DNA of 64,000 bases from assembly GCA_005879315.1 (NCBI GenBank), contig VBLC01000038.1, positions 1-64,000 on the forward strand. Reading direction: 5' to 3'. Shown piece after piece: positions 1 through 64,000 of this stretch. The position numbers and the translations under genes are program-made. Source of the stretch: Deltaproteobacteria bacterium. GTDB lineage: Bacteria > Myxococcota > Myxococcia > Myxococcales > 40CM-4-68-19. Below the pieces are notes generated by a model. That model was not told the DNA's origin. It worked only from the letters and a program-made list of their open reading frames with translations, and ran no database searches. Numbering within the stretch: the first letter of the stretch is position 1; each line of letters opens with the position of its first letter.

Positions 1-2
1 GC

Positions 3-497
3 ATGAGGCTGAACCGGCGGATGGAGCATGACCTGGCTGACCTGCGCAGCAGACAGGTGGAGGCCGACTTCATCTTGCCGGGGCTCTGGCCGAAGGTGCA
101 GATCGTCGAAGCTGGCGGCTGCTTCCTGCTCGATGGATTCGCGAGGCGGCCGCATCTCAGCCCGGCGGATTTTCCCGACCAGACCGGGCTGGAGTGCAGC
201 GCCAACAAGCTGCGCATGGAGGCAATGCTCGAACCGCGGCTCTTCAGCTCCTGTCCGCTGCTGCTCTTGACCGCGGGGCTGGTCACTGCGCGCGCGGTTT
301 CGATCGAGCTGTCGCGCTATCCGGGAAGGTTCAACGTCATCCTCTCGTATGACGGCGAGAGCTGCGCAGTCCGCTTCCACAAGATTCGCGCAGGGCAGCG
401 CTGGCTCGCCGAGGACCTCGACGGTTACGTCGACGAGGGCGTGCTGGTGGTCGAGGCGGGCAGCGACGCGCCCTGGCCGGCGCTGCTGGCCGGCTGA
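3..497 (+). CDS. hypothetical protein, possibly 5'-truncated
   Basis: Encodes 164 residues from an ATG two bases inside the window edge, so the true start may lie upstream. I recognise no family. The sequence is a soluble alpha/beta-looking mix without a signal peptide. There is one hydrophobic stretch around residues 82-97 (SSCPLLLLTAGLVTARA), more like a buried strand and helix than a membrane span. It ends in an acidic, hydrophobic tail. It is co-oriented with the LOG-like gene that begins about 48 bp downstream, and codon use is typical of the window, with G/C at third positions. No function is assigned. Confidence 0.55.
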   Translation: MRLNRRMEHDLADLRSRQVEADFILPGLWPKVQIVEAGGCFLLDGFARRPHLSPADFPDQTGLECSANKLRMEAMLEPRLFSSCPLLLLTAGLVTARAVSIELSRYPGRFNVILSYDGESCAVRFHKIRAGQRWLAEDLDGYVDEGVLVVEAGSDAPWPALLAG

Positions 498-544
498 GAG
501 TCCCGCACCAGCGGGAGCTCAAGCGCCTCTCGCGTTCGTCGAGT

Positions 545-1129
545 GTGCGACTCATGTTTAAGAACATGGAGCGAGAAGAGCGGGCCGGGTCGCAGGGCGG
601 GCAGCCGGCCGCCAACCTCGAGCAAGAGCGGCCGATCATCGGCGTCATTGGCGACGGCGAGCCTGGCTCCGACCGCGAGGAGCTGGCCGCCAGAGTGGGC
701 GAGGCGCTGGCGCGGGCCGGCGCGCACCTGATCTGTGGCGGCCTCGGCGGATGCATGGCCGGCGCGGCGCGCGGATATCGGCACGGCGGCGGCCTCGGTA
801 TCGTGCTCGGCCTTTTGCCCGGAACGACGCGCGAGCAGGCGAACGAGTGGCTCGACCTCGCCATCCCGACCGGCGTCAACTCTGCGCAGGGCGCGCTGGT
901 GGTGATGGCGGTGGACGGCGCGATCGTGGTCGGCGGCGGAGGCGGAACGCTGAGCGAGGTGGGACTGCTCTTGCGCGAGGGGAAACCAGTCGTGGCGCTC
1001 GATGGCACCGGCGGCGCCGCGGCCCTCGTCGGCGGTCACGCGTTGGGAAAAGAAGAAGTGCAGCTCGCGCACAGCGCGGAAGAAGCCGTGCGGATGGTCC
1101 TCTCCGCGATCGCCCACCGCCACGGCTGA
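545..1129 (+). CDS. SLOG/LOG-family Rossmann nucleotide-binding protein (TIGR00725-like)
   Basis: A protein of about 194 residues with the Rossmann-like SLOG fold. Near the N-terminus is the strand-and-loop 'IIGVIGDGEPG'. The central 'GGLGGCMAGAARG' is the phosphate-binding glycine-rich loop. The hallmark 'GGGGGTLSEVGLLLREGKP' with PGGTGTxxE-like character corresponds to the nucleotide-contacting motif of the LOG/TIGR00725 family. Family members bind nucleotides or nucleotide-derived ligands; some relatives are cytokinin-activating phosphoribohydrolases, but this one has no assigned substrate. The first start is GTG at 545; in-frame ATGs at 554 and 566 are equally credible because no strong ribosome-binding site marks any of them. 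Family is fairly sure, function unknown. Confidence 0.8.
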   Translation: MRLMFKNMEREERAGSQGGQPAANLEQERPIIGVIGDGEPGSDREELAARVGEALARAGAHLICGGLGGCMAGAARGYRHGGGLGIVLGLLPGTTREQANEWLDLAIPTGVNSAQGALVVMAVDGAIVVGGGGGTLSEVGLLLREGKPVVALDGTGGAAALVGGHALGKEEVQLAHSAEEAVRMVLSAIAHRHG

Positions 1130-1211
1130 TCCTGACGCGCCGACGCATCAGGTATCGGCGCTCGATTGACTTGACCTCTCCGAAGCCGGCTAATCGACCG
1201 CGGAGCGAGCG

Positions 1212-4193
<2,982 letters not shown>

Positions 4194-4218
4194 CTGCTCG
4201 GCACGGCAGACGCCGCGG

Positions 4219-5856
4219 CTACGCGCTCTTCACGTCCGGTCGCAACTCCGGGAAATACTCGGCCAGCTTTGCCTCGGCCTCGTCGCCGAAGAGGATGCGG
4301 CAGGCCTCGCGCAGTCCCGCTGCGCGGCGGATCTCTTCGCGCCGCACCACCAGCGCGATCTTGGACCGGCGCCGGAGGAAGTCGTCGAGCTTGACCACCA
4401 TCTCGCGCCGCGCCGCCTCGTCGAGCTCGCAGCGGATGTACTCGCTCGTCTCGATGATGACCTCCGCCATGCGCGGATCGCGGCGGATGGCTTCGAGCAA
4501 TCCCAGCGCCTCCGGTCCATAGCGCCGCCACAGACGCGTCGAGAGCTTCTCGGAGGACTGCGGCGACGTCATGCCGTCCAGATCCATCAACCGGGCCTGA
4601 TGGAAATACTCCTCGCGGATGGCGGGCGGCTCGCCGTACCAGAGGCGATCGGCGAAAGGCAACGAGACGCCGAGCCGCTGCGCGTGGCCGCAGATCTCCT
4701 CGCCGACGTTGACGCAGTCGGTGATCTTTCCGCCGAAGATGGTGAGATGGCCGAGCGCGGTGTCGGACTCGATGGCGTGCCTGCGCGAGAGCTGCATCCA
4801 GTCGCGGTCGGCGGCCGCTCCTTCGGCGACGACCAGCGGCCGCACTCCGCAGCGCTCGGCGATGATGTCCCGCTCGGTCAAGGGGCGCGGAAGGCGCAGC
4901 CGCTTGTTGATGTTGTCGAGGACGAAGCGGCGGTCCTCTTCGGTCACCTCCGCCACCGGCTCCTCCACCCGCGTGTCGGTGGTTCCGATGCAGCTCTTGA
5001 CGCCCATGGGAAGCACGAAAAAGGGCCGGCCGTCGTCGGCGAAGAAGGTGAGCACGCGCCGGTTCGCGGTCAGGCGATCGACGTGGATGTGGACGCCCTT
5101 GGAGAAGACGTGGCGATGACTGGTGCGCACGCCGGAGGCGGCGTTGAGACGATCGGCAAAGGGCCCGCAAGCGTTGATGAGGAGGCGCGAGCGGATGATC
5201 AGGTCGCGGCCGGAGACGACGTCACGCGCGCGGGTGATCCACTTGCCGCCCTCGCGCGAGGCGCCGAGCGATTCGACGTAGTTGGCGGCGGCGCAGCCGT
5301 GATCGAGCGCAGAGCGGACGAACCCCCAGACGAAGCGCGCGTCGTTGTCGTGGAGGAAGGCGTCGGAGTATTCGAAGCCGCCGTCGAGGCCCTGCGGGTT
5401 GACGATGGGCTCTTCGCGCTCGATGTCCGGCAGCGAGAGCAGCCGCGGCCGGCGGGTGAAGAAATTGCCGATCAGCCAGTAGAGCCAGGCGCCCAGCCAG
5501 AGCTTGAGGCGGCCATGGCGGAACCCCCGCGGGTGGGCCGTGTAGAAGCGGATCTCCTGCACCGTCGAGGGATAGGAGCGGATGAGCTGGTTGCGCGAGC
5601 GGCAGAGCTTGCGGACCAGGCCGAACTCGTAGGTCTCGAGGTACTTGATGCCGCCCCAGGCCAGGTTGGAGGAGGCCTGGCTGGTGGCGCCGGCGAAATC
5701 GCCGCGATCGATCAAGGCGACTTTCGCGCCGCGCGCCGAGAGCGCCGCGGCCGAGACCGCGCCATTGATGCCGCCGCCGAGGACGAGCACGTCGAACTCG
5801 GCGCGCGCCAGCCGCTCGAGGCTGGTCTGGCGCAGCGTGGGTGGCCGCTCGCTCAT
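4219..5856 (-). CDS. glpD: glycerol-3-phosphate dehydrogenase (FAD-dependent)
   Basis: A 545-residue flavoprotein that oxidises sn-glycerol-3-phosphate to dihydroxyacetone phosphate and passes electrons to the quinone pool at the cytoplasmic membrane. The N-terminal dinucleotide-binding motif 'VLVLGGGINGA' lies at about residues 22-32. It is followed by the family signature 'DRGDFAGATSQASSNLAWGG' and later 'GGKITDC' of the FAD domain, and then a helical C-terminal domain (DAO_C type). It is slightly longer than the E. coli enzyme, mostly at the C-terminus. It converges on the kinase-fusion gene, with 25 bp between stop codons. The MshEN gene ends 22 bp upstream on the same strand, so the two may be cotranscribed. 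Confidence 0.93.
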   Translation of the reverse strand: MSERPPTLRQTSLERLARAEFDVLVLGGGINGAVSAAALSARGAKVALIDRGDFAGATSQASSNLAWGGIKYLETYEFGLVRKLCRSRNQLIRSYPSTVQEIRFYTAHPRGFRHGRLKLWLGAWLYWLIGNFFTRRPRLLSLPDIEREEPIVNPQGLDGGFEYSDAFLHDNDARFVWGFVRSALDHGCAAANYVESLGASREGGKWITRARDVVSGRDLIIRSRLLINACGPFADRLNAASGVRTSHRHVFSKGVHIHVDRLTANRRVLTFFADDGRPFFVLPMGVKSCIGTTDTRVEEPVAEVTEEDRRFVLDNINKRLRLPRPLTERDIIAERCGVRPLVVAEGAAADRDWMQLSRRHAIESDTALGHLTIFGGKITDCVNVGEEICGHAQRLGVSLPFADRLWYGEPPAIREEYFHQARLMDLDGMTSPQSSEKLSTRLWRRYGPEALGLLEAIRRDPRMAEVIIETSEYIRCELDEAARREMVVKLDDFLRRRSKIALVVRREEIRRAAGLREACRILFGDEAEAKLAEYFPELRPDVKSA

Positions 5857-5878
5857 GGCTGCAACAATAGCGCTTCGC

Positions 5879-6724
5879 TCATCCCTTGCTGAGTCGCTTC
5901 TTCAGCTCTTCGTCGGTGATGAACCCGAGATCGATCAGCGCCCGGCTGAGCGCGCGCAAGCCGCGGCGGTCCGAGTCGGCCATCTGCTCCAGCCGCTCGA
6001 GTCGTGCGAGCAGCGCGGAGAGCTGCGGGTTGCGGGCCGTTTTCTCCAGGCGCTCGATGCGCGAGCGCAGGTCGGCCATCTCGCGCGGCTCGTCCGCTTC
6101 GGGCTCGATCTCTGGGACCTCTTCGCTCTCGGGTTTCTCCTCGGCGACTTCGGGGACCTCGGCGGCAACGGCTGCCTCGGGCATCTCGTCTTCCTCGGCC
6201 GCATCGGGCATCCCGCCGGGATCGACGACTTCGACAGGTCCTGTTGGCGCGCGGCGCGGTCGTTCAGGAGCCGGGGAGGCCTCCTCGTCGAAATAAGCGC
6301 GCCGGATGGCCCGCTCGATCGAGGCGGCCGTGGCCACCGCCGGGTCGATGCGATAGCCGGTCTCGTGCGCCAGCGCGGCCAGCTGCTCGGCGTCGTTCGG
6401 ATTCGCCGTGGCCACCAAGAGCTGCTTCGCCGCGAGGTCCCCGCTCACGGGTACGACGCCGTACTTCTGGCAGAGATGGACGGGGAACGCGCGCACCACC
6501 TCGGGGGCGATCGCCTGCTGGTCGAGCTCGACCGCGGGAATACCCAGCTGCTCCGAGCGGGCGCGCACGAGAACCTCCTCGGTGATGAAGCCCAGCTCGA
6601 GGAGCACCTGGCCCAGATCGCCGCCGAACAAGGTCTGTTCCTCGCGCGCGCGGCGGAGCTTTTTCTCGTCGATCGCGCGCTGCTTGAGGAGTAGCTCCTC
6701 GAGCGACTTGCGCGCGCTTGCCAT
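5879..6724 (-). CDS. stand-alone MshEN (type II secretion ATPase N-terminal) domain protein
   Basis: A 281-residue protein consisting of an MshEN/T2SSE-N domain (about 1-145) without the ATPase that normally follows it. Residues 33-56 read 'GGDLGQVLLELGFITEEV' and onward, very close to the c-di-GMP-binding MshEN motif, although the leading Arg of the motif is Asp here. After an acidic Glu/Pro-rich linker (150-220), a predicted coiled coil (225-255) leads to a C-terminal 'LIDLGFITDEELKKRL' that echoes the first motif. The start is set at ATG 6724, where GGAGGAGG sits a few bases upstream; a longer frame to 6817 has no comparable site. Candidate second-messenger adaptor; partner unknown. Confidence 0.75.
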   Translation of the reverse strand: MASARKSLEELLLKQRAIDEKKLRRAREEQTLFGGDLGQVLLELGFITEEVLVRARSEQLGIPAVELDQQAIAPEVVRAFPVHLCQKYGVVPVSGDLAAKQLLVATANPNDAEQLAALAHETGYRIDPAVATAASIERAIRRAYFDEEASPAPERPRRAPTGPVEVVDPGGMPDAAEEDEMPEAAVAAEVPEVAEEKPESEEVPEIEPEADEPREMADLRSRIERLEKTARNPQLSALLARLERLEQMADSDRRGLRALSRALIDLGFITDEELKKRLSKG

Positions 6725-6792
6725 CTGCGCCTCCTCCGTCTCCTCTCGTACGCCCGTCCGGCGCGCGCGTCCACTCTCGCCGGCGGCGTGCG
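6725..6792. promoter_or_regulatory. divergent intergenic region, MshEN gene / DNA ligase
   Basis: A 68-bp gap between two divergent starts. On the minus strand it holds the purine-rich GGAGGAGG ribosome-binding site that fixes the start of the MshEN gene at 6724. No clear sigma-70 hexamers are visible. Confidence 0.4.
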
Positions 6793-7866
6793 ATGTTGCG
6801 GCCCGTGCTGCGGCCACCCATCAAGCCAATGCTGGCGAAGCTCGCCACGGCGCTGCCCGAGGGCGGCGGCTGGCTCTACGAGCCGAAGTGGGACGGCTTC
6901 CGCGCCCTCGTCTTCCGCGACGGCGCGGAAGTGGTTGTGCAGTCGCGCGAGGAAAAACCGCTCGACCGGTACTTCCCCGAGCTGCTCGCGCCGCTCCGCG
7001 AGCAGACGCCTTCGCGCTGCGTGCTCGACGGAGAGATCGTCATCGCCGCCGAGCACGGGCTCGACTTCGATGCGCTGCTCTTGCGCATCCATCCGGCGGC
7101 GTCGCGCATCAAGCTGCTCGCCGAGCAGACGCCGGCCTCGTTCGTCGCCTTCGATCTTCTCTTCGAAGGCGAGGACGATCTCCGCGCCGCTCCCCAGGAA
7201 GAGCGGCGCAACCGCCTCGAGCGCGCGCTCGGCAAGGTCCGGCCGCCCATCTTCCTCACGCCCGCGACGCGCGATCGCGCAGTGGCGCAGGACTGGTTTT
7301 CGCGCTTCGAAGGAGCGGGCTTCGACGGCGTGGTGGCCAAGCGTCTCGACCAGCCCTACCAGCCCGACAAGCGCGCGATGATCAAGGTCAAGCATGCCCG
7401 CACCGCAGACTGCGTCGTGGCGGGTTTTCGCTGGCACAAGAATGGGCCGGGGACGATGGTGGGATCGCTTCTGCTCGGTCTCTACGACGAGAGCGGCAGG
7501 CTCCATCACGTCGGCGTGACGTCGGCCTTCACGGCGCAGCGGCGGCGCGAGCTGGTCGAGGAGCTGGCGCCTCTGCGCGAAGGAGCGGCGGAGAACCATC
7601 CCTGGCGCGAATGGGCAGACTGGGCAGGGGACCAGCGCATGCCCGGCGCCTCGTCGCGCTGGAACCAGGGCAAGGACCTGAGCTGGCAGCCTCTGCGCAT
7701 CGAGCGCGTCTGCGAAGTCGCTTACGATCACTTGCAGGGAGATCGCTTTCGCCACGCGACGACCTTCCTGCGCTGGCGGCCAGACAAGACGCCTTCGGAA
7801 TGCCGCTACGATCAGCTCGAGGAAACCCCGCCCGCCGAGCTGCGGCAGGTCTTCCAGGCTCGATGA
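6793..7866 (+). CDS. ATP-dependent DNA ligase (LigC/LigD-type)
   Basis: A 357-residue DNA ligase of the bacterial ATP-dependent kind linked to end joining and repair. It seals nicks through a ligase-AMP intermediate. Motif I is 'YEPKWDGFR' with nucleophile Lys32. Motif III region is 'CVLDGEIVI', motif IV 'FDGVVAKRL', motif V 'MIKVKHART'. The rest is an OB-fold domain ending near residue 355. There is no nuclease or polymerase domain, so it is the ligase module alone. The related polymerase module sits separately at 9.1-10.0 kb and is broken. No Ku gene is in the window. The ATG at 6793 is chosen because the preceding in-frame residues are Arg/Pro-rich and not conserved-looking. Confidence 0.9.
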   Translation: MLRPVLRPPIKPMLAKLATALPEGGGWLYEPKWDGFRALVFRDGAEVVVQSREEKPLDRYFPELLAPLREQTPSRCVLDGEIVIAAEHGLDFDALLLRIHPAASRIKLLAEQTPASFVAFDLLFEGEDDLRAAPQEERRNRLERALGKVRPPIFLTPATRDRAVAQDWFSRFEGAGFDGVVAKRLDQPYQPDKRAMIKVKHARTADCVVAGFRWHKNGPGTMVGSLLLGLYDESGRLHHVGVTSAFTAQRRRELVEELAPLREGAAENHPWREWADWAGDQRMPGASSRWNQGKDLSWQPLRIERVCEVAYDHLQGDRFRHATTFLRWRPDKTPSECRYDQLEETPPAELRQVFQAR

Positions 7867-7972
7867 CGGGTCGAGCCGTCCCACGCCTGCTCTCCTCGCG
7901 AGCCGCCGCGCGCCGGCCCGCTGCGGATGCGGTGGGCCGTCGCCAGCTTCCTGTTCACCGGAGGAAGACACC

Positions 7973-8677
7973 ATGGCAAAGATGACGCTCGGAATGTGCC
8001 TGGCTGCGCTGCTCGCCACGGGGACCGCGCGCGCGCAGAGCGATCAGCCGGGTCAGGCAGAGAACCCGCACAACACGCAGAGCAAGGACCGGCCCAAGAA
8101 CACCACACCGCAGTCGGTGACCAACAAGCAGCTGGAGAAGGCCGAGGCCGACAACCCGGAGAGCGTGCTCAACAAGGACCGCGACCAGATCTCGATGCGC
8201 GACTGGACGCCCTCGCGCATCCTCGGGAAGCTCCATCACGTCAACCAGGAGGAGATCGAGGCGGGCAAGATGGCGCAGTCGAACGGCGGCGCGCGGGCGC
8301 AGGATTTCGGCCGCATGCTGGTCGACGATCACACCAAGGCCGACCGTGAGCTGACGGACCTGGCGAAGAAGCTCAACGTCGACTTGAGCGCGGCGCCGAT
8401 GCACAAGTCGCCCGACAAGGCGCAGGAGAAAATGCAGGAGAAGCAGAAGATGCACGACAAGCTGGCAAGCTTGCACGGCGACGAGTTCGACAAGGCCTTC
8501 GGCAAGCACATGGCCGACGGCCACGAGAAGATGATCACGCTGGTCCGCTCCTGGCGGACCGATTGCAAGGACCCGGGTCTGTGCAGCTATCTCGACAAGA
8601 CCCTGCCGGTGCTGCAGAAGCACCTCGACGCCGCACAAGCGTTGCAGCGGCCGGTAGCGCAAGGCCGCAGGCCTTAG
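7973..8677 (+). CDS. DUF4142 secreted protein
   Basis: A 234-residue exported protein. A signal peptide (1-22) ends in the Ala-X-Ala site 'TARA'. A hydrophilic, disordered Gln/Asn/Lys-rich segment (23-75) follows. Residues 76-222 form the ferritin-like helical bundle of the DUF4142 family ('QEEIEAGKMAQSNG', 'ARAQDFGRMLVDDHTKADREL', 'KHMADGHEKMI'). Family members are periplasmic or extracellular and common in soil bacteria; biochemical function is unknown. A good ribosome-binding site, GGAGGAAG, precedes the ATG. Transcription would end at the hairpin at 8694-8728. Confidence 0.85.
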   Translation: MAKMTLGMCLAALLATGTARAQSDQPGQAENPHNTQSKDRPKNTTPQSVTNKQLEKAEADNPESVLNKDRDQISMRDWTPSRILGKLHHVNQEEIEAGKMAQSNGGARAQDFGRMLVDDHTKADRELTDLAKKLNVDLSAAPMHKSPDKAQEKMQEKQKMHDKLASLHGDEFDKAFGKHMADGHEKMITLVRSWRTDCKDPGLCSYLDKTLPVLQKHLDAAQALQRPVAQGRRP

Positions 8678-8693
8678 CAACGGCCTCCCGAAA

Positions 8694-8728
8694 CTAGAGC
8701 CGGGATCCCGCGCGGGTCCCGGCTCTAG
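8694..8728. terminator. bidirectional hairpin between convergent genes
   Basis: The arms CTAGAGCCGGGA (8694-8705) and TCCCGGCTCTAG (8717-8728) are perfectly complementary. Between them lies the palindrome CCCGCGCGGG (8707-8716), so the stem is nearly continuous apart from a one-base bulge. It sits after the DUF4142 stop and overlaps the stop codon of the convergent TfoX-like gene. It is followed by TGTTTCTTG rather than a long T run. It would work for both strands. Confidence 0.8.
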
Positions 8729-9093
8729 TGTTTCTTGCGCGACTTCTTCGCCGGGCTTTTCGGCGGCAGCGAGCGCGCGAATTCCAGCCCGCGCTGCATC
8801 CAGCTCTTGACCGCCTCTTCGTCCTCGAGCATCGGCGGGGGAAGCACCACGTACTCCCTCATCGGGCGCCCCATCATCGGCTCGAACTGCTTCGCTCCTT
8901 TTTCCGCCAGCAATCGCGCGCGCTCCGCTTCGCCCAGCCGCACGAACATGCCGTCTTGAAAAAGGCCGGTGAAGAGCTGCCCGTTCTCGAAGGCGCAGGG
9001 ATAACCGAACATCTGCCTCGGCGTTCCGCCCACCTCCTCTTGCAGGGCCGTGAAGAGGTCGACCAGCCAGGAAGGAGATTTGGAGAATTTCAT
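8725..9093 (-). CDS. TfoX/Sxy N-terminal domain protein
   Basis: A 122-residue protein with the TfoX-N fold. The family pattern is 'RQMFGYPCAFENGQLFTGLFQDGMFVRL' (residues 27-54) followed by 'GRPMREYVVLPPPMLEDEEAVKSWMQ'. A basic Lys/Arg tail (110-122) is added. In gamma-proteobacteria TfoX activates competence genes, but single-domain TfoX-N proteins in other bacteria have no known role. The start lies only 20 bp from the divergent LigD-polymerase remnant, so the two genes must share or overlap promoters. The stop codon is inside the hairpin terminator. Confidence 0.8.
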   Translation of the reverse strand: MKFSKSPSWLVDLFTALQEEVGGTPRQMFGYPCAFENGQLFTGLFQDGMFVRLGEAERARLLAEKGAKQFEPMMGRPMREYVVLPPPMLEDEEAVKSWMQRGLEFARSLPPKSPAKKSRKKH

Positions 9094-9113
9094 GCGCGCA
9101 TTATCTTGGCGCG

Positions 9114-10009
9114 GTGCCGGCGAGCAAGGAAGTCCTGCGGATCGAAGGGCGCGAGGTGCCCGTCTCCAACCCGGAGAAGATCTTCTTTCCCCAGCGCGGC
9201 TATACCAAGCTCGATCTGGTCCGGTACTACCTGGCCGTCGCCGAGGGCGCGCTGCGCGGGGCGGGCCGCCGGCCGATGGCGCTCAAGCGCTTTCCCAACG
9301 GCGCAGAAGGGGACTTCTTCTTCCAGAAGCGGGCGCCGATGCCGCGGCCGGTCTGGATCGAGACGGTCGAGCTGAAATTTCCTTCGGGGCGCACCGCGCA
9401 GGAGATCGTCGTGCGCGACGCTGCGCAGCTGGCCTGGGTGATCAATCTCGGCTGCATCGATCTCAATCCGCATCCGGTGCGCACCGAGGACCTCGATCAT
9501 CCCGACGAGCTGCGCGTCGATCTCGATCCCGTCCCGGGCGTCTCCTGGGATGACGTGCGCAAGGTGGCGCTGGAAGTGCGCGCGGTCCTCACCGAGCATG
9601 GGCTGATCGGATTTCCCAAGACCTCGGGCTCACGCGGCATCCACATCAACGTCCGCATAAGGAGGAGCGGCACGGCGTCTTCATCGACTACAACCAGAAC
9701 GCCAAGGATCGCACCGTCGCATCCGCCTATTCCGTCCGCCCGACGGCCGACGCGCGGGTCTCGGCGCCGCTCGCCTGGGAGGAGGTGGCCGACGTCGACG
9801 CCGCCGACTTCACGCTCGCCACCGTGCCGGAACGATTCGCGCGGATCGGCGACCCGCACGCGCAGATCGACGCGCAGGCATTCTCGATCGAGAGCCTGCT
9901 CGAGCTGGGCAAGCGGCAAGGGCAGGGGGAGGCGCCCTGGCCGCCTCACTACGCCAAGACCGAGGACGAGCCGCCGCGGGTGGCGCCTTCACGGCGCCGG
10001 AAAAGATGA
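9114..10009 (+). pseudogene. LigD polymerase/primase-domain gene disrupted by an internal out-of-frame deletion
   Basis: Residues 1-182, from GTG 9114, match the LigD polymerase domain: 'VSNPEKIFFPQRGYTK', 'FFQKRAP', the metal-binding 'RVDLDPVPG' and 'KTSGSRGIHINVRI'. At about 9656-9659 the reading jumps: the next bases encode 'KEERHGVFIDYNQNAKDRT' and onward, but in a different frame, which continues to the stop at 10009 (ending 'SRRRKR'). In intact homologues several dozen residues, including a 'TSKWW'-like stretch, separate these two blocks (family knowledge). The gap is therefore a deletion that is not a multiple of three. Read through in the first frame, the product continues as Arg/Ser-rich nonsense to 10169. 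The DxD metal site remains, but a full polymerase cannot be made. A sequencing or assembly error is the alternative. Confidence 0.75.
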
Positions 10010-13000
10010 GCGCCGCTTGCGCAAAGGCCTCGCGTCGGGAGGCGAGAGCGCGTCGAGATCGTCCACCAGCTGGATGCCCTGCAGCTCGAGCTTGCTGCGC
10101 TCGAGCTGTCGCTTGAGCTCTCTTGTGGGCGTGAGCAACAGAGACTTGTCGCCCAGCTCGAAGACGTGAAGTTCCAGGTGCGGCCCGGTCGAGGCCAGCA
10201 GCCGTCCGTCCGGGCTGAAGGCGACCGCGCGCGTCTCCTGCGCGCGCTCGAGCTGCGAGACCTGCCGGCCGGTGGCCGCGTCCCAGAGGCGGACGGTGCC
10301 GTCGGCGCTGGCCGAGGCGACCGTCTCTCCGTCGGGGGCGAAGGCGACCGACCAGACGCGGCCGCCGTGGCCGCTCCAGCTGCTGCGCAGCTTCCTTCTG
10401 CTCACGCTCCAGATGCGGATGACTTGATCGCGGCCGGAGGAGGCGAGCAGCGAAGCGTCCGGCGAGAAAGCGAGGGAGAGGACAGCCTCGGGCGATCCCT
10501 CGAGCTTGCCGACGGCGCGCCCGGTCTTGAGATCGAAGAGGCGGATCGATTTCTCTTCTCCGCCCGCCGCCAGGAGCTGGTTGTCGGCGGAGAAGGCCAC
10601 CGCCAGCACCGGCCCCATGTTGGTGGCGCTGAGCACCCGCCGCTGGACTCCGCCCGGCGCGCTCCACAGCCGGACGGTCCCGTCGCTGCTGCCGGTCCCG
10701 ACCGTCGCGCCGTCGGGCGCGAAGGCGACGCAGTTGACCAGATCGGCGTGGCCTTCGAGCGGCACGCGGTCGCCGCCGGCGAGCTCGAAGACGAAGGCGC
10801 TTTCCTCGTGGCCGGCGGCGGCGAGCATCTTTCCGTCTCGCGAGAAGGCGAGGGAGGAGACCGGCCCCTTGAGCAGATCCATCCCGCCGGCGATCTGCGC
10901 CTTGTCCCACAGGGAGATGTGGCCTGCTGCGTCTCCGACCGCCAGGCGCTGCGGAGAAAAAGCGAGCGCGGTGCCGCCGAGCGCTCCGGCGAGGCGCATC
11001 TCCCTGGCGCCCGGCGAGAGGTGCCAGAGCCGCAGACGGCCGTCGCGATTCGCCGAGGCGAGCGTCGCACCGTCGGCGGAGAGGGCAAGGGAGTTGACGG
11101 AATCTTCCCCCTCGAGCCGCGCTACCGGCGCTCGCGACCCAGGATCGACGAGGAGCACCGCCGCGTCTTGTCCGAGAGCGGCCACCGCGCCGCGCGCGGA
11201 GACGAGGGTGAGGATGGCGCCGTGCGAGGTGTTGATGCGGGACAGTTGTTGCCCCTCCAGCGAGAAGAAGCGCACGGTGCCGTCGTTGCTGGCCGAGACG
11301 ACTTCGCCGGGAGAGACGAAGGCGACGCGATTCGCGGGCTGGTGTCCCTCGCCGCGGATCAGCCGCATGCTGGAGGTCGAGAGCGTCCAGATCCGCAGCG
11401 TGCCGTCTTCGCCGCTCGACACCAGCTGCGCGCCATCGGGAGAGAAATCGACCGACGAGACCGCACCGGCGTGCCCTTCCAGCCGCGCGCGCGGCTGGAA
11501 GCCGTCCACCGACCAGAGCTGGATGGAACCCTCCGCGGCGGCGGTGGCGAGCATCTTTCCGTCGGCGGAGAAGGCGACGTCGCGCACCCGCGCCTCGCTC
11601 GTGAGCCGGGCCAGCCGCTCGCCGGCGGCGCTCCAGGCGAGGAGCTGCCGATCCTCGCCTGCGGAGATCAATGTCCGCCCGTCGGGAGAGAAGGCGAGGG
11701 CGGTGATCTTGCCCTCATGGCCCTCGAGCGAGCGCTGCGTGCGACCGCGGGAGTCGAGGAGTGCGATGCCGTGGTCGCTGAGCCCCGCCGCGAGCAGCGA
11801 TCCGTCCCGCGTCATCGCCAGCGCATCGACGCCGGAGGGCAGCTCGAGCCGCCAGAGAGGATCGATCTGCAGCGGCCCGCGTTGCGCCGTCCGCCAGCGC
11901 GCCTCGGCGGTGTCATCCTCCACCCGAGCGGCGGCCGCGTAGGCTGCGGCGCGCGACCAGCGCTGCTCGCGCGCCTCAGCCGCCGATTTTTCCAGCAGCG
12001 CCTGCGCCAGGTATCGGCGCGCCTCCTTGTTCTGCATCCAGATGTGCGCGCCCGCGCCGAGCAGGAGGAGGAGCGCCACGATCAAGGCGGCAGAGAGGAC
12101 GCCGTTCCGTGAGAGCCATTTGCGCGTCAGCTGCAGCGGCGTGTACTCGATGCCCTGCGCACGGCTGCCGGCGCGGAAGGCCTCGATGTCGGCTGCCAGC
12201 TCTCGCGCGCTCTTGTACCTTCGCGCCTTGTTGCGCTCCAGCGCGCGCTCGCAGATGAGCGCGAGCTCGCGGGGAATGTCCGGCGCGAGCGAGCGCACCG
12301 GCGGAACGTCGTCCTTGGCGATGCGGATGAGCAGCTGCACGGCGCTCTTCTCGACGAAGGGTGGGCGCCCGGAGAGGATCTCGTAGAGCACGGCGCCCAT
12401 GCAGAAGACGTCGCTCTGCTCGTCGATCTCGTTGATGTTGCCCAGCGCCTGCTCCGGGCTCATGTACGCGGGAGTGCCGAGGACGTCGCCCTCCTGCGTG
12501 ATGCGGCCGTCGAAGCGGTGGTCTACGAGGGGCGCGCGCAGCTCGTCGCCGGTCTCGTCGGCCGCGCCGCGGATCTTGGCGAGGCCCCAGTCGATGACCA
12601 CCGTCTCGCCGAAGGCGCCGAGGATGACGTTGGCGGGTTTGATGTCGCGGTGGATGACGCCGCGCTCGTGCGCGTAGGCGATGGTCTGGCAGAGCTGGAC
12701 GAAGTTGGAGAGCAGCTTGAGCCGGGCCCGGCCCTTCTCCTGCTGGAGGGCCTCGGCCAGGCTGCGGCCCCGCAAGAGGCGCATCGCGCAGTAGAGCTTG
12801 CCGTCGGCGCGGCGCCCGACTTCGTAGACCGGCACGACGCCGGGGTGCTCGAGCTGGCCGGCGACGCGCGCCTCGCGCAGGAAGCGCTGCTCCGCGTCGG
12901 CCGGGCCGCCGGGGAGCAGCTGCTTGAAGGCGACGTCGCGGCCCATCTGCCGGTCGTGCGCGACATAGACGATCGACTGCGCGCCGCGCGCGAGCTCGCT

Positions 13001-13132
13001 CTTGAAGATGTAGTGGCCGGGCTGCTCGTCGGCGAGCGTCTGCTCCTCGACCGCGAGAGCCTCGGCGAGCGTGGTCTCCGGGATGGTGGCGTCCAGCTCG
13101 CGCTGGATACGCTTCGGGACCTTTTCGGCCAT
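9989..13132 (-). CDS. Ser/Thr protein kinase with 14 WD40 repeats
   Basis: A 1047-residue protein. The kinase domain is at about 43-320: Lys70, HRD at 161-163, DWG in place of DFG at 181-183, and 'GTPAYMSPEQ' at 219-228. The Gly-rich loop is degenerate (ARGAQSIV, about 49-56). A transmembrane helix lies at 344-362. Residues from about 410 to 1000 hold 14 recognisable WD40 units of the 'VAFSPDGxxLAS..DGTVRLWD' type, enough for two seven-bladed propellers outside the membrane. A short basic, helical tail follows. The stop overlaps the end of the convergent LigD remnant by about 20 bp. Membrane sensor kinase with a protein-interaction ectodomain is the best reading; ligand and targets are unknown. 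Confidence 0.92.
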   Translation of the reverse strand: MAEKVPKRIQRELDATIPETTLAEALAVEEQTLADEQPGHYIFKSELARGAQSIVYVAHDRQMGRDVAFKQLLPGGPADAEQRFLREARVAGQLEHPGVVPVYEVGRRADGKLYCAMRLLRGRSLAEALQQEKGRARLKLLSNFVQLCQTIAYAHERGVIHRDIKPANVILGAFGETVVIDWGLAKIRGAADETGDELRAPLVDHRFDGRITQEGDVLGTPAYMSPEQALGNINEIDEQSDVFCMGAVLYEILSGRPPFVEKSAVQLLIRIAKDDVPPVRSLAPDIPRELALICERALERNKARRYKSARELAADIEAFRAGSRAQGIEYTPLQLTRKWLSRNGVLSAALIVALLLLLGAGAHIWMQNKEARRYLAQALLEKSAAEAREQRWSRAAAYAAAARVEDDTAEARWRTAQRGPLQIDPLWRLELPSGVDALAMTRDGSLLAAGLSDHGIALLDSRGRTQRSLEGHEGKITALAFSPDGRTLISAGEDRQLLAWSAAGERLARLTSEARVRDVAFSADGKMLATAAAEGSIQLWSVDGFQPRARLEGHAGAVSSVDFSPDGAQLVSSGEDGTLRIWTLSTSSMRLIRGEGHQPANRVAFVSPGEVVSASNDGTVRFFSLEGQQLSRINTSHGAILTLVSARGAVAALGQDAAVLLVDPGSRAPVARLEGEDSVNSLALSADGATLASANRDGRLRLWHLSPGAREMRLAGALGGTALAFSPQRLAVGDAAGHISLWDKAQIAGGMDLLKGPVSSLAFSRDGKMLAAAGHEESAFVFELAGGDRVPLEGHADLVNCVAFAPDGATVGTGSSDGTVRLWSAPGGVQRRVLSATNMGPVLAVAFSADNQLLAAGGEEKSIRLFDLKTGRAVGKLEGSPEAVLSLAFSPDASLLASSGRDQVIRIWSVSRRKLRSSWSGHGGRVWSVAFAPDGETVASASADGTVRLWDAATGRQVSQLERAQETRAVAFSPDGRLLASTGPHLELHVFELGDKSLLLTPTRELKRQLERSKLELQGIQLVDDLDALSPPDARPLRKRRSSFPAP

Positions 13133-13176
13133 GACGATTCAGTCTGCCACGACCGCGCCTGCGGCTCCCAAAAGAT

Positions 13177-15495
<2,319 letters not shown>

Positions 15496-15549
15496 CGTGA
15501 ACGAACGTAAGACCGGCACAAGCCGTGTCAAACGCATCTCCAATTTCAA
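15496..15549 (-). promoter_or_regulatory. possible lon promoter
   Basis: On the minus strand a perfect TTGACA lies at 15531-15526, followed after 16 bases by TACGTT, a weak match to a -10 hexamer. A start about seven bases further on would fall next to the lon ATG, implying a leaderless or very short leader. No ribosome-binding site is seen before that ATG, which fits. The -10 match is poor, so this is tentative. Confidence 0.25.
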
Positions 15550-15654
15550 ATTTTGCGGATATCGAAGCGCGCAACGGCGCCTCGCTACTTACTTTCGATG
15601 CCGATCGCCGCGGCCGGATTCGCCCGGCAAGCCTGCTCGTGCGTCGGGCGAGAG

Positions 15655-16260
15655 CTACGTCATCGAGGCGGCGCCGGTCGGGCCGCCGCCTTCGCCCATC
15701 TGCTGCGCCATCTTGGCGGCGAAGTCCTGTCCGGCCTTGCGCATCTCGTCTTCGGTCATGTCTTTGACGTGGGTGGAGATCATCCACATCTGTCCGAACG
15801 GATCGGTGACCCCGCCCATCCGGTCGCCCCAGAACATGTCCGACACGGGCATGGTCGGCTTCGCACCGGCCTGCACGGCTTTGTTGAAGGTGGAGTCGAC
15901 GTCCCGGACGTAGAGCTGCAGCGAGGCGGTGGGCTTGCCACCGAGCGAGACCGCGACGGCGCCGCCCATCGGCGACTCGTCATTCAGGTAGACGATGGCG
16001 TCTCCAATGCGCAGCTCGGCGTGCCAGACGCCTCTGCCGTCCGGCGCCATCATCCGCATCAGCTCCTGCGCGCCGAACGCCCGCTTGTAGAAGTCGATGG
16101 CCGCACCCGAATCCTTGAAGACGAGGTTGGCGATGACGTCCTGTGAGTGCGTCGGTTTGTAGGAGATCTTTTTCGGCGCAGAGGAGCGCGCCTTTGCGCT
16201 GCGCTTTGCGGACTTGGCTGCGGACTTTTTCGCCGTCTTCTTCGCCGCCTTCTTGGCCAT
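15655..16260 (-). CDS. VOC-family (PhnB/glyoxalase-like) protein with Lys/Ala-rich N-terminal tail
   Basis: A 201-residue protein. Residues 1-36 are a basic, alanine-rich tail with repeated KAAKK/KSAK units, like histone H1 or AlgP tails. Residues 40-165 form one VOC module of the PhnB type ('PTHSQDVIANLVFKDSGAAI', 'FYKRAFGAQELMRM', 'HAELRIGDAIVYLNDE', 'GVTDPFGQMWMISTHV'). The last 30 residues are an amphipathic helix and a Gly-rich end. PhnB-like proteins are usually small metal-binding enzymes or antibiotic-binding proteins with undefined substrates. The tail suggests DNA or polyanion association (inference). Confidence 0.82.
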   Translation of the reverse strand: MAKKAAKKTAKKSAAKSAKRSAKARSSAPKKISYKPTHSQDVIANLVFKDSGAAIDFYKRAFGAQELMRMMAPDGRGVWHAELRIGDAIVYLNDESPMGGAVAVSLGGKPTASLQLYVRDVDSTFNKAVQAGAKPTMPVSDMFWGDRMGGVTDPFGQMWMISTHVKDMTEDEMRKAGQDFAAKMAQQMGEGGGPTGAASMT

Positions 16261-16383
16261 GGTCGTCTTTCCCGTCGGGAGAGGGGGCGTATTCGTTCAC
16301 GGGATAGGCGGTTGGTCAAGCGGCGCGGCGGGCGAGCCCTCGAGTTCCTCCCCCTCGGCCTGCCGGAGGCCGTCCCTCGAAAA

Positions 16384-18102
16384 ATGCGGTCACTGTCCGC
16401 AGCCGCGCTCCCGCCGCAGATTCCCGACGTGCGTTATCTCGTTCTCGCCACCGACTACGACGGGACGCTCGCCGCCGACGGCAAGGTGCGCGCCGAGGCC
16501 ATCAAGGCGGTCAAGCGCCTGCGCGAAAGCGGCCGCAAGACGGTCCTGGTCACCGGCCGCGAGCTGGACGACCTCAAGACCGTCTTCGATCGCCTCGACA
16601 TCTTCGACCGCGTCGTCGCCGAGAACGGCGCGCTGCTCTACCGGCCGCAGACCAAGGAAGAGATGCTCCTCGCCGAGCCGCCTCCCCTGGAGCTGTACGA
16701 GCGCCTGCGCGCGCGCGGCGTGCGGCCTCTGTCGCGCGGCCGGGCCATCGTCGCCACCCGCGAGCCGCACGAGGTCGACGCGGTCGAGGTGGTGCGCGAG
16801 ATGGGCCTCGAGCATCAGATCATCTTCAACAAGGGCGCGGTCATGCTCCTGCCGCCGGGCGTGAACAAGCAGACGGGCCTCGCCGCCGCGCTCGACGAGC
16901 TCTGCCTCTCGCTGCGCAACACCGTCTCGGTCGGCGATGCCGAAAACGACCATGCCCTGCTCGCCGCCAGCGAATGCGGCGTGGCGGTGGCCAACGCCAT
17001 CCCCTCGCTCAAAGAGCGCGCCGACCTGGTCACCCGCGGCGCGCGCGGCGAAGGAGTCGAAGAGCTGATCGAGCGCATCCTCGAGGACGATCTCCGCTCG
17101 GTGGTCGACGCCCGCCACGCCCTCTTGCTCGGGGTGCGCCGCAACGGCAGCGAGGTGCGCATCGCTCCGGCGGGCCGGCGCGTTCTCTTCGCCGGACCTT
17201 CGGGCAGCGGCAAGACGACCGCGGCGACGGGATTTCTCGAGCGTGTCATGGGGGCCGGCTACCAGTGCTGCATCGTCGATCCCGAGGGCGATTACCAGGA
17301 GTACGAAGGCGTCGTTTGCATCGGCACGCGCGACCGCGCGCCCGCGGTGGAGGAAGTCCTCGAGCTCTTGCAGAAGCCGCAGAACCACGTGGCGGTCAAT
17401 CTGCTCGGCGTTCCCTTGCCCGACCGGCCTGCGCTTTTCGCCAGCCTCCTGCTTCGCCTGCAGGAGATGCGCAGCCGGAGCGGGCGGCCGCACTGGATCG
17501 TCATCGACGAGGCGCACCATCTCCTTCCCGCCGCCTGGCGGCCGGCGCCGCTGACGCTGCCGCGCGAGCTGGGCGGCGTCTTGCTCATCACCGTGCACCC
17601 GGAGAGCGTCTCGCCGGCGATCCTGGCGGCGCTCGACATCGTCCTGGCGGTGGGCGAGGCGCCGGAGGAGACGCTGCGGCCGTTCCTGCGCGGGCGCGAG
17701 CCCGCGAGGGTGGAGCTCGGACCCGACGAGGTCCTCAGCTGGTCGAACGGCCAGATCGAGCCGTTGAAGCTCGTGCCGGGCAAGGCGCAGCGCCGGCGCC
17801 ACCAGCGCAAGTACGCGGCGGGCGACCTTCAAGATCAGGCCTTCGTCTTCCGCGGACCGAAAGGGAAGCTGCGCCTGCGGGCGCGGAACCTGTCGCTCTT
17901 CTTGCAGATGGCCGAGGGGGTCGATGAGGAGACCTGGCTGCACCACCTCCGGCAGGGCGACTACTCGCGCTGGTTCCGCGAGGTGATCAAGGACGAGGCG
18001 CTGGCGGCGGCGGCGGAGGAGCAGGAAAAGAGGAAGGACGCTGACGAGAGCCTGCGCGGGATCCGCGAGGCGATCGAGCAGCGTTACACTCTCGCTGAGT
18101 GA
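16384..18102 (+). CDS. HAD-IIB phosphatase fused to a HerA-like P-loop ATPase
   Basis: A 572-residue two-domain protein. Residues 17-235 are a Cof/SPP-type HAD hydrolase: motif I 'DYDGT' at 24-28, motif II 'VTGRE' at 56-60, and motif IV 'GDAENDHALL' at 184-193. Residues 255-470 are a P-loop NTPase: Walker A 'GPSGSGKT' at 271-278, 'VDPEGDYQEY' typical of HerA/VirB4-like ATPases, and Walker B 'WIVIDEAHH' at 371-379. The remaining about 100 residues are basic and helical ('WLHHLRQGDYSRWFREVIKD'). All catalytic motifs of both halves appear intact. ATG 16384 is used; a GTG at 16430 directly before the HAD domain is in another frame. The joint role is unknown. Confidence 0.83.
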   Translation: MRSLSAAALPPQIPDVRYLVLATDYDGTLAADGKVRAEAIKAVKRLRESGRKTVLVTGRELDDLKTVFDRLDIFDRVVAENGALLYRPQTKEEMLLAEPPPLELYERLRARGVRPLSRGRAIVATREPHEVDAVEVVREMGLEHQIIFNKGAVMLLPPGVNKQTGLAAALDELCLSLRNTVSVGDAENDHALLAASECGVAVANAIPSLKERADLVTRGARGEGVEELIERILEDDLRSVVDARHALLLGVRRNGSEVRIAPAGRRVLFAGPSGSGKTTAATGFLERVMGAGYQCCIVDPEGDYQEYEGVVCIGTRDRAPAVEEVLELLQKPQNHVAVNLLGVPLPDRPALFASLLLRLQEMRSRSGRPHWIVIDEAHHLLPAAWRPAPLTLPRELGGVLLITVHPESVSPAILAALDIVLAVGEAPEETLRPFLRGREPARVELGPDEVLSWSNGQIEPLKLVPGKAQRRRHQRKYAAGDLQDQAFVFRGPKGKLRLRARNLSLFLQMAEGVDEETWLHHLRQGDYSRWFREVIKDEALAAAAEEQEKRKDADESLRGIREAIEQRYTLAE

Positions 18103-18165
18103 AAATCAGGCGGCGCTGCGAAGGCAGATGCCGCTCATCCTGTGATCTTGTCCGCTCGTTCTCGC

Positions 18166-20094
18166 TTATCGTCTGCGGCGCTTGAGGAGCGAACTCAAGA
18201 GGACTGCGATTGTTGCCACAAGAGGCTCTCCCGCCGTTCCACAACCGAAACGTGGGGCATTAGAATTATCGACGCTAACATGCGCCAATGCGATTCCTCG
18301 CGCTGATCCGGACGTTCCGACAACCGCAAAAGTCTTCGAGCCGATTGTGGTCGCGTCAGCGGAGGCTGTCAGCACCAACGTAGAGGTTGCACCCGTCTCA
18401 ACACGCGGTGGCACAAAATTCGCTGTGAAGCCCCGAGGAAGACCCTCCGCAGTTAGGTCGAGCGCGACTGCATGCCCGGTCACGGGGGTGGTATCCACGG
18501 CGAACGAAATAGATTGACCCGTTCGAAGGCTTCCGAGCAGCGGCGTGACGCTTAGGGTAAATGAATCTTGCGGACCGCACCCCGGTAGCTGGAACGCGGT
18601 GATTCGTGTACCAGGTCCAGCCTCCGAGGCGTATTCTGCCGTGGACCAGAAAGTGCAATCATCCACTGGGTCAGCCCGCATCGACGCATAATCACCCCAG
18701 CGGAGACTCTGTGCTTGCGAAGCGATCCCAGGATAGGCGTTGTTCTCACGAAGCGTCAGTACGCCAAGTGGGTCATTTGCGAGGCGCCCTGCGAATCGAA
18801 TCGATGGATATACGGAGGAGGAGGAAACACTGTAAGCAAGAGCAATGTTTCCTGCCTTGTCCGCGGCGATCGAAGGCATCCATCGGTTCGCATCTGGCGG
18901 ACCGAACGTGCCTTGCTGGATCATCGACACGTCGCCGGTCGCATTTACTCGAAGCTCGTACCATCGAATCCCGACGACCCCACTTGCCTCCGCACCATGT
19001 GCGATGAAGATCGATTCCCGGTTACCGAAGTTTCGGTAGCTGACTCGGTTCATGACCGTGGTTCCCATTGTCTCGAGTGTCTGGGAAGTGTCGGGCTGCG
19101 GCACGCAGCCTGCGCAAGCAAACGACCAGGTAGCGACTGGCACCGAGACCCTTGCGCTTAGCTGCGAATTCGACGGTGATTGCCAGTCGAGCTTGAGACG
19201 ATACAAGCCGAGCCCATCACCGAACATCGGAGCTTCGACCAAGTACACCGGTGCACCGGTTGGAGGGAGCATTGACCCTTGCAAACTAGCCGCCATTGGG
19301 TGTGCCCGGCCAGCCTGAAAGCACTGCTGCGTTGCTCCCTGACCTGATAGCATGGCCGAGCGATCGAGGGCGCAGACAAGCGGCCCGGAATTATAGGTTG
19401 CGGTGGTCTCCAGACCAGTCGTCAAGACATACGCGTTCGGCCACAGTGTCAACTTTCCATAGTCGTTGTGGCTGGGATAATCGAATTGATAGCGAAACCA
19501 GCCACCCGTTGGATCACCAGTTCGTGAGACGGCGATGCATTGGTGGCCGTCGGCAGCTTGTTTGAACCACGCCTGATGAGAAAGTATCCAGCGATCCGAA
19601 AGCGAATCGTATAGAACGATGGGATCGCCTCCGTCGATGTCGCCGCATACCCCAGCAAATCCTTGCCACATGGCAATGGTTAGAGCGGGGCCGAAGACGA
19701 GCTGGCCATTCTTTGAGAACACCCCGAACGCAGAGTTCACGACCTCGACGAAATGATTTGGGCCTACGTCGCCATTCGCATCCGGCGGAAAGGCGCCGGG
19801 GTAACCCAAACCCACGCCGATACCCTCGAATGAAATTATCGGGGCCGCAATAAGAGACGTGGGTAAGGAATCCTGCAGCACTGGATCTGCGCCAACCGCA
19901 TCAGGTGCAACGAAGGTGGATCGAATCCCAACCTCTTCGTCTCCGTCATGGACAGAACCGGATGGCGCACGCGGCGCAAGCAGAGGGAGCTTCTCAATTA
20001 CATCGCGATGCGCCTCACGCGCGACAAGAACAGGACCTTGCGCTGATCGCAGCGCGCTGAGGCCAATCAACGAGGCGATCAGAACAACAGCCAC
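18166..20094 (-). CDS. secreted beta-propeller-like protein with MYXO-CTERM-like tail
   Basis: A 642-residue exported protein starting at GTG 20094, with a hydrophobic N-terminus (1-20). The region 95-520 carries motifs of a widespread unnamed secreted family: 'GDVGPNHFVEVVNSAFGVFS', 'GDPIVLYDSLSDRWILS', 'CIAVSRTGDPTGGWFRYQFD', 'NDYGKLTLWPNAY'. Residues 525-610 look like an Ig-type domain. The C-terminus reads 'RFGCGTAGE', then a hydrophobic helix, then KRRRR: the Gly-Cys / TM / Arg-cluster layout of MYXO-CTERM sorting signals. Base composition is visibly lower in G+C than the neighbours and third positions are less biased, suggesting acquisition or relaxed selection. It probably ends on the cell surface. 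Confidence 0.8.
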   Translation of the reverse strand: MAVVLIASLIGLSALRSAQGPVLVAREAHRDVIEKLPLLAPRAPSGSVHDGDEEVGIRSTFVAPDAVGADPVLQDSLPTSLIAAPIISFEGIGVGLGYPGAFPPDANGDVGPNHFVEVVNSAFGVFSKNGQLVFGPALTIAMWQGFAGVCGDIDGGDPIVLYDSLSDRWILSHQAWFKQAADGHQCIAVSRTGDPTGGWFRYQFDYPSHNDYGKLTLWPNAYVLTTGLETTATYNSGPLVCALDRSAMLSGQGATQQCFQAGRAHPMAASLQGSMLPPTGAPVYLVEAPMFGDGLGLYRLKLDWQSPSNSQLSARVSVPVATWSFACAGCVPQPDTSQTLETMGTTVMNRVSYRNFGNRESIFIAHGAEASGVVGIRWYELRVNATGDVSMIQQGTFGPPDANRWMPSIAADKAGNIALAYSVSSSSVYPSIRFAGRLANDPLGVLTLRENNAYPGIASQAQSLRWGDYASMRADPVDDCTFWSTAEYASEAGPGTRITAFQLPGCGPQDSFTLSVTPLLGSLRTGQSISFAVDTTPVTGHAVALDLTAEGLPRGFTANFVPPRVETGATSTLVLTASADATTIGSKTFAVVGTSGSARGIALAHVSVDNSNAPRFGCGTAGEPLVATIAVLLSSLLKRRRR

Positions 20095-20259
20095 GGACCG
20101 AATCTATCCACGAACGGTTCAAGCGTAGGAGTGCCAGGCGTAGGAATGCGGCTGTCATCTATCGCACTCTTCGAGCTCAGATTCTGTTGATCAGATTGCG
20201 CCCGGTGCCGAGGCGTCGCGCGAGACTCATCATTTCGAAACCGGTACCTCAAGTCACAC
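20095..20259. other. intergenic region, lower G+C
   Basis: 165 bp between two minus-strand genes that shares the lower G+C of the MYXO-CTERM gene. It should contain that gene's promoter, but no convincing -35/-10 pair, hairpin or RNA gene stands out. Confidence 0.35.
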
Positions 20260-21681
<1,422 letters not shown>

Positions 21682-21740
21682 CAGGCGCCTCTATCACCAG
21701 GCAGGCCGCGCCGGAAGGTCGGCCGGGCGATAATCGCCTC

Positions 21741-22586
21741 ATGCTGCTCCGGCTGGTGCCCGGGTTCCGCCGGGCGATGGATCTCTCGCTGGTGCTCGAC
21801 GCCGAGGGCATCGTCCATGAGCTGCGCTCGGTGGCCGAGGAGAAGTGGGCGCTGGTCGTGAGCGACGACGACGCGGCGCGCGCCGAGGCGGCGCTCACGG
21901 CGTTCGAGCGCGAGAATCCGCCGGCGCAGCGCAAGCGCTCGACCCTGCTGCCGCTGGCCGACGGCATCGTCGCAGGGCTCGTGTTCGGGCTCTCGCTTCT
22001 CGCGCTGCACATCTGGACCGGTCCCGAGTCTGCGGGGAGCACCTGGTTCGCTCGCGGCAGCGCGGAAGCGGAGAAGATCGTCGGCGGCGAGTGGTGGCGC
22101 GCGATCACTGCGCTCACTCTGCATGCCGACGCGGCTCATGCCGCGGGCAACGCTGCGCTGGGAGGACTGCTGCTGGCGATCCTGGCGAGAATGTTCGGCG
22201 CCGGCGTGGCGAGCTGGCTAGTCCTGCTCGCGGGCGCGGCGGGAACTTTTCTCGCGGCGGGGTTGCTGCAGCACAGCTTCGTCTCGGTCGGGGCCTCGAC
22301 GGCAGTCTTTGGCGCGCTCGGAGCGCTCGCCGCGGCGCAGGCGACCGATCCTGGGCAAAGGCGGCGCGCCTGGGTGCCGCTCGGGGCGGGGCTGGCGCTG
22401 CTCGGATTTCTCGGCACCGGCAAGCGCGCCGATTTTGCCGGCCACCTCTGCGGATTTCTCGCCGGAGTGGCGCTCGGATTGCTCGCGGCGCGGCTCCCCC
22501 GCTGGCGCAATCGCGCGGGACAGGCGGCGCTCGCCCTCGCTGCTGCGGCGGTGCCGGTTTGCGCCTGGTGGCGCGCTCACTCCTGA
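21741..22586 (+). CDS. rhomboid-family intramembrane serine protease
   Basis: A 281-residue rhomboid. Residues 1-65 form a cytosolic N-terminal domain. Six or so membrane helices follow from about 70. The catalytic Ser186 lies in 'VSVGASTAVFG' (GxSxxxFG) and His235 in 'DFAGHLCGFLAG'. The conserved 'HAAGN' (133-137) supplies the oxyanion-side His and Asn. The His is followed by GFLAGVALG, as usual. It cleaves transmembrane substrates inside the bilayer; the natural substrate is unknown, although the MYXO-CTERM protein about 1.7 kb away is a type of substrate handled by rhombosortase-like enzymes in myxobacteria (inference). Its 3' end overlaps the convergent amidohydrolase by 10 bp. Confidence 0.9.
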   Translation: MLLRLVPGFRRAMDLSLVLDAEGIVHELRSVAEEKWALVVSDDDAARAEAALTAFERENPPAQRKRSTLLPLADGIVAGLVFGLSLLALHIWTGPESAGSTWFARGSAEAEKIVGGEWWRAITALTLHADAAHAAGNAALGGLLLAILARMFGAGVASWLVLLAGAAGTFLAAGLLQHSFVSVGASTAVFGALGALAAAQATDPGQRRRAWVPLGAGLALLGFLGTGKRADFAGHLCGFLAGVALGLLAARLPRWRNRAGQAALALAAAAVPVCAWWRAHS

Positions 22587-24217
22587 TGCACGACGCGGCC
22601 GCCGACGATGGTCATCGCGACCGTCGTCTCGGCGATGTGCCCTGCCTCGGCGGGGTCGAGGACGTCGCGGCTGAGCACGACCACGTCGCAGAGCTTGCCG
22701 GGCTCGAGCGATCCTTCGTCCGCCTCGCGCATCGCCGCCCAGGCGGCCTCGCGGGTGTAGGCCAGCACGGCCTCGCGCGCCGAGATGCGCTGCTGGGGAA
22801 ACCATCCCTCGGGATGTTTGCCGTCGAGCGTGCGCCGGTTGACGGCGGCATCGATGCCGAGGACGGGCGAGAGCGGCGCGACCGGCCAGTCCGATCCGAA
22901 GGCGAGGTGCGCGCCGGCGTCCAGCAGCGAGCGATACGCATAGGAGGTCCCCAGCAGCTTCGTCCCGATGCGCCCTTCGGCCCAGCGCCCGTCGTCGATG
23001 GCGTGATAGGGCTGCATGGAGGCGACCACCTCGAGCGATTTGAAGCGAGGAATGTCCTGCGCCCGAACGTGCTGCGTGTGTTCGTCGCGAAAGCGGCGGT
23101 CGCGCGGGCCGTTGATCTTCTCCACCTGGGCGACGATGTCGAGCAGCTCCGCATTGCCGCGATCGCCGATGGCGTGCACCGAGACGCGCAGGCCGGCCGC
23201 GTCCGCGCTGCGGATCCATTCGCGCATCTGCGACGGATCGTTGACGAAGATTCCCGTCGAGCCGGGCTCGTTGAGATAAGGGGCGAACATCTTCGCCGTC
23301 GAGGAACCGAGCGATCCATCCATGTAACCCTTGAGGCCGCCGATGCGGACGAAGTCGTTGCCGAGCCCGCTCTCGGCGCCCAGCCGCGCCAGCTCCGCCC
23401 AGCGGCGCAGCGGCCACCAGAGCGCGATGCGCGAAGTGAGCTCTCCCGCGCGCGCCAGCTCCTGGTAGCGGCGGAAGAGGTGCGCGAGCAGGATGTCGCC
23501 GGGGCCGGGCAGGTCCTGACCCATGTCCTCCATCGCGGTTACACCGTCCCGCGCCGCCTGGCGGAGAGCCGCACGGATCGCATCGTCGATCTCGGCCGGC
23601 GAGGGCGGCGGCGCCTTGCCCTTGACCAGGTCGGCCGCCTTGTCGCGTAAAAGCCCGCTCGGCTCGAGTGACCCCTCCCTGCGGACGATCACGCCGCCGG
23701 GCGGATCGCGTGTCGCGGCCGTCACGCCGGCGAGCGCGAGAGCGCGCGAGTTGGCCACCGCCATGTGCCCGTCGTAGCGGTCGATGACCACGGCGCGCCC
23801 GGAGACGTGCTTGTCGATCAGCTCCTTGGTCGGCAGCTTGCCCCCGAAAGTCCGGTCGTGGTCCCAATTGCCGCCCAGGATCCAACTGCCCGGAGGCAGC
23901 TTGCGGTCGAACTCGCGGAGCCGGCGGCCGAACTCGGCCTCGTCCGCCGCGTCCTTGAGCGAGATCTGCGAGAGGCCGCGGCCCCCCTCGAGGAGGTGCA
24001 GGTGGCTATCGCGGAAACCAGGGAGCGCCCGGCGGCCGCGCAGATCGATGATGCGGGTCTGCGGTCCGGCCAGCGCGCGCATCTCGGGGTCGCTGCCGGT
24101 CGCCACCACGCGGCCGCCAGAGGCAGCCAGCGCCTGCCACTCCTGGTCGTTCGACCAGATGCGACCGTTGACGAGCAGCAGATCGACCAGCGCAGCGGTT
24201 GCCAGAAGAGTGAGCAT
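22577..24217 (-). CDS. YtcJ-like metal-dependent amidohydrolase
   Basis: About 546 residues of the amidohydrolase superfamily, YtcJ/exoenzyme-regulatory AepA-like group. It has a composite beta-sandwich at both ends ('[12 protein letters not shown]', 'VTIVGG'-like 'MTIVGGRVV') flanking a TIM barrel. Visible metal-site motifs are '[13 protein letters not shown]' (HxH), '[16 protein letters not shown]' (His), 'DEHTQHV' (His) and '[14 protein letters not shown]' (Asp). The N-terminus after ATG 24217 is a hydrophobic run ([14 protein letters not shown]) that could be a signal segment or merely the first strand; a longer start at 24259 is possible. Members hydrolyse amides such as N-substituted formamides, but the substrate here is unknown. 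Confidence 0.88.
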
Positions 24218-24264
24218 GTGAGCGCGAACGTTGTCGCACGGCCGACTGCGACGGTCCATATTCG

Positions 24265-26145
24265 ATGGCCATGACCTCCCTGCTTTCGAAAGACGACCTC
24301 CATCTCTTCAACGAGGGGTCACATCTACGCCTCTACCAGCACCTGGGCGCGCACCTGGGCAACGAGGGGACCTGGTTCGCCGTCTGGGCGCCCAACGCGC
24401 GCATCGTCAACGTCATCGGCAACTGGAACGGCTGGGACAAGCACAAGGACGTGCTCGAGCTGCGCGGCGACTCCGGCGTGTGGGAAGGCTTCGTGCCGGG
24501 CGTCGGCCAGGGCGCGACGTACAAGTTCCACATCGAGGCGCGCAACGGGTATCGCGTCGACAAGGCCGACCCGCTTGCCTTCCGCGCCGAGCAGCCGCCG
24601 CACACGGCCTCGGTGGTGTGGGACCTCGGCTACCGCTGGGGCGACTCGAAGTGGATGCACGAGCGGTCGAAGCGCGGCGCGCTCGATGCACCGATCTCCA
24701 TCTACGAGCTGCACCTCGGCTCCTGGCGGCGGGTGCCGGAAGAGAAGGATCGGCCGCTCACCTATCGCGAGCTGGCGGCGCCGCTCTGCGAGTACCTGGG
24801 CCGGCTCGGCTTCACCCACGTCGAGTTCCTGCCGGTGATGGAGCATCCTTTCTACGGCTCGTGGGGTTATCAAACGACCGGATACTTCGCTCCGACCAGC
24901 AGATATGGAACGCCGCAGGACTTGATGTACCTGATCGATCAGCTTCACCAGGCGGGCATCGGCGTCATCCTCGACTGGGTTCCCTCCCATTTCCCCTCCG
25001 ACGAAATGGGGCTCGCTTATTTCGACGGCACGCACTTGTACGAGCACGCCGACCCGCGCCTCGGTTTCCACCCTGATTGGAACACGTATATCTTCAACTA
25101 TGGCCGCCACGAGGTGCGCAGCTTCCTCCTCTCCAGCGCGATGTTCTGGCTCGACCGCTATCACGCCGACGGACTGCGGGTCGATGCGGTCGCCTCCATG
25201 CTCTATCTCGATTACTCGCGCAAGCAGGGCGAATGGATTCCCAACCTGCACGGCGGCCGCGAGAACCTGGAGGCGATCTCGTTTTTGCAGCGCCTCAACA
25301 CCGAGGTCTATGGAAGGCATCCGGGGGCGCAGACCTACGCGGAGGAATCGACTTCCTGGCCCGGCGTCTCGCGCCCCATCTATCTGGGCGGGCTCGGCTT
25401 CGGATTCAAATGGGACATGGGCTGGATGCACGACACGCTCTACTACCTGGAGCGCGACCCGGTGCACCGCCGCTTCCATCACCAGGCGCTCACCTTCCGC
25501 GCGATCTATGCTTTTCACGAGAACTTCGTGCTGCCGCTCAGCCACGACGAAGTGGTGCACGGGAAGGGATCGCTGCTCGGCAAGATGGCGGGCAACGAAT
25601 GGGAGAAGCGCGCGAATCTGCGATTGCTCTTCTGCAATCAATGGTCGCAGCCGGGAAAGAAGCTGCTCTTCATGGGCGGCGAGCTCGGACAAGGTCGCGA
25701 GTGGAACCACGAGTCGAGCCTCGATTGGCACCTCACCTCCGACGCGCGCCACGCCGGCATCCAGAGGCTGGTGGCCGATCTCAACGATCTCTACGCGCGC
25801 GAACCGGCGCTGCACGCCCTCGACACGCAGGCCGCCGGGTTCGAATGGGTCGACGCCAACGACTCCAACCAAAGCGTGGCCAGCTACCTGCGCAAGGACG
25901 GGCAGGGCGGACAGATCCTCGTCGTGCTCAATTACACGCCGGTGATCCGCGCCGGCTACCGGGTCGGCGTTCCGCGCGCGGGCGAATGGCGCGAGGTGCT
26001 CAACAGCGACGCGGCCATCTACGGCGGCAGCGGCGTGGGCAACTACGGCGCGGTCCACACCCGGGCCATCGCCTGCCACGGGCGCGGGCAATCGCTGGAA
26101 CTGGTGCTCCCGCCGCTTGGCGCCCTCTTTCTCAAGCCGGCCTGA
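24265..26145 (+). CDS. glgB: 1,4-alpha-glucan branching enzyme
   Basis: A 626-residue GH13 enzyme that makes alpha-1,6 branches in glycogen. A CBM48 module (about 25-105, '[18 protein letters not shown]') precedes the barrel. The family motifs are '[20 protein letters not shown]', '[15 protein letters not shown]' with nucleophile Asp307, '[13 protein letters not shown]' with acid/base Glu360, and '[14 protein letters not shown]'. It is shorter than E. coli GlgB because the first N-terminal module is missing, a common short form. No other glycogen gene is next to it. GshB follows 63 bp downstream in the same direction. Confidence 0.95.
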
Positions 26146-26208
26146 GGGGCGTGCGGGCGGCCGGCCGGTCCTGGCCGCGCCGCCGACCGCGCCGTAGCTT
26201 CTCCTTCT

Positions 26209-27168
26209 GTGCGCATCGGCTTTCTCATGGACCCGCTCGAGTCAGTCCGGTTCGAGCACGATTCCACTTTCGCGCTGATGCTCGAATGCCGCAGGCGCGG
26301 ATACGAAGTGCGCGAGCTGCGGCAGGAATGGCTCTGGTGCGAGGGCGCCCGGCCGCGCTCGCGGATGCGCTCGGTCGAGGTGCTGCGCGGCGGCGAGAAT
26401 TTTCGCGTGCTCGATGATCTCGACGCGCCCTTGGCCGACCTCGACGTGCTCTTCCTCCGCAAGGACCCGCCGGTCGATGGCGACTACCTGCAGGCCACGC
26501 TCCTGGTCGATCTGGAGCGGGGCCCGCTCCTCATCAACCATCCTCGCGGGCTGCGCGAGGCAAACGAGAAGCTCTTCGCGCTTCGCTTCGCGCAGTTCGT
26601 GCCGCCCACCATCGTCTCGCGCGAGATCGGCCGGCTGCGCGAATTCCTCCAGCGGCAGGGCGGCGACGCCGTCATCAAGCCCCTCGACGGCTGCGGCGGC
26701 AGCGGCGTCTTCCGCCTGCGTCTGGGCGACCCGAACCTTGGTTCGCTGCTGGAGACGGCCACGCAGGGGGGCCGGGTTGCGATCATGGCCCAGGCCTATC
26801 TGCCGGCGATCGAAGAGGGGGACAAGCGCATCATCCTGCTCGACGGTGAGCCGATCGGCGCGGTGCTGCGCGTGCCGCCAGAGGGCGAGCTGCGCGCCAA
26901 CCTCGCGGTGGGAGGCGTGCCGCGGCGAGCTTCCGTTTCCGCTCGCGAGCGGGAGATCTGCCGCGCTCTCGCTCCCGAGCTGCGCAACCTCGGGCTCTGG
27001 TTCGTCGGGATCGACGTGATCGGCGGCTTCCTCACCGAAGTGAACGTCACCAGCCCGACCGGCCTGGTGGAGATCGATGCGCTGAGCGGCGGGTCCCTCG
27101 AGTCGCAGGTGATCGACTTCGCGGTGCGCCGGTCGGGATTGCAGGCGCGCGCCGTCGCAGGTATGTGA
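26209..27168 (+). CDS. gshB: glutathione synthetase
   Basis: A 319-residue ATP-grasp ligase that joins gamma-glutamylcysteine to glycine. The start is GTG at 26209. The N-terminal domain begins 'MRIGFLMDPLESVRFEHDST', the family hallmark. 'VLFLRKDPPVDGDYL', 'FVPPTIVSREIGRLREFL', the ATP-grasp lysine and glycine loop 'VIKPLDGCGGSGVFRL', and the Mg-binding 'EVNVTSPTGLVEID' all match GshB. Length is normal. A gamma-glutamylcysteine ligase gene is not in the window. Confidence 0.95.
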   Translation: MRIGFLMDPLESVRFEHDSTFALMLECRRRGYEVRELRQEWLWCEGARPRSRMRSVEVLRGGENFRVLDDLDAPLADLDVLFLRKDPPVDGDYLQATLLVDLERGPLLINHPRGLREANEKLFALRFAQFVPPTIVSREIGRLREFLQRQGGDAVIKPLDGCGGSGVFRLRLGDPNLGSLLETATQGGRVAIMAQAYLPAIEEGDKRIILLDGEPIGAVLRVPPEGELRANLAVGGVPRRASVSAREREICRALAPELRNLGLWFVGIDVIGGFLTEVNVTSPTGLVEIDALSGGSLESQVIDFAVRRSGLQARAVAGM

Positions 27169-27209
27169 GGCAGGGGGCCTCGCAGGCCGAGGCCGGAGGG
27201 AATCTCGGA

Positions 27210-27794
27210 ATGAATCTTCGCAACGTCCTGGTGGCGTCCGCGGCTGTTTCTCTTGCGTGCGGCGGAGGCGTCAATGCCAGCGTCAACGGCACCATCAAAG
27301 GGCAATCGCTGAAGCCAGCCGACACTGTCTCGGCGCCCGTCACCGTGGCGCTGACGGGCGGCGGCACGGCCTCGCTGGCGGGAGTGGTGGTGAGCGACGT
27401 CCCGGGGTTGTGCGCCAAGGCTGCCTCGAACACGACGCCGAAGAGCGCTCACATCCTTTTTCTCGGGGCCGGCGACGTCAATCCAACCAGCTTTCAGATC
27501 ACCGCTGCATCCACGGCGGGGACCTACTCCATCTATGGCGGAAGCGGCGCTCCCCCTGCGAAGGTCGCGGACGTGAGCTTCTTCAGCTACGACGCGAGCT
27601 GTACCGAAATCACCACGCAGAGCGCCTCGGCCACTTCGGGGACGGTCACGCTCACCAGCGTGAACAACGGCTCGTACTCGGGCAATTTCGACGTGACCTT
27701 CGACAGCGGCGATCACGTGACGGGCTCGTTCAGCGCGTCGAACTGCGCGAACCTGAACATGTACTTCGGCACGACAACGCATAGCTGCGGCTGA
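27210..27794 (+). CDS. small putative lipoprotein
   Basis: A 194-residue exported protein. The start is placed at ATG 27210 because it gives a proper lipoprotein signal: basic Arg, a hydrophobic core and lipobox 'VSLAC' with Cys near residue 17, followed by Gly-Gly-Gly. The mature part is rich in Ser, Thr, Gly and Ala and predicted to be beta-rich, with three or four Cys likely forming disulfides. It begins after a 41-bp gap from gshB; a longer frame from 27165 lacks a signal. The family is not recognised; comparable single-domain lipoproteins are common in myxobacteria. Confidence 0.7.
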   Translation: MNLRNVLVASAAVSLACGGGVNASVNGTIKGQSLKPADTVSAPVTVALTGGGTASLAGVVVSDVPGLCAKAASNTTPKSAHILFLGAGDVNPTSFQITAASTAGTYSIYGGSGAPPAKVADVSFFSYDASCTEITTQSASATSGTVTLTSVNNGSYSGNFDVTFDSGDHVTGSFSASNCANLNMYFGTTTHSCG

Positions 27795-27825
27795 TGGGCA
27801 GCCTGCGCTTTCGCAGGGCGGTCGA

Positions 27826-28368
27826 ATGACCAAGGCGGACCAGCTGAGCGGGCTTGCGGAGGCGGCGCTGGCGCTCGACCGCGAGCTGCGGCGTTTCGAG
27901 GAGCTGGCTGTCCAGGCGGCGAAGGTCAAGCTCAACAGCGAGAAGAACCTCGAGCGCGCCACCGAGGCGCTCTCCAGGGCGGCGGAGAGCCAGGATCGCA
28001 TCGGCGCGCACGTCCAGGAGCTCGTCGAGGCGATCACGGCGGCGCGCGAGAAGCAGGAGCGGGACGCCTCTGCGCTGATGTCGCGGGCGCAGGAGATCGC
28101 CGCGCGGCGCGCGCAGTTCGTCCAGCTGCTCCAGCGGATGGCGGGACTCGGCCAGATGGCCAGGGAGATCCAGGAGCTGCTCCAGTCGGACCAGCGCGAC
28201 GTGGCCGAGGTGCAGGCGCGCATGGACAAAGTGGCCGAGGGCGCGGGGGAGATCGGCCGAGCCGCGCAGGAGCAGGAGATGGAGGAGCTGGCGCGGCAGG
28301 CGGAGACGCTCCGCCAGCAAGTGCTGGCGGCGAGGAACAAGCTCGGCCTGCTCGCGAAAAAAGGCTAG
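27826..28368 (+). CDS. coiled-coil hypothetical protein
   Basis: A 180-residue, almost entirely alpha-helical protein of charged heptad character (Glu, Ala, Arg, Gln, Leu), with no signal peptide or membrane span. Long stretches at 15-75, 78-110 and 115-170 should form coiled coils. The pattern resembles scaffold or methyl-accepting-like helices but lacks their signature hairpin. It lies 31 bp after the lipoprotein gene, same strand, and ends just before the repeat-rich intergenic island. Function unknown. Confidence 0.7.
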   Translation: MTKADQLSGLAEAALALDRELRRFEELAVQAAKVKLNSEKNLERATEALSRAAESQDRIGAHVQELVEAITAAREKQERDASALMSRAQEIAARRAQFVQLLQRMAGLGQMAREIQELLQSDQRDVAEVQARMDKVAEGAGEIGRAAQEQEMEELARQAETLRQQVLAARNKLGLLAKKG

Positions 28369-28672
28369 CGCGGAGTAGCCCCTGGGCCGCCTGCGGCTGC
28401 CGCGGCTAGGAGCTGGTCAAATAGCCGTGGTCGTTCTCGTTCTTGTCTTCGTGCTCGATGTCGAGCTCGTGCTCGTGCTCCTTTTCGTGCCCGATGTCGA
28501 GCTCGTGCTCGTTCTGATTCGGGTGAGTCGTTTTGGGCCCGAGGGTCTCAAAGTTGTACCGACGAAACCCGCGAACAAGCCCCGAGCACCGAACGGGAAC
28601 GACACCGAGCACCAAATCGAGCACGAGCACGAGCACGGCAGGTCACAGGCGCCAGCTGATAGGCATTTGGGG
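28369..28672. repeat. repeat-rich intergenic island between convergent genes
   Basis: No gene is supported in these 304 bp. A 36-bp unit starting GTGCTCGATGTCGAGCTCG at 28451 is repeated almost exactly at 28487 (GTGCCCGATGTCGAGCTCG), embedded in further CTCGTG/CTCGTT hexamers from about 28430. The complementary motif GAGCAC recurs in tandem downstream (about 28604-28636), so the two ends could pair as a long stem with about a 95-base loop. The other strand, if read, gives only Glu/His/Asn/Asp-rich low-complexity peptide. It sits where two transcription units converge. Confidence 0.75.
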
Positions 28673-31288
28673 TTAGGAGACCGCGCGCAGCTGCTGCTGC
28701 CGCCGCGGCACGCGCAGGATGAATTCGGCGCCCGGCCCCGGCCGCACTTCCAGCGAGCCGCCCAGGCTCTGCACCACCCGCCAGGCGATGGTCAGCCCCA
28801 GGCCCATGCCGCGGCCCGGCCCCTTGGTGGTGAAGAAGGGCGTGAAGATGCGCGGCAAGTCCTCGGCTTTGACGCCGGGGCCGTTGTCCTTGACGGTGAC
28901 GACGAGCGCATCGCCGTCGGCGAATCCGCGCACCTGCACATGGCCGCCTTGGTCGGGGCAGGCCTCGATGGCGTTCTGCACCAGGTTGCTCAACACCTGG
29001 TTGAATTCCTCCGGTACGCACTCGACCGTTCCGTCGCCGACGAGGTCCGTCTTGACGCTCACCGGGCGTCCCGTCGCCGGCAGCACCAGCGCCACCACCT
29101 CGCGGATGGCGGCGAAGACGTCGTGCGCGCGAATGTGCCGCGAGTACCCGGCGCGGCTGTAGCTGCTCATCAGCTCCACGGTGGAGGCGATGCGCTTGAT
29201 GCCGCTCTCGGCGATGTCGAAGAGCTCGTTCATCCGCTCGAAGAGAAGCGGCCGATCGCTGACCTTGCCTTCGAAGAGCGCCTTCACATCCAGCCGGACG
29301 CGCGCCAGGGCATTCTTCAGGTAGTTGAGCGGATTGTTGATCTCGTGGGCCAGGCCGCCCGCGACGATCTCCAGCGAGTCCATCCGCTGCGTGAGCACGA
29401 TGTCGGCGGTGGTGGTCTGCTGCTGCACCAGCGCCCGCGCGGTGGTGAGCAGCTCGCGCGGCGAAAACGGCTTCGCCAGGTACGCGTTCACGCCCGTCTC
29501 GAGGCCGGCGACGCGATCCTCGAGATCGCCGCGCGCGGTGAGCATCAGGACCGGGATGTGCCGCGTCTTCTCGTCGGCGCGCAGGCGGCGGGTCAGCTCC
29601 AGACCGTCGATGCCCGGCATCATCAGATCCGCCACCACCAGCGATGGCTGCTCGCGCAGCGCCATCTCCAGTCCCTTTTCGCCGTCGTCGGCGGAGATGA
29701 CCTTGAAATGCGTGCGCAGCGCGTTGTGCACCAGGCGGATGATGTCGGGCGTGTCGTCCACCACCAGCGCGAGGTGCGGCCGCTGGTCCTCGTCGGCGTC
29801 GCGCGGCGAGACGCGGCGGTCGGTGGCCTCCTCGATGTCGATCAGCCGGTACTCGTCGCGCGCCGCCATCTGCACGGCGAAGTCCATCAATCCCCGGTCG
29901 CCGCCGCGGCTGCCGGCGGGCACGTCGCGCGTCGGGCCGCGACGTTCGAGGACCTCGGGAGCGAAGTGCTCGCGGTCCCGCTTCAGCTCGACGGTGAAGC
30001 GCGCGCCCCCGCTGCTCTCCGCCCAGATGCGGCCGCCGTGCAGCTCGACGATCTCCTTCGCCAGCGCAAGGCCGATGCCGGTGCCGCCGTAGCGGCGCGT
30101 GCCGGCCATATCCACCTGGTAGAAGCGCTCGAAGATCTGCACCGCCTTGTCGGGGGGAAAGCCCGGCCCATCGTCCTGGACCAGCACCTGCACCGTGGGG
30201 CCCGTCTGGCGGAGCCGCACCATCACGTGTCCGCCGGGCGGCGTGAACTTGGTGGCGTTCGACAAGAGGTTGAGGAAGACGCGCTCGATCCGTTCCAGGT
30301 CGCACCAGATCGGGCAGGTCTCGACCTCGGGCTCGATCTTGAGCTCGATCCCCTTGCGCTGGGCGAGCGGCAGCACTTGCGCCACCAGGCCGCGCAGGTA
30401 GTCGGCGAGATCGTGCTCCGCGACCTTGAGGCGCAGCTTCGACTCCTCGAGGCGCGAGAGGTCGAGCAAGTCCCCGATCATCTTCAGGAGCTTGAGCCCG
30501 CTGCGGAACATCGACTGGAAGGTGGCGAGGTGCGCCGGCGAGAGCTCGCCCATTTCGCCCTCGAGAATCAATTCCAGAGGCGCCAGCACCATCGCCAGCG
30601 GCGTCTTGAACTCATGGGTGATGTTGGCGAAGAGCTGCGACTTGAAATGGTCGAGCTGCTTGAGTTGCTCGTGGGCGGCCTCCAGCGAGGTCGTGGTCTC
30701 CTCGAGCTGCACCTGGTTCAGCACCTGCTCGCGCTGCGAGCGGTAGAGGACGATCTGTCCGGTGCCGCCCACCACCGCGATGCCGAGGAGGAAGGCAAGG
30801 TTGGAGAAAGCGTCCAAAAGCGGCGTCACCTGCCCGACCAGCAGGTTGGGCACGACGAAGCTGGCAAGGATCAGCGAGTGCGTGATCAGCACCACCCGAG
30901 CGTTCCAGACGAAGAGGAGGCCGGTGCCGAGGATCACCAGCGACAGTCCAGCGTAGTAGGGCGAGGCCAGACCGCCGAGAAAGATGGTCATGGCGCTGAT
31001 GCCCCCAGCGACCAGGAGCGTGTAGGCGGAGGAGACGAGGTCGGAGTGTCGCTCGAGAAAGCGGCTGTCGAGCAGGCGGAACATCGCCACCGAAGCGATC
31101 AGCACCGCCGCGCGCGTGGACCAGAGGATGGGCAACGCGGCGCGCGGCGCGATCAGGTAATCGAGCGCGCCGAAACAGGGATAGAGAGCGAGCGTGATCC
31201 AAAGGCCGATGCGGATGCGCCGGCGGTTGCGTTCCAACAGCCAGCGCGCCCAGCGCCCTTCGAACGCGGCAGGCCGCGACTCGGTCAC
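28673..31288 (-). CDS. membrane hybrid histidine kinase with two kinase cores flanking a receiver
   Basis: An 871-residue protein starting at GTG 31288, which overlaps the stop of the upstream methyltransferase gene (GTGA). Residues 25-183 contain about six membrane helices with no clear ligand domain. A coiled coil leads to kinase core 1: His225 in 'NITHEFKTPLAMV', N-box 'NLLSNATKF', G-boxes 'DDGPGF' and 'GGTGIGLAL'. A receiver spans about 505-622 with phospho-acceptor Asp554 in 'VVADLMMPG'. Kinase core 2 has His648 in 'GGLAHEINNPLNY' and ATPase motifs 'VQNAIEA', 'DNGPGV' and 'GLGLTIAW'. The order HK-REC-HK implies internal phosphorelay between two catalytic cores. It is the distal gene of a coupled three-gene operon. 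Confidence 0.93.
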   Translation of the reverse strand: MTESRPAAFEGRWARWLLERNRRRIRIGLWITLALYPCFGALDYLIAPRAALPILWSTRAAVLIASVAMFRLLDSRFLERHSDLVSSAYTLLVAGGISAMTIFLGGLASPYYAGLSLVILGTGLLFVWNARVVLITHSLILASFVVPNLLVGQVTPLLDAFSNLAFLLGIAVVGGTGQIVLYRSQREQVLNQVQLEETTTSLEAAHEQLKQLDHFKSQLFANITHEFKTPLAMVLAPLELILEGEMGELSPAHLATFQSMFRSGLKLLKMIGDLLDLSRLEESKLRLKVAEHDLADYLRGLVAQVLPLAQRKGIELKIEPEVETCPIWCDLERIERVFLNLLSNATKFTPPGGHVMVRLRQTGPTVQVLVQDDGPGFPPDKAVQIFERFYQVDMAGTRRYGGTGIGLALAKEIVELHGGRIWAESSGGARFTVELKRDREHFAPEVLERRGPTRDVPAGSRGGDRGLMDFAVQMAARDEYRLIDIEEATDRRVSPRDADEDQRPHLALVVDDTPDIIRLVHNALRTHFKVISADDGEKGLEMALREQPSLVVADLMMPGIDGLELTRRLRADEKTRHIPVLMLTARGDLEDRVAGLETGVNAYLAKPFSPRELLTTARALVQQQTTTADIVLTQRMDSLEIVAGGLAHEINNPLNYLKNALARVRLDVKALFEGKVSDRPLLFERMNELFDIAESGIKRIASTVELMSSYSRAGYSRHIRAHDVFAAIREVVALVLPATGRPVSVKTDLVGDGTVECVPEEFNQVLSNLVQNAIEACPDQGGHVQVRGFADGDALVVTVKDNGPGVKAEDLPRIFTPFFTTKGPGRGMGLGLTIAWRVVQSLGGSLEVRPGPGAEFILRVPRRQQQLRAVS

Positions 31289-32733
31289 TCCCGGCGGATC
31301 TCCACGAATGGGTTGACGCCGCTTTCCTCTTCGAGGATCTGGTGCCGCGCACACGGCGCCGCCCGCCGGGCGATCTCGAGCAGCTCGGCGCGCGAGCGAT
31401 AGATCAAGTGCCATTCCATGTGGTGCTCCATGTACCAGCGGCTGGGATTCTCCGGCACCATGTTGGCGATCAGCGCGCGCCCGCCCGCAGCGAGCTGTCC
31501 TTCGAGGTTGCGGGCGAGGCCCACCGCCGTGCTCTGGCGCAGGTAATCGAAGAATCCATTCGAGTAGATTAGATCGAAGGGGCCGAAGGACGTGAACAAA
31601 TCGGCGTCGCGAAGCAAGCGCTTGACCGATTCGTGCAGGTAGACGACCCTTGCCTTGCGCGCGTCGGCGATGGGCTTGAGGCGGCGGTAGGCATAGGCGA
31701 GCGCGCCCTTGTCCTGGTCGAAGATGACGATTTCGAGCGGCGCGGGCAGCTCGCGGATCTCCTGGAGCAGCTCTACCAGTTCCTGCGCCGGCCCGCAGGC
31801 GACGGCCAGCACCTTGAGGGGAGCGCGGCGCGAGTCGATCATCTCGCGCAGCTGACGCTTGACCAGGTCCTTGCGGTGTCGCACGGCGCAGGCGGCGCGG
31901 GTCTGGTCGAAGGAATAGCTGATCGCCTTGGCGAACAGGTTCGGCCCTTCGAAGGGCTTTTCGTAGATGAAGCGCATCACTTCGTAGTCGCCGGGATAGC
32001 CGAACGGCTTCTGCCAGCAGCGATGCACCGAGGGCGACTGCATGAAGAACTCGTGCAGGTGGCGCCGCGACCAATTGACCAGCGCGGGCATGTGCGCAGG
32101 CGGGACCGAGCGGACGGCTGCGTCGATCTCCTCGGTCGCCTTCACCACGTCGGCCACGAAGGTGTTGCGGACCTTCTCCATCAGCGCTGCGCGCGCCGGC
32201 GAGCCTTCGCCGTGCAGCACATGCCAGGGCAGATCCCGCTCCAGCTTGGCGAGCTGCTTCTCGGCGTCCTCGAGATAGAGGCGCAGCTCGGAGACCAGCA
32301 TCTTGAAGTGGTCGTGGCCCGGCACGCGCCAGGGGGCGGGCGGCTGCGTGCCGGCCTTGATGGCGCGCAGATCGAGCACCTCGTCGATGGGGAGAAGGAG
32401 CCCCTCGAAGGAGACGCCGACGATGGCGACGCCCGAGACCTCGCGCACCGAGCCGACCCGGGCCTCGCCCTTGAAGGGGACGTGGTCGTCGAAGCGGACG
32501 GCGAGGTTGTCCAGGCGGTCGCCGACCGAGACCCGCAAATCCTTGGGCCACTCGAAGGCGGCTCCGTTCTGCGAAACGTCGAGCAGCGCGCAGCTGCGAC
32601 CGAGCAGCTGCACCTCGGCGTACAGGGGCGAGAGGTCGGTGGCGCGGTAGCGGTGCGGCCGGAAGAAGACTTCCCGGCCCTGCGGCCCTTCCAGATCCTC
32701 GTAGTTGCGAACTCGATGCAGCGGCGCGGTCAA
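31285..32733 (-). CDS. PilZ domain - SAM-dependent methyltransferase fusion
   Basis: About 482 residues. The start is TTG 32733: the preceding stop TAG overlaps an AGGGGGT ribosome-binding sequence four bases upstream, and no ATG precedes the first domain. Residues 15-120 form a PilZ module with 'ALLDVSQNGAAFEW' (DxSxxG) and Arg-rich residues before it. A helical middle (130-260) follows. The C-terminal half (270-480) is a class I methyltransferase: motif I 'LKVLAVACGPAQELVELL', acidic 'IVIFDQDKGALAY', and 'FDLIYSNGFFDYLR'. PilZ binds c-di-GMP in many proteins, so methyl transfer may be second-messenger controlled (inference). Target molecule unknown. Confidence 0.85.
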   Translation of the reverse strand: MTAPLHRVRNYEDLEGPQGREVFFRPHRYRATDLSPLYAEVQLLGRSCALLDVSQNGAAFEWPKDLRVSVGDRLDNLAVRFDDHVPFKGEARVGSVREVSGVAIVGVSFEGLLLPIDEVLDLRAIKAGTQPPAPWRVPGHDHFKMLVSELRLYLEDAEKQLAKLERDLPWHVLHGEGSPARAALMEKVRNTFVADVVKATEEIDAAVRSVPPAHMPALVNWSRRHLHEFFMQSPSVHRCWQKPFGYPGDYEVMRFIYEKPFEGPNLFAKAISYSFDQTRAACAVRHRKDLVKRQLREMIDSRRAPLKVLAVACGPAQELVELLQEIRELPAPLEIVIFDQDKGALAYAYRRLKPIADARKARVVYLHESVKRLLRDADLFTSFGPFDLIYSNGFFDYLRQSTAVGLARNLEGQLAAGGRALIANMVPENPSRWYMEHHMEWHLIYRSRAELLEIARRAAPCARHQILEEESGVNPFVEIRRE

Positions 32734-32743
32734 GTGACCCCCT
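32734..32743 (-). promoter_or_regulatory. ribosome-binding site for TTG start
   Basis: On the minus strand the stop codon TAG of the receiver-kinase gene runs into AGGGGGT. Four bases later comes the TTG start of the PilZ-methyltransferase. This strong site decides the unusual start and indicates translational coupling. Confidence 0.65.
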
Positions 32744-33932
32744 AATTTGCGATGGCCAGCCGGATCTCGAAGCGCGCGCCACCTTGCGGGCGATCGAGCA
32801 CTGCGATTTCGCCTTGATGTGAATCGACGATCAGCTTGGCCATGTAGAGGCCCATGCCCATCCCGTCGCCCTTGCCGGTGGCGAAAGGCTGGAAGAGCGA
32901 CTCGCGCAACTGCGGCGGGACGCCCGGCCCTTCGTCCTCGACGGCGAGGATGATCTTGCCGTCCATCCGGCTGGCTTCGATGCCGACGCGGCGCCACTGC
33001 GCGGTGGCCTGCAGCGCATTTCGCACCAGATTGAGCATCACCTGGCAGAGCTTCTGCCGGTCGCCCATCACGCAGGGCAGATCCTCCGCCACGCGCAGCT
33101 CCACCTTGTGCATGCGGTAGTTCAGATCCATCCGGGCGATGGCGACCGCGTCCTTGATCACCGCCGAGGGAGGCAGGAGCTGCCGGTCGAGAGTGAGGCT
33201 GCCGCCGCGGGCGAACTGGTGCATCGCCTCGAGCGTCTGGATCAGGTTGTTCACGCCCTGCATGCCGACCTGCACGCTCTCGCGGACGTCGGCCGCGATC
33301 TCGCCCTGCTGCAGGACGCTCTCGACGTAGCCGAGGCTGATCATCAGATTGCGCAGATCGTGGATCACGCCCGCCGCCAGCCGGCCCATGGTGCCGAGCC
33401 GCTCCATGTGCAAGAGGTGCCGCTGCGTGCTCTTGATCTGCTCGAGCGAGGCATCGAGCTCCTGCGTGCGCCGCGCCAAGAGCGCGACCAGCCGCTGGAT
33501 GGCGCGCGCCTGGTAGACGTGCTCACTGGCTTGCCGGACGGCTTCGAGAATGTCGTCGGGCTGCCACGGCTTCTTGAGGAAGCGGAAGACGCGCGCGCGG
33601 TTGATGGCCGAAATCAGCGCCGGCGGGTCGGTGAAGCCGGTGAGGACGATGCCGGCGACGTCGGGCTTGAGCAGGCGAAGCTGCTCGAGCAATTCCACGC
33701 CGGTCATCTCCGGCATGCGCTGGTCGGTGATGACGACGTCGAGGTCGTTGTTCTTGGCGATCTCGAGCGCGTCGCGGCCGGAGGTCGCCTCATGCACCTT
33801 GTAGCCAGCCTCGAGGAAATTGCGCAGGACGGTCAGGTTGGGGCGCTCGTCGTCAACGATGAGGATCCCGCGACTCCGGGTATCCCCAACCCCGTGTAGC
33901 GCCATCAGCGATTTCAGTCCGTCGTCCAGCAT
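32742..33932 (-). CDS. receiver-histidine kinase (response regulator with kinase output)
   Basis: About 396 residues, soluble. An N-terminal receiver (21-140) has acidic pocket 'VDDERPN', Asp70 in 'VVITDQRMPEMTG', Thr98 and Lys121 in 'FLKKPWQP'. A coiled coil of about 30 residues follows. The kinase core has His191 in 'GVIHDLRNLMISLGY', N-box 'NLVRNALQAT' and G-boxes 'DEGPGVPP' and 'GMGMGLYMAK'. The start ATG 33932 has GGGGAG just upstream; a longer frame to 34043 lacks support. It is the first gene of the operon with the PilZ-methyltransferase and the membrane hybrid kinase. REC-HK proteins typically relay input from another kinase, here possibly the hybrid. Confidence 0.88.
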   Translation of the reverse strand: MLDDGLKSLMALHGVGDTRSRGILIVDDERPNLTVLRNFLEAGYKVHEATSGRDALEIAKNNDLDVVITDQRMPEMTGVELLEQLRLLKPDVAGIVLTGFTDPPALISAINRARVFRFLKKPWQPDDILEAVRQASEHVYQARAIQRLVALLARRTQELDASLEQIKSTQRHLLHMERLGTMGRLAAGVIHDLRNLMISLGYVESVLQQGEIAADVRESVQVGMQGVNNLIQTLEAMHQFARGGSLTLDRQLLPPSAVIKDAVAIARMDLNYRMHKVELRVAEDLPCVMGDRQKLCQVMLNLVRNALQATAQWRRVGIEASRMDGKIILAVEDEGPGVPPQLRESLFQPFATGKGDGMGMGLYMAKLIVDSHQGEIAVLDRPQGGARFEIRLAIAN

Positions 33933-34227
33933 GACTCCCCACTCTGGCTCGACGAGTCCGACCAGCAACTTTTCGGCCAATTCGGTAGTGGACAAATGGA
34001 TTTGGCCAGAAGTAGCCGAGACGAAGCAAGAGCCGGAAGACAAGCCCCTTGGGCTCGATCGCTGGCCGTTAATTAAATCAATGATGTTATTGATCTATTT
34101 GCCAAATATGCAAAAAGATACCTGAATTGGAATGCGTTGGAGGCAGCCGCCGCACCTCATACCAGTGCAATTTTCTCTGGCCGACGCACCATGGGCGCGA
34201 GACCAGCGATCGCTGGAGCGGGTCACC
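33933..34227. promoter_or_regulatory. AT-rich intergenic control region, operon promoter candidate
   Basis: A 295-bp gap ahead of the minus-strand signalling operon and after gcvP. A pocket at about 34066-34130 is strikingly A/T-rich against this G+C-rich background. It contains the inverted repeat ATCAAT / ATTGAT (34077-34082, 34089-34094), a TTAATTAA run, and TTTGC...GCAAA arms nearby. Exact promoter hexamers are not clear. The pattern suggests a promoter with operator-like symmetry for the three-gene operon. Confidence 0.45.
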
Positions 34228-37077
<2,850 letters not shown>

Positions 37078-37131
37078 CGAGCGGGTCCTCCAGGGCGGCG
37101 CAAGATAACCTGCATCTGTTAATGTCGCAGC

Positions 37132-37335
37132 ATGGAACTGACGGGCGACCCGGCGGGACTTGCGGTGCTGAAGTCCTTCCAGGAGGGGAACCGCGAATAC
37201 CTCAAATTCCTCATCCAGGAAGCGCGCTCCGTCTTCGAGCACCACGTCGATTTCAAGGGGCAGGACGGAACCGCCTTCCGGCTGCACTTCGACGTGCGCA
37301 CCGGCGGCTTCCGCGTGGAGAAGAAGCCTACCTAG
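37132..37335 (+). CDS. small hypothetical protein
   Basis: A 67-residue ORF divergent from gcvP, 54 bp between starts. It is neither secreted nor membrane-bound: an N-terminal amphipathic helix ('[22 protein letters not shown]') is followed by beta-like '[18 protein letters not shown]'. Third-position G/C preference fits the neighbours, which supports real coding. No family is recognised. The DUF2339-like gene begins 43 bp later on the same strand, so cotranscription is likely. Confidence 0.55.
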
Positions 37336-37378
37336 AGAAACTTGACGGTCCTTCCGCGGCGAGCGGAAGCTGCCGGAC

Positions 37379-39250
37379 ATGAGCGAAGACCGGGAAGAGT
37401 TGCGCGCGCGCCTCCTCGCGCTGGAAAAGGCCGTGGATGGGCTGCAGCGCGACCTTTTGCAGCTCCGCGCCGGATTCACTCGGGGCGCACCCGTGCAGGC
37501 CCCGCCCGCGCCCCAGCCGGTGATCGAGGCGGAGCCAGCCCCGCAACGGCCGCCGCCAGCCGCGGTCAAGCCTCGTCGGCTGGACCTGGAGACACTGGTC
37601 GGGCGCTACGGCATGCTCGCTCTCGCCACGCTGCTCGCGCTCGCCGCGGTCGGCACGTTCGTCGGTTGGGCCATCGCGCACGGCCTTCTCGGTCCGGTCC
37701 CGCGCGTCGTCCTCGGGCTCGCCGCGGCGGCGGGCATCGCGGTCTTCGGCGTGCGGCTGCGCAGCCGCGAGCGCTCGTTCGGCGACAGCCTGCTCGGGCT
37801 CTCGCTCGCCATCGTGCATGTCTGCGCCTGGCAAGCGGGCCCTGCGCTTCACCTGGTGCCGCCTTTCGCCGCGCTTGCTCTCTCGGCTACGGCCTCCGTC
37901 GCGCTGGGCGGATTTGCGCTCCTGCAAGAGGACGAGCTGCTCTGGTGCGTCGGCTTCGGCGGCGCGGCGGTTGCGCCCTTCGTCACCAGCAGCGGACAGG
38001 GAACGGCCCCGATGCTCGCAGCGTACGCCGCTGCGGTCTTGATCGCCGGCGGGTCGGCGTTGGGATCGCGGCCCTGGATCATCGCCTCGCGCATCTACGG
38101 CGCGGCAGCGGCGCTTTTCACTGTCGCCATCGTTGCGCTCCCCGAAAGGCAGCACTCCGCGGAGTTGGCCGTCGGGCTGCCTTTCGCCGCCGCGGGCCTC
38201 GGTGTGCTGCCCTTCGCGCACGGCAAGGTGGTGCGGCCGCGCCTGCGCACGCTCGGCCTTTTGGCAGCGGCTGCCGCGCTCTACGCCGCCGCGGCACCCG
38301 TGGTCCCGCACTTCACCGGCGCTTTGGCTGCGGCGCTCGCCGGCGTGGCCTGGCTGGCGCTGCTCGAGTTGGTCGACTGCGAGCCCGCCGGTACGGTGCT
38401 GGATGGATTCGGCGAGGCGGGCGCGGGCATGGCGGAGTGGATCGACGGCGCCGCGGTGCCCGCCGCCTTCTTGCTGGCGCTGAGCATCGCGCTGGAGATG
38501 AGCGGCTACGCGGACCGCGCCTTCGGCCTCGCGGCCCCACTGCTCGTGCTCAGCGTTTCCCGACGGAGTCCAGGACCGCTGCGGGACGCGCTCGGATTGC
38601 CGGCTTTTTGCGCGGCGATCGCGGCGGTGCTGCTCGCGACGCGCCCGCACCACGAAGTCGCTGCGGCGGCGATGGCGGGCACTTCGCTTCTCTTCATGTT
38701 CCTCGAGCGCGCAGTGCCGAACCGGACCTGGCAATGGGCGCCGCAGATCGCGCTCGCGCTGGCCGGCCTCTACGCGCTGGAGCTCGTGACGGTGCGCCCG
38801 CGGTACCAGTACGTTCCCTTCCTCACCGGCGCCTCGGCCGCCGCGCTCGCCGTGGCGGTTTGCTGCGGCCTGGCTGCCTCGCTGACCCGAACCAGCGCAG
38901 CCATCGCAGGAGCGGGAATCTTTGCCTTCCTCTGGGTGAATCAGGAGCTGGCCTGGGCCGTGAGCCCCGCCACCTCCACCTTGCTGCTCGTCACCTGGTA
39001 CGCCGCAACCGGCGTGGGCTGCGTCGCCTTTGGGCGCGCGCGCTCCGCCCGCAAGATCCGGCACGCCGGCCTGGGCCTCGGCATCATCGCCGCGCTCCTG
39101 GCGCTCAAGGCGGCCTGGGGACTTCCTTCGACGGCCGCGCGGATCTCCGCTTACCTGGTGGTCAGCGCGTTCCTGCTCGGCATCGCCTGGTGGTACCGCA
39201 AGCCCGGCGCGCAACCCGGCGCGGAGCCCGGCGCGGAACAGTCGCCCTAG
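37379..39250 (+). CDS. DUF2339-like polytopic membrane protein
   Basis: A 623-residue protein. Residues 1-35 are a charged coiled coil, 36-65 a Pro/Ala-rich linker, and from about 70 onward there are many (roughly 16-18) closely spaced hydrophobic helices to the C-terminus. The layout of short coiled coil, linker and '[22 protein letters not shown]' entering a long membrane bundle is that of the DUF2339 family of inner-membrane proteins of unknown function. The last residues are Gly/Ala/Pro/Glu repeats ([11 protein letters not shown]). It converges on the Hsp70-like gene with 7 bp between stops. Family assignment is from architecture, so moderate. Confidence 0.7.
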
Positions 39251-39257
39251 AGCGCAG

Positions 39258-41897
39258 CTACTGGAACATCCGCTTCACCCAGCCGAAGAGCCCGCCGCCT
39301 TCCTCCTCGGAGGGCGGTCCGTAGATCGCCGCGTCAGGGGAATTCGCCAGCCGGCGCCGCACCGATTCGGGGTTGTCCTGCGTGCTGAAGGTGGCGGTGA
39401 CGGTGCGGGCCGTGCCGCGCTCCTCGGCGGTGACCGTGAGCAGCGACTCGGCGGTGATGTTGAAGATGACGTCGAAGACGACGTTGCCTTTGTGGCCCGG
39501 CGGCAGATCGGCCACGACCAGCGTGCCCAGGTATTCGTTCTGCTGCGCCTTCTCGTTCTCGCCCTGGAAAATAGGGATCTCCAGCATCTTCTGCTGATCC
39601 TGCGAGGTCCACACCGAGTGGACCTTGCGGTGGGGCAGCGCCGTGTTGCGCTCGACGATCTTCTTGAAGCGGCCGCCGGGCAGGCCGACCCCGATGCTCA
39701 TCGGCAGGACGTCCATGAGCACGATGCCGCCGATCTCGCCGGTCTGGATCGAATCGGCCAGAAGCGCCGCGCCCAGCGCGACTGCCTCGTCGGGATGGAC
39801 GGCCTTGGAGGGCTCCTTGCCGAAGAACTCCTTGATCTTCGCGCGCACCAGCGGCATGCGGCTCTGCCCGCCGACGAGGAGCACCTCGCCGACGTCGGAA
39901 GGCTTGAGGCCGCAGTTGGTGAGGGTCTCGTCGCAGACCCGCAAGGTGCGCTCGACCAGGGCCGCGGTCAGCTTTTCAAGATCTCCGCGGGTGACGGTCT
40001 CGTCGACGTCGCAGGGTTTGTCGCCCACCATCGCGACGAAGGGCACGTTGATTTGCGTGGTGAGCCGCTCGGAGAGCGCGATTTTGGCGCGCTCGGCAGC
40101 GTCGGTGATGCGCTGATAGGCGACGCGGTCCCCGGCGAAATCGACGCCGTGCTTCTTCTTGAAGCGGACCAACAGCTCGTTGACCACCTCCCTGTCGAAG
40201 TCGACGCCGCCGAGGAAAGTGTCGCCGCCGGTCGAGATCACTTCGTAGACGCTGCCGTGCAGCTGCAGGACGGAAGTGTCGAAGGTGCCGCCGCCCAGGT
40301 CATAGACGAGGATGCGCTCCTCGAGCGATCGGCCATGGGCGAAGGCGATGGCGGCGGCGGTCGGCTCATTGAGGATGCGCTCGACCTCGAGCCCCGCCAG
40401 CGCGCCGGCTGCGCGCACCGCCTGCCGCTGGTTGTCGTTGTAGTAAGCGGGCACGGTGATGACCGCGCGGGTGACCTGTTCGCCCAGCCAGCGCTCGGCC
40501 AGATCCTTCACTTCGCCCAGGACCAGAGAGGAGATCTTCTGCAGCGAGTAGATCTTGTCGCCCAGCTTGACGGCCGCCTCGCCGCGCAGGCCGGAGACGA
40601 TCTCGTAGCTGAAGCGGCCGGTCAGATCGGTCACCACCGGCGACTTGAATTGCCGGCCCACCAGCCGCTTGAAGCCGTAGACGGTGCTGCGCGGGTTGAT
40701 CAGCAGCTGGCCCTTGGCCTGATGGCCGACGATGATCTTTGCGCGCTCGTTGAGCGCCACGACGGAGGGGATGGTGTTGTAGCCCTCGCGCGAAGGGATG
40801 ATGAAGGGCTTGCCTTCCTTCACCACCGCGGCGGCGGAATTGGTGGTGCCGAGGTCGATGCCGATGATCCGGCCCTTCTTCTCCGGCGCAGCCGTCGGCG
40901 CCGCGTCGTCCACCACCTGGGTCTGCGAAGGCGGTGCGGCAGCCGGAGCGAGCGTGGGCCGCGGCAGGGGCGGCGGCGCCGGCCTGCGGGAGGGTGGCGG
41001 CGCCGGCGCGATCGGCTGCCGCGGGGTGATCAGCGGAGCGCCGCCGGGCGGCAGGTCGACCTCGAAGCTCCGGGGGTCGGCCGGCACAGCCGCGACCACT
41101 TCCGGCTCGCGCTGCGAAGGCGGCGTTACGGCAGGCGGCGGCGCTGGAGCCGCCGGCGCAGGAGGCGCGGGTTCTTTGGCCGGGGGTGCAGGCGGCGCGG
41201 CCGCTCTCGGCGGGGCAGCAGGTGGAGGCGCCCTCGGCGGGGACGGCGCGGGCGGCGCTGGCGAAGGAGGGCTGACTGCCGGCGGCGCTGGCGCTGCTGG
41301 AACGGGAGCGCTCGGCGCTGGCCTGACGGGCGGCGGCGGAGCGGAAGGCCACGCCGGGATCGCCGTCAAGTCCTCCCCAGTCTTCGACGGAGGAGGCGGC
41401 GGCACGGGCGGCGCCGGTGCGGGAGGAGGAGGCGCCGCCGCGGCTGGCGGAGCCGGTGGCGTCACTGGAGCTGGCGGTGGCGAAGGAGTCGTTGCGGCCG
41501 GCGGCGCTGCAGCTGGAGGCGAGCTCTGCGGCTGCATCGGCCGCGGCGGCTTGCCTCCCATCCAGGCGACGAGCTCGCGGCCGGGCTCGTCCATCGCCAC
41601 GATCGCGAGCGTGACCGCCGCGGGATCCGGGCTGCCCACGCGCTCCACCACCGCCGCCGCCGTGAAGCAGTGCGCGCCGGTGCTCAGCGCTGCCTGCAGC
41701 CGCACCAGCGTGTCGAGCGCCAGCTGCTGCTTGCCGCGCAGGATGAAGCGCCGATCGCGCAGCTCCGGGTAGCGCGACTTGACCGCATCGAGCGTCGCGC
41801 AAGGCAGCTTGAGCTGGAGCGCGATGGCGCTCCGCTTGCGCCCCGGGTCGCCGGGCTTTCCTGGACCTTGGGGTGGACCGGAATTCCCCCCGCTCAT
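39258..41897 (-). CDS. Hsp70 (DnaK-like) with PilZ-like N-terminus and long polyproline linker
   Basis: An 879-residue protein. Residues 343 to about 730 are a full Hsp70 ATPase domain: phosphate-1 'GIDLGTTNSAAAV', connect-1 region, phosphate-2 'VYDLGGGTFDTSV', and adenosine motif 'VGEVLLVGGQSRMPLV'. A beta-sandwich substrate domain follows with 'MDVLPMSIGVGLPGG'. The helical lid is strongly shortened, ending 'GLFGWVKRMFQ'. Residues 20-115 look like a PilZ/TIGR02266-type beta domain ('FILRGKQQLALDTLVRLQAAL', then 'VTLAIVAMDEPGRELVAWM'). Residues 118-340 are a Pro/Ala-rich linker of over 200 residues. No DnaJ or GrpE is adjacent. Likely a specialised chaperone of the kind myxobacteria use in motility or development (inference). 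Confidence 0.88.
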   Translation of the reverse strand: MSGGNSGPPQGPGKPGDPGRKRSAIALQLKLPCATLDAVKSRYPELRDRRFILRGKQQLALDTLVRLQAALSTGAHCFTAAAVVERVGSPDPAAVTLAIVAMDEPGRELVAWMGGKPPRPMQPQSSPPAAAPPAATTPSPPPAPVTPPAPPAAAAPPPPAPAPPVPPPPPSKTGEDLTAIPAWPSAPPPPVRPAPSAPVPAAPAPPAVSPPSPAPPAPSPPRAPPPAAPPRAAAPPAPPAKEPAPPAPAAPAPPPAVTPPSQREPEVVAAVPADPRSFEVDLPPGGAPLITPRQPIAPAPPPSRRPAPPPLPRPTLAPAAAPPSQTQVVDDAAPTAAPEKKGRIIGIDLGTTNSAAAVVKEGKPFIIPSREGYNTIPSVVALNERAKIIVGHQAKGQLLINPRSTVYGFKRLVGRQFKSPVVTDLTGRFSYEIVSGLRGEAAVKLGDKIYSLQKISSLVLGEVKDLAERWLGEQVTRAVITVPAYYNDNQRQAVRAAGALAGLEVERILNEPTAAAIAFAHGRSLEERILVYDLGGGTFDTSVLQLHGSVYEVISTGGDTFLGGVDFDREVVNELLVRFKKKHGVDFAGDRVAYQRITDAAERAKIALSERLTTQINVPFVAMVGDKPCDVDETVTRGDLEKLTAALVERTLRVCDETLTNCGLKPSDVGEVLLVGGQSRMPLVRAKIKEFFGKEPSKAVHPDEAVALGAALLADSIQTGEIGGIVLMDVLPMSIGVGLPGGRFKKIVERNTALPHRKVHSVWTSQDQQKMLEIPIFQGENEKAQQNEYLGTLVVADLPPGHKGNVVFDVIFNITAESLLTVTAEERGTARTVTATFSTQDNPESVRRRLANSPDAAIYGPPSEEEGGGLFGWVKRMFQ

Positions 41898-41958
41898 TCC
41901 GCGATTCTGCTCTTGCTCTGCCGCCAGGGAAAGAGAACTGCCGCCAAAAAGGTCCCGG

Positions 41959-43479
41959 TCACAGGCGGAATTGTCGCACCAGCTCGCTCACCCGCTGGGA
42001 GAGATCCTTGAGGACCGAGGCGGCTTGCGTGGTGCTGTCGAGCCTTCGCATGGTCTCGTCCATCAGCTTGGTCTGGTCGGTGACCGCGCTGAAGATCTGC
42101 GTGATGCCGGCGTTCTGCTGCGAGACGGCGGCGGCGATCTGCTTCACCGCCGAGGAATTGTCGCGGACGATGCTGGAGAGTCGTTTGAGATTTTCGCCGC
42201 TCTGCTTCACCTGAAGCAGCCCGCCCTCGATCTTCTGCGAGCCGTGCTCGCTGATGGCGACGGTGCTCCGGATGGCCTCGGCGATGTCCTCGAGGATCTC
42301 GCGAACGCGGCTGGTCGCCTTGATCGACTGATCGGCCAGCGAGCGGATCTCCCGCGCCACCACCGCGAAGCCCTTGCCGTGCTCGCCGCTGCGCACCGCT
42401 TCAATGGCGGCGTTGAGCGCCAGCATGTTCGACTGGTCGGCGAGATCCTTGACGGTCTCGGTGATGCCGCCGATCTGCCGGGTGCGCTCGGCGAGCTGGG
42501 AGATCTTCTCCGCCATCTCCACCACCTGCGCGCGGATGTCGGTCAGGCCGCCCAGCGACTTCTCGATGGCGGCCTCGCCCTGGGAGGAGACCTGGTCGGC
42601 GTCCTCGGTGAGCTTGAGCACTGCCTCGGCCTTCTGCGCGGCGAGCAACGAGGTTTGCCGGATCTCCTGCGCCGTCACCTGCGTCTCCTGCAACGCGCTC
42701 GCCTGGCGAGTGATGGTCTGGCTCTGCTCGTTGGTGCTCGCGCCCAGCTCGGCGCCGGCGCGGGTGAGGAGTTGCGCCGACTCCTGCAGCGTGCCGAGCA
42801 CCTCCTTGAGCCTGCCGACCATCTGGGCGAAGGCGGAGGCGAGCTCGCCCACCTCGTCGGAGGAGGTGACCTTCACCTCGTGCGAGAGATCTCCCTCGAC
42901 GATCTGGCGAGCGGCCGCGGTCAGCTCGCGCAGCGGCCCGACGACGCGCGCGACGAGGAACAGCGAGATCAGCGCCGCCACGACCAGCGCGAGCAGCGTG
43001 ATGGCGAGAAGCGGCCGCTGCGCCTGCAGCGCAAGCGCCCGGCCGGTGTTGGAATCGAGCCCGACATGGACGATCGCCCCGGTGATGACGAGCGCCGGCA
43101 CGTCGATGTAGGTCGCGCCCTCGATCACCACCTGCTTGACCTTCTCGCTTTGCTTGAGCACGCGCTCGTCCTGCGCCGGCACTCGGCCGGGGAAGGTGTG
43201 CGCGAAGATCCGGCCCTCGGGACTGACCACTTCGACGTAGGCGAGCGCCGCGTCCTTCTTGACGTTGGCGATGGTCGTGGCGACCGCTGCGTCGGGAATG
43301 TCGACCAGCGCCGAGGCCAGCGTGGAGGAGATGGCCTTGCCGCGCTGGGTGGCCTCGTCCTCCAGCACCGAGCGGAAGTGGAAGTAGTTGCCCAGGCCGG
43401 TGGCGAGCGCGAGACCGAGGAGCGCCAGCACGACCAGCAGGGAGACCTTCATCTGCAGCGGAAAGCTGCGCCTCGCCAT
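41959..43479 (-). CDS. methyl-accepting chemotaxis protein
   Basis: A 506-residue transmembrane chemoreceptor. TM1 lies at about 10-30, followed by a periplasmic single-domain sensor (31-155, '[19 protein letters not shown]'-type, Cache-like). TM2 is at about 157-178, HAMP at 180-232 ('[19 protein letters not shown]'), and then a long coiled-coil signalling domain. The hairpin tip reads '[20 protein letters not shown]', with slight divergence (AVRS for AARA) from the usual signature. No CheW or CheA gene is nearby, so it must couple to a distant array. It is about 61 bp upstream of the Hsp70 gene on the same strand. Confidence 0.93.
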
Positions 43480-43550
43480 CGCGAAGCCACTCTACTCAGC
43501 AAGGCCGCCTTCCGCGAAGTTTTCCCACCGGGAGCAGGTAGGCAGAACGC

Positions 43551-44936
43551 CTACGAGGCGCCGCGGCCCGTCAGCACCACCGGGAAGGTTTTCCAGATCA
43601 GGCTCATGTCCTCGCCCAGGCTCCAGTGATCGATGTAGCGCATGTCGAGGAACATCCACTCCTGGAAGGAGATCTGGTTGCGCCCCGACACCTGCCAGAT
43701 GCAGGTGAGCCCGGGCCGGACCGAGAGCCGCCGCCGCTGCCAACCCTCGTACTGCGCCACTTCCTTGGGCACCGGCGGGCGCGGCCCGACGATGCTCATG
43801 TCGCCGCGGAGGACGTTGATCAGCTGGGGCAGCTCGTCGATGGAGTACTTGCGGATGAACCGCCCGATCGGCGTGATGCGCGGGTCGTTCTTGATCTTGA
43901 AGACCGGGCCGCTCTGCTCGTTGAGCGCCCGCAGCTGGTCCTTGAGCTGCTCGGCATTCACCACCATGCTGCGGAACTTGAACATGTGGAAGGGGCGGCC
44001 GTGGAGCCCGACCCGCTCCTGCTTGAAGAAGACAGGCCCCTTCGAGGTGAGCTTGATGAGCAGCGCGACGGCGGCGAGCAGCGGCGAGAGCACGAGGAGC
44101 GCGGCCGCCGAAGCGAAGATGTCGAAGAGCCGCTTGAGCGACCGCTGGTAGGGCCGCGGCGCGTGAGAGACGTAATGGAGATAGCCGTCGGAGACGGCAG
44201 ACGGCACCGCCGGCCGCGCGCGCTCGAGGCGGAAGCTGTAGGCCGGCAGGGCAAAGGGCACGCCGAAGCGCTCGCAGATGCGGATGGCTTTCTGCATCCA
44301 CTGCGCGTGGCGGGTGGCGTCGCCGGCGATGTAGACCTCGTTCACCGCCACGGCGCGCAGGCGCTGCTCGAGGTCGTCGGCGGTACCCAACACCGGGGTG
44401 TCGCGCAGGTTGGCGACCTCCGGCTCGTCGGGAAAGCGCAGATAGCCGATCACTCTCATCCGCGCGCGCGGCCGGTCCTCGAGATCCTCGGCGGTGCAGC
44501 GGGCCATCGCTCCCGAGCCGACGATGAGCACTTCCTCGGCGGGCATCTCGAGGAGATCCAGCCGCCGGAAGATGAGCATGCGCGGCACCAGCACCAGCGG
44601 CCAGAGCGAGAGGAAGAAATGATCGACCCGCATCGGCACCAGGCCGGCGGGCAGCACCACCTGAAGGATCCAGAGCGCGCTCGCCAGCCCGAGGACGAGC
44701 AGCGAGACCATCGCGGTCTCCTCCACGCCGGAGCGGTTCGCCCACGGGTCGTAGTAGCGGACCACGAAGCTCTGCACGGCCCAGATGAGCGCGGCGATGA
44801 GCGTGCAGACGAGCAGCCGGAATCCCGTCGAGTCAGCGCAGAAGAATGCGGCGGCAATGACGGCGAAGATGTCCGAGGAGATGTTGAGCCTGCTGCAGAG
44901 CCGAGGCCCCCAGCGCGCAATCACCGACTTGTTCAC
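43551..44936 (-). CDS. polyprenyl-phosphate sugar-1-phosphate transferase (exopolysaccharide initiating transferase)
   Basis: A 461-residue integral membrane enzyme that loads the first sugar phosphate onto undecaprenyl phosphate. About four N-terminal helices (15-115), then a soluble NAD-fold-like domain ('EEVLIVGSGAMARCTAEDL'), a fifth helix and the C-terminal bacterial sugar transferase domain: 'FDIFASAAALLVLSPLLAAV', 'GPVFFKQERVGLHGRPFHMF', 'RFIRKYSIDELPQLINVLRG', 'MSIVGPRPPVP' and 'RPGLTCIWQVSGRN'. The start GTG 44936 follows a strong GGGGGGAG. It is divergent from the WecG-like gene and opens the polysaccharide locus. Confidence 0.93.
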   Translation of the reverse strand: MNKSVIARWGPRLCSRLNISSDIFAVIAAAFFCADSTGFRLLVCTLIAALIWAVQSFVVRYYDPWANRSGVEETAMVSLLVLGLASALWILQVVLPAGLVPMRVDHFFLSLWPLVLVPRMLIFRRLDLLEMPAEEVLIVGSGAMARCTAEDLEDRPRARMRVIGYLRFPDEPEVANLRDTPVLGTADDLEQRLRAVAVNEVYIAGDATRHAQWMQKAIRICERFGVPFALPAYSFRLERARPAVPSAVSDGYLHYVSHAPRPYQRSLKRLFDIFASAAALLVLSPLLAAVALLIKLTSKGPVFFKQERVGLHGRPFHMFKFRSMVVNAEQLKDQLRALNEQSGPVFKIKNDPRITPIGRFIRKYSIDELPQLINVLRGDMSIVGPRPPVPKEVAQYEGWQRRRLSVRPGLTCIWQVSGRNQISFQEWMFLDMRYIDHWSLGEDMSLIWKTFPVVLTGRGAS

Positions 44937-45040
44937 TTGCCACTCCCCCCTGGGGCAAGCTGCACATGCGCTCACTGCCCTGCAAGGCAATGAACAGGGG
45001 GCCTGGCTGGCCGGATGCAGGGGCACCATCTTCAGCGGCG
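44937..45040. promoter_or_regulatory. divergent promoter region of the polysaccharide locus
   Basis: 104 bp between the divergent starts of the initiating transferase and the WecG-like transferase. Contains the GGGGGGAG ribosome-binding site of the former. No clear hexamers or palindromes are seen. Confidence 0.4.
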
Positions 45041-45790
45041 ATGCGCATCTCCTTGGGTCCGGTGCAGGTCGATGCTTTGACGTTCTCGCAGGCCTTGCAG
45101 GCGATCGAGGGCCTGGTCGGTTGCGGCGGGTCGGTGTTCACGCCGAACGTCGACCATGTCGTGCTGGCCGACGAGGACGCGGAGTTCCGCGCCGCCTACT
45201 CGGCTGCCAGCCTCTGCCTGGCGGACGGCATGCCGCTCGTCTGGGCCGCTCGCCTGCTCGGCCGGCCGCTGCCCGAGAAGGTTTCCGGATCGGATCTGCT
45301 GATGCCGCTGATGGAGCTCGCCGCGGTGCGGGGCTGGCGCGTCTACCTGCTCGGCGGCGCGCCCGGGGCCGCGGAAAAAGCAGCGGAGGTCTTTCGCGCG
45401 AGGGGCGTGAAGGTCGCCGGCGTCGATGCGCCGATGCTGCGCGATCCGCGCAGCGCTGCCGAGCGGGCGCCGATCTTGGAGAAGATCGGCGCCGCCGCTC
45501 CCGACCTCTTGCTGGTGGCCTTCGGCGCGCCCAAGCAGGAGCTGTTCATCCATCATTCGCGGCGCGAGCTGGGCAAGGCGGTCGCTCTCGGTATCGGCGC
45601 CAGCCTCGACTTCGTCGCGGGCCATGTCCGCCGCGCTCCGCGCTGGATGTCGGAGCATGGGCTGGAATGGCTCTACCGGCTCCTCTGCGAGCCGCGCCGG
45701 CTCTGGCGGCGCTATCTTCTGCGCGACCCGAAATTCGCGCTCATCGTCTGGCGCGAGCTGATCGGCAAGCGGGCTCTGTTGAGCCCCTGA
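45041..45790 (+). CDS. WecG/TagA/CpsF-family glycosyltransferase (GT26)
   Basis: A 249-residue cytoplasmic enzyme that transfers a sugar to a lipid-linked acceptor made by the divergent initiating transferase. Signature parts are 'VFTPNVDHVVLADED' near the N-terminus, the catalytic-Asp motif 'CLADGMPLVWAARLLGRPLP', 'VYLLGGAPGAAEKAAEVF' and 'PDLLLVAFGAPKQELFI'. The basic, aromatic C-terminal helix (WLYRLLCEPRRLWRRY) fits membrane docking. ATG 45041 is used because an in-frame extension upstream is not family-like. Which sugar it adds cannot be told. It ends 3 bp from the convergent membrane-protein gene. Confidence 0.9.
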   Translation: MRISLGPVQVDALTFSQALQAIEGLVGCGGSVFTPNVDHVVLADEDAEFRAAYSAASLCLADGMPLVWAARLLGRPLPEKVSGSDLLMPLMELAAVRGWRVYLLGGAPGAAEKAAEVFRARGVKVAGVDAPMLRDPRSAAERAPILEKIGAAAPDLLLVAFGAPKQELFIHHSRRELGKAVALGIGASLDFVAGHVRRAPRWMSEHGLEWLYRLLCEPRRLWRRYLLRDPKFALIVWRELIGKRALLSP

Positions 45791-45798
45791 CCGTCAGG
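45786..45798. terminator. short stop-codon palindrome between convergent genes
   Basis: CCTGA and TCAGG arms around a three-base loop. The two convergent genes use its halves as stop codons (TGA at 45788-45790 and TCA complement at 45794-45796). Too short to be a confident terminator. Confidence 0.25.
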
Positions 45799-46486
45799 CC
45801 GCGAGCCGCAGCGGTTCGGCAAGAGCCGCGCGGGTCGCCTTGCGCCCGAACTTCTTGCGCGCCTCGGTGTACGCCGAGAGCGCAAACCCGAAGAAGGCCA
45901 TCGCCAGGTAGAACTCGCCCATCTCGTCCATCTTGAAATCGATCACGCGGAAGACGCGCGGGACGATGAAGAAGGCGAAAGCGATGAAGGGCAAGGACCA
46001 GGTCCAGAGCGGATAGATGGGCATGTTGAAGCGCGCGTAGAGGCGCCGCAGGGCCGGCACGAAGCGGTTGGTGAGCGGGATGACGAAACAGATCCCCGCG
46101 CAGACCAGCACGCCATAGAGATGGTGGTGCTGGTGGATGCCGTCGAGGTTGTGCAGGTTGATCTCGCCCTGCACGTTGATGGCCGCGAGCGGCGTCGGCG
46201 TGGCGACGCTGAAGATGCGCTGGCCCCAGCTCACTTCCTCGCCGGCGACGCCGAGGAAGAGCAGGGCATATCCCCAGTTCCAGATGTTGCGGAAGCCCTT
46301 GCGCGCGCCGAGATAGGCGAAGATCAGCGCCGCCCAGAGATAGAGAAATGCTTCCGAGTACTCGACGAACCCGTCCTCCTGGCAGACGAAGTTCATGTGC
46401 TCCGGGTTGTACCAGCTCAGCCACGCGCCGAAGGCGGCCGAAACCGCCAGGACCAGGATGACCAACCGCCGCTCTCTGCCGTTCAT
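45794..46486 (-). CDS. conserved hypothetical membrane protein
   Basis: A 230-residue inner-membrane protein with about six hydrophobic helices. It carries motifs typical of an unnamed bacterial family: 'EYSEAFLYLWAALIFAYLG', 'GEEVSWGQRIFSVATPTPL', 'NVQGEINLHNLDGIHQH'. The clustered His and Glu in and after the third helix could bind metal or heme (inference). The start is ATG 46486. Members often occur near surface-polysaccharide genes, as here, but no activity is known. Confidence 0.75.
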   Translation of the reverse strand: MNGRERRLVILVLAVSAAFGAWLSWYNPEHMNFVCQEDGFVEYSEAFLYLWAALIFAYLGARKGFRNIWNWGYALLFLGVAGEEVSWGQRIFSVATPTPLAAINVQGEINLHNLDGIHQHHHLYGVLVCAGICFVIPLTNRFVPALRRLYARFNMPIYPLWTWSLPFIAFAFFIVPRVFRVIDFKMDEMGEFYLAMAFFGFALSAYTEARKKFGRKATRAALAEPLRLAA

Positions 46487-46651
46487 TTGCGACCCCCCGG
46501 CAGGCAGATAGGCACGAAGCGTCCGGCCGGCAACAGGGCGTGCGGGCGATCTGGCGTTCTTCCCGACGGCAACTTTGCGTATTTGTCACCGATGTGTACC
46601 TTGTCACGCGGCGGAGGGATCGAGCGCCGCGTCGGTGAGGGGGGCGGGGAA
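46487..46651. promoter_or_regulatory. divergent intergenic region with direct repeat TTGTCAC
   Basis: 165 bp between the membrane-protein gene and the response-regulator operon. The heptamer TTGTCAC occurs at 46583-46589 and again at 46601-46607, an 18-bp period. It could mark an operator or tandem promoter element. No RNA gene is seen. Confidence 0.4.
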
Positions 46652-47050
46652 ATGGCTGGGCGGAAGACGGTTCTGGTGGTGGAGGACCATCCACCGGTGC
46701 GCAGCGCTATCCGGGAAATGTTCCAGCGGATGGGCTACGACGCCGTGGAGGCGGGCGACGGCACGGCGGCGCTGGCCAGGCTGTCAGGCATGCGCCCGGA
46801 CCTGGTTTGCCTCGACCTGGTCTTGCCCGAATCCTCGGGCTACGAGATCTGCGAATTCATTCGCCGCTCGCCCGAGCATCGCCGGACGCCGGTGTTGATC
46901 ATGAGCGAGCGCGCCTACCCGGAGGACCGCGCCCACGCGGTCGAGGCGGGGGCCAACGATTTCATCGCCAAGCCGTTCAGCGAAGACGACCTGCGCCGCC
47001 GCATCGAGAGCATCCTCGACAAGAACGGCCCCACCGCCCTGGCGTCATGA
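46652..47050 (+). CDS. single-domain response regulator
   Basis: A 132-residue receiver without an output domain. It has the acidic pocket 'VVEDHPPVR', phospho-acceptor Asp (about 54) in 'LVCLDLVLPESSG', the conserved Ser 'LIMSERAY' in the Thr position, and Lys in 'FIAKPFSEDDL'. The stop overlaps the start of the following GT2 gene by ATGA, so the regulator is translated together with a glycosyltransferase. It may act by protein contact on polysaccharide synthesis (inference). Cognate kinase not adjacent. ATG 46652 is preceded by a G-rich stretch. Confidence 0.88.
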   Translation: MAGRKTVLVVEDHPPVRSAIREMFQRMGYDAVEAGDGTAALARLSGMRPDLVCLDLVLPESSGYEICEFIRRSPEHRRTPVLIMSERAYPEDRAHAVEAGANDFIAKPFSEDDLRRRIESILDKNGPTALAS

Positions 47051-48198
47051 CCCTGTTCGCCGCGGCGCTGGGACTGCTCGCGCTCCCGGCGCTTTTCATC
47101 TCCGCGTACCTGTTCCTTCTGGCGATCGCCTCGCGGCGCCGGCCGCAGCCGGCAGCGGCGCGCGGCCTGCGCTTCGACCTGCTCGTCCCGGCGCACGACG
47201 AAGAGGCGTGCGTGGCGCGCACCGTCCGCAGTCTCCTTGCGGTCGATTATCCGCGCGAGCTGCGCCGCGTGATCGTGGTGGCCGACAACTGCAGCGACGA
47301 GACTGCGGCGAGGGCGGAGGCGGCCGGCGCGCTGGTGCTGGTCCGCCACGATCCGGCGCGGCGTGGCAAGGGTCATGCGCTCGCCCATGCATTCGAGCGC
47401 AGCCTCGCCGATGGATTCGCCGATGCGGTCGCGGTCGTCGACGCCGACAGCATCGCGCCCCGCAATCTCTTGACCGCCTTCGCCGCGCGCTTGCAGTTCG
47501 GCGCGCTCGCAGTCCAGGCCGGGTCGGCGGTGCTCAACGTCGGCGACTCCTGGCGCACGCAGCTGATGGAGCTGGGGTTCGCGCTCTTCAACGGCGTGCG
47601 CTCCTTCGCCCGCGAGAATCTCGGCCTCTCCTCTGGCCTGCGCGGCAACGGGATGTGCCTCGCCTCCTCGCTCTTGCGGCGGCAGCCCTGGAGCGCCTTC
47701 TCCATCGTCGAGGATCTCGAGTACGGCCTCGCTCTCGGCCGCGCCGGCGTTCGCGTGCAGTTCGCAGGCGAGGCGATCGTGCGCAGCGCGATGGCTTCCT
47801 CGTCGCAGGCGGCAGCCGCGCAGCGGCGGCGCTGGGAGCTGGGGCGGCTGCAGCTCGCGCGCAAGCTCGCGCGGCCGCTTCTCCTCGAGGCGCTGCGCAG
47901 GCGCAGCCTCATCCTCTTCGACCTCGCGCTCGATCTGATCGTCCCGCCCCTCTCGTTCCTGGCGCTGACCGTCGCCATCGGTTGCGGCGCCTCTGCGATG
48001 TTCGCCCCCGCTGCGCTTCCGCCCTGGCTCATCAGCGCGGCGCTGCTCTCCGGCTACGTGCTGCGCGGCTGGATGCTCTCCGGCATCGGCCTGCGCCCGT
48101 TCCTGTACGTGCCCGTCTACGTCTTCTGGAAGCTCGCCGTCGTCCGCGGGACGAACGATGGCTGGGTGCGAACCCCGCGCGAGGAGCCCGCGGCGTGA
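47047..48198 (+). CDS. membrane glycosyltransferase family 2
   Basis: A 383-residue processive-type GT2. An N-terminal helix (3-27) precedes the GT-A domain: 'FDLLVPAHDEEACVARTVRSL', 'VADNCSDETA', 'AVVDADSIAPRNLL' (DxD) and acceptor-site 'EDLEYGLALGRAG', then a Q/RxxRW-like 'QRRRWELGRL'. Two or three C-terminal membrane helices follow (from about 300). The QxxRW motif is typical of cellulose, hyaluronan and similar synthases. It overlaps the regulator upstream (ATGA) and the next GT downstream (GTGA), giving a tightly coupled operon. Confidence 0.9.
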   Translation: MTLFAAALGLLALPALFISAYLFLLAIASRRRPQPAAARGLRFDLLVPAHDEEACVARTVRSLLAVDYPRELRRVIVVADNCSDETAARAEAAGALVLVRHDPARRGKGHALAHAFERSLADGFADAVAVVDADSIAPRNLLTAFAARLQFGALAVQAGSAVLNVGDSWRTQLMELGFALFNGVRSFARENLGLSSGLRGNGMCLASSLLRRQPWSAFSIVEDLEYGLALGRAGVRVQFAGEAIVRSAMASSSQAAAAQRRRWELGRLQLARKLARPLLLEALRRRSLILFDLALDLIVPPLSFLALTVAIGCGASAMFAPAALPPWLISAALLSGYVLRGWMLSGIGLRPFLYVPVYVFWKLAVVRGTNDGWVRTPREEPAA

Positions 48199-49778
48199 AG
48201 CTGAGCGTCGTCATCGCCACCTACAACCGGCCGGCGCTCTTGCGGCGGCTGCTCTCGCAGCTCGCCGATCAGACGCTGCCCGCGGAGCAGTACGAAGTGT
48301 GCGCCATCGACGACGGCTCGACCCCACCGGCAGCCGAATCGCTCGCCGATCTTGGGCTGCCCTATGCCCTGCAGCTCTTGCGGCAGGAGAATTCGGGGGC
48401 GGCTTCGGCCCGGCACAGCGGAGTGCGCGCGGCGCGCGGCGAGATTGTCCTCTTCCTCGACGACGACATGCAGATCGGGCGCGACTTCCTCGAGCAGCAC
48501 CTGGCCGCGCACGGCGCGGGGCGCGCGGTCGTGCTCGGCCGCATCAAGGCCGATCCAGGCCTTTCCGGGATGCCGCTCTTCGAGCGCTGGCATTCCTCGT
48601 TGCTCGATCGCAAGGCGGAATCGATCGCTCGCGGAGCGCTCGCGCCGCAGGGCAACCTGCTCTTCACCGGCAATGCTTCCTTGCGCCGCGAGGACTATCT
48701 CGCGGTGGGCGGCTTCGACGGTTCGCTGCCCCATTCGGAGGACGTCGAGCTGGGCCTGCGGCTGGAGAAGGCGGGCGTGCCCTTCCGCTTCTGCGATGGG
48801 GCCTGGACCCTGCACGGCTCCGACCACACCAGCATCGGGAAGTGGCGCAGCCGCGCGCGCCTGTACGGCGATTGCGACCGGCGCATCGCCGGCAAACATC
48901 CAGACCTCCGGCAGGCCAGCCCCTGGCGCTTCGTCTTTGACCTGCATCCTCTGGCGCGGCCCTTCCTGGCTGCGGCCGTTCTCGCTCCGGCGGCGGCCGG
49001 AAAGGCCGTCGGCGCCGGCGTACGCCTTGCCGCCCTGGCCGATCGCGTCGGCCTGCGCCGGGCGGCCCTGGGCAGCACCACGCTCGCCTACGCCATGGAA
49101 TACTTCCGCGGCGTTCGCGAGGCGGCCGGCTCGGCGCCGCAGGCCCTGGAAGAGCTGCTCGACTTCGCCGGCCGGTTCGAGCGGAGCGCCGCGGCCGTCG
49201 CGCTCCTCGCGCTGCGCGAGGACCAGGCAGTCATGCGGAACTACCAGGCGCGCTACGGCCACCTCTCGCCTTCGCGGGGAGACCTCCCCTCGGATGTGCT
49301 GGAGAAGATCGGCCTGCAGATCATGGCCGGCTATCGGCTCATGCGTGCCTTGCGCGACCGCGGCTCGACGTCCGCGGCGAAAGCCGTCTCGCGCTTGATC
49401 CGCCATCTCTACGGCTCCGACATCCACTGGGAGGCGAAGTTCGAGCCAGGCGTGATGCTGGTCCACGGCATGGGCCTCGCCATCAGCGGAGAGGCGCGCG
49501 TGGGCCGCGGCTGCATCCTCTTCCAGCACGTCACGCTGGGGATGGGCATCGATCCGGAGACGCGCCGCCCCGGCGCTCCGTCGCTGGAGCGCAACGTCCA
49601 CGTCGGCCCAGGCGCGACGCTGATCGGGCCGATCACCGTCGGCGAGGGCTCGAAGGTGATGGCCGGCGCCGTGCTGACACGCTCGGTGCCGCCAGGCTCG
49701 CTGGTGGAGACTCCCACTCCCGAAGTCCGCCCGCGCAAGAGCGATGGGCCGCCGCTGCGGGCGGTGCCGGCGGCCTGA
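48195..49778 (+). CDS. GT2 glycosyltransferase fused to a serine-acetyltransferase-like (LbH) domain
   Basis: A 527-residue soluble protein starting at GTG 48195. Residues 1-230 are a GT-A domain: 'KLSVVIATYNRPALLRRLL', 'IDDGS', 'FLDDDMQ' (DxD), 'GNASLRREDYLAVGGFDGSL' and 'EDVELGLRL'. A helical connector (260-400) follows. Residues 400-500 are a left-handed beta-helix of the CysE/SAT type ('IHWEAKFEPGVMLVHGMGL', 'GCILFQHVTLG', 'GPGATLIGPITVGEGSKVMAGAVL'). The tail is Pro/Arg-rich. The arrangement suggests transfer and O-acetylation of a sugar by one polypeptide (inference). Confidence 0.88.
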   Translation: MKLSVVIATYNRPALLRRLLSQLADQTLPAEQYEVCAIDDGSTPPAAESLADLGLPYALQLLRQENSGAASARHSGVRAARGEIVLFLDDDMQIGRDFLEQHLAAHGAGRAVVLGRIKADPGLSGMPLFERWHSSLLDRKAESIARGALAPQGNLLFTGNASLRREDYLAVGGFDGSLPHSEDVELGLRLEKAGVPFRFCDGAWTLHGSDHTSIGKWRSRARLYGDCDRRIAGKHPDLRQASPWRFVFDLHPLARPFLAAAVLAPAAAGKAVGAGVRLAALADRVGLRRAALGSTTLAYAMEYFRGVREAAGSAPQALEELLDFAGRFERSAAAVALLALREDQAVMRNYQARYGHLSPSRGDLPSDVLEKIGLQIMAGYRLMRALRDRGSTSAAKAVSRLIRHLYGSDIHWEAKFEPGVMLVHGMGLAISGEARVGRGCILFQHVTLGMGIDPETRRPGAPSLERNVHVGPGATLIGPITVGEGSKVMAGAVLTRSVPPGSLVETPTPEVRPRKSDGPPLRAVPAA

Positions 49779-49783
49779 ACCCC

Positions 49784-51259
49784 ATGCGGCTGCTCGTCGC
49801 GGGCGCGCTGCTCCTCTCCTGCTGCTCGTGCGTCAAGAAGGCGGCCGCGCAAGGGCCCGTCCCGCTCATCCTCGACTGCCGCAAGCCCGGCCATCGCATC
49901 AGCTCGCTGATCTACGGCGTGGCCCACTCGGAACGCTCCGACCCGCGCCGCGCCGCGCCTTGGGAGCTGGGCGCGACCGCGGTCCGCTGGGGCGGCAACA
50001 GCAGCAGCCGCTACAACTGGGAGCTGGGCAACGCCTGGAATGCCGGCAGCGACTGGTTCTTTCGCAACGTCGACTACAGCGGCAAGCCCGGGCCGGCCTG
50101 GCGCCGCTTTCTCGAAGCGAACCGCGCGCACGGGCTCGCCACCGCCATGACCATCCCCATCCTCGGTCAGGTGGCAAAGGACGCGACTTCGGCGCCGCCG
50201 CAGAAGACGAGCGTCCCCGCGCCGCCGGAGATGATGGCGCGCTGGGTGGAGCAGATCCGCTCGGCCGGCGGCGCCGAACAGTACATCCTCGACAACGAGC
50301 CGATGCTCTGGAACGAGACCCATCGCGACGTGCATCCGCAGCCGGTCGGCTACGACGAGTTGCTCGACCGCACGCTCCGCTACGGCAGCGCCATCCGCCG
50401 CGCCGACCCGCGGGCGGTCATCGCCGGTCCGGCGCTGTGGGGATGGCCGGCGTACTTCTATTCGGCCATCGACAAGGTGGAGGGATTTCGCAGCCACCCC
50501 GATCGCCGTGCGCACGGCGAGGTGCCTTTGCTGCCTTGGTACCTGCGCAAGCTGCGCGAGCATGAGAAGAAGACCGGCGAGCGCATCCTCGACGTCGTCG
50601 ACGTCCATTTCTATCCGCAGGGAAAGGGCATAGGAGTCGATCGTTCCGGAGATATCGATGAAGAGACCGCCGCGCGCCGGGTCCGCAGCGTGCGCGGCCT
50701 CTGGGACCCGAGCTATCGCGACGAGTCGTTCATCGGAGAACCGATCCGGCTCCTTCCGCGGTTGCGCGAATGGATCGATGTGAACTATCCCGGCCGCGGC
50801 ATTTCCATCGGCGAATACAACTTCGGCGCTGACCGGCACATCAGCGGCGGGCTGGCGGTCGCCGAGGCGCTGGGACGATTCGCCGAGGCAGGCATCGTTT
50901 CGGCCTTCTATTGGACCGCGCCGCCCCGCGGGTCGGCCGCTTACTGGGCATTTCGCGCCTATCGCAACTATGACGGCCGGGGCGGCCGCTTCGAGGACAC
51001 TCTCCTGAAAACCGCCTCGCTCGATCGGCTGTCCCTGTTCGCCTCGCTCGGCAAGAGGCGGCTGGTGATCGTCGCGGTGAACGCGCGCGCCGAGTCGCAG
51101 TCGGTCGATCTGCAGCTTTCCGGCTGCGGCGAAAGGGCAACGCTGCGCCAGTTCACGTATGCGGGCGGCGACAAAGGATTCGAAGCCAGCAGCCTGCAGC
51201 AGCCGCAAGCGACGCTGCCGGCGCTCTCGATCTCGGTCATCGAGGTCGGGCTGCGCTGA
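49784..51259 (+). CDS. GH44-family glycoside hydrolase lipoprotein
   Basis: A 491-residue exported enzyme. Signal (1-18) with 'LLSCCSC' is lipobox-like, so probably membrane-anchored. The GH44 signatures are 'AVRWGGNSSSRYNWE' (67-80), acid/base Glu172 in 'YILDNEPMLWNETHRDVHP', 'DVVDVHFYPQG' and nucleophile Glu344 in 'SIGEYNFG'. A beta-sandwich module ends the protein. GH44 enzymes are endo-beta-1,4-glucanases or xyloglucanases. It begins 5 bp after the GT-acetyltransferase gene and so is probably part of the same transcript, which suggests trimming of the exported polymer rather than feeding. Confidence 0.9.
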   Translation: MRLLVAGALLLSCCSCVKKAAAQGPVPLILDCRKPGHRISSLIYGVAHSERSDPRRAAPWELGATAVRWGGNSSSRYNWELGNAWNAGSDWFFRNVDYSGKPGPAWRRFLEANRAHGLATAMTIPILGQVAKDATSAPPQKTSVPAPPEMMARWVEQIRSAGGAEQYILDNEPMLWNETHRDVHPQPVGYDELLDRTLRYGSAIRRADPRAVIAGPALWGWPAYFYSAIDKVEGFRSHPDRRAHGEVPLLPWYLRKLREHEKKTGERILDVVDVHFYPQGKGIGVDRSGDIDEETAARRVRSVRGLWDPSYRDESFIGEPIRLLPRLREWIDVNYPGRGISIGEYNFGADRHISGGLAVAEALGRFAEAGIVSAFYWTAPPRGSAAYWAFRAYRNYDGRGGRFEDTLLKTASLDRLSLFASLGKRRLVIVAVNARAESQSVDLQLSGCGERATLRQFTYAGGDKGFEASSLQQPQATLPALSISVIEVGLR

Positions 51260-51352
51260 AATCCGCGCTGGAATGAAAAAAGTGTTTGGTTCTGTTCTTT
51301 CCCTAGCCGCCCGCTAGGCATGTAGGTCTTTTCGTGCGCGGCCGGGGTCGAA
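51260..51352. other. intergenic region with small hairpin
   Basis: 93 bp between GH44 and GH18 genes. Contains the arms CCTAGC (51302-51307) and GCTAGG (51313-51318) around five bases, following a T-rich stretch. Possibly a processing or attenuating hairpin; weak. Confidence 0.35.
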
Positions 51353-52741
51353 ATGAGACGGTCTGTGGTTGTGGGCGCGGCCTGCGCGCTGCTCATGGCG
51401 TGCGGTGGTGCGTCCGAAAAAGAGGTCGCGAGTCCTCCGCCAAGCCCGGCGGCCGTGACGATTTCGGTGAGCCCGGCGGCGGTCTCGCTCACTGCAGGTG
51501 CGACGCAGGCGTTCAGCGCCGGGGTCGTTGGCCTGAGCGACATCGCCGTCATCTGGTCGGTGCAGGAAGGCACAGCAGGGGGCGCGATCACTACCGCCGG
51601 CCTGTATACGGCGCCTTCTGCCGCCGGCACCTATCACGTCGTCGCGACCAGCGTGACCGACGCGAGCAAGAGCGCCGCGGCTGCCGTGAGCGTCGCGGCA
51701 AAGGCGCAGTCCGGCACCTGGGTCAGCGGATATTACGTGGGCTACCAGGCCAGCATGTACCCGGCGGCGAAGGTCGACTTCTCCGCCATCACTCATCTGA
51801 TGGTCGGCGCCATCCTGCCCAACGCGGACGGGACGCTCGACAAGTCCTTCTACATCGACGCTGTGAACGGCCCGGCGATGGCGAGAGATCTCGCGACGCG
51901 AGCGCACACCGCGGGCCGCAGGGCCATCCTCATGGTGGGGGGCGCGGGCTCGCTCGCGGGTTGGCAGGGGGCATCCTCCGCCGCGAACCTGTCCGCGTTC
52001 GTGGACAACCTGGTGGGCACGATGCAGAACCTCGAGTACGACGGCCTCGACCTCGACTGGGAACCGATCAGCAGCGCCGACCAGCCCCGCCTGCTCGCGC
52101 TGGTGCAGGCGCTGCGCGCCAAGGTGCCGGGGGCGCTCATCACCATGCCCATCAACTTCGTCATCGGCGCAGCCGATCCCTGGTACGCGCAGGTCGCGCC
52201 GTACCTCGACCAGATGAACATCATGAGCTACGGCATGTCGGACGTCTGGCCCGGCTGGCAGTCGTGGCATTCGGCTGCCTTGAGCGGCGAGTCGTCTTCC
52301 CATCCCAGCTCGGTCTCCTCGAGCGCCAACGCCTTCGCGGCCGCCGGCGTGCCCAAAGGCAAGATCGGAATCGGGATCGGCTTCTATGGCAGCTGCTGGA
52401 GCGGAGTCACCGGCCCGGGGCAGACCATCGGCGCCGGGAAGATCGTGGCGAGCGACAACGTCATGACCTATGCGCATATCAATGCCAGCTATTATTCCGC
52501 CGGCGCCTATCTCTGGGATGACGCCGCGAAGGCCGGATATCTCTCCTTCCCGCAGGCGGCCGGACCGGAGGCGTGCAACTTCGTCTCCTATGAAGACGAC
52601 GCCTCGATCGCGGCCAAGGGTCAGTGGGTCCGGAGCCAGGGATATGGCGGGACCATCATCTGGACGGTCAACGAGGGATACGTCGCGGCGAGCGGCACGA
52701 ATCCGCCGCTCGATTCCGTACGACGCGCGTTCCTGAACTAG
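51353..52741 (+). CDS. GH18-family glycosidase lipoprotein (chitinase-like)
   Basis: A 462-residue lipoprotein. The signal ends at 'LMAC' with Cys17. Residues 33-115 are a bacterial Ig-like (BIG2-like) domain ('ISVSPAAVSLTAGATQAFSA'). Residues 122-460 are a GH18 barrel with full catalytic DxxDxDxE, Asp230, Asp233, Asp235 and Glu237 in 'DGLDLDWEP', plus 'IMSYGM' and a late Trp in 'IIWTVNEGY'. GH18 enzymes cleave beta-1,4-linked GlcNAc-containing chains. Its place in a polysaccharide locus suggests a polymer with amino sugars (inference). The stop overlaps the convergent transferase gene at CTAG. Confidence 0.9.
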   Translation: MRRSVVVGAACALLMACGGASEKEVASPPPSPAAVTISVSPAAVSLTAGATQAFSAGVVGLSDIAVIWSVQEGTAGGAITTAGLYTAPSAAGTYHVVATSVTDASKSAAAAVSVAAKAQSGTWVSGYYVGYQASMYPAAKVDFSAITHLMVGAILPNADGTLDKSFYIDAVNGPAMARDLATRAHTAGRRAILMVGGAGSLAGWQGASSAANLSAFVDNLVGTMQNLEYDGLDLDWEPISSADQPRLLALVQALRAKVPGALITMPINFVIGAADPWYAQVAPYLDQMNIMSYGMSDVWPGWQSWHSAALSGESSSHPSSVSSSANAFAAAGVPKGKIGIGIGFYGSCWSGVTGPGQTIGAGKIVASDNVMTYAHINASYYSAGAYLWDDAAKAGYLSFPQAAGPEACNFVSYEDDASIAAKGQWVRSQGYGGTIIWTVNEGYVAASGTNPPLDSVRRAFLN

Positions 52742-54423
52742 TTGAGGTGGCCCGGCAGGCTCTTCGCCAGCGTCGAGCGATCGAAGTCGAACGGGTGTGG
52801 CTCGCCCATCACCATTCGCCGGATCTTCGCCAGCCGCGGGCTGAAGACGCTCAGGCGCGGCGTCTCGGGATCGTGGATGTCGATTCCCGCCATGTCGGTC
52901 AGGCTATGGAAGAGAACGCGGGTATTGAGCGGCCGGGCGATGTTGGTCGAGGCCGCCGCCACCTTGTCTGGATGGCTGGCGGCGAATTCATCCGAGTACC
53001 AGAAGAGCATCGGGATGGGCAGGTCGTATTCGTTGTTCAGGTAATGCCCATAGAGGCCGCGGCTGTCGTCGCGGAGGTTCTCGCCGTGGTCGGAGACGTA
53101 GAAGAGGGCCTTGATCCCGCGGCGCTGGCGCAAGAGATCGATCAGATCGGCCAGCACGCTGTCGGTATAGGCGATGGTGTTGTCGTAAGCATTGATCAAC
53201 CGCTCTTGCTCGCTCAGGGCGGCGTCGTCGTCCGGGAAGACGTCGAAGCTGCGCGGGTAGCGGCTGGTCAGAGTGAAATGGCTGCCGAGGGTGTGGATGA
53301 CGAAGAACGTCTTGCCCTCGCCCTGGGCAAGCATCTCCTTGACGGTGTCGATCAGCCTGCCATCGAGCCGGCGTTCGTAGAAGCGGGTGACGTCGGCCTC
53401 GCGCGGATAGCGGTTGATCGCGCCGGTGAACGGATCGCGCTCCTGCGTGGAGAGCCAGTAGGTGCGGAAGCCCGCCTCGCGAAAGACGGAGATGATCGAC
53501 TTCTCCCGCGCCGTCCGCTGTTCGTCCTCGATGGTGCCGCGGGTGAGGATGAGCGGCACCGACTTGCGCGTCACCGCCGCCTGGGTGACGACGTCGCGGA
53601 AGACGAGAAGATGATCGGTCTGCGAGAGCCGCGGGTTCGTGCTGCGCGGATAGCCGTAGAGCTGCCAGTTCAACGCGCGCGAGCTCTCGCCGATGACCAG
53701 GAGATAGATCTCCGGCTCCGCGGGCGCATTCGAACGCGTGGCGCCGAAGGAAAATCCCTGCGCCTTTTGCGCATCCCGCAGCGCCTCGCGATAGAGCGTC
53801 CCGGCGGTATAGGCCTGCGGGATGACCCCGAAGGGGCTGCTGCGGTCGTTGGTCGCGACCCACATCCAGAGACCGAGCAGGTGATGGACGCCGACATAGA
53901 CCAGCGCGAGGCCTGCCAGCGGGATCAAGGAAGCGCGCCGCGGAGTGCTCAGCCGGAGATGGCGGATCTTCCACATGCAGAGCGCATACGCGGCCAGCAC
54001 CGCGGCGAGCATCGCCGTCAATGCCTGGGTATGCGACTCGATGTATTCGCGCCCGTCCTCGAGGTTCTCGAAGATGGTCAGCAGCATGCTCGAGGAGAGC
54101 CGCGTGTGATAGTGGAGGATGACGTACAGATCCGCGGCGACGACGAGATAGAGCGGAAACATCAAGGCGTGCGCCACGACGGGCCGCCGCGCGACGAGCT
54201 GTGCCGTCACCAGCGAAAGCACCGAGGCGGAAAAGAGGAAGACAATGGTCTTGTCGGGGCCGCCCTCGCCGACGCGCAGCTCGTAGAGCAGCACCGGCGA
54301 GATCAGATAAAGGTTCATCAGGAGCAGCCAGCGCTGGTGCCAGACCCAGGCGAGCGCTCGCCCGAACGGCCCCTCGCTGGCCGGCGCGGCGACAGAGATC
54401 GCTTGCTCGTGGCCCACGGCCAT
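52738..54423 (-). CDS. phosphoethanolamine-transferase-like membrane sulfatase-fold enzyme
   Basis: A 561-residue enzyme with about five N-terminal membrane helices (30-185) and a periplasmic alkaline-phosphatase/sulfatase-fold domain (235-550). The motifs are 'LLVIGESSRALNWQLYGYPR' (metal Glu), catalytic Thr in 'AAVTRKSVPLILTRG', 'THTLGSHF'-like 'VIHTLGSHFTLTSRYP', and the metal motif 'YVSDHGENL'. This matches EptA/CptA-type enzymes that add phosphoethanolamine to lipid A or polysaccharide. ATG 54423 follows a G-run overlapping the start. Its neighbours suggest it decorates the secreted glycan. Confidence 0.88.
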   Translation of the reverse strand: MAVGHEQAISVAAPASEGPFGRALAWVWHQRWLLLMNLYLISPVLLYELRVGEGGPDKTIVFLFSASVLSLVTAQLVARRPVVAHALMFPLYLVVAADLYVILHYHTRLSSSMLLTIFENLEDGREYIESHTQALTAMLAAVLAAYALCMWKIRHLRLSTPRRASLIPLAGLALVYVGVHHLLGLWMWVATNDRSSPFGVIPQAYTAGTLYREALRDAQKAQGFSFGATRSNAPAEPEIYLLVIGESSRALNWQLYGYPRSTNPRLSQTDHLLVFRDVVTQAAVTRKSVPLILTRGTIEDEQRTAREKSIISVFREAGFRTYWLSTQERDPFTGAINRYPREADVTRFYERRLDGRLIDTVKEMLAQGEGKTFFVIHTLGSHFTLTSRYPRSFDVFPDDDAALSEQERLINAYDNTIAYTDSVLADLIDLLRQRRGIKALFYVSDHGENLRDDSRGLYGHYLNNEYDLPIPMLFWYSDEFAASHPDKVAAASTNIARPLNTRVLFHSLTDMAGIDIHDPETPRLSVFSPRLAKIRRMVMGEPHPFDFDRSTLAKSLPGHLN

Positions 54424-54479
54424 CCCCCCTCGCGCCGATCTGGTGACTGCTCGATTGGGGAGCAAGGGGCCGCAACAAA

Positions 54480-55226
54480 TCAGAAACGGCCATCGCCGAG
54501 CACTCGCGTCCGCAGCGCATGGAGAGCAATGTGCACTGCCGTCTCCTTCCACCGCCTTCGCCCGTCGACGGCGAAGCGCGGCAGCACCGACCCGGCGCGC
54601 CGCTCGCGCGGATGGAAGGGCCGCGGCTCGGTGGACCAGATGAAGAACTCGCCCAGCGAGCGCAGCTCGTCGACGTGGTCCGCGGAAAAGTCCACGCCCG
54701 GAACGCCGAAGGGCATGGCGAAGTGGAGCTGCGGCCCGAAGAGCCGCTCGAAGTCTCGCTGCGAGCTGGAGAGCTCCTCGAGGACGTCGTCGGGGGACAA
54801 GAGCGAAAGCCGCCGGTGCGTGTTGGTGTGGTTGCCGAGCGACGCGTTGGGCAGCCGCCCGATCTCGAGGCATCGCTCGATCTCCGCCAACTCCGGCTCG
54901 GCGCGCTGCTCGGTCTTCTGCGGGCAGACGAAGTAGAGCCATTCGATCTGCGGCCAGCGCTGCGCTCGCGAGAGCAGGTAGTCCGCCGCGCTCTGATAGC
55001 CGTCGTCGAAAGAGACGGTGAGCTCCCCGCGCGCCTCGAGACAAAAGGCGATCAGCCGGTCGATCTCCGCAGAGGGCATGCAGAGCTTGTCTCGCTCCGG
55101 GCCGACGCGATGGAAGCAGAGCGCCAGCTGCAGATCCCCGAGGCCCGTGCGCAGGCTGGAGAGCAGGGTGCCCTCGTTTGCGGCGGACAGCGTCTTGAGC
55201 AATTGCCGTCCCAATCGCTGCCTCAT
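54480..55226 (-). CDS. NodB-like polysaccharide deacetylase (CE4)
   Basis: A 248-residue protein with the CE4 fold. 'LCFHRVGPE' leads to metal and catalytic 'VSFDDGYQS' (Asp-Asp) at about 70-78 and the His motif 'LGNHTNTHRRL' (HxxxH). 'FAMPFGVPG' provides the third motif. There is no signal peptide, so a cytoplasmic role or a peripheral location at the inner membrane is likely. It removes acetyl groups from N-acetyl hexosamines in related enzymes. It starts about 60 bp from the divergent Wzx gene. Confidence 0.85.
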   Translation of the reverse strand: MRQRLGRQLLKTLSAANEGTLLSSLRTGLGDLQLALCFHRVGPERDKLCMPSAEIDRLIAFCLEARGELTVSFDDGYQSAADYLLSRAQRWPQIEWLYFVCPQKTEQRAEPELAEIERCLEIGRLPNASLGNHTNTHRRLSLLSPDDVLEELSSSQRDFERLFGPQLHFAMPFGVPGVDFSADHVDELRSLGEFFIWSTEPRPFHPRERRAGSVLPRFAVDGRRRWKETAVHIALHALRTRVLGDGRF

Positions 55227-55320
55227 GCGCGCAAGATTAGGGAGTAGACGCTACAGCCGCATTGTCTGATTTCCGGCAACCCGCATGCTTCGCTTTGGGC
55301 CGTGGATAACTTGGCGCGTG

Positions 55321-56820
55321 ATGTCGGACACGTCCTCGCTGGCCGCCAGCTCGACGCTGTGGCGGGACACGCAGATCGCGCTGTGGAACGCGCTGAAGAT
55401 CGGCGGCTCGCTGCTCGCCACCTGGACGGTGGCGGTAGCGGTGCGCTTCGTGCTGCCCAGGCTGCTCGGGCCCGAGGGGTACGGCGTCTACAACTTCACC
55501 GAGGCCTTCGCGACCAGCTTCTTCGTGCTCGCTTCGCTCGGCATCGAGACCTACGTCCAGAAGGAGATCCCGGTCCGGGCCGAGCACGCCTCGGACTTCT
55601 TCGGCGGGGTGCTGACGCTGCGGCTGGCTTTGGGCGTCGCGCTGTTCGCGGCGATGGCCGCCATCCTCCATTTCGGCGGGCGGCCCCCGCAAGTGAGGCT
55701 GATGGTCTATCTCTTCGCCGTCGGCCAGCTGCTTTTCCTCAGCAACGCGACCTTCTCCGCGATGCTCCACGCCCGCGGCACCGTCGACGGCCTATCGGTG
55801 GTCACGGTGCTCGCCAAGCTTCTCTGGGGCGCGGGGATCCTCGCCGCGCTCACCAGCCGCACGGGGCTGATCGGCCTCGCCGCGGCCTTCGCGCTCGCCG
55901 AGGCGGTCAAGGCGGCCGCGCTCTTCTCCCTCTGCCGCCGCCATCTCGCCTTGCGGCTGCACATCGATCTCGCCCAGACGAAGCGCGTGGTGATCTCCAG
56001 CCTGCCCTTCTTCGTCACCACCTTGACCACCACGCTGTTCAGCAAGCTCGACGACACGCTGGTCGGTTTTCTCGCCAGCGACCGCGAGGTGGGCTGGTTC
56101 GGAGTCGCCTCGAATCTCTCGCAGGTCGCCCTTCTCATGACGCCGTTGATCGGATCGGTGGTGCTGCCGCTTTTCTCGCGGGTGGCGACCCGCTCGCGCG
56201 CCGAGCTGGACAACGTCATGCGCCGCTCCCTCGAGGTCATTCTCATGATCGCCATCCCCGCCAGCCTGGCGCTGGGCCTCGGAGCGGACGTCTGGGTCCG
56301 GATCGTGGGCGGACCCGACTACGCGCCGGCCGCGCTCGCACTGCGCATCCTCGCGCCGGTCTTCGTCCTCACCTACGTGGCGATGATCTGCGCCGACTGC
56401 CTGTACGTCGAGGGCAAGTCGTGGCGGGTCACCTGGGTCTGCCTGGGCGGCCTCGTCATCAACGTCACCCTCAACGCCACGCTCATCCGCCCGATGCTGG
56501 CGGCGCTCGGTCCCGGCGGGGCGGGCGTGGGCGCGGCGGTGGCCACCATCGGCACCGAGGCGTTCACTTGTTGCCTCTTCACGCTCGCCATCGGCCGGCG
56601 CGTGCTGGACAGGCGGCTCGTCTCGACCGTCGCGCGGCTTGCGGCGGTGTGCGCCGCCGTCTTCGTGCTCCACCGGCTCTGCGCTTTCCTCGGTCCGGCG
56701 CGGCTCGCGCTCGACGCGGCCGCCTACGCCGGGCTCGCGCTCCTGACCGGCGCGGTGCGCGTCGGCGAGATCCGCGAGTTCGCTTCCAGCGCGCTCAAGG
56801 TCAAGCAGTCGACAGCATAG
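55321..56820 (+). CDS. Wzx-type oligosaccharide flippase
   Basis: About 499 residues (start ATG 55321; an in-frame ATG at 55285 would add 12) with 12-14 transmembrane helices of the MATE/MOP-flippase class. Segments such as 'RFVLPRLLGPEGYGVYNFTEA' (PST-family hallmark 'LGPExYGxY'), 'SSLPFFVTTLTTTLFSKLDDTLVGFLA' and 'YAPAALALRILAPVFVLTYV' are typical. It turns the undecaprenyl-linked repeat unit to the periplasmic face, upstream of Wzy polymerisation. The Wza lipoprotein gene follows 36 bp later, same strand. Confidence 0.9.
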   Translation: MSDTSSLAASSTLWRDTQIALWNALKIGGSLLATWTVAVAVRFVLPRLLGPEGYGVYNFTEAFATSFFVLASLGIETYVQKEIPVRAEHASDFFGGVLTLRLALGVALFAAMAAILHFGGRPPQVRLMVYLFAVGQLLFLSNATFSAMLHARGTVDGLSVVTVLAKLLWGAGILAALTSRTGLIGLAAAFALAEAVKAAALFSLCRRHLALRLHIDLAQTKRVVISSLPFFVTTLTTTLFSKLDDTLVGFLASDREVGWFGVASNLSQVALLMTPLIGSVVLPLFSRVATRSRAELDNVMRRSLEVILMIAIPASLALGLGADVWVRIVGGPDYAPAALALRILAPVFVLTYVAMICADCLYVEGKSWRVTWVCLGGLVINVTLNATLIRPMLAALGPGGAGVGAAVATIGTEAFTCCLFTLAIGRRVLDRRLVSTVARLAAVCAAVFVLHRLCAFLGPARLALDAAAYAGLALLTGAVRVGEIREFASSALKVKQSTA

Positions 56821-56856
56821 GTTGCCGCGCGGCCGCGTCGGCCTAAGTTTCGCGCG

Positions 56857-57438
56857 ATGCGAGCAGCCCTCATTGCGATGGTCGCCCTGGCCGCCGGATG
56901 CCGGCACTCCGGCGCTTATGTCTGGGCCGATGAATTCAACGACCCGCCGCGATCGGCCGATTACCAGATCGCCGCGGGCGACTTGCTTTCCATCCGCGTG
57001 GTCGGCCACGAGGAAATGTCCACTCGTGTGCGGGTGCGCACCGACGGCCGCATCTCGGTGCCCTTCCTGCAGGACGAGAACGCCGCGGGCGTCACGCCGG
57101 GCGCGCTCGCCGACAAGCTGCGCGACGACTTCACCCAGTACGTCAACCGGCCGGTCGTGACCGTTTCCGTCGAGGAATTCAAGCCGCTCACCGTCTCGGT
57201 GACGGGCGAGGTGATGCGCCCCGGCGTCTATCCTCTCGACACGCCCGCCGGCATCTTGCAGGCGCTGGCCAGCGCGGGCGGGCTGAGCCAGTTCGCGCAC
57301 GACGACCAGATCTACGTGCTCCGCCGCCTGACCGAAGGCACCGTGCGCATCCGCTTCAAGTACGAAGCGCTGGCGCACGCCGAGGGGCGCGCCGGCAACT
57401 TCAGCCTCCAGCGCAACGACCTGGTGGTGGTGGAGTAG
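56857..57438 (+). CDS. short Wza-type polysaccharide export lipoprotein
   Basis: A 193-residue lipoprotein. Signal with lipobox 'LAAGC' (Cys15), polysaccharide biosynthesis/export domain (about 36-110, 'YQIAAGDLLSIRVVGHEEM', 'RTDGRISVPFLQ') and one SLBB domain (113-165, 'LTVSVTGEVMRPGVYPL'). It stops there. The second SLBB repeats and the outer-membrane-spanning helix of E. coli Wza are absent, so it cannot itself form the outer-membrane pore. The next gene, a beta-barrel, begins 2 bp after the stop. This agrees with the myxobacterial scheme of truncated Wza plus separate Wzp barrel. Confidence 0.88.
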   Translation: MRAALIAMVALAAGCRHSGAYVWADEFNDPPRSADYQIAAGDLLSIRVVGHEEMSTRVRVRTDGRISVPFLQDENAAGVTPGALADKLRDDFTQYVNRPVVTVSVEEFKPLTVSVTGEVMRPGVYPLDTPAGILQALASAGGLSQFAHDDQIYVLRRLTEGTVRIRFKYEALAHAEGRAGNFSLQRNDLVVVE

Positions 57439-57440
57439 CG

Positions 57441-58562
57441 GTGGCCTTCCTCCTGCTCCTCGGACTGCTCGCTGCCGGGGCGCGCCTGGAGGCGAGCGTG
57501 GAGAGCGGCGGAGACCTGCGCTCCGCTCTCTCGGGCGAGGACGAGCAGCGGACGGCGCAGATGCTCGTCGTCGAGCCCGCGCTCAGCGCATTTCTCGAGG
57601 AGCCCGGCGCGCAGCTCCAGGCGCGCTACGCGCCGCGCTTCTGGTTTGGCGACGTGCACGGCGTGCGGCAGGAGGGCTCGTTCCTCGGCAAGTGGCAGGC
57701 AACGCGCAATCTGGCATGGGCCGCGACGCAGCGGCTGCGGTACGGGCGCAGCGAGTTCACCTGGGACCCGGGCTCGCGGCGGCCTTTCGACGTGCTGGAG
57801 GCGCTCCTGCCGGTCATCCCCGACGAGCTGAGCAACGACAGCGAGGTGAGCTTCAGCTACCTCCTGAGCCGCAACGTTTCGGTCTACGCGGGCGGCGGAT
57901 TCCTCGCCTTCGGCGGGCTCTCGCCGGCGTCGCAGCAGATCCTCCCCTTGCAGCGCGGCCCGCAGACCTACGCCGGGGTCGAGCAGCAGCTGACCCGGGT
58001 CGACAGGCTCTCGACGGCGCTCTACGCCTCGCACAGCTTCATCACCGGCGGCCGGCAGAATTCGCTCCTGGAAGTGACCGAGGGCTGGCAGCGCCAGCTC
58101 GGGTCCGCCACGCGCACGAGGCTCGCCGCGGGCGGCAGCGCAGTTCGCAAGTCTCGGCCCCAGGACGTGTCGAAGGATCTCTTTCCCGTCGCCTCGGTCT
58201 CGCTCGATCACGACCTGCTCGCGCGCGCGCAGCGTCTGGAATTGCGCGCGCTCGCCGAATTGGGCCCGCACCAGAGCCGGCTGACGGGGGATCTGCTCGA
58301 GCGCGCGGAGGTGGGCGCCTCGGCGCGCTGGGTGATGGAGGAAAATTTTTCCCTCCGCTGCCGCGGCGCGTTCGCCAAGGAGATGGGTGGGGCGCGGCTC
58401 ATGCTCGGAACGCTCGATGCCGTCTACCGCCTGCGGCCGGACATTTCCTTCCTCGCCGGTGCCGAGGCGCTGTTGCAGGAATTGCCGGCGCAGACGGACA
58501 CAGGGCGCCTGCACTGGATGGCGTTCACCGCACTGAAGCTGACGATGCCCGGCTCACTTTGA
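57441..58562 (+). CDS. outer-membrane beta-barrel, Wzp-like polysaccharide secretin
   Basis: A 373-residue exported protein starting at GTG 57441, 2 bp after the Wza stop. A hydrophobic signal (1-18) is followed by alternating short amphipathic strands ('GAQLQARYAPRFWFGD', 'NVSVYAGGGFLAFGGL', 'SATRTRLAAGGSAV', 'ASARWVMEENFSLRCRGAFAK', 'LHWMAFTALKLTMP') that end in a terminal strand. This is the pattern of a barrel of about 16-18 strands. Context next to a pore-less Wza suggests the outer-membrane conduit for the polymer (family knowledge: Wzp barrels of Myxococcus). Sequence identity to those was not tested. Confidence 0.78.
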   Translation: MAFLLLLGLLAAGARLEASVESGGDLRSALSGEDEQRTAQMLVVEPALSAFLEEPGAQLQARYAPRFWFGDVHGVRQEGSFLGKWQATRNLAWAATQRLRYGRSEFTWDPGSRRPFDVLEALLPVIPDELSNDSEVSFSYLLSRNVSVYAGGGFLAFGGLSPASQQILPLQRGPQTYAGVEQQLTRVDRLSTALYASHSFITGGRQNSLLEVTEGWQRQLGSATRTRLAAGGSAVRKSRPQDVSKDLFPVASVSLDHDLLARAQRLELRALAELGPHQSRLTGDLLERAEVGASARWVMEENFSLRCRGAFAKEMGGARLMLGTLDAVYRLRPDISFLAGAEALLQELPAQTDTGRLHWMAFTALKLTMPGSL

Positions 58563-58567
58563 GACAT

Positions 58568-58735
58568 ATGGCCAGCCTGCTCCTGCTCTCCATACTTGCA
58601 GCCACGGTCCTGATGCCTAGCTTGGCCGCGGGGGAGAGGAATGCTGAGCGCGGACTGAAGAAGCTGTTCGTCCAGATGCTGGCGTTCAGCATCTTCTATT
58701 GGCTGGTGGTGATGTACTTCACACCGGGCGTTTGA
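58568..58735 (+). CDS. 55-residue putative membrane protein
   Basis: A small ORF missed by length cut-offs. It begins at ATG 58568, 5 bp after the barrel stop, and ends 16 bp before the Wzc-like start. The product reads as a hydrophobic segment (2-20, 'LLLLSILAATVLMPSLAAG'), a short basic hinge (ERNAERGLKKL) and a second helix (36-51). It would be a bitopic or hairpin inner-membrane protein. No family is recognised. Tight packing within the export operon argues for a real role at the Wza/Wzc complex (inference). Confidence 0.6.
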   Translation: MASLLLLSILAATVLMPSLAAGERNAERGLKKLFVQMLAFSIFYWLVVMYFTPGV

Positions 58736-58751
58736 GGGGGAGGGGAAGCAG

Positions 58752-60179
58752 ATGGGCGGACAGTCGGCCCGGCACAATTCAGCCGCGACGGCTTCTGCGC
58801 TGGACACGGCGCTCTTCGAGCCCGGCGAGCTGCGCGACTACCTCGGCTTCGCGTTGAACGCGATGGGGCGGCGGCGCAAGCTGGTCATGGCGGTGCTGCT
58901 CCTCTTCATGGGCGCGACTGTCGGGGCGATGAAGGTGCTGCCGCGGCAGTTTCATGCCGAGGCGCGGCTCTACACGATGCCGGCCGAAGGCTCTCCCGGC
59001 GCTCTGCGCGCCGCGAGCGGCGAGCCGGCGGGGCTCGTCCCCGGCGCGGCTGAAGTGATTCTCACCGAAGAGAGCCTCAAGGCGCTCGTCGCCGAGCACG
59101 ATCTGATGACGCGCTGGGTGTCTTCGCGCGCGCCGCTGTGGAAGCTGATCGATCACCTGCGCGACATGCGCGGCGAGGCTCCCGACGCGCAGGCCCGCGA
59201 CCGCGCGCTGATCGACTACCTGCGCAAGAAGCTCAGCGTGCAGGTGAAGGGCGCCGAGGTGCACATCGCTTTCGACTGGCCCGAGCCGCGCACCGCCTAT
59301 GCGGTGGTGCAGAGCGCCTCGCAGCGGCTGCTCGCGGCGCGGCGCGAGGCCGAGCTGGGTCCGCTGCAGAGCAAGTCCGCCTCGCTGGAGGAGAGCGCGC
59401 GGGCCGCCCGGAAGCGGATCGACATCGCGGTGGCGGGCATCGACGCCGCCATCGAGGAGCGGCACCGCGGCGCGCGGCCGGCGACGGTGCGCGGGCTGCA
59501 GGCCGAGGGAATCTTCCGCGACCTGCCCGATCAGAAGCTGGCGCAGCTGCGGCAGCAGCTGCTCACGCGGCAGAAGGCCATCGCCGACGCCGAGCAGATG
59601 CGACGCAAGCGGCTCTCCGAGCTGCAGTCGATCCGGGCCGAGCAGCGGGCCACGCTCGGTCCGCAGAACGCCGCGCTGCTCGACACCGAGGAGAAGATCG
59701 CCGTCCTCGAGCGCGAGGGCGCGCAGATCGACGGCATGAAGTCGGAGGAACAGGCGCTGCTCGCCGAGTACGTTCGCGCGGGCGGCAAGGAAGTCGAGCT
59801 TCTCTCGGAGCCCGGCCCGTCCTGGCCGGCGGAGCTGAAGGAGGACGACCAGGTCGTCGCCTCCGCAAAGGTGCGCGTCGCGATGGAGCAGGCGTCGCTG
59901 CAGCGCCTGCTCGACGAGATTACGGAACTGCGTGTCTCGCTCGCCGCTGCGCGCTCGAGCTTCGAGAGCCGCCATGCCGTCCTCACGCCGCCCGAGATCC
60001 CCCAGCGGGTCGCCTTCCCCAACTTGCCGCTGGTGCTGGTCGCCGCTGCGTTCGGCGGGATCCTGCTCGCCATCTTCGGCGCCCTCGCCGCCGACCTGCG
60101 CGGCGGAGTCATCCGCGAGACCTGGCAGGCGCAGCGCAGGCTGGACCTGCCGGTGCTGGCCGAGGTTCCCGCGCCGTGA
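58752..60179 (+). CDS. Wzc-like polysaccharide co-polymerase lacking a kinase domain
   Basis: A 475-residue PCP-type protein. TM1 at about 44-60 and TM2 at about 427-450 enclose a large periplasmic, helical domain rich in coiled coil (180-415). N- and C-terminal flanks are typical Wzz-type elements ('LPRQFHAEARLYTM', then 'PEIPQRVAFPNLPLVLV'). The protein ends at 'LAEVPAP', exactly where a BY-kinase linker would start. No Walker motifs or tyrosine tail follow. The next but one gene supplies only a degenerate kinase half. It should set chain length and gate Wza. GTGA overlap with the Wzy gene. Confidence 0.85.
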   Translation: MGGQSARHNSAATASALDTALFEPGELRDYLGFALNAMGRRRKLVMAVLLLFMGATVGAMKVLPRQFHAEARLYTMPAEGSPGALRAASGEPAGLVPGAAEVILTEESLKALVAEHDLMTRWVSSRAPLWKLIDHLRDMRGEAPDAQARDRALIDYLRKKLSVQVKGAEVHIAFDWPEPRTAYAVVQSASQRLLAARREAELGPLQSKSASLEESARAARKRIDIAVAGIDAAIEERHRGARPATVRGLQAEGIFRDLPDQKLAQLRQQLLTRQKAIADAEQMRRKRLSELQSIRAEQRATLGPQNAALLDTEEKIAVLEREGAQIDGMKSEEQALLAEYVRAGGKEVELLSEPGPSWPAELKEDDQVVASAKVRVAMEQASLQRLLDEITELRVSLAAARSSFESRHAVLTPPEIPQRVAFPNLPLVLVAAAFGGILLAIFGALAADLRGGVIRETWQAQRRLDLPVLAEVPAP

Positions 60180-61645
60180 GCCGGACAGTTTTCTTGGCAG
60201 GGCTCTGCGCGCTCGGCGCGCTGAGCCTCTTGGCGTTGCTCGTCTCGGGCGGCTCGCCCGCCGCTGCGGCGGCGCCGGTGCTGGGGCTGGCGCTGCTCTG
60301 GGCCGCCTGGCGCGCCCCGCTCAAAGCCACGCTGGTCGCCTTCATGTTCCTCTCGCTCATCGCCGTCGCGCTGCAGGACAACCCGCACGAATTCTACTGG
60401 CGCTCGCCCTTGCAGGGCCTGGGCGCGCTGCTCAGCGACAACTGGAGCAGGACTTTCGGGATCCCGATCCTCTCCTTCTCGGGAAGCGACGTGCTCGCGG
60501 CGCTCTTGCTTCTGCGCATCGCCATGCGCGGCGGCGCGGGGGGCACCGCCTTTGTGCTGTGGAGAGTGTTGGGCGCATTTCTCGCCGGTCTTGCGGGGCT
60601 GGCGATCTGGGGCGCGGCGCACGGAGGGCAGCTCGGCATCGCCTACTGGCAGGTGCGCCAGCTGGTCTACATCCCCGTCTTCGCCTTTCTCCTCGCCCAG
60701 GCGCTGGACGGCGAAGGCGATCTGCGTCTCCTCGGGCCGATCGTGATCGCCGCGGCTTTGGTCAAGGCGGTGCTCGGCCTCTACTTCTACCTGGCCATCG
60801 CGCGGCGGCAGGGGCTGGAGATTTCGTTCGTCACCTCGCACGCCGATTCGATGCTCTTCTGCCTCTCCATCGTCCTCATGCTCCTGCGCTGGCTCGAGCA
60901 GCCCGACGCCAAGAGCCTGCGCCGGTTCCTCTGGATCGCGCCGGTCCTGCTCGCCGCCATCTGGCTCAACAACCGGCGCATCGCCTGGGTGGAGCTGGCC
61001 GTGGGCCTCGCTCTGGTCTGGCAGCTCGCGCGCTGGAACGCCGCCAAGCGCGCCGCCGCCCGCGCCGCGCTGGTCTGCGCGCCGCTCTTTGCCCTCTACC
61101 TCGCCGCCGGCTGGTACTCGAGCGCCGCCTTCTTCAAGCCGGTCGTCTCGATCAAGACCATCGTCGCTCCGAGCGCCTCCGCGCGGGACAGCTCGTCGCA
61201 GTCGCGCCGGATCGAGAATTTCAATCTCTCGCAGACGCTGCGGGCGCATCCTCTGGGCATCGGCCTGGGCCAGCCCTACGAGGAGATCGTCAAGGGGCCC
61301 GACATCTCCGAAGGGTTCGCCCTCTACCGCTACATTCCGCACAACTCCATTCTCTGGATGATGGCGGCCGGCGGACCCATCGGCTTCTTCCTGCTCTGGG
61401 CGCCGTTCGCCGTCGGGATGTTCCTCGCGGTGCGCGCCAGGCGGCTGGCGCGCTCGCCGATCGAGCGCATCTCGGCCATCGCCGCTGTCTGCGCCCTCGT
61501 CGTCTATCTCATCCAGGCCTACGGCGACATGGGCACGCAAAACTGGGCAACCACCTGGCTGGTCGCGGCCGCGCTCGCGGTCGCCGGCAAGGTCGCCGTC
61601 GCAACCGAAACAGTGGAGGAGGACGTATGCACAGCGCTCGCCTGA
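60176..61645 (+). CDS. Wzy/O-antigen-ligase-like polymerase
   Basis: A 489-residue membrane protein starting at GTG 60176, which overlaps the Wzc stop. About 11-13 transmembrane helices surround a large periplasmic loop around residues 325-390 ('SSSQSRRIENFNLSQTL', 'HPLGIGLGQPYEE', 'YIPHNSILWMMA'), the arrangement of the Wzy_C/WaaL family. The 'HPLGIGLG' and 'HNSILWMM' elements contain the His and Arg residues used in periplasmic glycan transfer. It probably polymerises the Wzx-flipped repeat units. Its 3' end overlaps the kinase-remnant gene by 19 bp. Confidence 0.9.
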   Translation: MSRTVFLAGLCALGALSLLALLVSGGSPAAAAAPVLGLALLWAAWRAPLKATLVAFMFLSLIAVALQDNPHEFYWRSPLQGLGALLSDNWSRTFGIPILSFSGSDVLAALLLLRIAMRGGAGGTAFVLWRVLGAFLAGLAGLAIWGAAHGGQLGIAYWQVRQLVYIPVFAFLLAQALDGEGDLRLLGPIVIAAALVKAVLGLYFYLAIARRQGLEISFVTSHADSMLFCLSIVLMLLRWLEQPDAKSLRRFLWIAPVLLAAIWLNNRRIAWVELAVGLALVWQLARWNAAKRAAARAALVCAPLFALYLAAGWYSSAAFFKPVVSIKTIVAPSASARDSSSQSRRIENFNLSQTLRAHPLGIGLGQPYEEIVKGPDISEGFALYRYIPHNSILWMMAAGGPIGFFLLWAPFAVGMFLAVRARRLARSPIERISAIAAVCALVVYLIQAYGDMGTQNWATTWLVAAALAVAGKVAVATETVEEDVCTALA

Positions 61646-62118
61646 TCGATGTCGCCGTCGCTTCCGAAGAGCAGGCGGCGCCCGCCGTCTCGCGCGAGAT
61701 GCAGGAGCTTTGGTTCGCCATCGCCGACCGCGCCTGGTCTTCGCTGCTGCTGGTGCCTTCCGGGACGGTCGAGGTCCTGGCGCTCGCCGCCGGTCTCTGC
61801 GAAGTGAGCTACCAGACGGCGTCGCCTCGGCCGGTGGCGCTGCTCGATGCCAGCGGCGCTTCCCTCGAGCAAGCGGCAGCGCTCGCTCGCCAGCTCGCCC
61901 TTCGCGTCGCGCGCGACGAGCGCGTGCTCGTCGTGGTCGATCCGGTCCGCGACAATCCCGCCGCGCTCACCTTGGGCTCGCGCTGCGACAAGGCCCTGCT
62001 CTGCGTCCGCCTGGGGCAATCCGATCTGCCGTCGTCCCAGGAAACCCTCGAGCGCTGCGGCCGCGATCGTTTCCTCGGGACCGTCGTCCTCCGGCCTTGC
62101 AAACCCTCCAGGCGATGA
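61627..62118 (+). CDS. degenerate BY-kinase (CpsD/CapB-like) lacking Walker A
   Basis: A 163-residue P-loop-like protein. It keeps the fold's landmarks, 'VSREMQELWFAIADRAW' (compare the 'FRxLRTNL' helix of BY-kinases), Walker A' as 'RPVALLDAS' and C-terminal 'GSRCDKALLCVRLG', 'RDRFLGTVVL'. The Walker A position reads 'LVPSGTVEV' with no GKS/GKT, and no tyrosine cluster follows. It therefore looks unable to bind ATP or autophosphorylate. It pairs with the kinase-less Wzc two genes upstream, with a Wzy gene between. A regulatory pseudo-kinase subunit is the best reading; decay is the alternative. Confidence 0.7.
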   Translation: MHSARLIDVAVASEEQAAPAVSREMQELWFAIADRAWSSLLLVPSGTVEVLALAAGLCEVSYQTASPRPVALLDASGASLEQAAALARQLALRVARDERVLVVVDPVRDNPAALTLGSRCDKALLCVRLGQSDLPSSQETLERCGRDRFLGTVVLRPCKPSRR

Positions 62119-62154
62119 ACAGATCGCTTGGCAGCATTCCCGAGGGGGAAGCAA

Positions 62155-63267
62155 ATGAGGGGCATGCTGCGTAATTGGGGCTTGATTCTGGGTGTCGTGC
62201 TGGGCTGCGGCAGGAGCGCGCCGAACGTCAGTCCGAATTCTTCGGAATTGCTCTTCGAGGGCAGATTCGACACCAGCGCCGGCGCGCCGCGCTTGGAGTG
62301 GCCGGGCAGCGCCATCTGGCTGCGCTTCAACGGCACCGGGGCCAGAGTGATCCTCGGCGAGCATTCGCTCGAGCTCGACGAATACGGGCAGCAGGCGCAC
62401 GACTGGTTCGAAGTGACAGTGGACGGGCACGCCGCAGCGCCGCTCAAGACGACCGAGGGCACCGGCACCTATCTGCTGGCCTCGGGGCTCCCTGCCGGCG
62501 AGCACCAGATCGTCTTGCGCAAGCGGACCGAAGCCTTCGTCGGCGAGGCGCAGCTGCATGGCTTCGACATTGACCCTGGCTCCTCGCTCTTGCCAGTCGA
62601 GGCGCCCGGCCGCCGTATCGAATTCATCGGCGATTCCATCGCCGCTGGCTTCGGCATCGACGGGGCCGGACCCAATTGCCTCTTCTCCGCCGAGACCGAG
62701 AACTACTCAGAAACCTATGCGGCGCTCACGGCGCAGGCCCTGGGAGCGCAGCACATGGTCATCGCGGCTTCCGGCGCGGGCGTCTATCGCAACTGGGGCG
62801 GCAGCACCTCGAACACCATCGGCGACCTCTACGGGCGGACCTTGCCCACCGACCCGAGCACCCGCTGGGACTTCTCCCGCTGGACGCCGGACGTCGTCGT
62901 CATCAACGTCGGCACCAGCGATTTCACCTCTGGCGACCCCGGCCGCGACGCCTTCGTCGGCGCCTATCGCAAGCTGGTCGCGCAGGTGCGGCAGAACTAT
63001 CCATCGGCGCTGATCGCAATCGCGGTGGGCCCGATGCTCAGCGACCTCTGGCCCGCCGGCGCGCGCGCGCTCACCCAGGGCCGCTCCTACGTCGCCGATC
63101 TGACCGCGCAACTGGTCCAGGCGGGCGACACGCGCATCAAGCTGATCGAGTTCCCCAACCAGGACCATGCGGGAACGTTCGGCTGCAAGTCGCACCCGAG
63201 CGCCGCCACGCAGCGGCAGATGGGCGAACAGCTCACTGCCTTCCTGCGCCAGCAGCTGGGGTGGTGA
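62155..63267 (+). CDS. CE2-type acetylesterase/SGNH hydrolase lipoprotein
   Basis: A 370-residue lipoprotein (lipobox 'VVLGC', Cys18). A GAGGGGGAA ribosome-binding site precedes ATG 62155. Residues 32-145 are a beta-sandwich and 150-368 an SGNH hydrolase, the two-domain order of CE2 acetylesterases. Catalytic Ser161 is in 'FIGDSIAAGFG'; His347 is in 'KSHPSAATQ'. The usual block-III GTND reads GTSD (253-256), so the oxyanion-hole Asn is a Ser, which may alter activity. It follows the export genes and probably removes acetyl groups from the secreted polymer (inference). Overlaps the convergent transporter by 35 bp. Confidence 0.83.
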   Translation: MRGMLRNWGLILGVVLGCGRSAPNVSPNSSELLFEGRFDTSAGAPRLEWPGSAIWLRFNGTGARVILGEHSLELDEYGQQAHDWFEVTVDGHAAAPLKTTEGTGTYLLASGLPAGEHQIVLRKRTEAFVGEAQLHGFDIDPGSSLLPVEAPGRRIEFIGDSIAAGFGIDGAGPNCLFSAETENYSETYAALTAQALGAQHMVIAASGAGVYRNWGGSTSNTIGDLYGRTLPTDPSTRWDFSRWTPDVVVINVGTSDFTSGDPGRDAFVGAYRKLVAQVRQNYPSALIAIAVGPMLSDLWPAGARALTQGRSYVADLTAQLVQAGDTRIKLIEFPNQDHAGTFGCKSHPSAATQRQMGEQLTAFLRQQLGW

Positions 63268-64000
63268 GCGAGAGGCGCCGGCGCGCGACGCGGTAGAGCA
63301 CGAGCCCCATCGCCGCGAAGAAGAGGACGCCCAGGATCATGTAGCCGGCTTCGCCCAGGGCCCGGGAGAGCGCGCCGGACAAGTCGACTTTGCTCAATCC
63401 GGCGAAGATGGTGTCGTTGACGTTGAGCAGTGCGACCAGGACTCCCGCCAAAGCGCCGCCGGCGACGAGGCCGGTGGCGAAGAGACTGCCGGCGCCGAGG
63501 TCGTCGCTGTGGGCCGGGACCCTTGCGGCGCTGCGGCGATCGATCATTCCCTTGATGGCGCCGCCCGCGAAGATGGGCAGCGTGGTCGAGAGCGGCAGAT
63601 AGGCTCCCACCGCGAAAGTGAGCGAGGAGACGCTGCACAGCTCCATGGTGACGGCGAGGAAGACGCCGACCAGGACGAACTGCCAGTCGAGGTTGTGCGC
63701 GAGCAGGCCGCGGATGAGCGTCGCCATCAGCGTTCCTTGCGGCGCCGGGTAGCGCTCGCTGCCGATCATGTGCGTGACGCCGCGCGCGGCCGCGTCGGCG
63801 GTGGGGATGTCGAGCACGCGCATGGTGAGCCCGATGATGGAGGCGGCCGCGACCGCGCCGATGATCAGGCCGATCTGCTGCGCCTTGGGCGTCGCGCCGA
63901 CGAGAAATCCGGTCTTGAGGTCCTGGGATGTCGCGCCGGCGTTGGCGGCGGCGATGCACACCATGCCGCCCACGCAGAGCGCCATCGGCTGGTAGACGTC
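63233..64000 (-). CDS. OPT-family oligopeptide transporter, C-terminal part
   Basis: The C-terminal about 255 residues of an OPT-family transporter; the N-terminal majority lies beyond the right edge. Membrane helices and the family pattern 'AAANAGATSQDLKTGFLVGATPKAQQIG' (residues 10 to about 38 of the visible part) are clear, followed by further helices 'FVLVGVFLAVTMELCSV', 'LPIFAGGAIKGMIDR' and a basic, Ser-rich tail. Members carry oligopeptides or metal-chelate complexes by proton symport. It converges on the esterase gene with a 35-bp overlap. Confidence 0.9.
   Translation of the reverse strand, partial: DVYQPMALCVGGMVCIAAANAGATSQDLKTGFLVGATPKAQQIGLIIGAVAAASIIGLTMRVLDIPTADAAARGVTHMIGSERYPAPQGTLMATLIRGLLAHNLDWQFVLVGVFLAVTMELCSVSSLTFAVGAYLPLSTTLPIFAGGAIKGMIDRRSAARVPAHSDDLGAGSLFATGLVAGGALAGVLVALLNVNDTIFAGLSKVDLSGALSRALGEAGYMILGVLFFAAMGLVLYRVARRRLSLTTPAAGAGRQ

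Follow-up and report, generated by a model that had tools for sequence, protein, structure and literature searches.

A conserved myxobacterial operon with a PhcB-like methyltransferase and a PhcS-type sensor kinase: a candidate Phc-like signaling unit

The operon, its products and its conservation

The locus lies on contig VBLC01000038.1 of a Myxococcota genome (assembly GCA_005879315.1), of which positions 1 to 64,000 were analysed; this whole stretch is referred to as the window. On its minus strand, between gcvP (stop at 34228) and position 28673, three coupled genes run from 33932 to 28673. A encodes a receiver-kinase, B a PilZ-methyltransferase, and C a membrane hybrid kinase that has two kinase cores (Table 1). 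An earlier sequence-only reading had named and placed these genes, and gene calls and domain matches agree with it. It had also described stop/start overlaps (TAG running into a ribosome-binding site with a TTG start; GTGA) as tying the genes together, which is exact: the GGGGG ribosome-binding site of B directly follows the TAG of A. No sigma-70-like site was found in the stretch upstream of A. Just downstream of C, at 28426-28640, there are GC-rich CTCGTG-type repeats that recur every 12 bases, as well as a long inverted repeat that is imperfect (arms of 48 nt, 79%). One sequence from this stretch, CTCGTGCTCGTGCTC, has 10 occurrences in the genome. The stretch is possibly a terminator or a repeat element.

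Table 1. Coordinates of the operon and its features in the window
Feature	Position	Strand	Details
Gene A	32742..33932	(-)	ATG 33932 to TAG 32742, 396 aa
Gene B	31285..32733	(-)	TTG 32733 to TGA 31285, 482 aa
Gene C	28673..31288	(-)	GTG 31288 to TAA 28673, 871 aa
A/B junction	32731..32744	(-)	TAG of A, GGGGG ribosome-binding site, TTG start of B
B/C junction	31285..31288	(-)	GTGA, start of C overlapping stop of B
Intergenic stretch before A, richer in AT; probable promoter	33933..34227	(-)	
PilZ match in B	32398..32598	(-)	residues 46-112; DVSQNG at residues 52-57, no RxxxR
Methyltransferase region of B	31288..32034	(-)	residues 234-482; family motif KPFGYPGD, SAM motif ACGPAQE
PhcS-type membrane sensor domain of C	30674..31261	(-)	YYAGL motif
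First kinase core of C	29975..30643	(-)	phospho-acceptor motif HEFKTP, H225
Receiver domain of C	29441..29767	(-)	domain match
Second kinase core of C	28709..29401	(-)	HEINNP, H648

The A protein consists of a receiver (residues 23-133) and a histidine kinase core (HATPase 290-393). Pfam matched Response_reg and HATPase_c and did not find HisKA; a plausible phospho-acceptor is H191 in VIHDLRN. A has no membrane segment, and no DNA-binding domain was recognised in it. In C, a hydrophobic N-terminus is followed by HisKA-HATPase, a receiver and a second HisKA-HATPase. The membrane sensor domain had no Pfam match at all, either in C or in the other sensor proteins scanned.

B is built from an N-terminal PilZ domain, a helical linker and a class I SAM methyltransferase. 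On its own, window B scored 17.6 bits against PilZ, below the Pfam cut-off of 22.5 bits, in a match that begins at profile position 23. Each of the 15 aligned B orthologues has a PilZ match (best 1.1e-9), and the domain is real. The [DN]xSxxG motif is present as DVSQNG, its D-V-S and G being invariant in the 15 orthologues. RxxxR is absent from the aligned orthologues, which have FRP[HQR]R in its place. At one related locus (L046, genome G035) the sequence of B is partly N in the PilZ stretch.

In the AlphaFold2 model of B most of the methyltransferase domain has a pLDDT of around 90 and the PilZ part is poor. A fold search with this model returned class I methyltransferases, the best being 3ocj (Z 20.8, 250 residues, rmsd 3.3). 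The aligned orthologues conserve the SAM-binding motif ACGPAQE as well as the acidic residues that follow strand two. B thus has the Rossmann-like fold and the SAM motif of a class I SAM-dependent methyltransferase. The SAM-binding residues, on whose presence in a model the sequence-only reading had made itself depend, are retained in an intact fold. CheR matches were weak and below threshold in 6 of the 15 orthologues (best E 0.0032); none of the 15 had a CheR match above the cut-off, and CheR was absent from the listed matches of the window protein. These matches reflect the generic SAM fold. NCBIfam returned generic kinase matches only, all of them well short of the cut-off, and did not supply a useful name for B. 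PDB sequence searches with B, the enzyme-family profile and the membrane domain found no relative; nucleoporin matches covered the helical linker and were rejected, as they look like coiled-coil noise.

The sequence-only reading had proposed conservation of the trio as a check, and the trio is conserved. Among 179 Myxococcota genomes there are 16 loci besides the window with a B orthologue (50-71% identity), from the window's own family and one neighbouring family. Of the 15 related loci with enough contig sequence upstream, 13 have A immediately before B on the same strand; in 15 of the 16 loci, one short contig (L039) among them, C comes next after B. At L045 both partners of B are lost. In the 14 orthologous junctions compared, the start of C overlaps the stop of B or lies very close to it. 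Because both adjacencies are kept in relatives, the trio is not a chance arrangement. The window's own genome holds one methyltransferase of the B type and one membrane domain of the C type. A more distant A-like copy in divergent orientation was seen at L046 (4629-5750, G035). In the related Myxococcaceae-like family f6 the Myxococcus EspC model scored above its cut-off in 5/5 genomes, and in 0/14 controls, which points to a myxobacterial origin of the window.

Homology to the Phc system

A tblastn search of plasmids with B led to a methyltransferase gene of Paraburkholderia graminis, downstream of which lie genes for a kinase and two response regulators. Scanning genomes from this locus identified counterparts in Cupriavidus, Ralstonia, Paraburkholderia, Janthinobacterium, Hydrogenophaga and others. 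The order in the Burkholderiales loci read, including Cupriavidus necator and Ralstonia pickettii, is PhcB, PhcS, PhcR (receiver and kinase) and PhcQ, which is the order described for phcBSRQ (PMC8578825). PhcB makes methyl 3-hydroxymyristate or methyl 3-hydroxypalmitate, and PhcS senses that ester (PMC8578825, PMC11960443).

A window-lineage methyltransferase profile that contained no Burkholderiales sequence matched 80/80 Burkholderiales PhcB proteins with a median E of 2e-52 (range 1e-60 to 3e-29). When the B-lineage and PhcB profiles were aligned with hhalign, the probability was 100% (E 8e-52, 338 columns). A membrane-domain profile built from 13 trio orthologues matched 78/80 loci, always directly downstream of phcB and hence in PhcS (median E 3e-7, weakest 0.01). 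These profile matches show both the homology of B to PhcB and that of the membrane domain of C to PhcS; B is a PhcB homologue and a probable signal synthase. B and PhcB are only about 25-30% identical, and for this reason the substrate of B may differ from that of PhcB. The sequence-only reading had taken the arrangement to be unlike described pathways; this does not hold, given a PhcB homologue and a PhcS-type membrane sensor in C.

P. graminis PhcB has an R at position 22, the residue mutated in Ralstonia phcB R22C (PMC6989110), and the kinase histidine of P. graminis PhcS is at 233, close to the reported H230 (PMC11960443). P. graminis PhcS has six hydrophobic segments and C has several. 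In the C. necator PhcB model the N-terminus forms a beta domain of six strands (pLDDT about 85), the second of which contains residue 22. Pfam does not call this domain PilZ, and profile comparison of the PhcB N-terminus with the PilZ domain of B gave a weak match (probability 26%). Fold searches with the full-length models of B and PhcB were filled by methyltransferase-domain matches.

Similarities outside the enzyme and the sensor are less specific. A resembles PhcR in its predicted architecture, i. e. a soluble receiver and kinase with no DNA-binding domain. Among the Phc domains compared, the A receiver is nearest to the R. pickettii PhcR receiver (37% identical) and the second core of C is most like the PhcS kinase core; receiver and kinase similarities are generic, and as signs of kinship both can be suggestive only. 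The idea of C as a PhcS-PhcR fusion was dropped, since the domain comparison puts the second core of C nearest to PhcS.

Enzyme-sensor pairs and their outputs

The pairing of enzyme and sensor recurs across phyla. In the 179 Myxococcota genomes, 33 of the 39 methyltransferases found at E about 4e-30 or better have the membrane domain immediately downstream on the same strand, with 25-214 bp between the matches. Conversely, 33 of 43 membrane-domain matches sit directly downstream of a methyltransferase. Random placement would give such adjacency at about 5e-5 per gene; the loci are not independent events, because common ancestry of whole loci contributes.

The protein that carries the sensor varies. 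Outside the trio, 15 of the 17 Myxococcota sensor proteins scanned have a SpoIIE phosphatase, and the remaining two are a hybrid kinase (L048) and a class III cyclase. In the latter (L060, 5356-8247), a PhcB-type methyltransferase is directly followed by a membrane-anchored cyclase with a PhcS-type sensor domain. On a plasmid of the cyanobacterium Pseudanabaena the enzyme is accompanied by a kinase version and a response regulator, on the opposite strand. In Rhizobium, Ensifer and Sinorhizobium meliloti the membrane domain belongs to a GGDEF-EAL protein encoded divergently from the enzyme (Pfam named the domains for L072). These loci are on megaplasmids (L072, L170, L174, L175 and the weaker L171), with membrane-domain matches of E 9e-7 to 2e-4 in four loci and 0.07 in the fifth. 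The rhizobial pairing suggests that a signal may control c-di-GMP there.

In the methyltransferase tree the SpoIIE-linked clade and the trio clade each have a support of 100, and the Phc clade has 87. Output labels change 10 times on this tree, compared with 33 in shuffles, L066 being labelled as PP2C and L045 as a hybrid without a detected sensor neighbour. Across these loci enzyme and sensor stay constant and outputs change, as expected of a synthase-receptor pair.

Some copies stand apart. No sensor neighbour was detectable for the Myxococcaceae copies, L067, L045 and L068. In the Myxococcaceae (L153-L162) the methyltransferase copies, between one and four, are more distant and have no recognisable membrane-sensor neighbour. 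At L067 (3333-4475) a Myxococcota protein is 54% identical to P. graminis PhcB, and PhcS, PhcR and PhcQ were not found beside it; transfer of phcB alone would be a possible explanation. Six loci (L164, L165, L166, L167, L168 and L169) have PhcS-type membrane domains without a neighbouring methyltransferase, possibly receptors that listen to the signals of other cells.

Proposed function and comparison with known systems

Our preferred interpretation, with a probability of roughly 0.7, is that the trio is a Phc-like quorum-sensing unit in which B makes a diffusible methylated signal, C senses it and A is a PhcR-like partner. B would produce and the cell export a small methylated compound, by analogy a fatty-acid methyl ester, and the PhcS-type membrane domain of C would bind and detect this compound. 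The two kinase cores and the internal receiver of C would then pass the phosphoryl group on in a multi-step phosphorelay, with A as the soluble receiver-kinase partner. Signal production may be adjusted by the PilZ domain of B, whether or not c-di-GMP takes part.

The sequence-only reading had instead proposed that c-di-GMP, acting on PilZ, and phosphorylation jointly control the methylation of an intracellular target. Its structural part stands: the trio is coupled and conserved, the methyltransferase is fused to PilZ and has an intact SAM fold, and the other two are phosphorelay proteins. Joint control is not supported and we consider it unlikely. PilZ is found in 15/15 orthologues with an invariant DxSxxG, and in rhizobial relatives an enzyme of this family is paired with a GGDEF-EAL protein; yet the aligned orthologues have R-P-x-R instead of RxxxR, the operon contains neither a target nor a c-di-GMP enzyme, and the homologous PhcB makes a diffusible signal. 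Because RxxxR is absent while DxSxxG is invariant, c-di-GMP input through PilZ is possible but weakened, and binding of c-di-GMP by this domain is uncertain. Since B is PhcB-like and C is PhcS-like, the likely direction is reversed, i. e. methylation makes a signal that the phosphorelay reads. The two models are compatible if PilZ only tunes signal production.

It is more doubtful still that B methylates a membrane lipid or another envelope component and that C senses the state of the envelope and not a released signal. The substrates of PhcB are fatty acids, its products can stay in membranes, and the sensor domain is largely hydrophobic; however, PhcBS is reported as cell-density signaling with an extracellular compound (PMC8578825). 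Least probable is a CheR-like logic, in which B would methylate the membrane receptor or kinase next to it and so adapt its sensitivity. The close genetic linkage of enzyme and receptor and the sub-threshold CheR matches in 6/15 orthologues would fit. But these matches are weak (best E 0.003) and come from the generic SAM fold, there was no match to a chemoreceptor-type domain, methylation would have to be tolerated by several unrelated output domains, and PhcB, the experimentally studied member, makes a small-molecule ester.

If the Phc-like quorum-sensing interpretation is extended to all loci, a PhcB-type methyltransferase and a PhcS-type membrane domain would form a general synthase-receptor cassette across Myxococcota, Cyanobacteria and alpha- and betaproteobacteria. 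Its sensor would be joined to histidine kinases, double-core hybrid kinases, SpoIIE/PP2C phosphatases, class III cyclases and GGDEF-EAL enzymes, with PilZ tuning signal production in the window lineage. For this wider claim we regard the chances as even. Phc signaling has been described for Betaproteobacteria, where it controls virulence, and we found no report of PhcB-type systems in myxobacteria or with SpoIIE outputs in the open-access literature. Were the pair a true synthase and receptor, signaling of the methyl-ester type would be much wider, reaching social myxobacteria and rhizobia, and would control second messengers and phosphatases besides phosphorelays. The pair would then offer a set of receptors in which one shared sensor has different readouts, and identification of the ligand would become directly testable. 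The results also point to a role for the N-terminal domain of PhcB, which has been little studied and in which R22C, selected in experimental evolution, alters the cell-density response (PMC6989110).

Three known systems can be compared. With PilZ-domain c-di-GMP effectors, B shares an N-terminal PilZ match with DxSxxG; it differs in lacking RxxxR and in being fused to a methyltransferase of the signal-synthase type. The alpha-hydroxyketone systems Lqs and Cqs (LqsA-LqsS, CqsA-CqsS) are alike in general logic: a membrane sensor kinase that detects a lipid-like signal is encoded next to the synthase. This logic is described in part in PMC10653808, and the synthase there is a pyridoxal-phosphate enzyme, not a methyltransferase (PMC10653808). 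The closest system is phcBSRQ of Ralstonia, Cupriavidus and Paraburkholderia. Both have a homologous methyltransferase after a beta-rich N-terminal domain, a homologous membrane sensor on a kinase encoded beside the methyltransferase gene, a tight operon and, in predicted architecture, a soluble receiver-kinase without a DNA-binding domain. The output of the phc system goes through PhcA, a regulator of the LysR type. In contrast to phcB-phcS-phcR-phcQ, the window order is A-B-C, i. e. receiver-kinase, synthase, sensor. C has an additional kinase core and receiver that PhcS lacks, the window-lineage synthase has a Pfam-recognisable PilZ domain, and no PhcQ-type gene is adjacent to the trio. Moreover, the phc cluster is described as restricted in distribution within Betaproteobacteria (PMC10653808), and the window operon belongs to another phylum. 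Because gene order and PhcQ fail, we do not file it as a strict phcBSRQ operon; judged from its sequence, it is a Phc-like variant.

Follow-up and report, generated by a model that had tools for sequence, protein, structure and literature searches.

The closest described counterpart of the locus is the EPS pathway of Myxococcus xanthus, which comprises EpsZ, Wzx, EpsY, EpsX, EpsW, EpsV, Wzy and EcpK in the available parts of PMC7484181, PMC9601211, PMC12004946 and PMC12802240. The combination of a short OPX protein with a beta-barrel (EpsY/EpsX) was published in 2022 (PMC9601211), and OPX classes and Wzp are described in the accessible part of PMC9603273. EpsV and the pseudokinase EcpK were published in 2025 (PMC12004946). 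The same components are found by profile in the window (the whole 64,000-nucleotide stretch of DNA that was analysed). M. xanthus was compared through NCBIfam profiles and these papers rather than its genome sequence.

Six open reading frames are present at 56857-62118, all on the forward strand, and the reading frames bear out the gene order and coordinates given in a preliminary description of this DNA. The start codons of the mini protein, Wzy and kinase-like frames were chosen within longer frames. The top NCBIfam matches for Wzx, OPX, barrel, co-polymerase, Wzy, EpsZ, EpsA, EpsB and EpsW are M. xanthus EPS proteins. All nine models score under their curated equivalog cut-offs (for example EpsY 214 against 320, EpsV 215.6 against 800, Wzy 342.8 against 670 and EpsZ 639.9 against 800), and the EpsZ-like protein passes the cut-off of broader models only, such as EPS_sugtrans. 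Therefore, the scores indicate a homologous pathway and not certified equivalogs. Distant members of the phylum share the order opx-barrel-mini-pcp-wzy, frequently preceded by phpt and wzx and followed by pk. Based on gene content, profile resemblance, synteny, conservation and the finding of no intact BY-kinase, the locus is a compact homologue of the eps locus of M. xanthus, i.e. a Wzx/Wzy EPS pathway with a short OPX, an EpsX-like barrel and an EcpK-type scaffold (probability roughly 0.93). The anatomy in the preliminary description is essentially right. Its suggestion of a new, complete alternative Wzx/Wzy secretion system does not hold, since the M. xanthus EPS type is already known (PMC9601211, PMC9603273, PMC12004946), and neither does its view of the kinase as a remnant.

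The window also encodes further EPS-type proteins, those related to EpsZ, EpsA, EpsB and EpsW being upstream of the six genes. The EpsZ-type initiating phosphoglycosyl transferase is on the reverse strand (43554..45029; NCBIfam EPS_EpsZ E=2e-192, Pfam Bac_transf). The forward strand carries an EpsA-type WecG/TagA glycosyltransferase (44966..45790; NCBIfam EPS_EpsA E=7.8e-86), two family 2 glycosyltransferase frames (46807..49778, as 46807-48198 and 47208-49778; Pfam Glyco_tranf_2_3 / Glycos_transf_2) which overlap in their upstream parts, and an EpsB-type GH44 glycoside hydrolase (49784..51259; NCBIfam EPS_EpsB E=1.5e-178). A forward frame (46121..47050) contains an EpsW-type single receiver domain at residues 181-303 (NCBIfam EpsW E=5e-37); its real start must be some way into the frame, near residue 180. 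The Wzx flippase (55285..56820, forward; Pfam Polysacc_synt, NCBIfam Wzx_EPS E=4.7e-122) sits just outside the range covered by the preliminary description. The Wzy polymerase of 489 aa is encoded at 60176..61645 (forward; Pfam Wzy_C, NCBIfam Wzy_EPS E=2.9e-102).

The first of the six genes (56857..57438, forward) encodes an EpsY-like OPX protein of 193 aa (NCBIfam EpsY E=1.3e-63). Pfam places Poly_export at residues 32-105 and SLBB at 113-163 (SLBB_2 to 192), and the protein ends at 193. It has a PES domain and one SLBB domain and lacks the C-terminal helix, which is the make-up of a short (D1D2) OPX, defined as PES and SLBB domains, no C-terminal outer-membrane helix and a length of <=280 aa. 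Since the protein stops at the SLBB domain there is no space for the Wza pore helix, in line with the earlier proposal of a truncated Wza unable to span the outer membrane alone. The next gene (57441..58562, forward), proposed as the barrel that follows, encodes a 373-aa EpsX/Wzp-like outer-membrane beta-barrel candidate. It has no Pfam match, and its EpsX match (NCBIfam E=2.4e-16) is the weakest of the EPS set, with 59.5 bits where the cut-off is 550. The gene directly follows the OPX gene, a position kept in relatives and expected of a partner; a composite-translocon barrel was defined as an outer-membrane 18-stranded beta-barrel encoded within five genes. A model from four sequences (the window and three homologues from L133-L135) is mostly strands and unreliable (mean pLDDT 43.4). 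The family match and synteny make this protein a barrel candidate.

Between the barrel and co-polymerase genes is a frame for a 55-aa protein with two hydrophobic segments (58568..58735, forward). Its profile matches 104 of the 195 phylum genomes, and 101 of these have one copy. In 42 of 43 testable loci the next recognised gene downstream encodes the co-polymerase or Wzy (L116-L118, at contig ends, were left out before the count). The gene stays with wzy in seven loci where the co-polymerase is divergent, elsewhere or outside the stretch, and each of the 24 pairs compared has a dN lower than its dS. An accidental or chance conserved frame, with no protein working alongside the co-polymerase and Wzy, would fit its length below that usually annotated, the lack of any Pfam or NCBIfam family above cut-off (only sub-threshold matches in Pfam) and the 16 of 118 co-polymerase-encoding genomes without a profile match. 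However, the spread, copy number, neighbours and selection described above make such an accident improbable. The 55-aa protein looks like an overlooked part of the EPS export machinery, and it is proposed to be one more component of the PCP/Wzy polymerase. A literature search on the small protein (MXAN_7419) found no paper and nothing relevant. RmpD of Klebsiella is a small protein. It interacts with the Wzc co-polymerase according to the available part of PMC10294653 and is a possible functional parallel, with no homology claimed.

The polysaccharide co-polymerase (PCP) gene (58752..60179, forward) encodes an EpsV-like protein of 475 aa. The EpsV match spans residues 21-472 (NCBIfam E=9.9e-64; alignment A5), and Pfam gives a sub-threshold Wzz match only. 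The protein has two hydrophobic segments by hydropathy (about 42-64 and 420-454) and no kinase domain, as in a co-polymerase of the EpsV/EcpK subfamily and as the preliminary description had stated. Its C-terminal tail of about 25 residues contains no tyrosine. The cytoplasmic tail (approximately 60102..60176, forward; tail readings and alignment A5) carries a WQ...LPVLAE motif, a putative EcpK docking peptide. All 109 EcpK-encoding genomes whose tail was read carry the WQ tail, and it is absent in 4 of 8 genomes without a detectable EcpK. A genome was scored as WQ-positive if at least one PCP tail read carried WQ. The count of 109 excludes G137, and four genomes with weak EcpK-profile matches and no PCP (G019, G025, G028, G163) are outside the tail count but inside the EcpK and co-occurrence counts below. 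The co-polymerase probably works without tyrosine phosphorylation, as had been suggested.

The preliminary description had named a full Wza, or a full-length Wzc with active kinase, elsewhere as findings against it. A search of the assembly for both turned up no full Wza, no full Wzc and no intact BY-kinase; since the assembly is 97.55% complete, a kinase gene could have been missed. The two OPX proteins of the genome are both short and neither of its two PCPs has a kinase domain; the pore-helix Wza and active-kinase Wzc of a canonical capsule system were not found. Four proteins match the BY-kinase family: one kinase-like, two ParA-like and one Mrp-like, the ParA-like and Mrp-like ones having P-loops. 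The second PCP system, on contig C81, includes a BY-kinase-like protein in which Walker A' and B motifs can be recognised, and this would fit a tyrosine kinase acting on the EpsV-like co-polymerase from elsewhere. However, Val replaces its Walker A (P-loop) lysine, the other three matches read as ParA- or Mrp-like and the PCP tail offers no tyrosine, so another active kinase was rejected and such phosphorylation is very improbable. A low-molecular-weight phosphatase as Wzb was also rejected: the sole PF01451 match adjoins ArsR- and aquaporin-like frames (labels read by eye) and therefore looks like an arsenate reductase.

The last gene (61627..62118, forward) encodes an EcpK-type BY pseudokinase of 163 aa with homologues in relatives. 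Pfam matches are sub-threshold only. As expected of the partner in this subfamily, the protein lacks the P-loop lysine and a Tyr-rich tail, and its single Tyr is Y62. EcpK homologues occur in 107 of 146 relatives, and 116 of the 195 phylum genomes give a match; both counts take in the window's own genome and weak matches. Across the 195 genomes, 110 have both EcpK and PCP, 8 PCP only, 6 EcpK only (4 weak) and 71 neither. The median dN/dS is 0.24 in 28 pairs of one genus (highest 0.53) and 0.21 in 27 of 28 pairs of another (one with dS <=0.05 left out). None of 30 extracted homologues (window included; 29 distinct) contains GK[ST]. In alignment A1, which leaves out the mis-trimmed rows L046, L049, L052 and L059 as well as L040 and near-duplicates, the P-loop place of one of 18 sequences (L042, a second copy from G007) reads EGKS and lacks the leading glycine, and another sequence has GKT away from this place; thus, lysine loss is not universal in the wider family. 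An indirect link to EcpK is that 4 of 15 homologues checked in genus g24 (L018, L024, L031, L034) have Glu at raw positions 52, 59 and 131, as PMC12004946 gives for EcpK. Of the remaining 11, ten lack Glu at all three places, mostly with shifted numbering, and in the window protein only position 59 is Glu. A single-sequence structure model is too poor for use (pLDDT 44.3), and searching the PDB with a profile of the pseudokinase alignment yielded weak matches only, the best (E 0.003) to a designed-repeat-like entry. The protein seems to be a conserved pseudokinase partner predicted to be unable to phosphorylate. That the gene is instead a decaying remnant of an ancestral BY-kinase in a now unregulated system would suit the missing lysine and tyrosine tail and three same-genus relatives in which no such gene was seen, but is barely credible and was rejected, because the gene is found so widely and is under purifying selection where measured, co-occurs with PCP, goes with a WQ tail in every genome read, and is required for M. 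xanthus EPS in the available part of PMC12004946.

We lean slightly toward a joint proposal. The 55-aa two-helix protein would be an undescribed PCP-Wzy subunit widespread in the phylum, probably encoded in M. xanthus by the gene that lies between epsX and epsW. The WQ...LPVL.E tail would be an EcpK docking code, lineages that drop EcpK also dropping the tail yet keeping an export operon that is otherwise intact but has no kinase-like partner. In the Wzx/Wzy pathway favoured above, EpsZ would start the repeat unit, glycosyltransferases would lengthen it, Wzx would flip it and Wzy would polymerise it. The EpsV-like PCP may set up polymerisation and bridge the periplasm, with the short OPX as its cap and the EpsX-like barrel as the presumed pore across the outer membrane. 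The EcpK-type pseudokinase may bind the cytoplasmic PCP tail as a scaffold replacing a tyrosine kinase, and the 55-aa protein could belong to the PCP/Wzy polymerase as well. The OPX-barrel and EcpK-EpsV interactions in this scheme are suggested by analogy with the M. xanthus papers.

Polysaccharide export that works with neither a Wza pore nor tyrosine phosphorylation has been published before, and the locus adds a divergent uncultured lineage to its range. Three observations go beyond the cited M. xanthus papers: the conserved 55-aa family, the WQ tail/EcpK pattern and the Walker-lysine loss in the kinase-like protein of the second system. The 55-aa membrane protein, widely kept in the phylum beside polymerase genes, could matter more as a testable missing part. 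So could the natural co-loss of EcpK and the tail, which hints at the stretch of the co-polymerase that the pseudokinase may hold.

Among known systems, the OPX class without an outer-membrane helix and its Wzp porin likewise pair a truncated OPX with a barrel gene alongside (in the accessible part of PMC9603273); PMC9601211 lists VpsN/VpsM of Vibrio cholerae as a pair of this kind. Compared with these, the barrel fold here is predicted from profile and synteny. The comparison with HfsA/HfsB of the Caulobacter holdfast is drawn from their description in PMC12004946. The M. xanthus EPS pathway shares with the window a helix-less short OPX, a barrel gene adjoining the OPX gene, a kinase-less PCP and a pseudokinase without P-loop lysine or tyrosine tail. 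The window differs from it in having one compact run of genes, PCP included, with ecpK overlapping the end of wzy.

On the + strand of the window, 56857-62118, lies a closely packed run of genes encoding, in this order, an OPX protein, a candidate barrel, a 55-aa product, a co-polymerase (PCP) lacking a kinase, Wzy and a kinase-like protein. The first three intervals between them measure 2, 5 and 16 bases, and the last two gene pairs overlap by 4 and 19. A Wzx flippase (55285-56820) is located directly upstream. Pfam matches exceed the cut-off for OPX, Wzx and Wzy; the PCP (to Wzz) and the small and kinase-like proteins have sub-threshold matches, and the Pfam search of the barrel candidate gave none. 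The best NCBIfam matches are EpsY for the OPX (1.3e-63), EpsX for the barrel candidate (2.4e-16), EpsV for the PCP (9.9e-64), Wzy_EPS (2.9e-102) and Wzx_EPS (4.7e-122), and genes further upstream in the window match EpsZ (2e-192), EpsA (7.8e-86), EpsW (5e-37) and EpsB (1.5e-178). NCBIfam has no EPS-component model for the small or the kinase-like protein. Since all nine matches to Myxococcus xanthus EPS models fall under the equivalog cut-offs, the locus is homologous to eps but divergent. The folds of the barrel candidate and pseudokinase are predicted from homology, because both structure models failed. The compact export module of the preliminary description is real and was well read, but the export system belongs to an already published kind. 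The parts worth pursuing are the small protein and the joint loss of the co-polymerase tail and the pseudokinase.

In the 55-aa protein (58568-58735, + strand) a charged link joins two hydrophobic segments, and no Pfam or NCBIfam family matches it over cut-off. A profile built from seven sequences detects it in 104 of the 195 genomes of the phylum, in single copy in 101 of these. It is present in 102 of 118 PCP-encoding genomes, with no match in 16, and also in two genomes where no PCP was matched. All 24 pairs compared have dN below dS. A neighbour survey covered 46 loci in 45 genomes; three of these loci run into a contig end. At 42 of the 43 scored loci, the first gene downstream on the same strand to belong to any of nine searched families is PCP or wzy, although genes outside these families, such as epsW, may sit in between; the sole exception is L120. 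The PCP gene follows within 700 bases at 35 loci (a few with partial PCPs or PCP-Wzy fusions), and wzy follows within 150 bases at seven. What the small protein does is inferred solely from where it lies and from its conservation. In M. xanthus, epsX is MXAN_7418 and epsW is 7420, the latter from primer names in the available part of PMC12802240. A counterpart would sit between them, putatively as MXAN_7419; a literature search on this locus tag found no paper. In three genomes of genus g24 the barrel and then the small-protein gene are followed by the PCP only after 541 to 553 bases, an interval in which epsW could fit. The PCP shares one reading frame with Wzy in several loci, whole in L105/L168 (G041) and as an N-terminal part in L102 (G096), L103 (G117) and L119 (G137), each with the 55-aa gene directly upstream.

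A single-sequence search (E up to 0.01) matches the kinase-like protein in 107 of 146 relatives, and a profile (E up to 0.001) does so in 116 of 195 phylum genomes, both counts including its own genome and some weak matches. The profile count and the dN/dS medians of 0.24 in genus g24 (28 pairs) and 0.21 in genus g22 (27 pairs) contradict the suggestion that a kinase remnant is present; on these sequence grounds the gene is not a remnant. GK[ST] is absent from all 30 extracted homologues (29 distinct, window included). A counter-case is EGKS at the P-loop place in one of 18 members of the EcpK-type alignment, L042, a second copy in G007; the first copy in that genome differs and does not have EGKS there. 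Glutamate is reported at positions 52, 59 and 131 of M. xanthus EcpK in the accessible text of PMC12004946. All three occur at these raw positions in 4 of 15 g24 sequences; of the other 11, one has two and ten have none, mostly because the numbering shifts. Directly 3' of the pseudokinase gene is a CE2-type carbohydrate esterase (62128-63267), and by eye a similar gene lies directly 3' of wzy in the ecpK-less relative L135.

The last 25 residues of EpsV were modelled in a groove of EcpK (PMC12004946, same portion). In the PCP alignment, ten members from EcpK-encoding genomes, window included, have in common a WQ segment and, after it, a hydrophobic strand (LPVLAE, for example); the WQ segment is missing in two relatives from the window's genus. 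Tails were read in 117 of the 118 PCP-encoding genomes. The WQ tail is found in 109 of 109 genomes encoding EcpK; among the eight where EcpK was not detected, it is absent from three members of a single genus (G001, G002, G003) and from G041, which belongs to another family, while G011, G080, G115 and G135 keep it. EcpK may simply have been missed in the latter four, because their assemblies are fragmented (800 to 1240 contigs) and two are only 78 and 88% complete. The G002 assembly is only 61% complete; the best EcpK profile match in G001-G003 has an E of 0.07. The three ecpK-less relatives keep opx, barrel, mini, pcp and wzy, and two of their three stretches also include wzx. The Fisher value for the association ignores kinship, and the independent evidence amounts to two losses. 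The co-polymerase at L177 has the WQ tail twice in tandem, and its genome, G132, gave two matches of EcpK type.

The window's genome, that of an uncultured myxobacterium (4.43 Mb, 125 contigs, 97.55% complete), has two Poly_export genes and two Wzz matches. Four of its proteins match the BY-kinase family TIGR01007: two are ParA-like and one is Mrp-like, as labelled by eye, and one is BY-kinase-like. The last belongs to a second export system of XrtA-like type on contig C81 (L037, about 9050-14887, - strand), comprising a short OPX, a protein of 396 aa where the barrel would be, a kinase-less PCP, the kinase-like protein and a sugar transferase. Its kinase-like protein has GEGV in place of the GEGK of kinases. 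The Walker A lysine is Val or Thr in all seven aligned genomes of the window's family (own included), a count that leaves out G009 and G011, where the match is weaker (the G009 frame is longer, 744 aa), and G002-G004, where no match was found at E 1e-20. GEGK is present in the other 23 genomes aligned, all of family f4. The TIGR01007 search thus revealed no intact BY-kinase in this 97.55% complete assembly, which fits the proposal that regulation there has moved off tyrosine phosphorylation.

Elsewhere in the window, an EptA-like phosphoethanolamine transferase/sulfatase and a polysaccharide deacetylase (52738-55226, - strand) lie opposite to the export genes, and a GH18 glycoside hydrolase (51353-52741) adjoins the EpsB-like GH44 gene.

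A short OPX with a barrel has been published (PMC9601211 and PMC9603273, in the parts available), as has a kinase-less EpsV with the pseudokinase EcpK (PMC12004946). According to the available part of the latter, the M. xanthus genes form two clusters 18 genes apart, whereas in the window the export genes form a single run.
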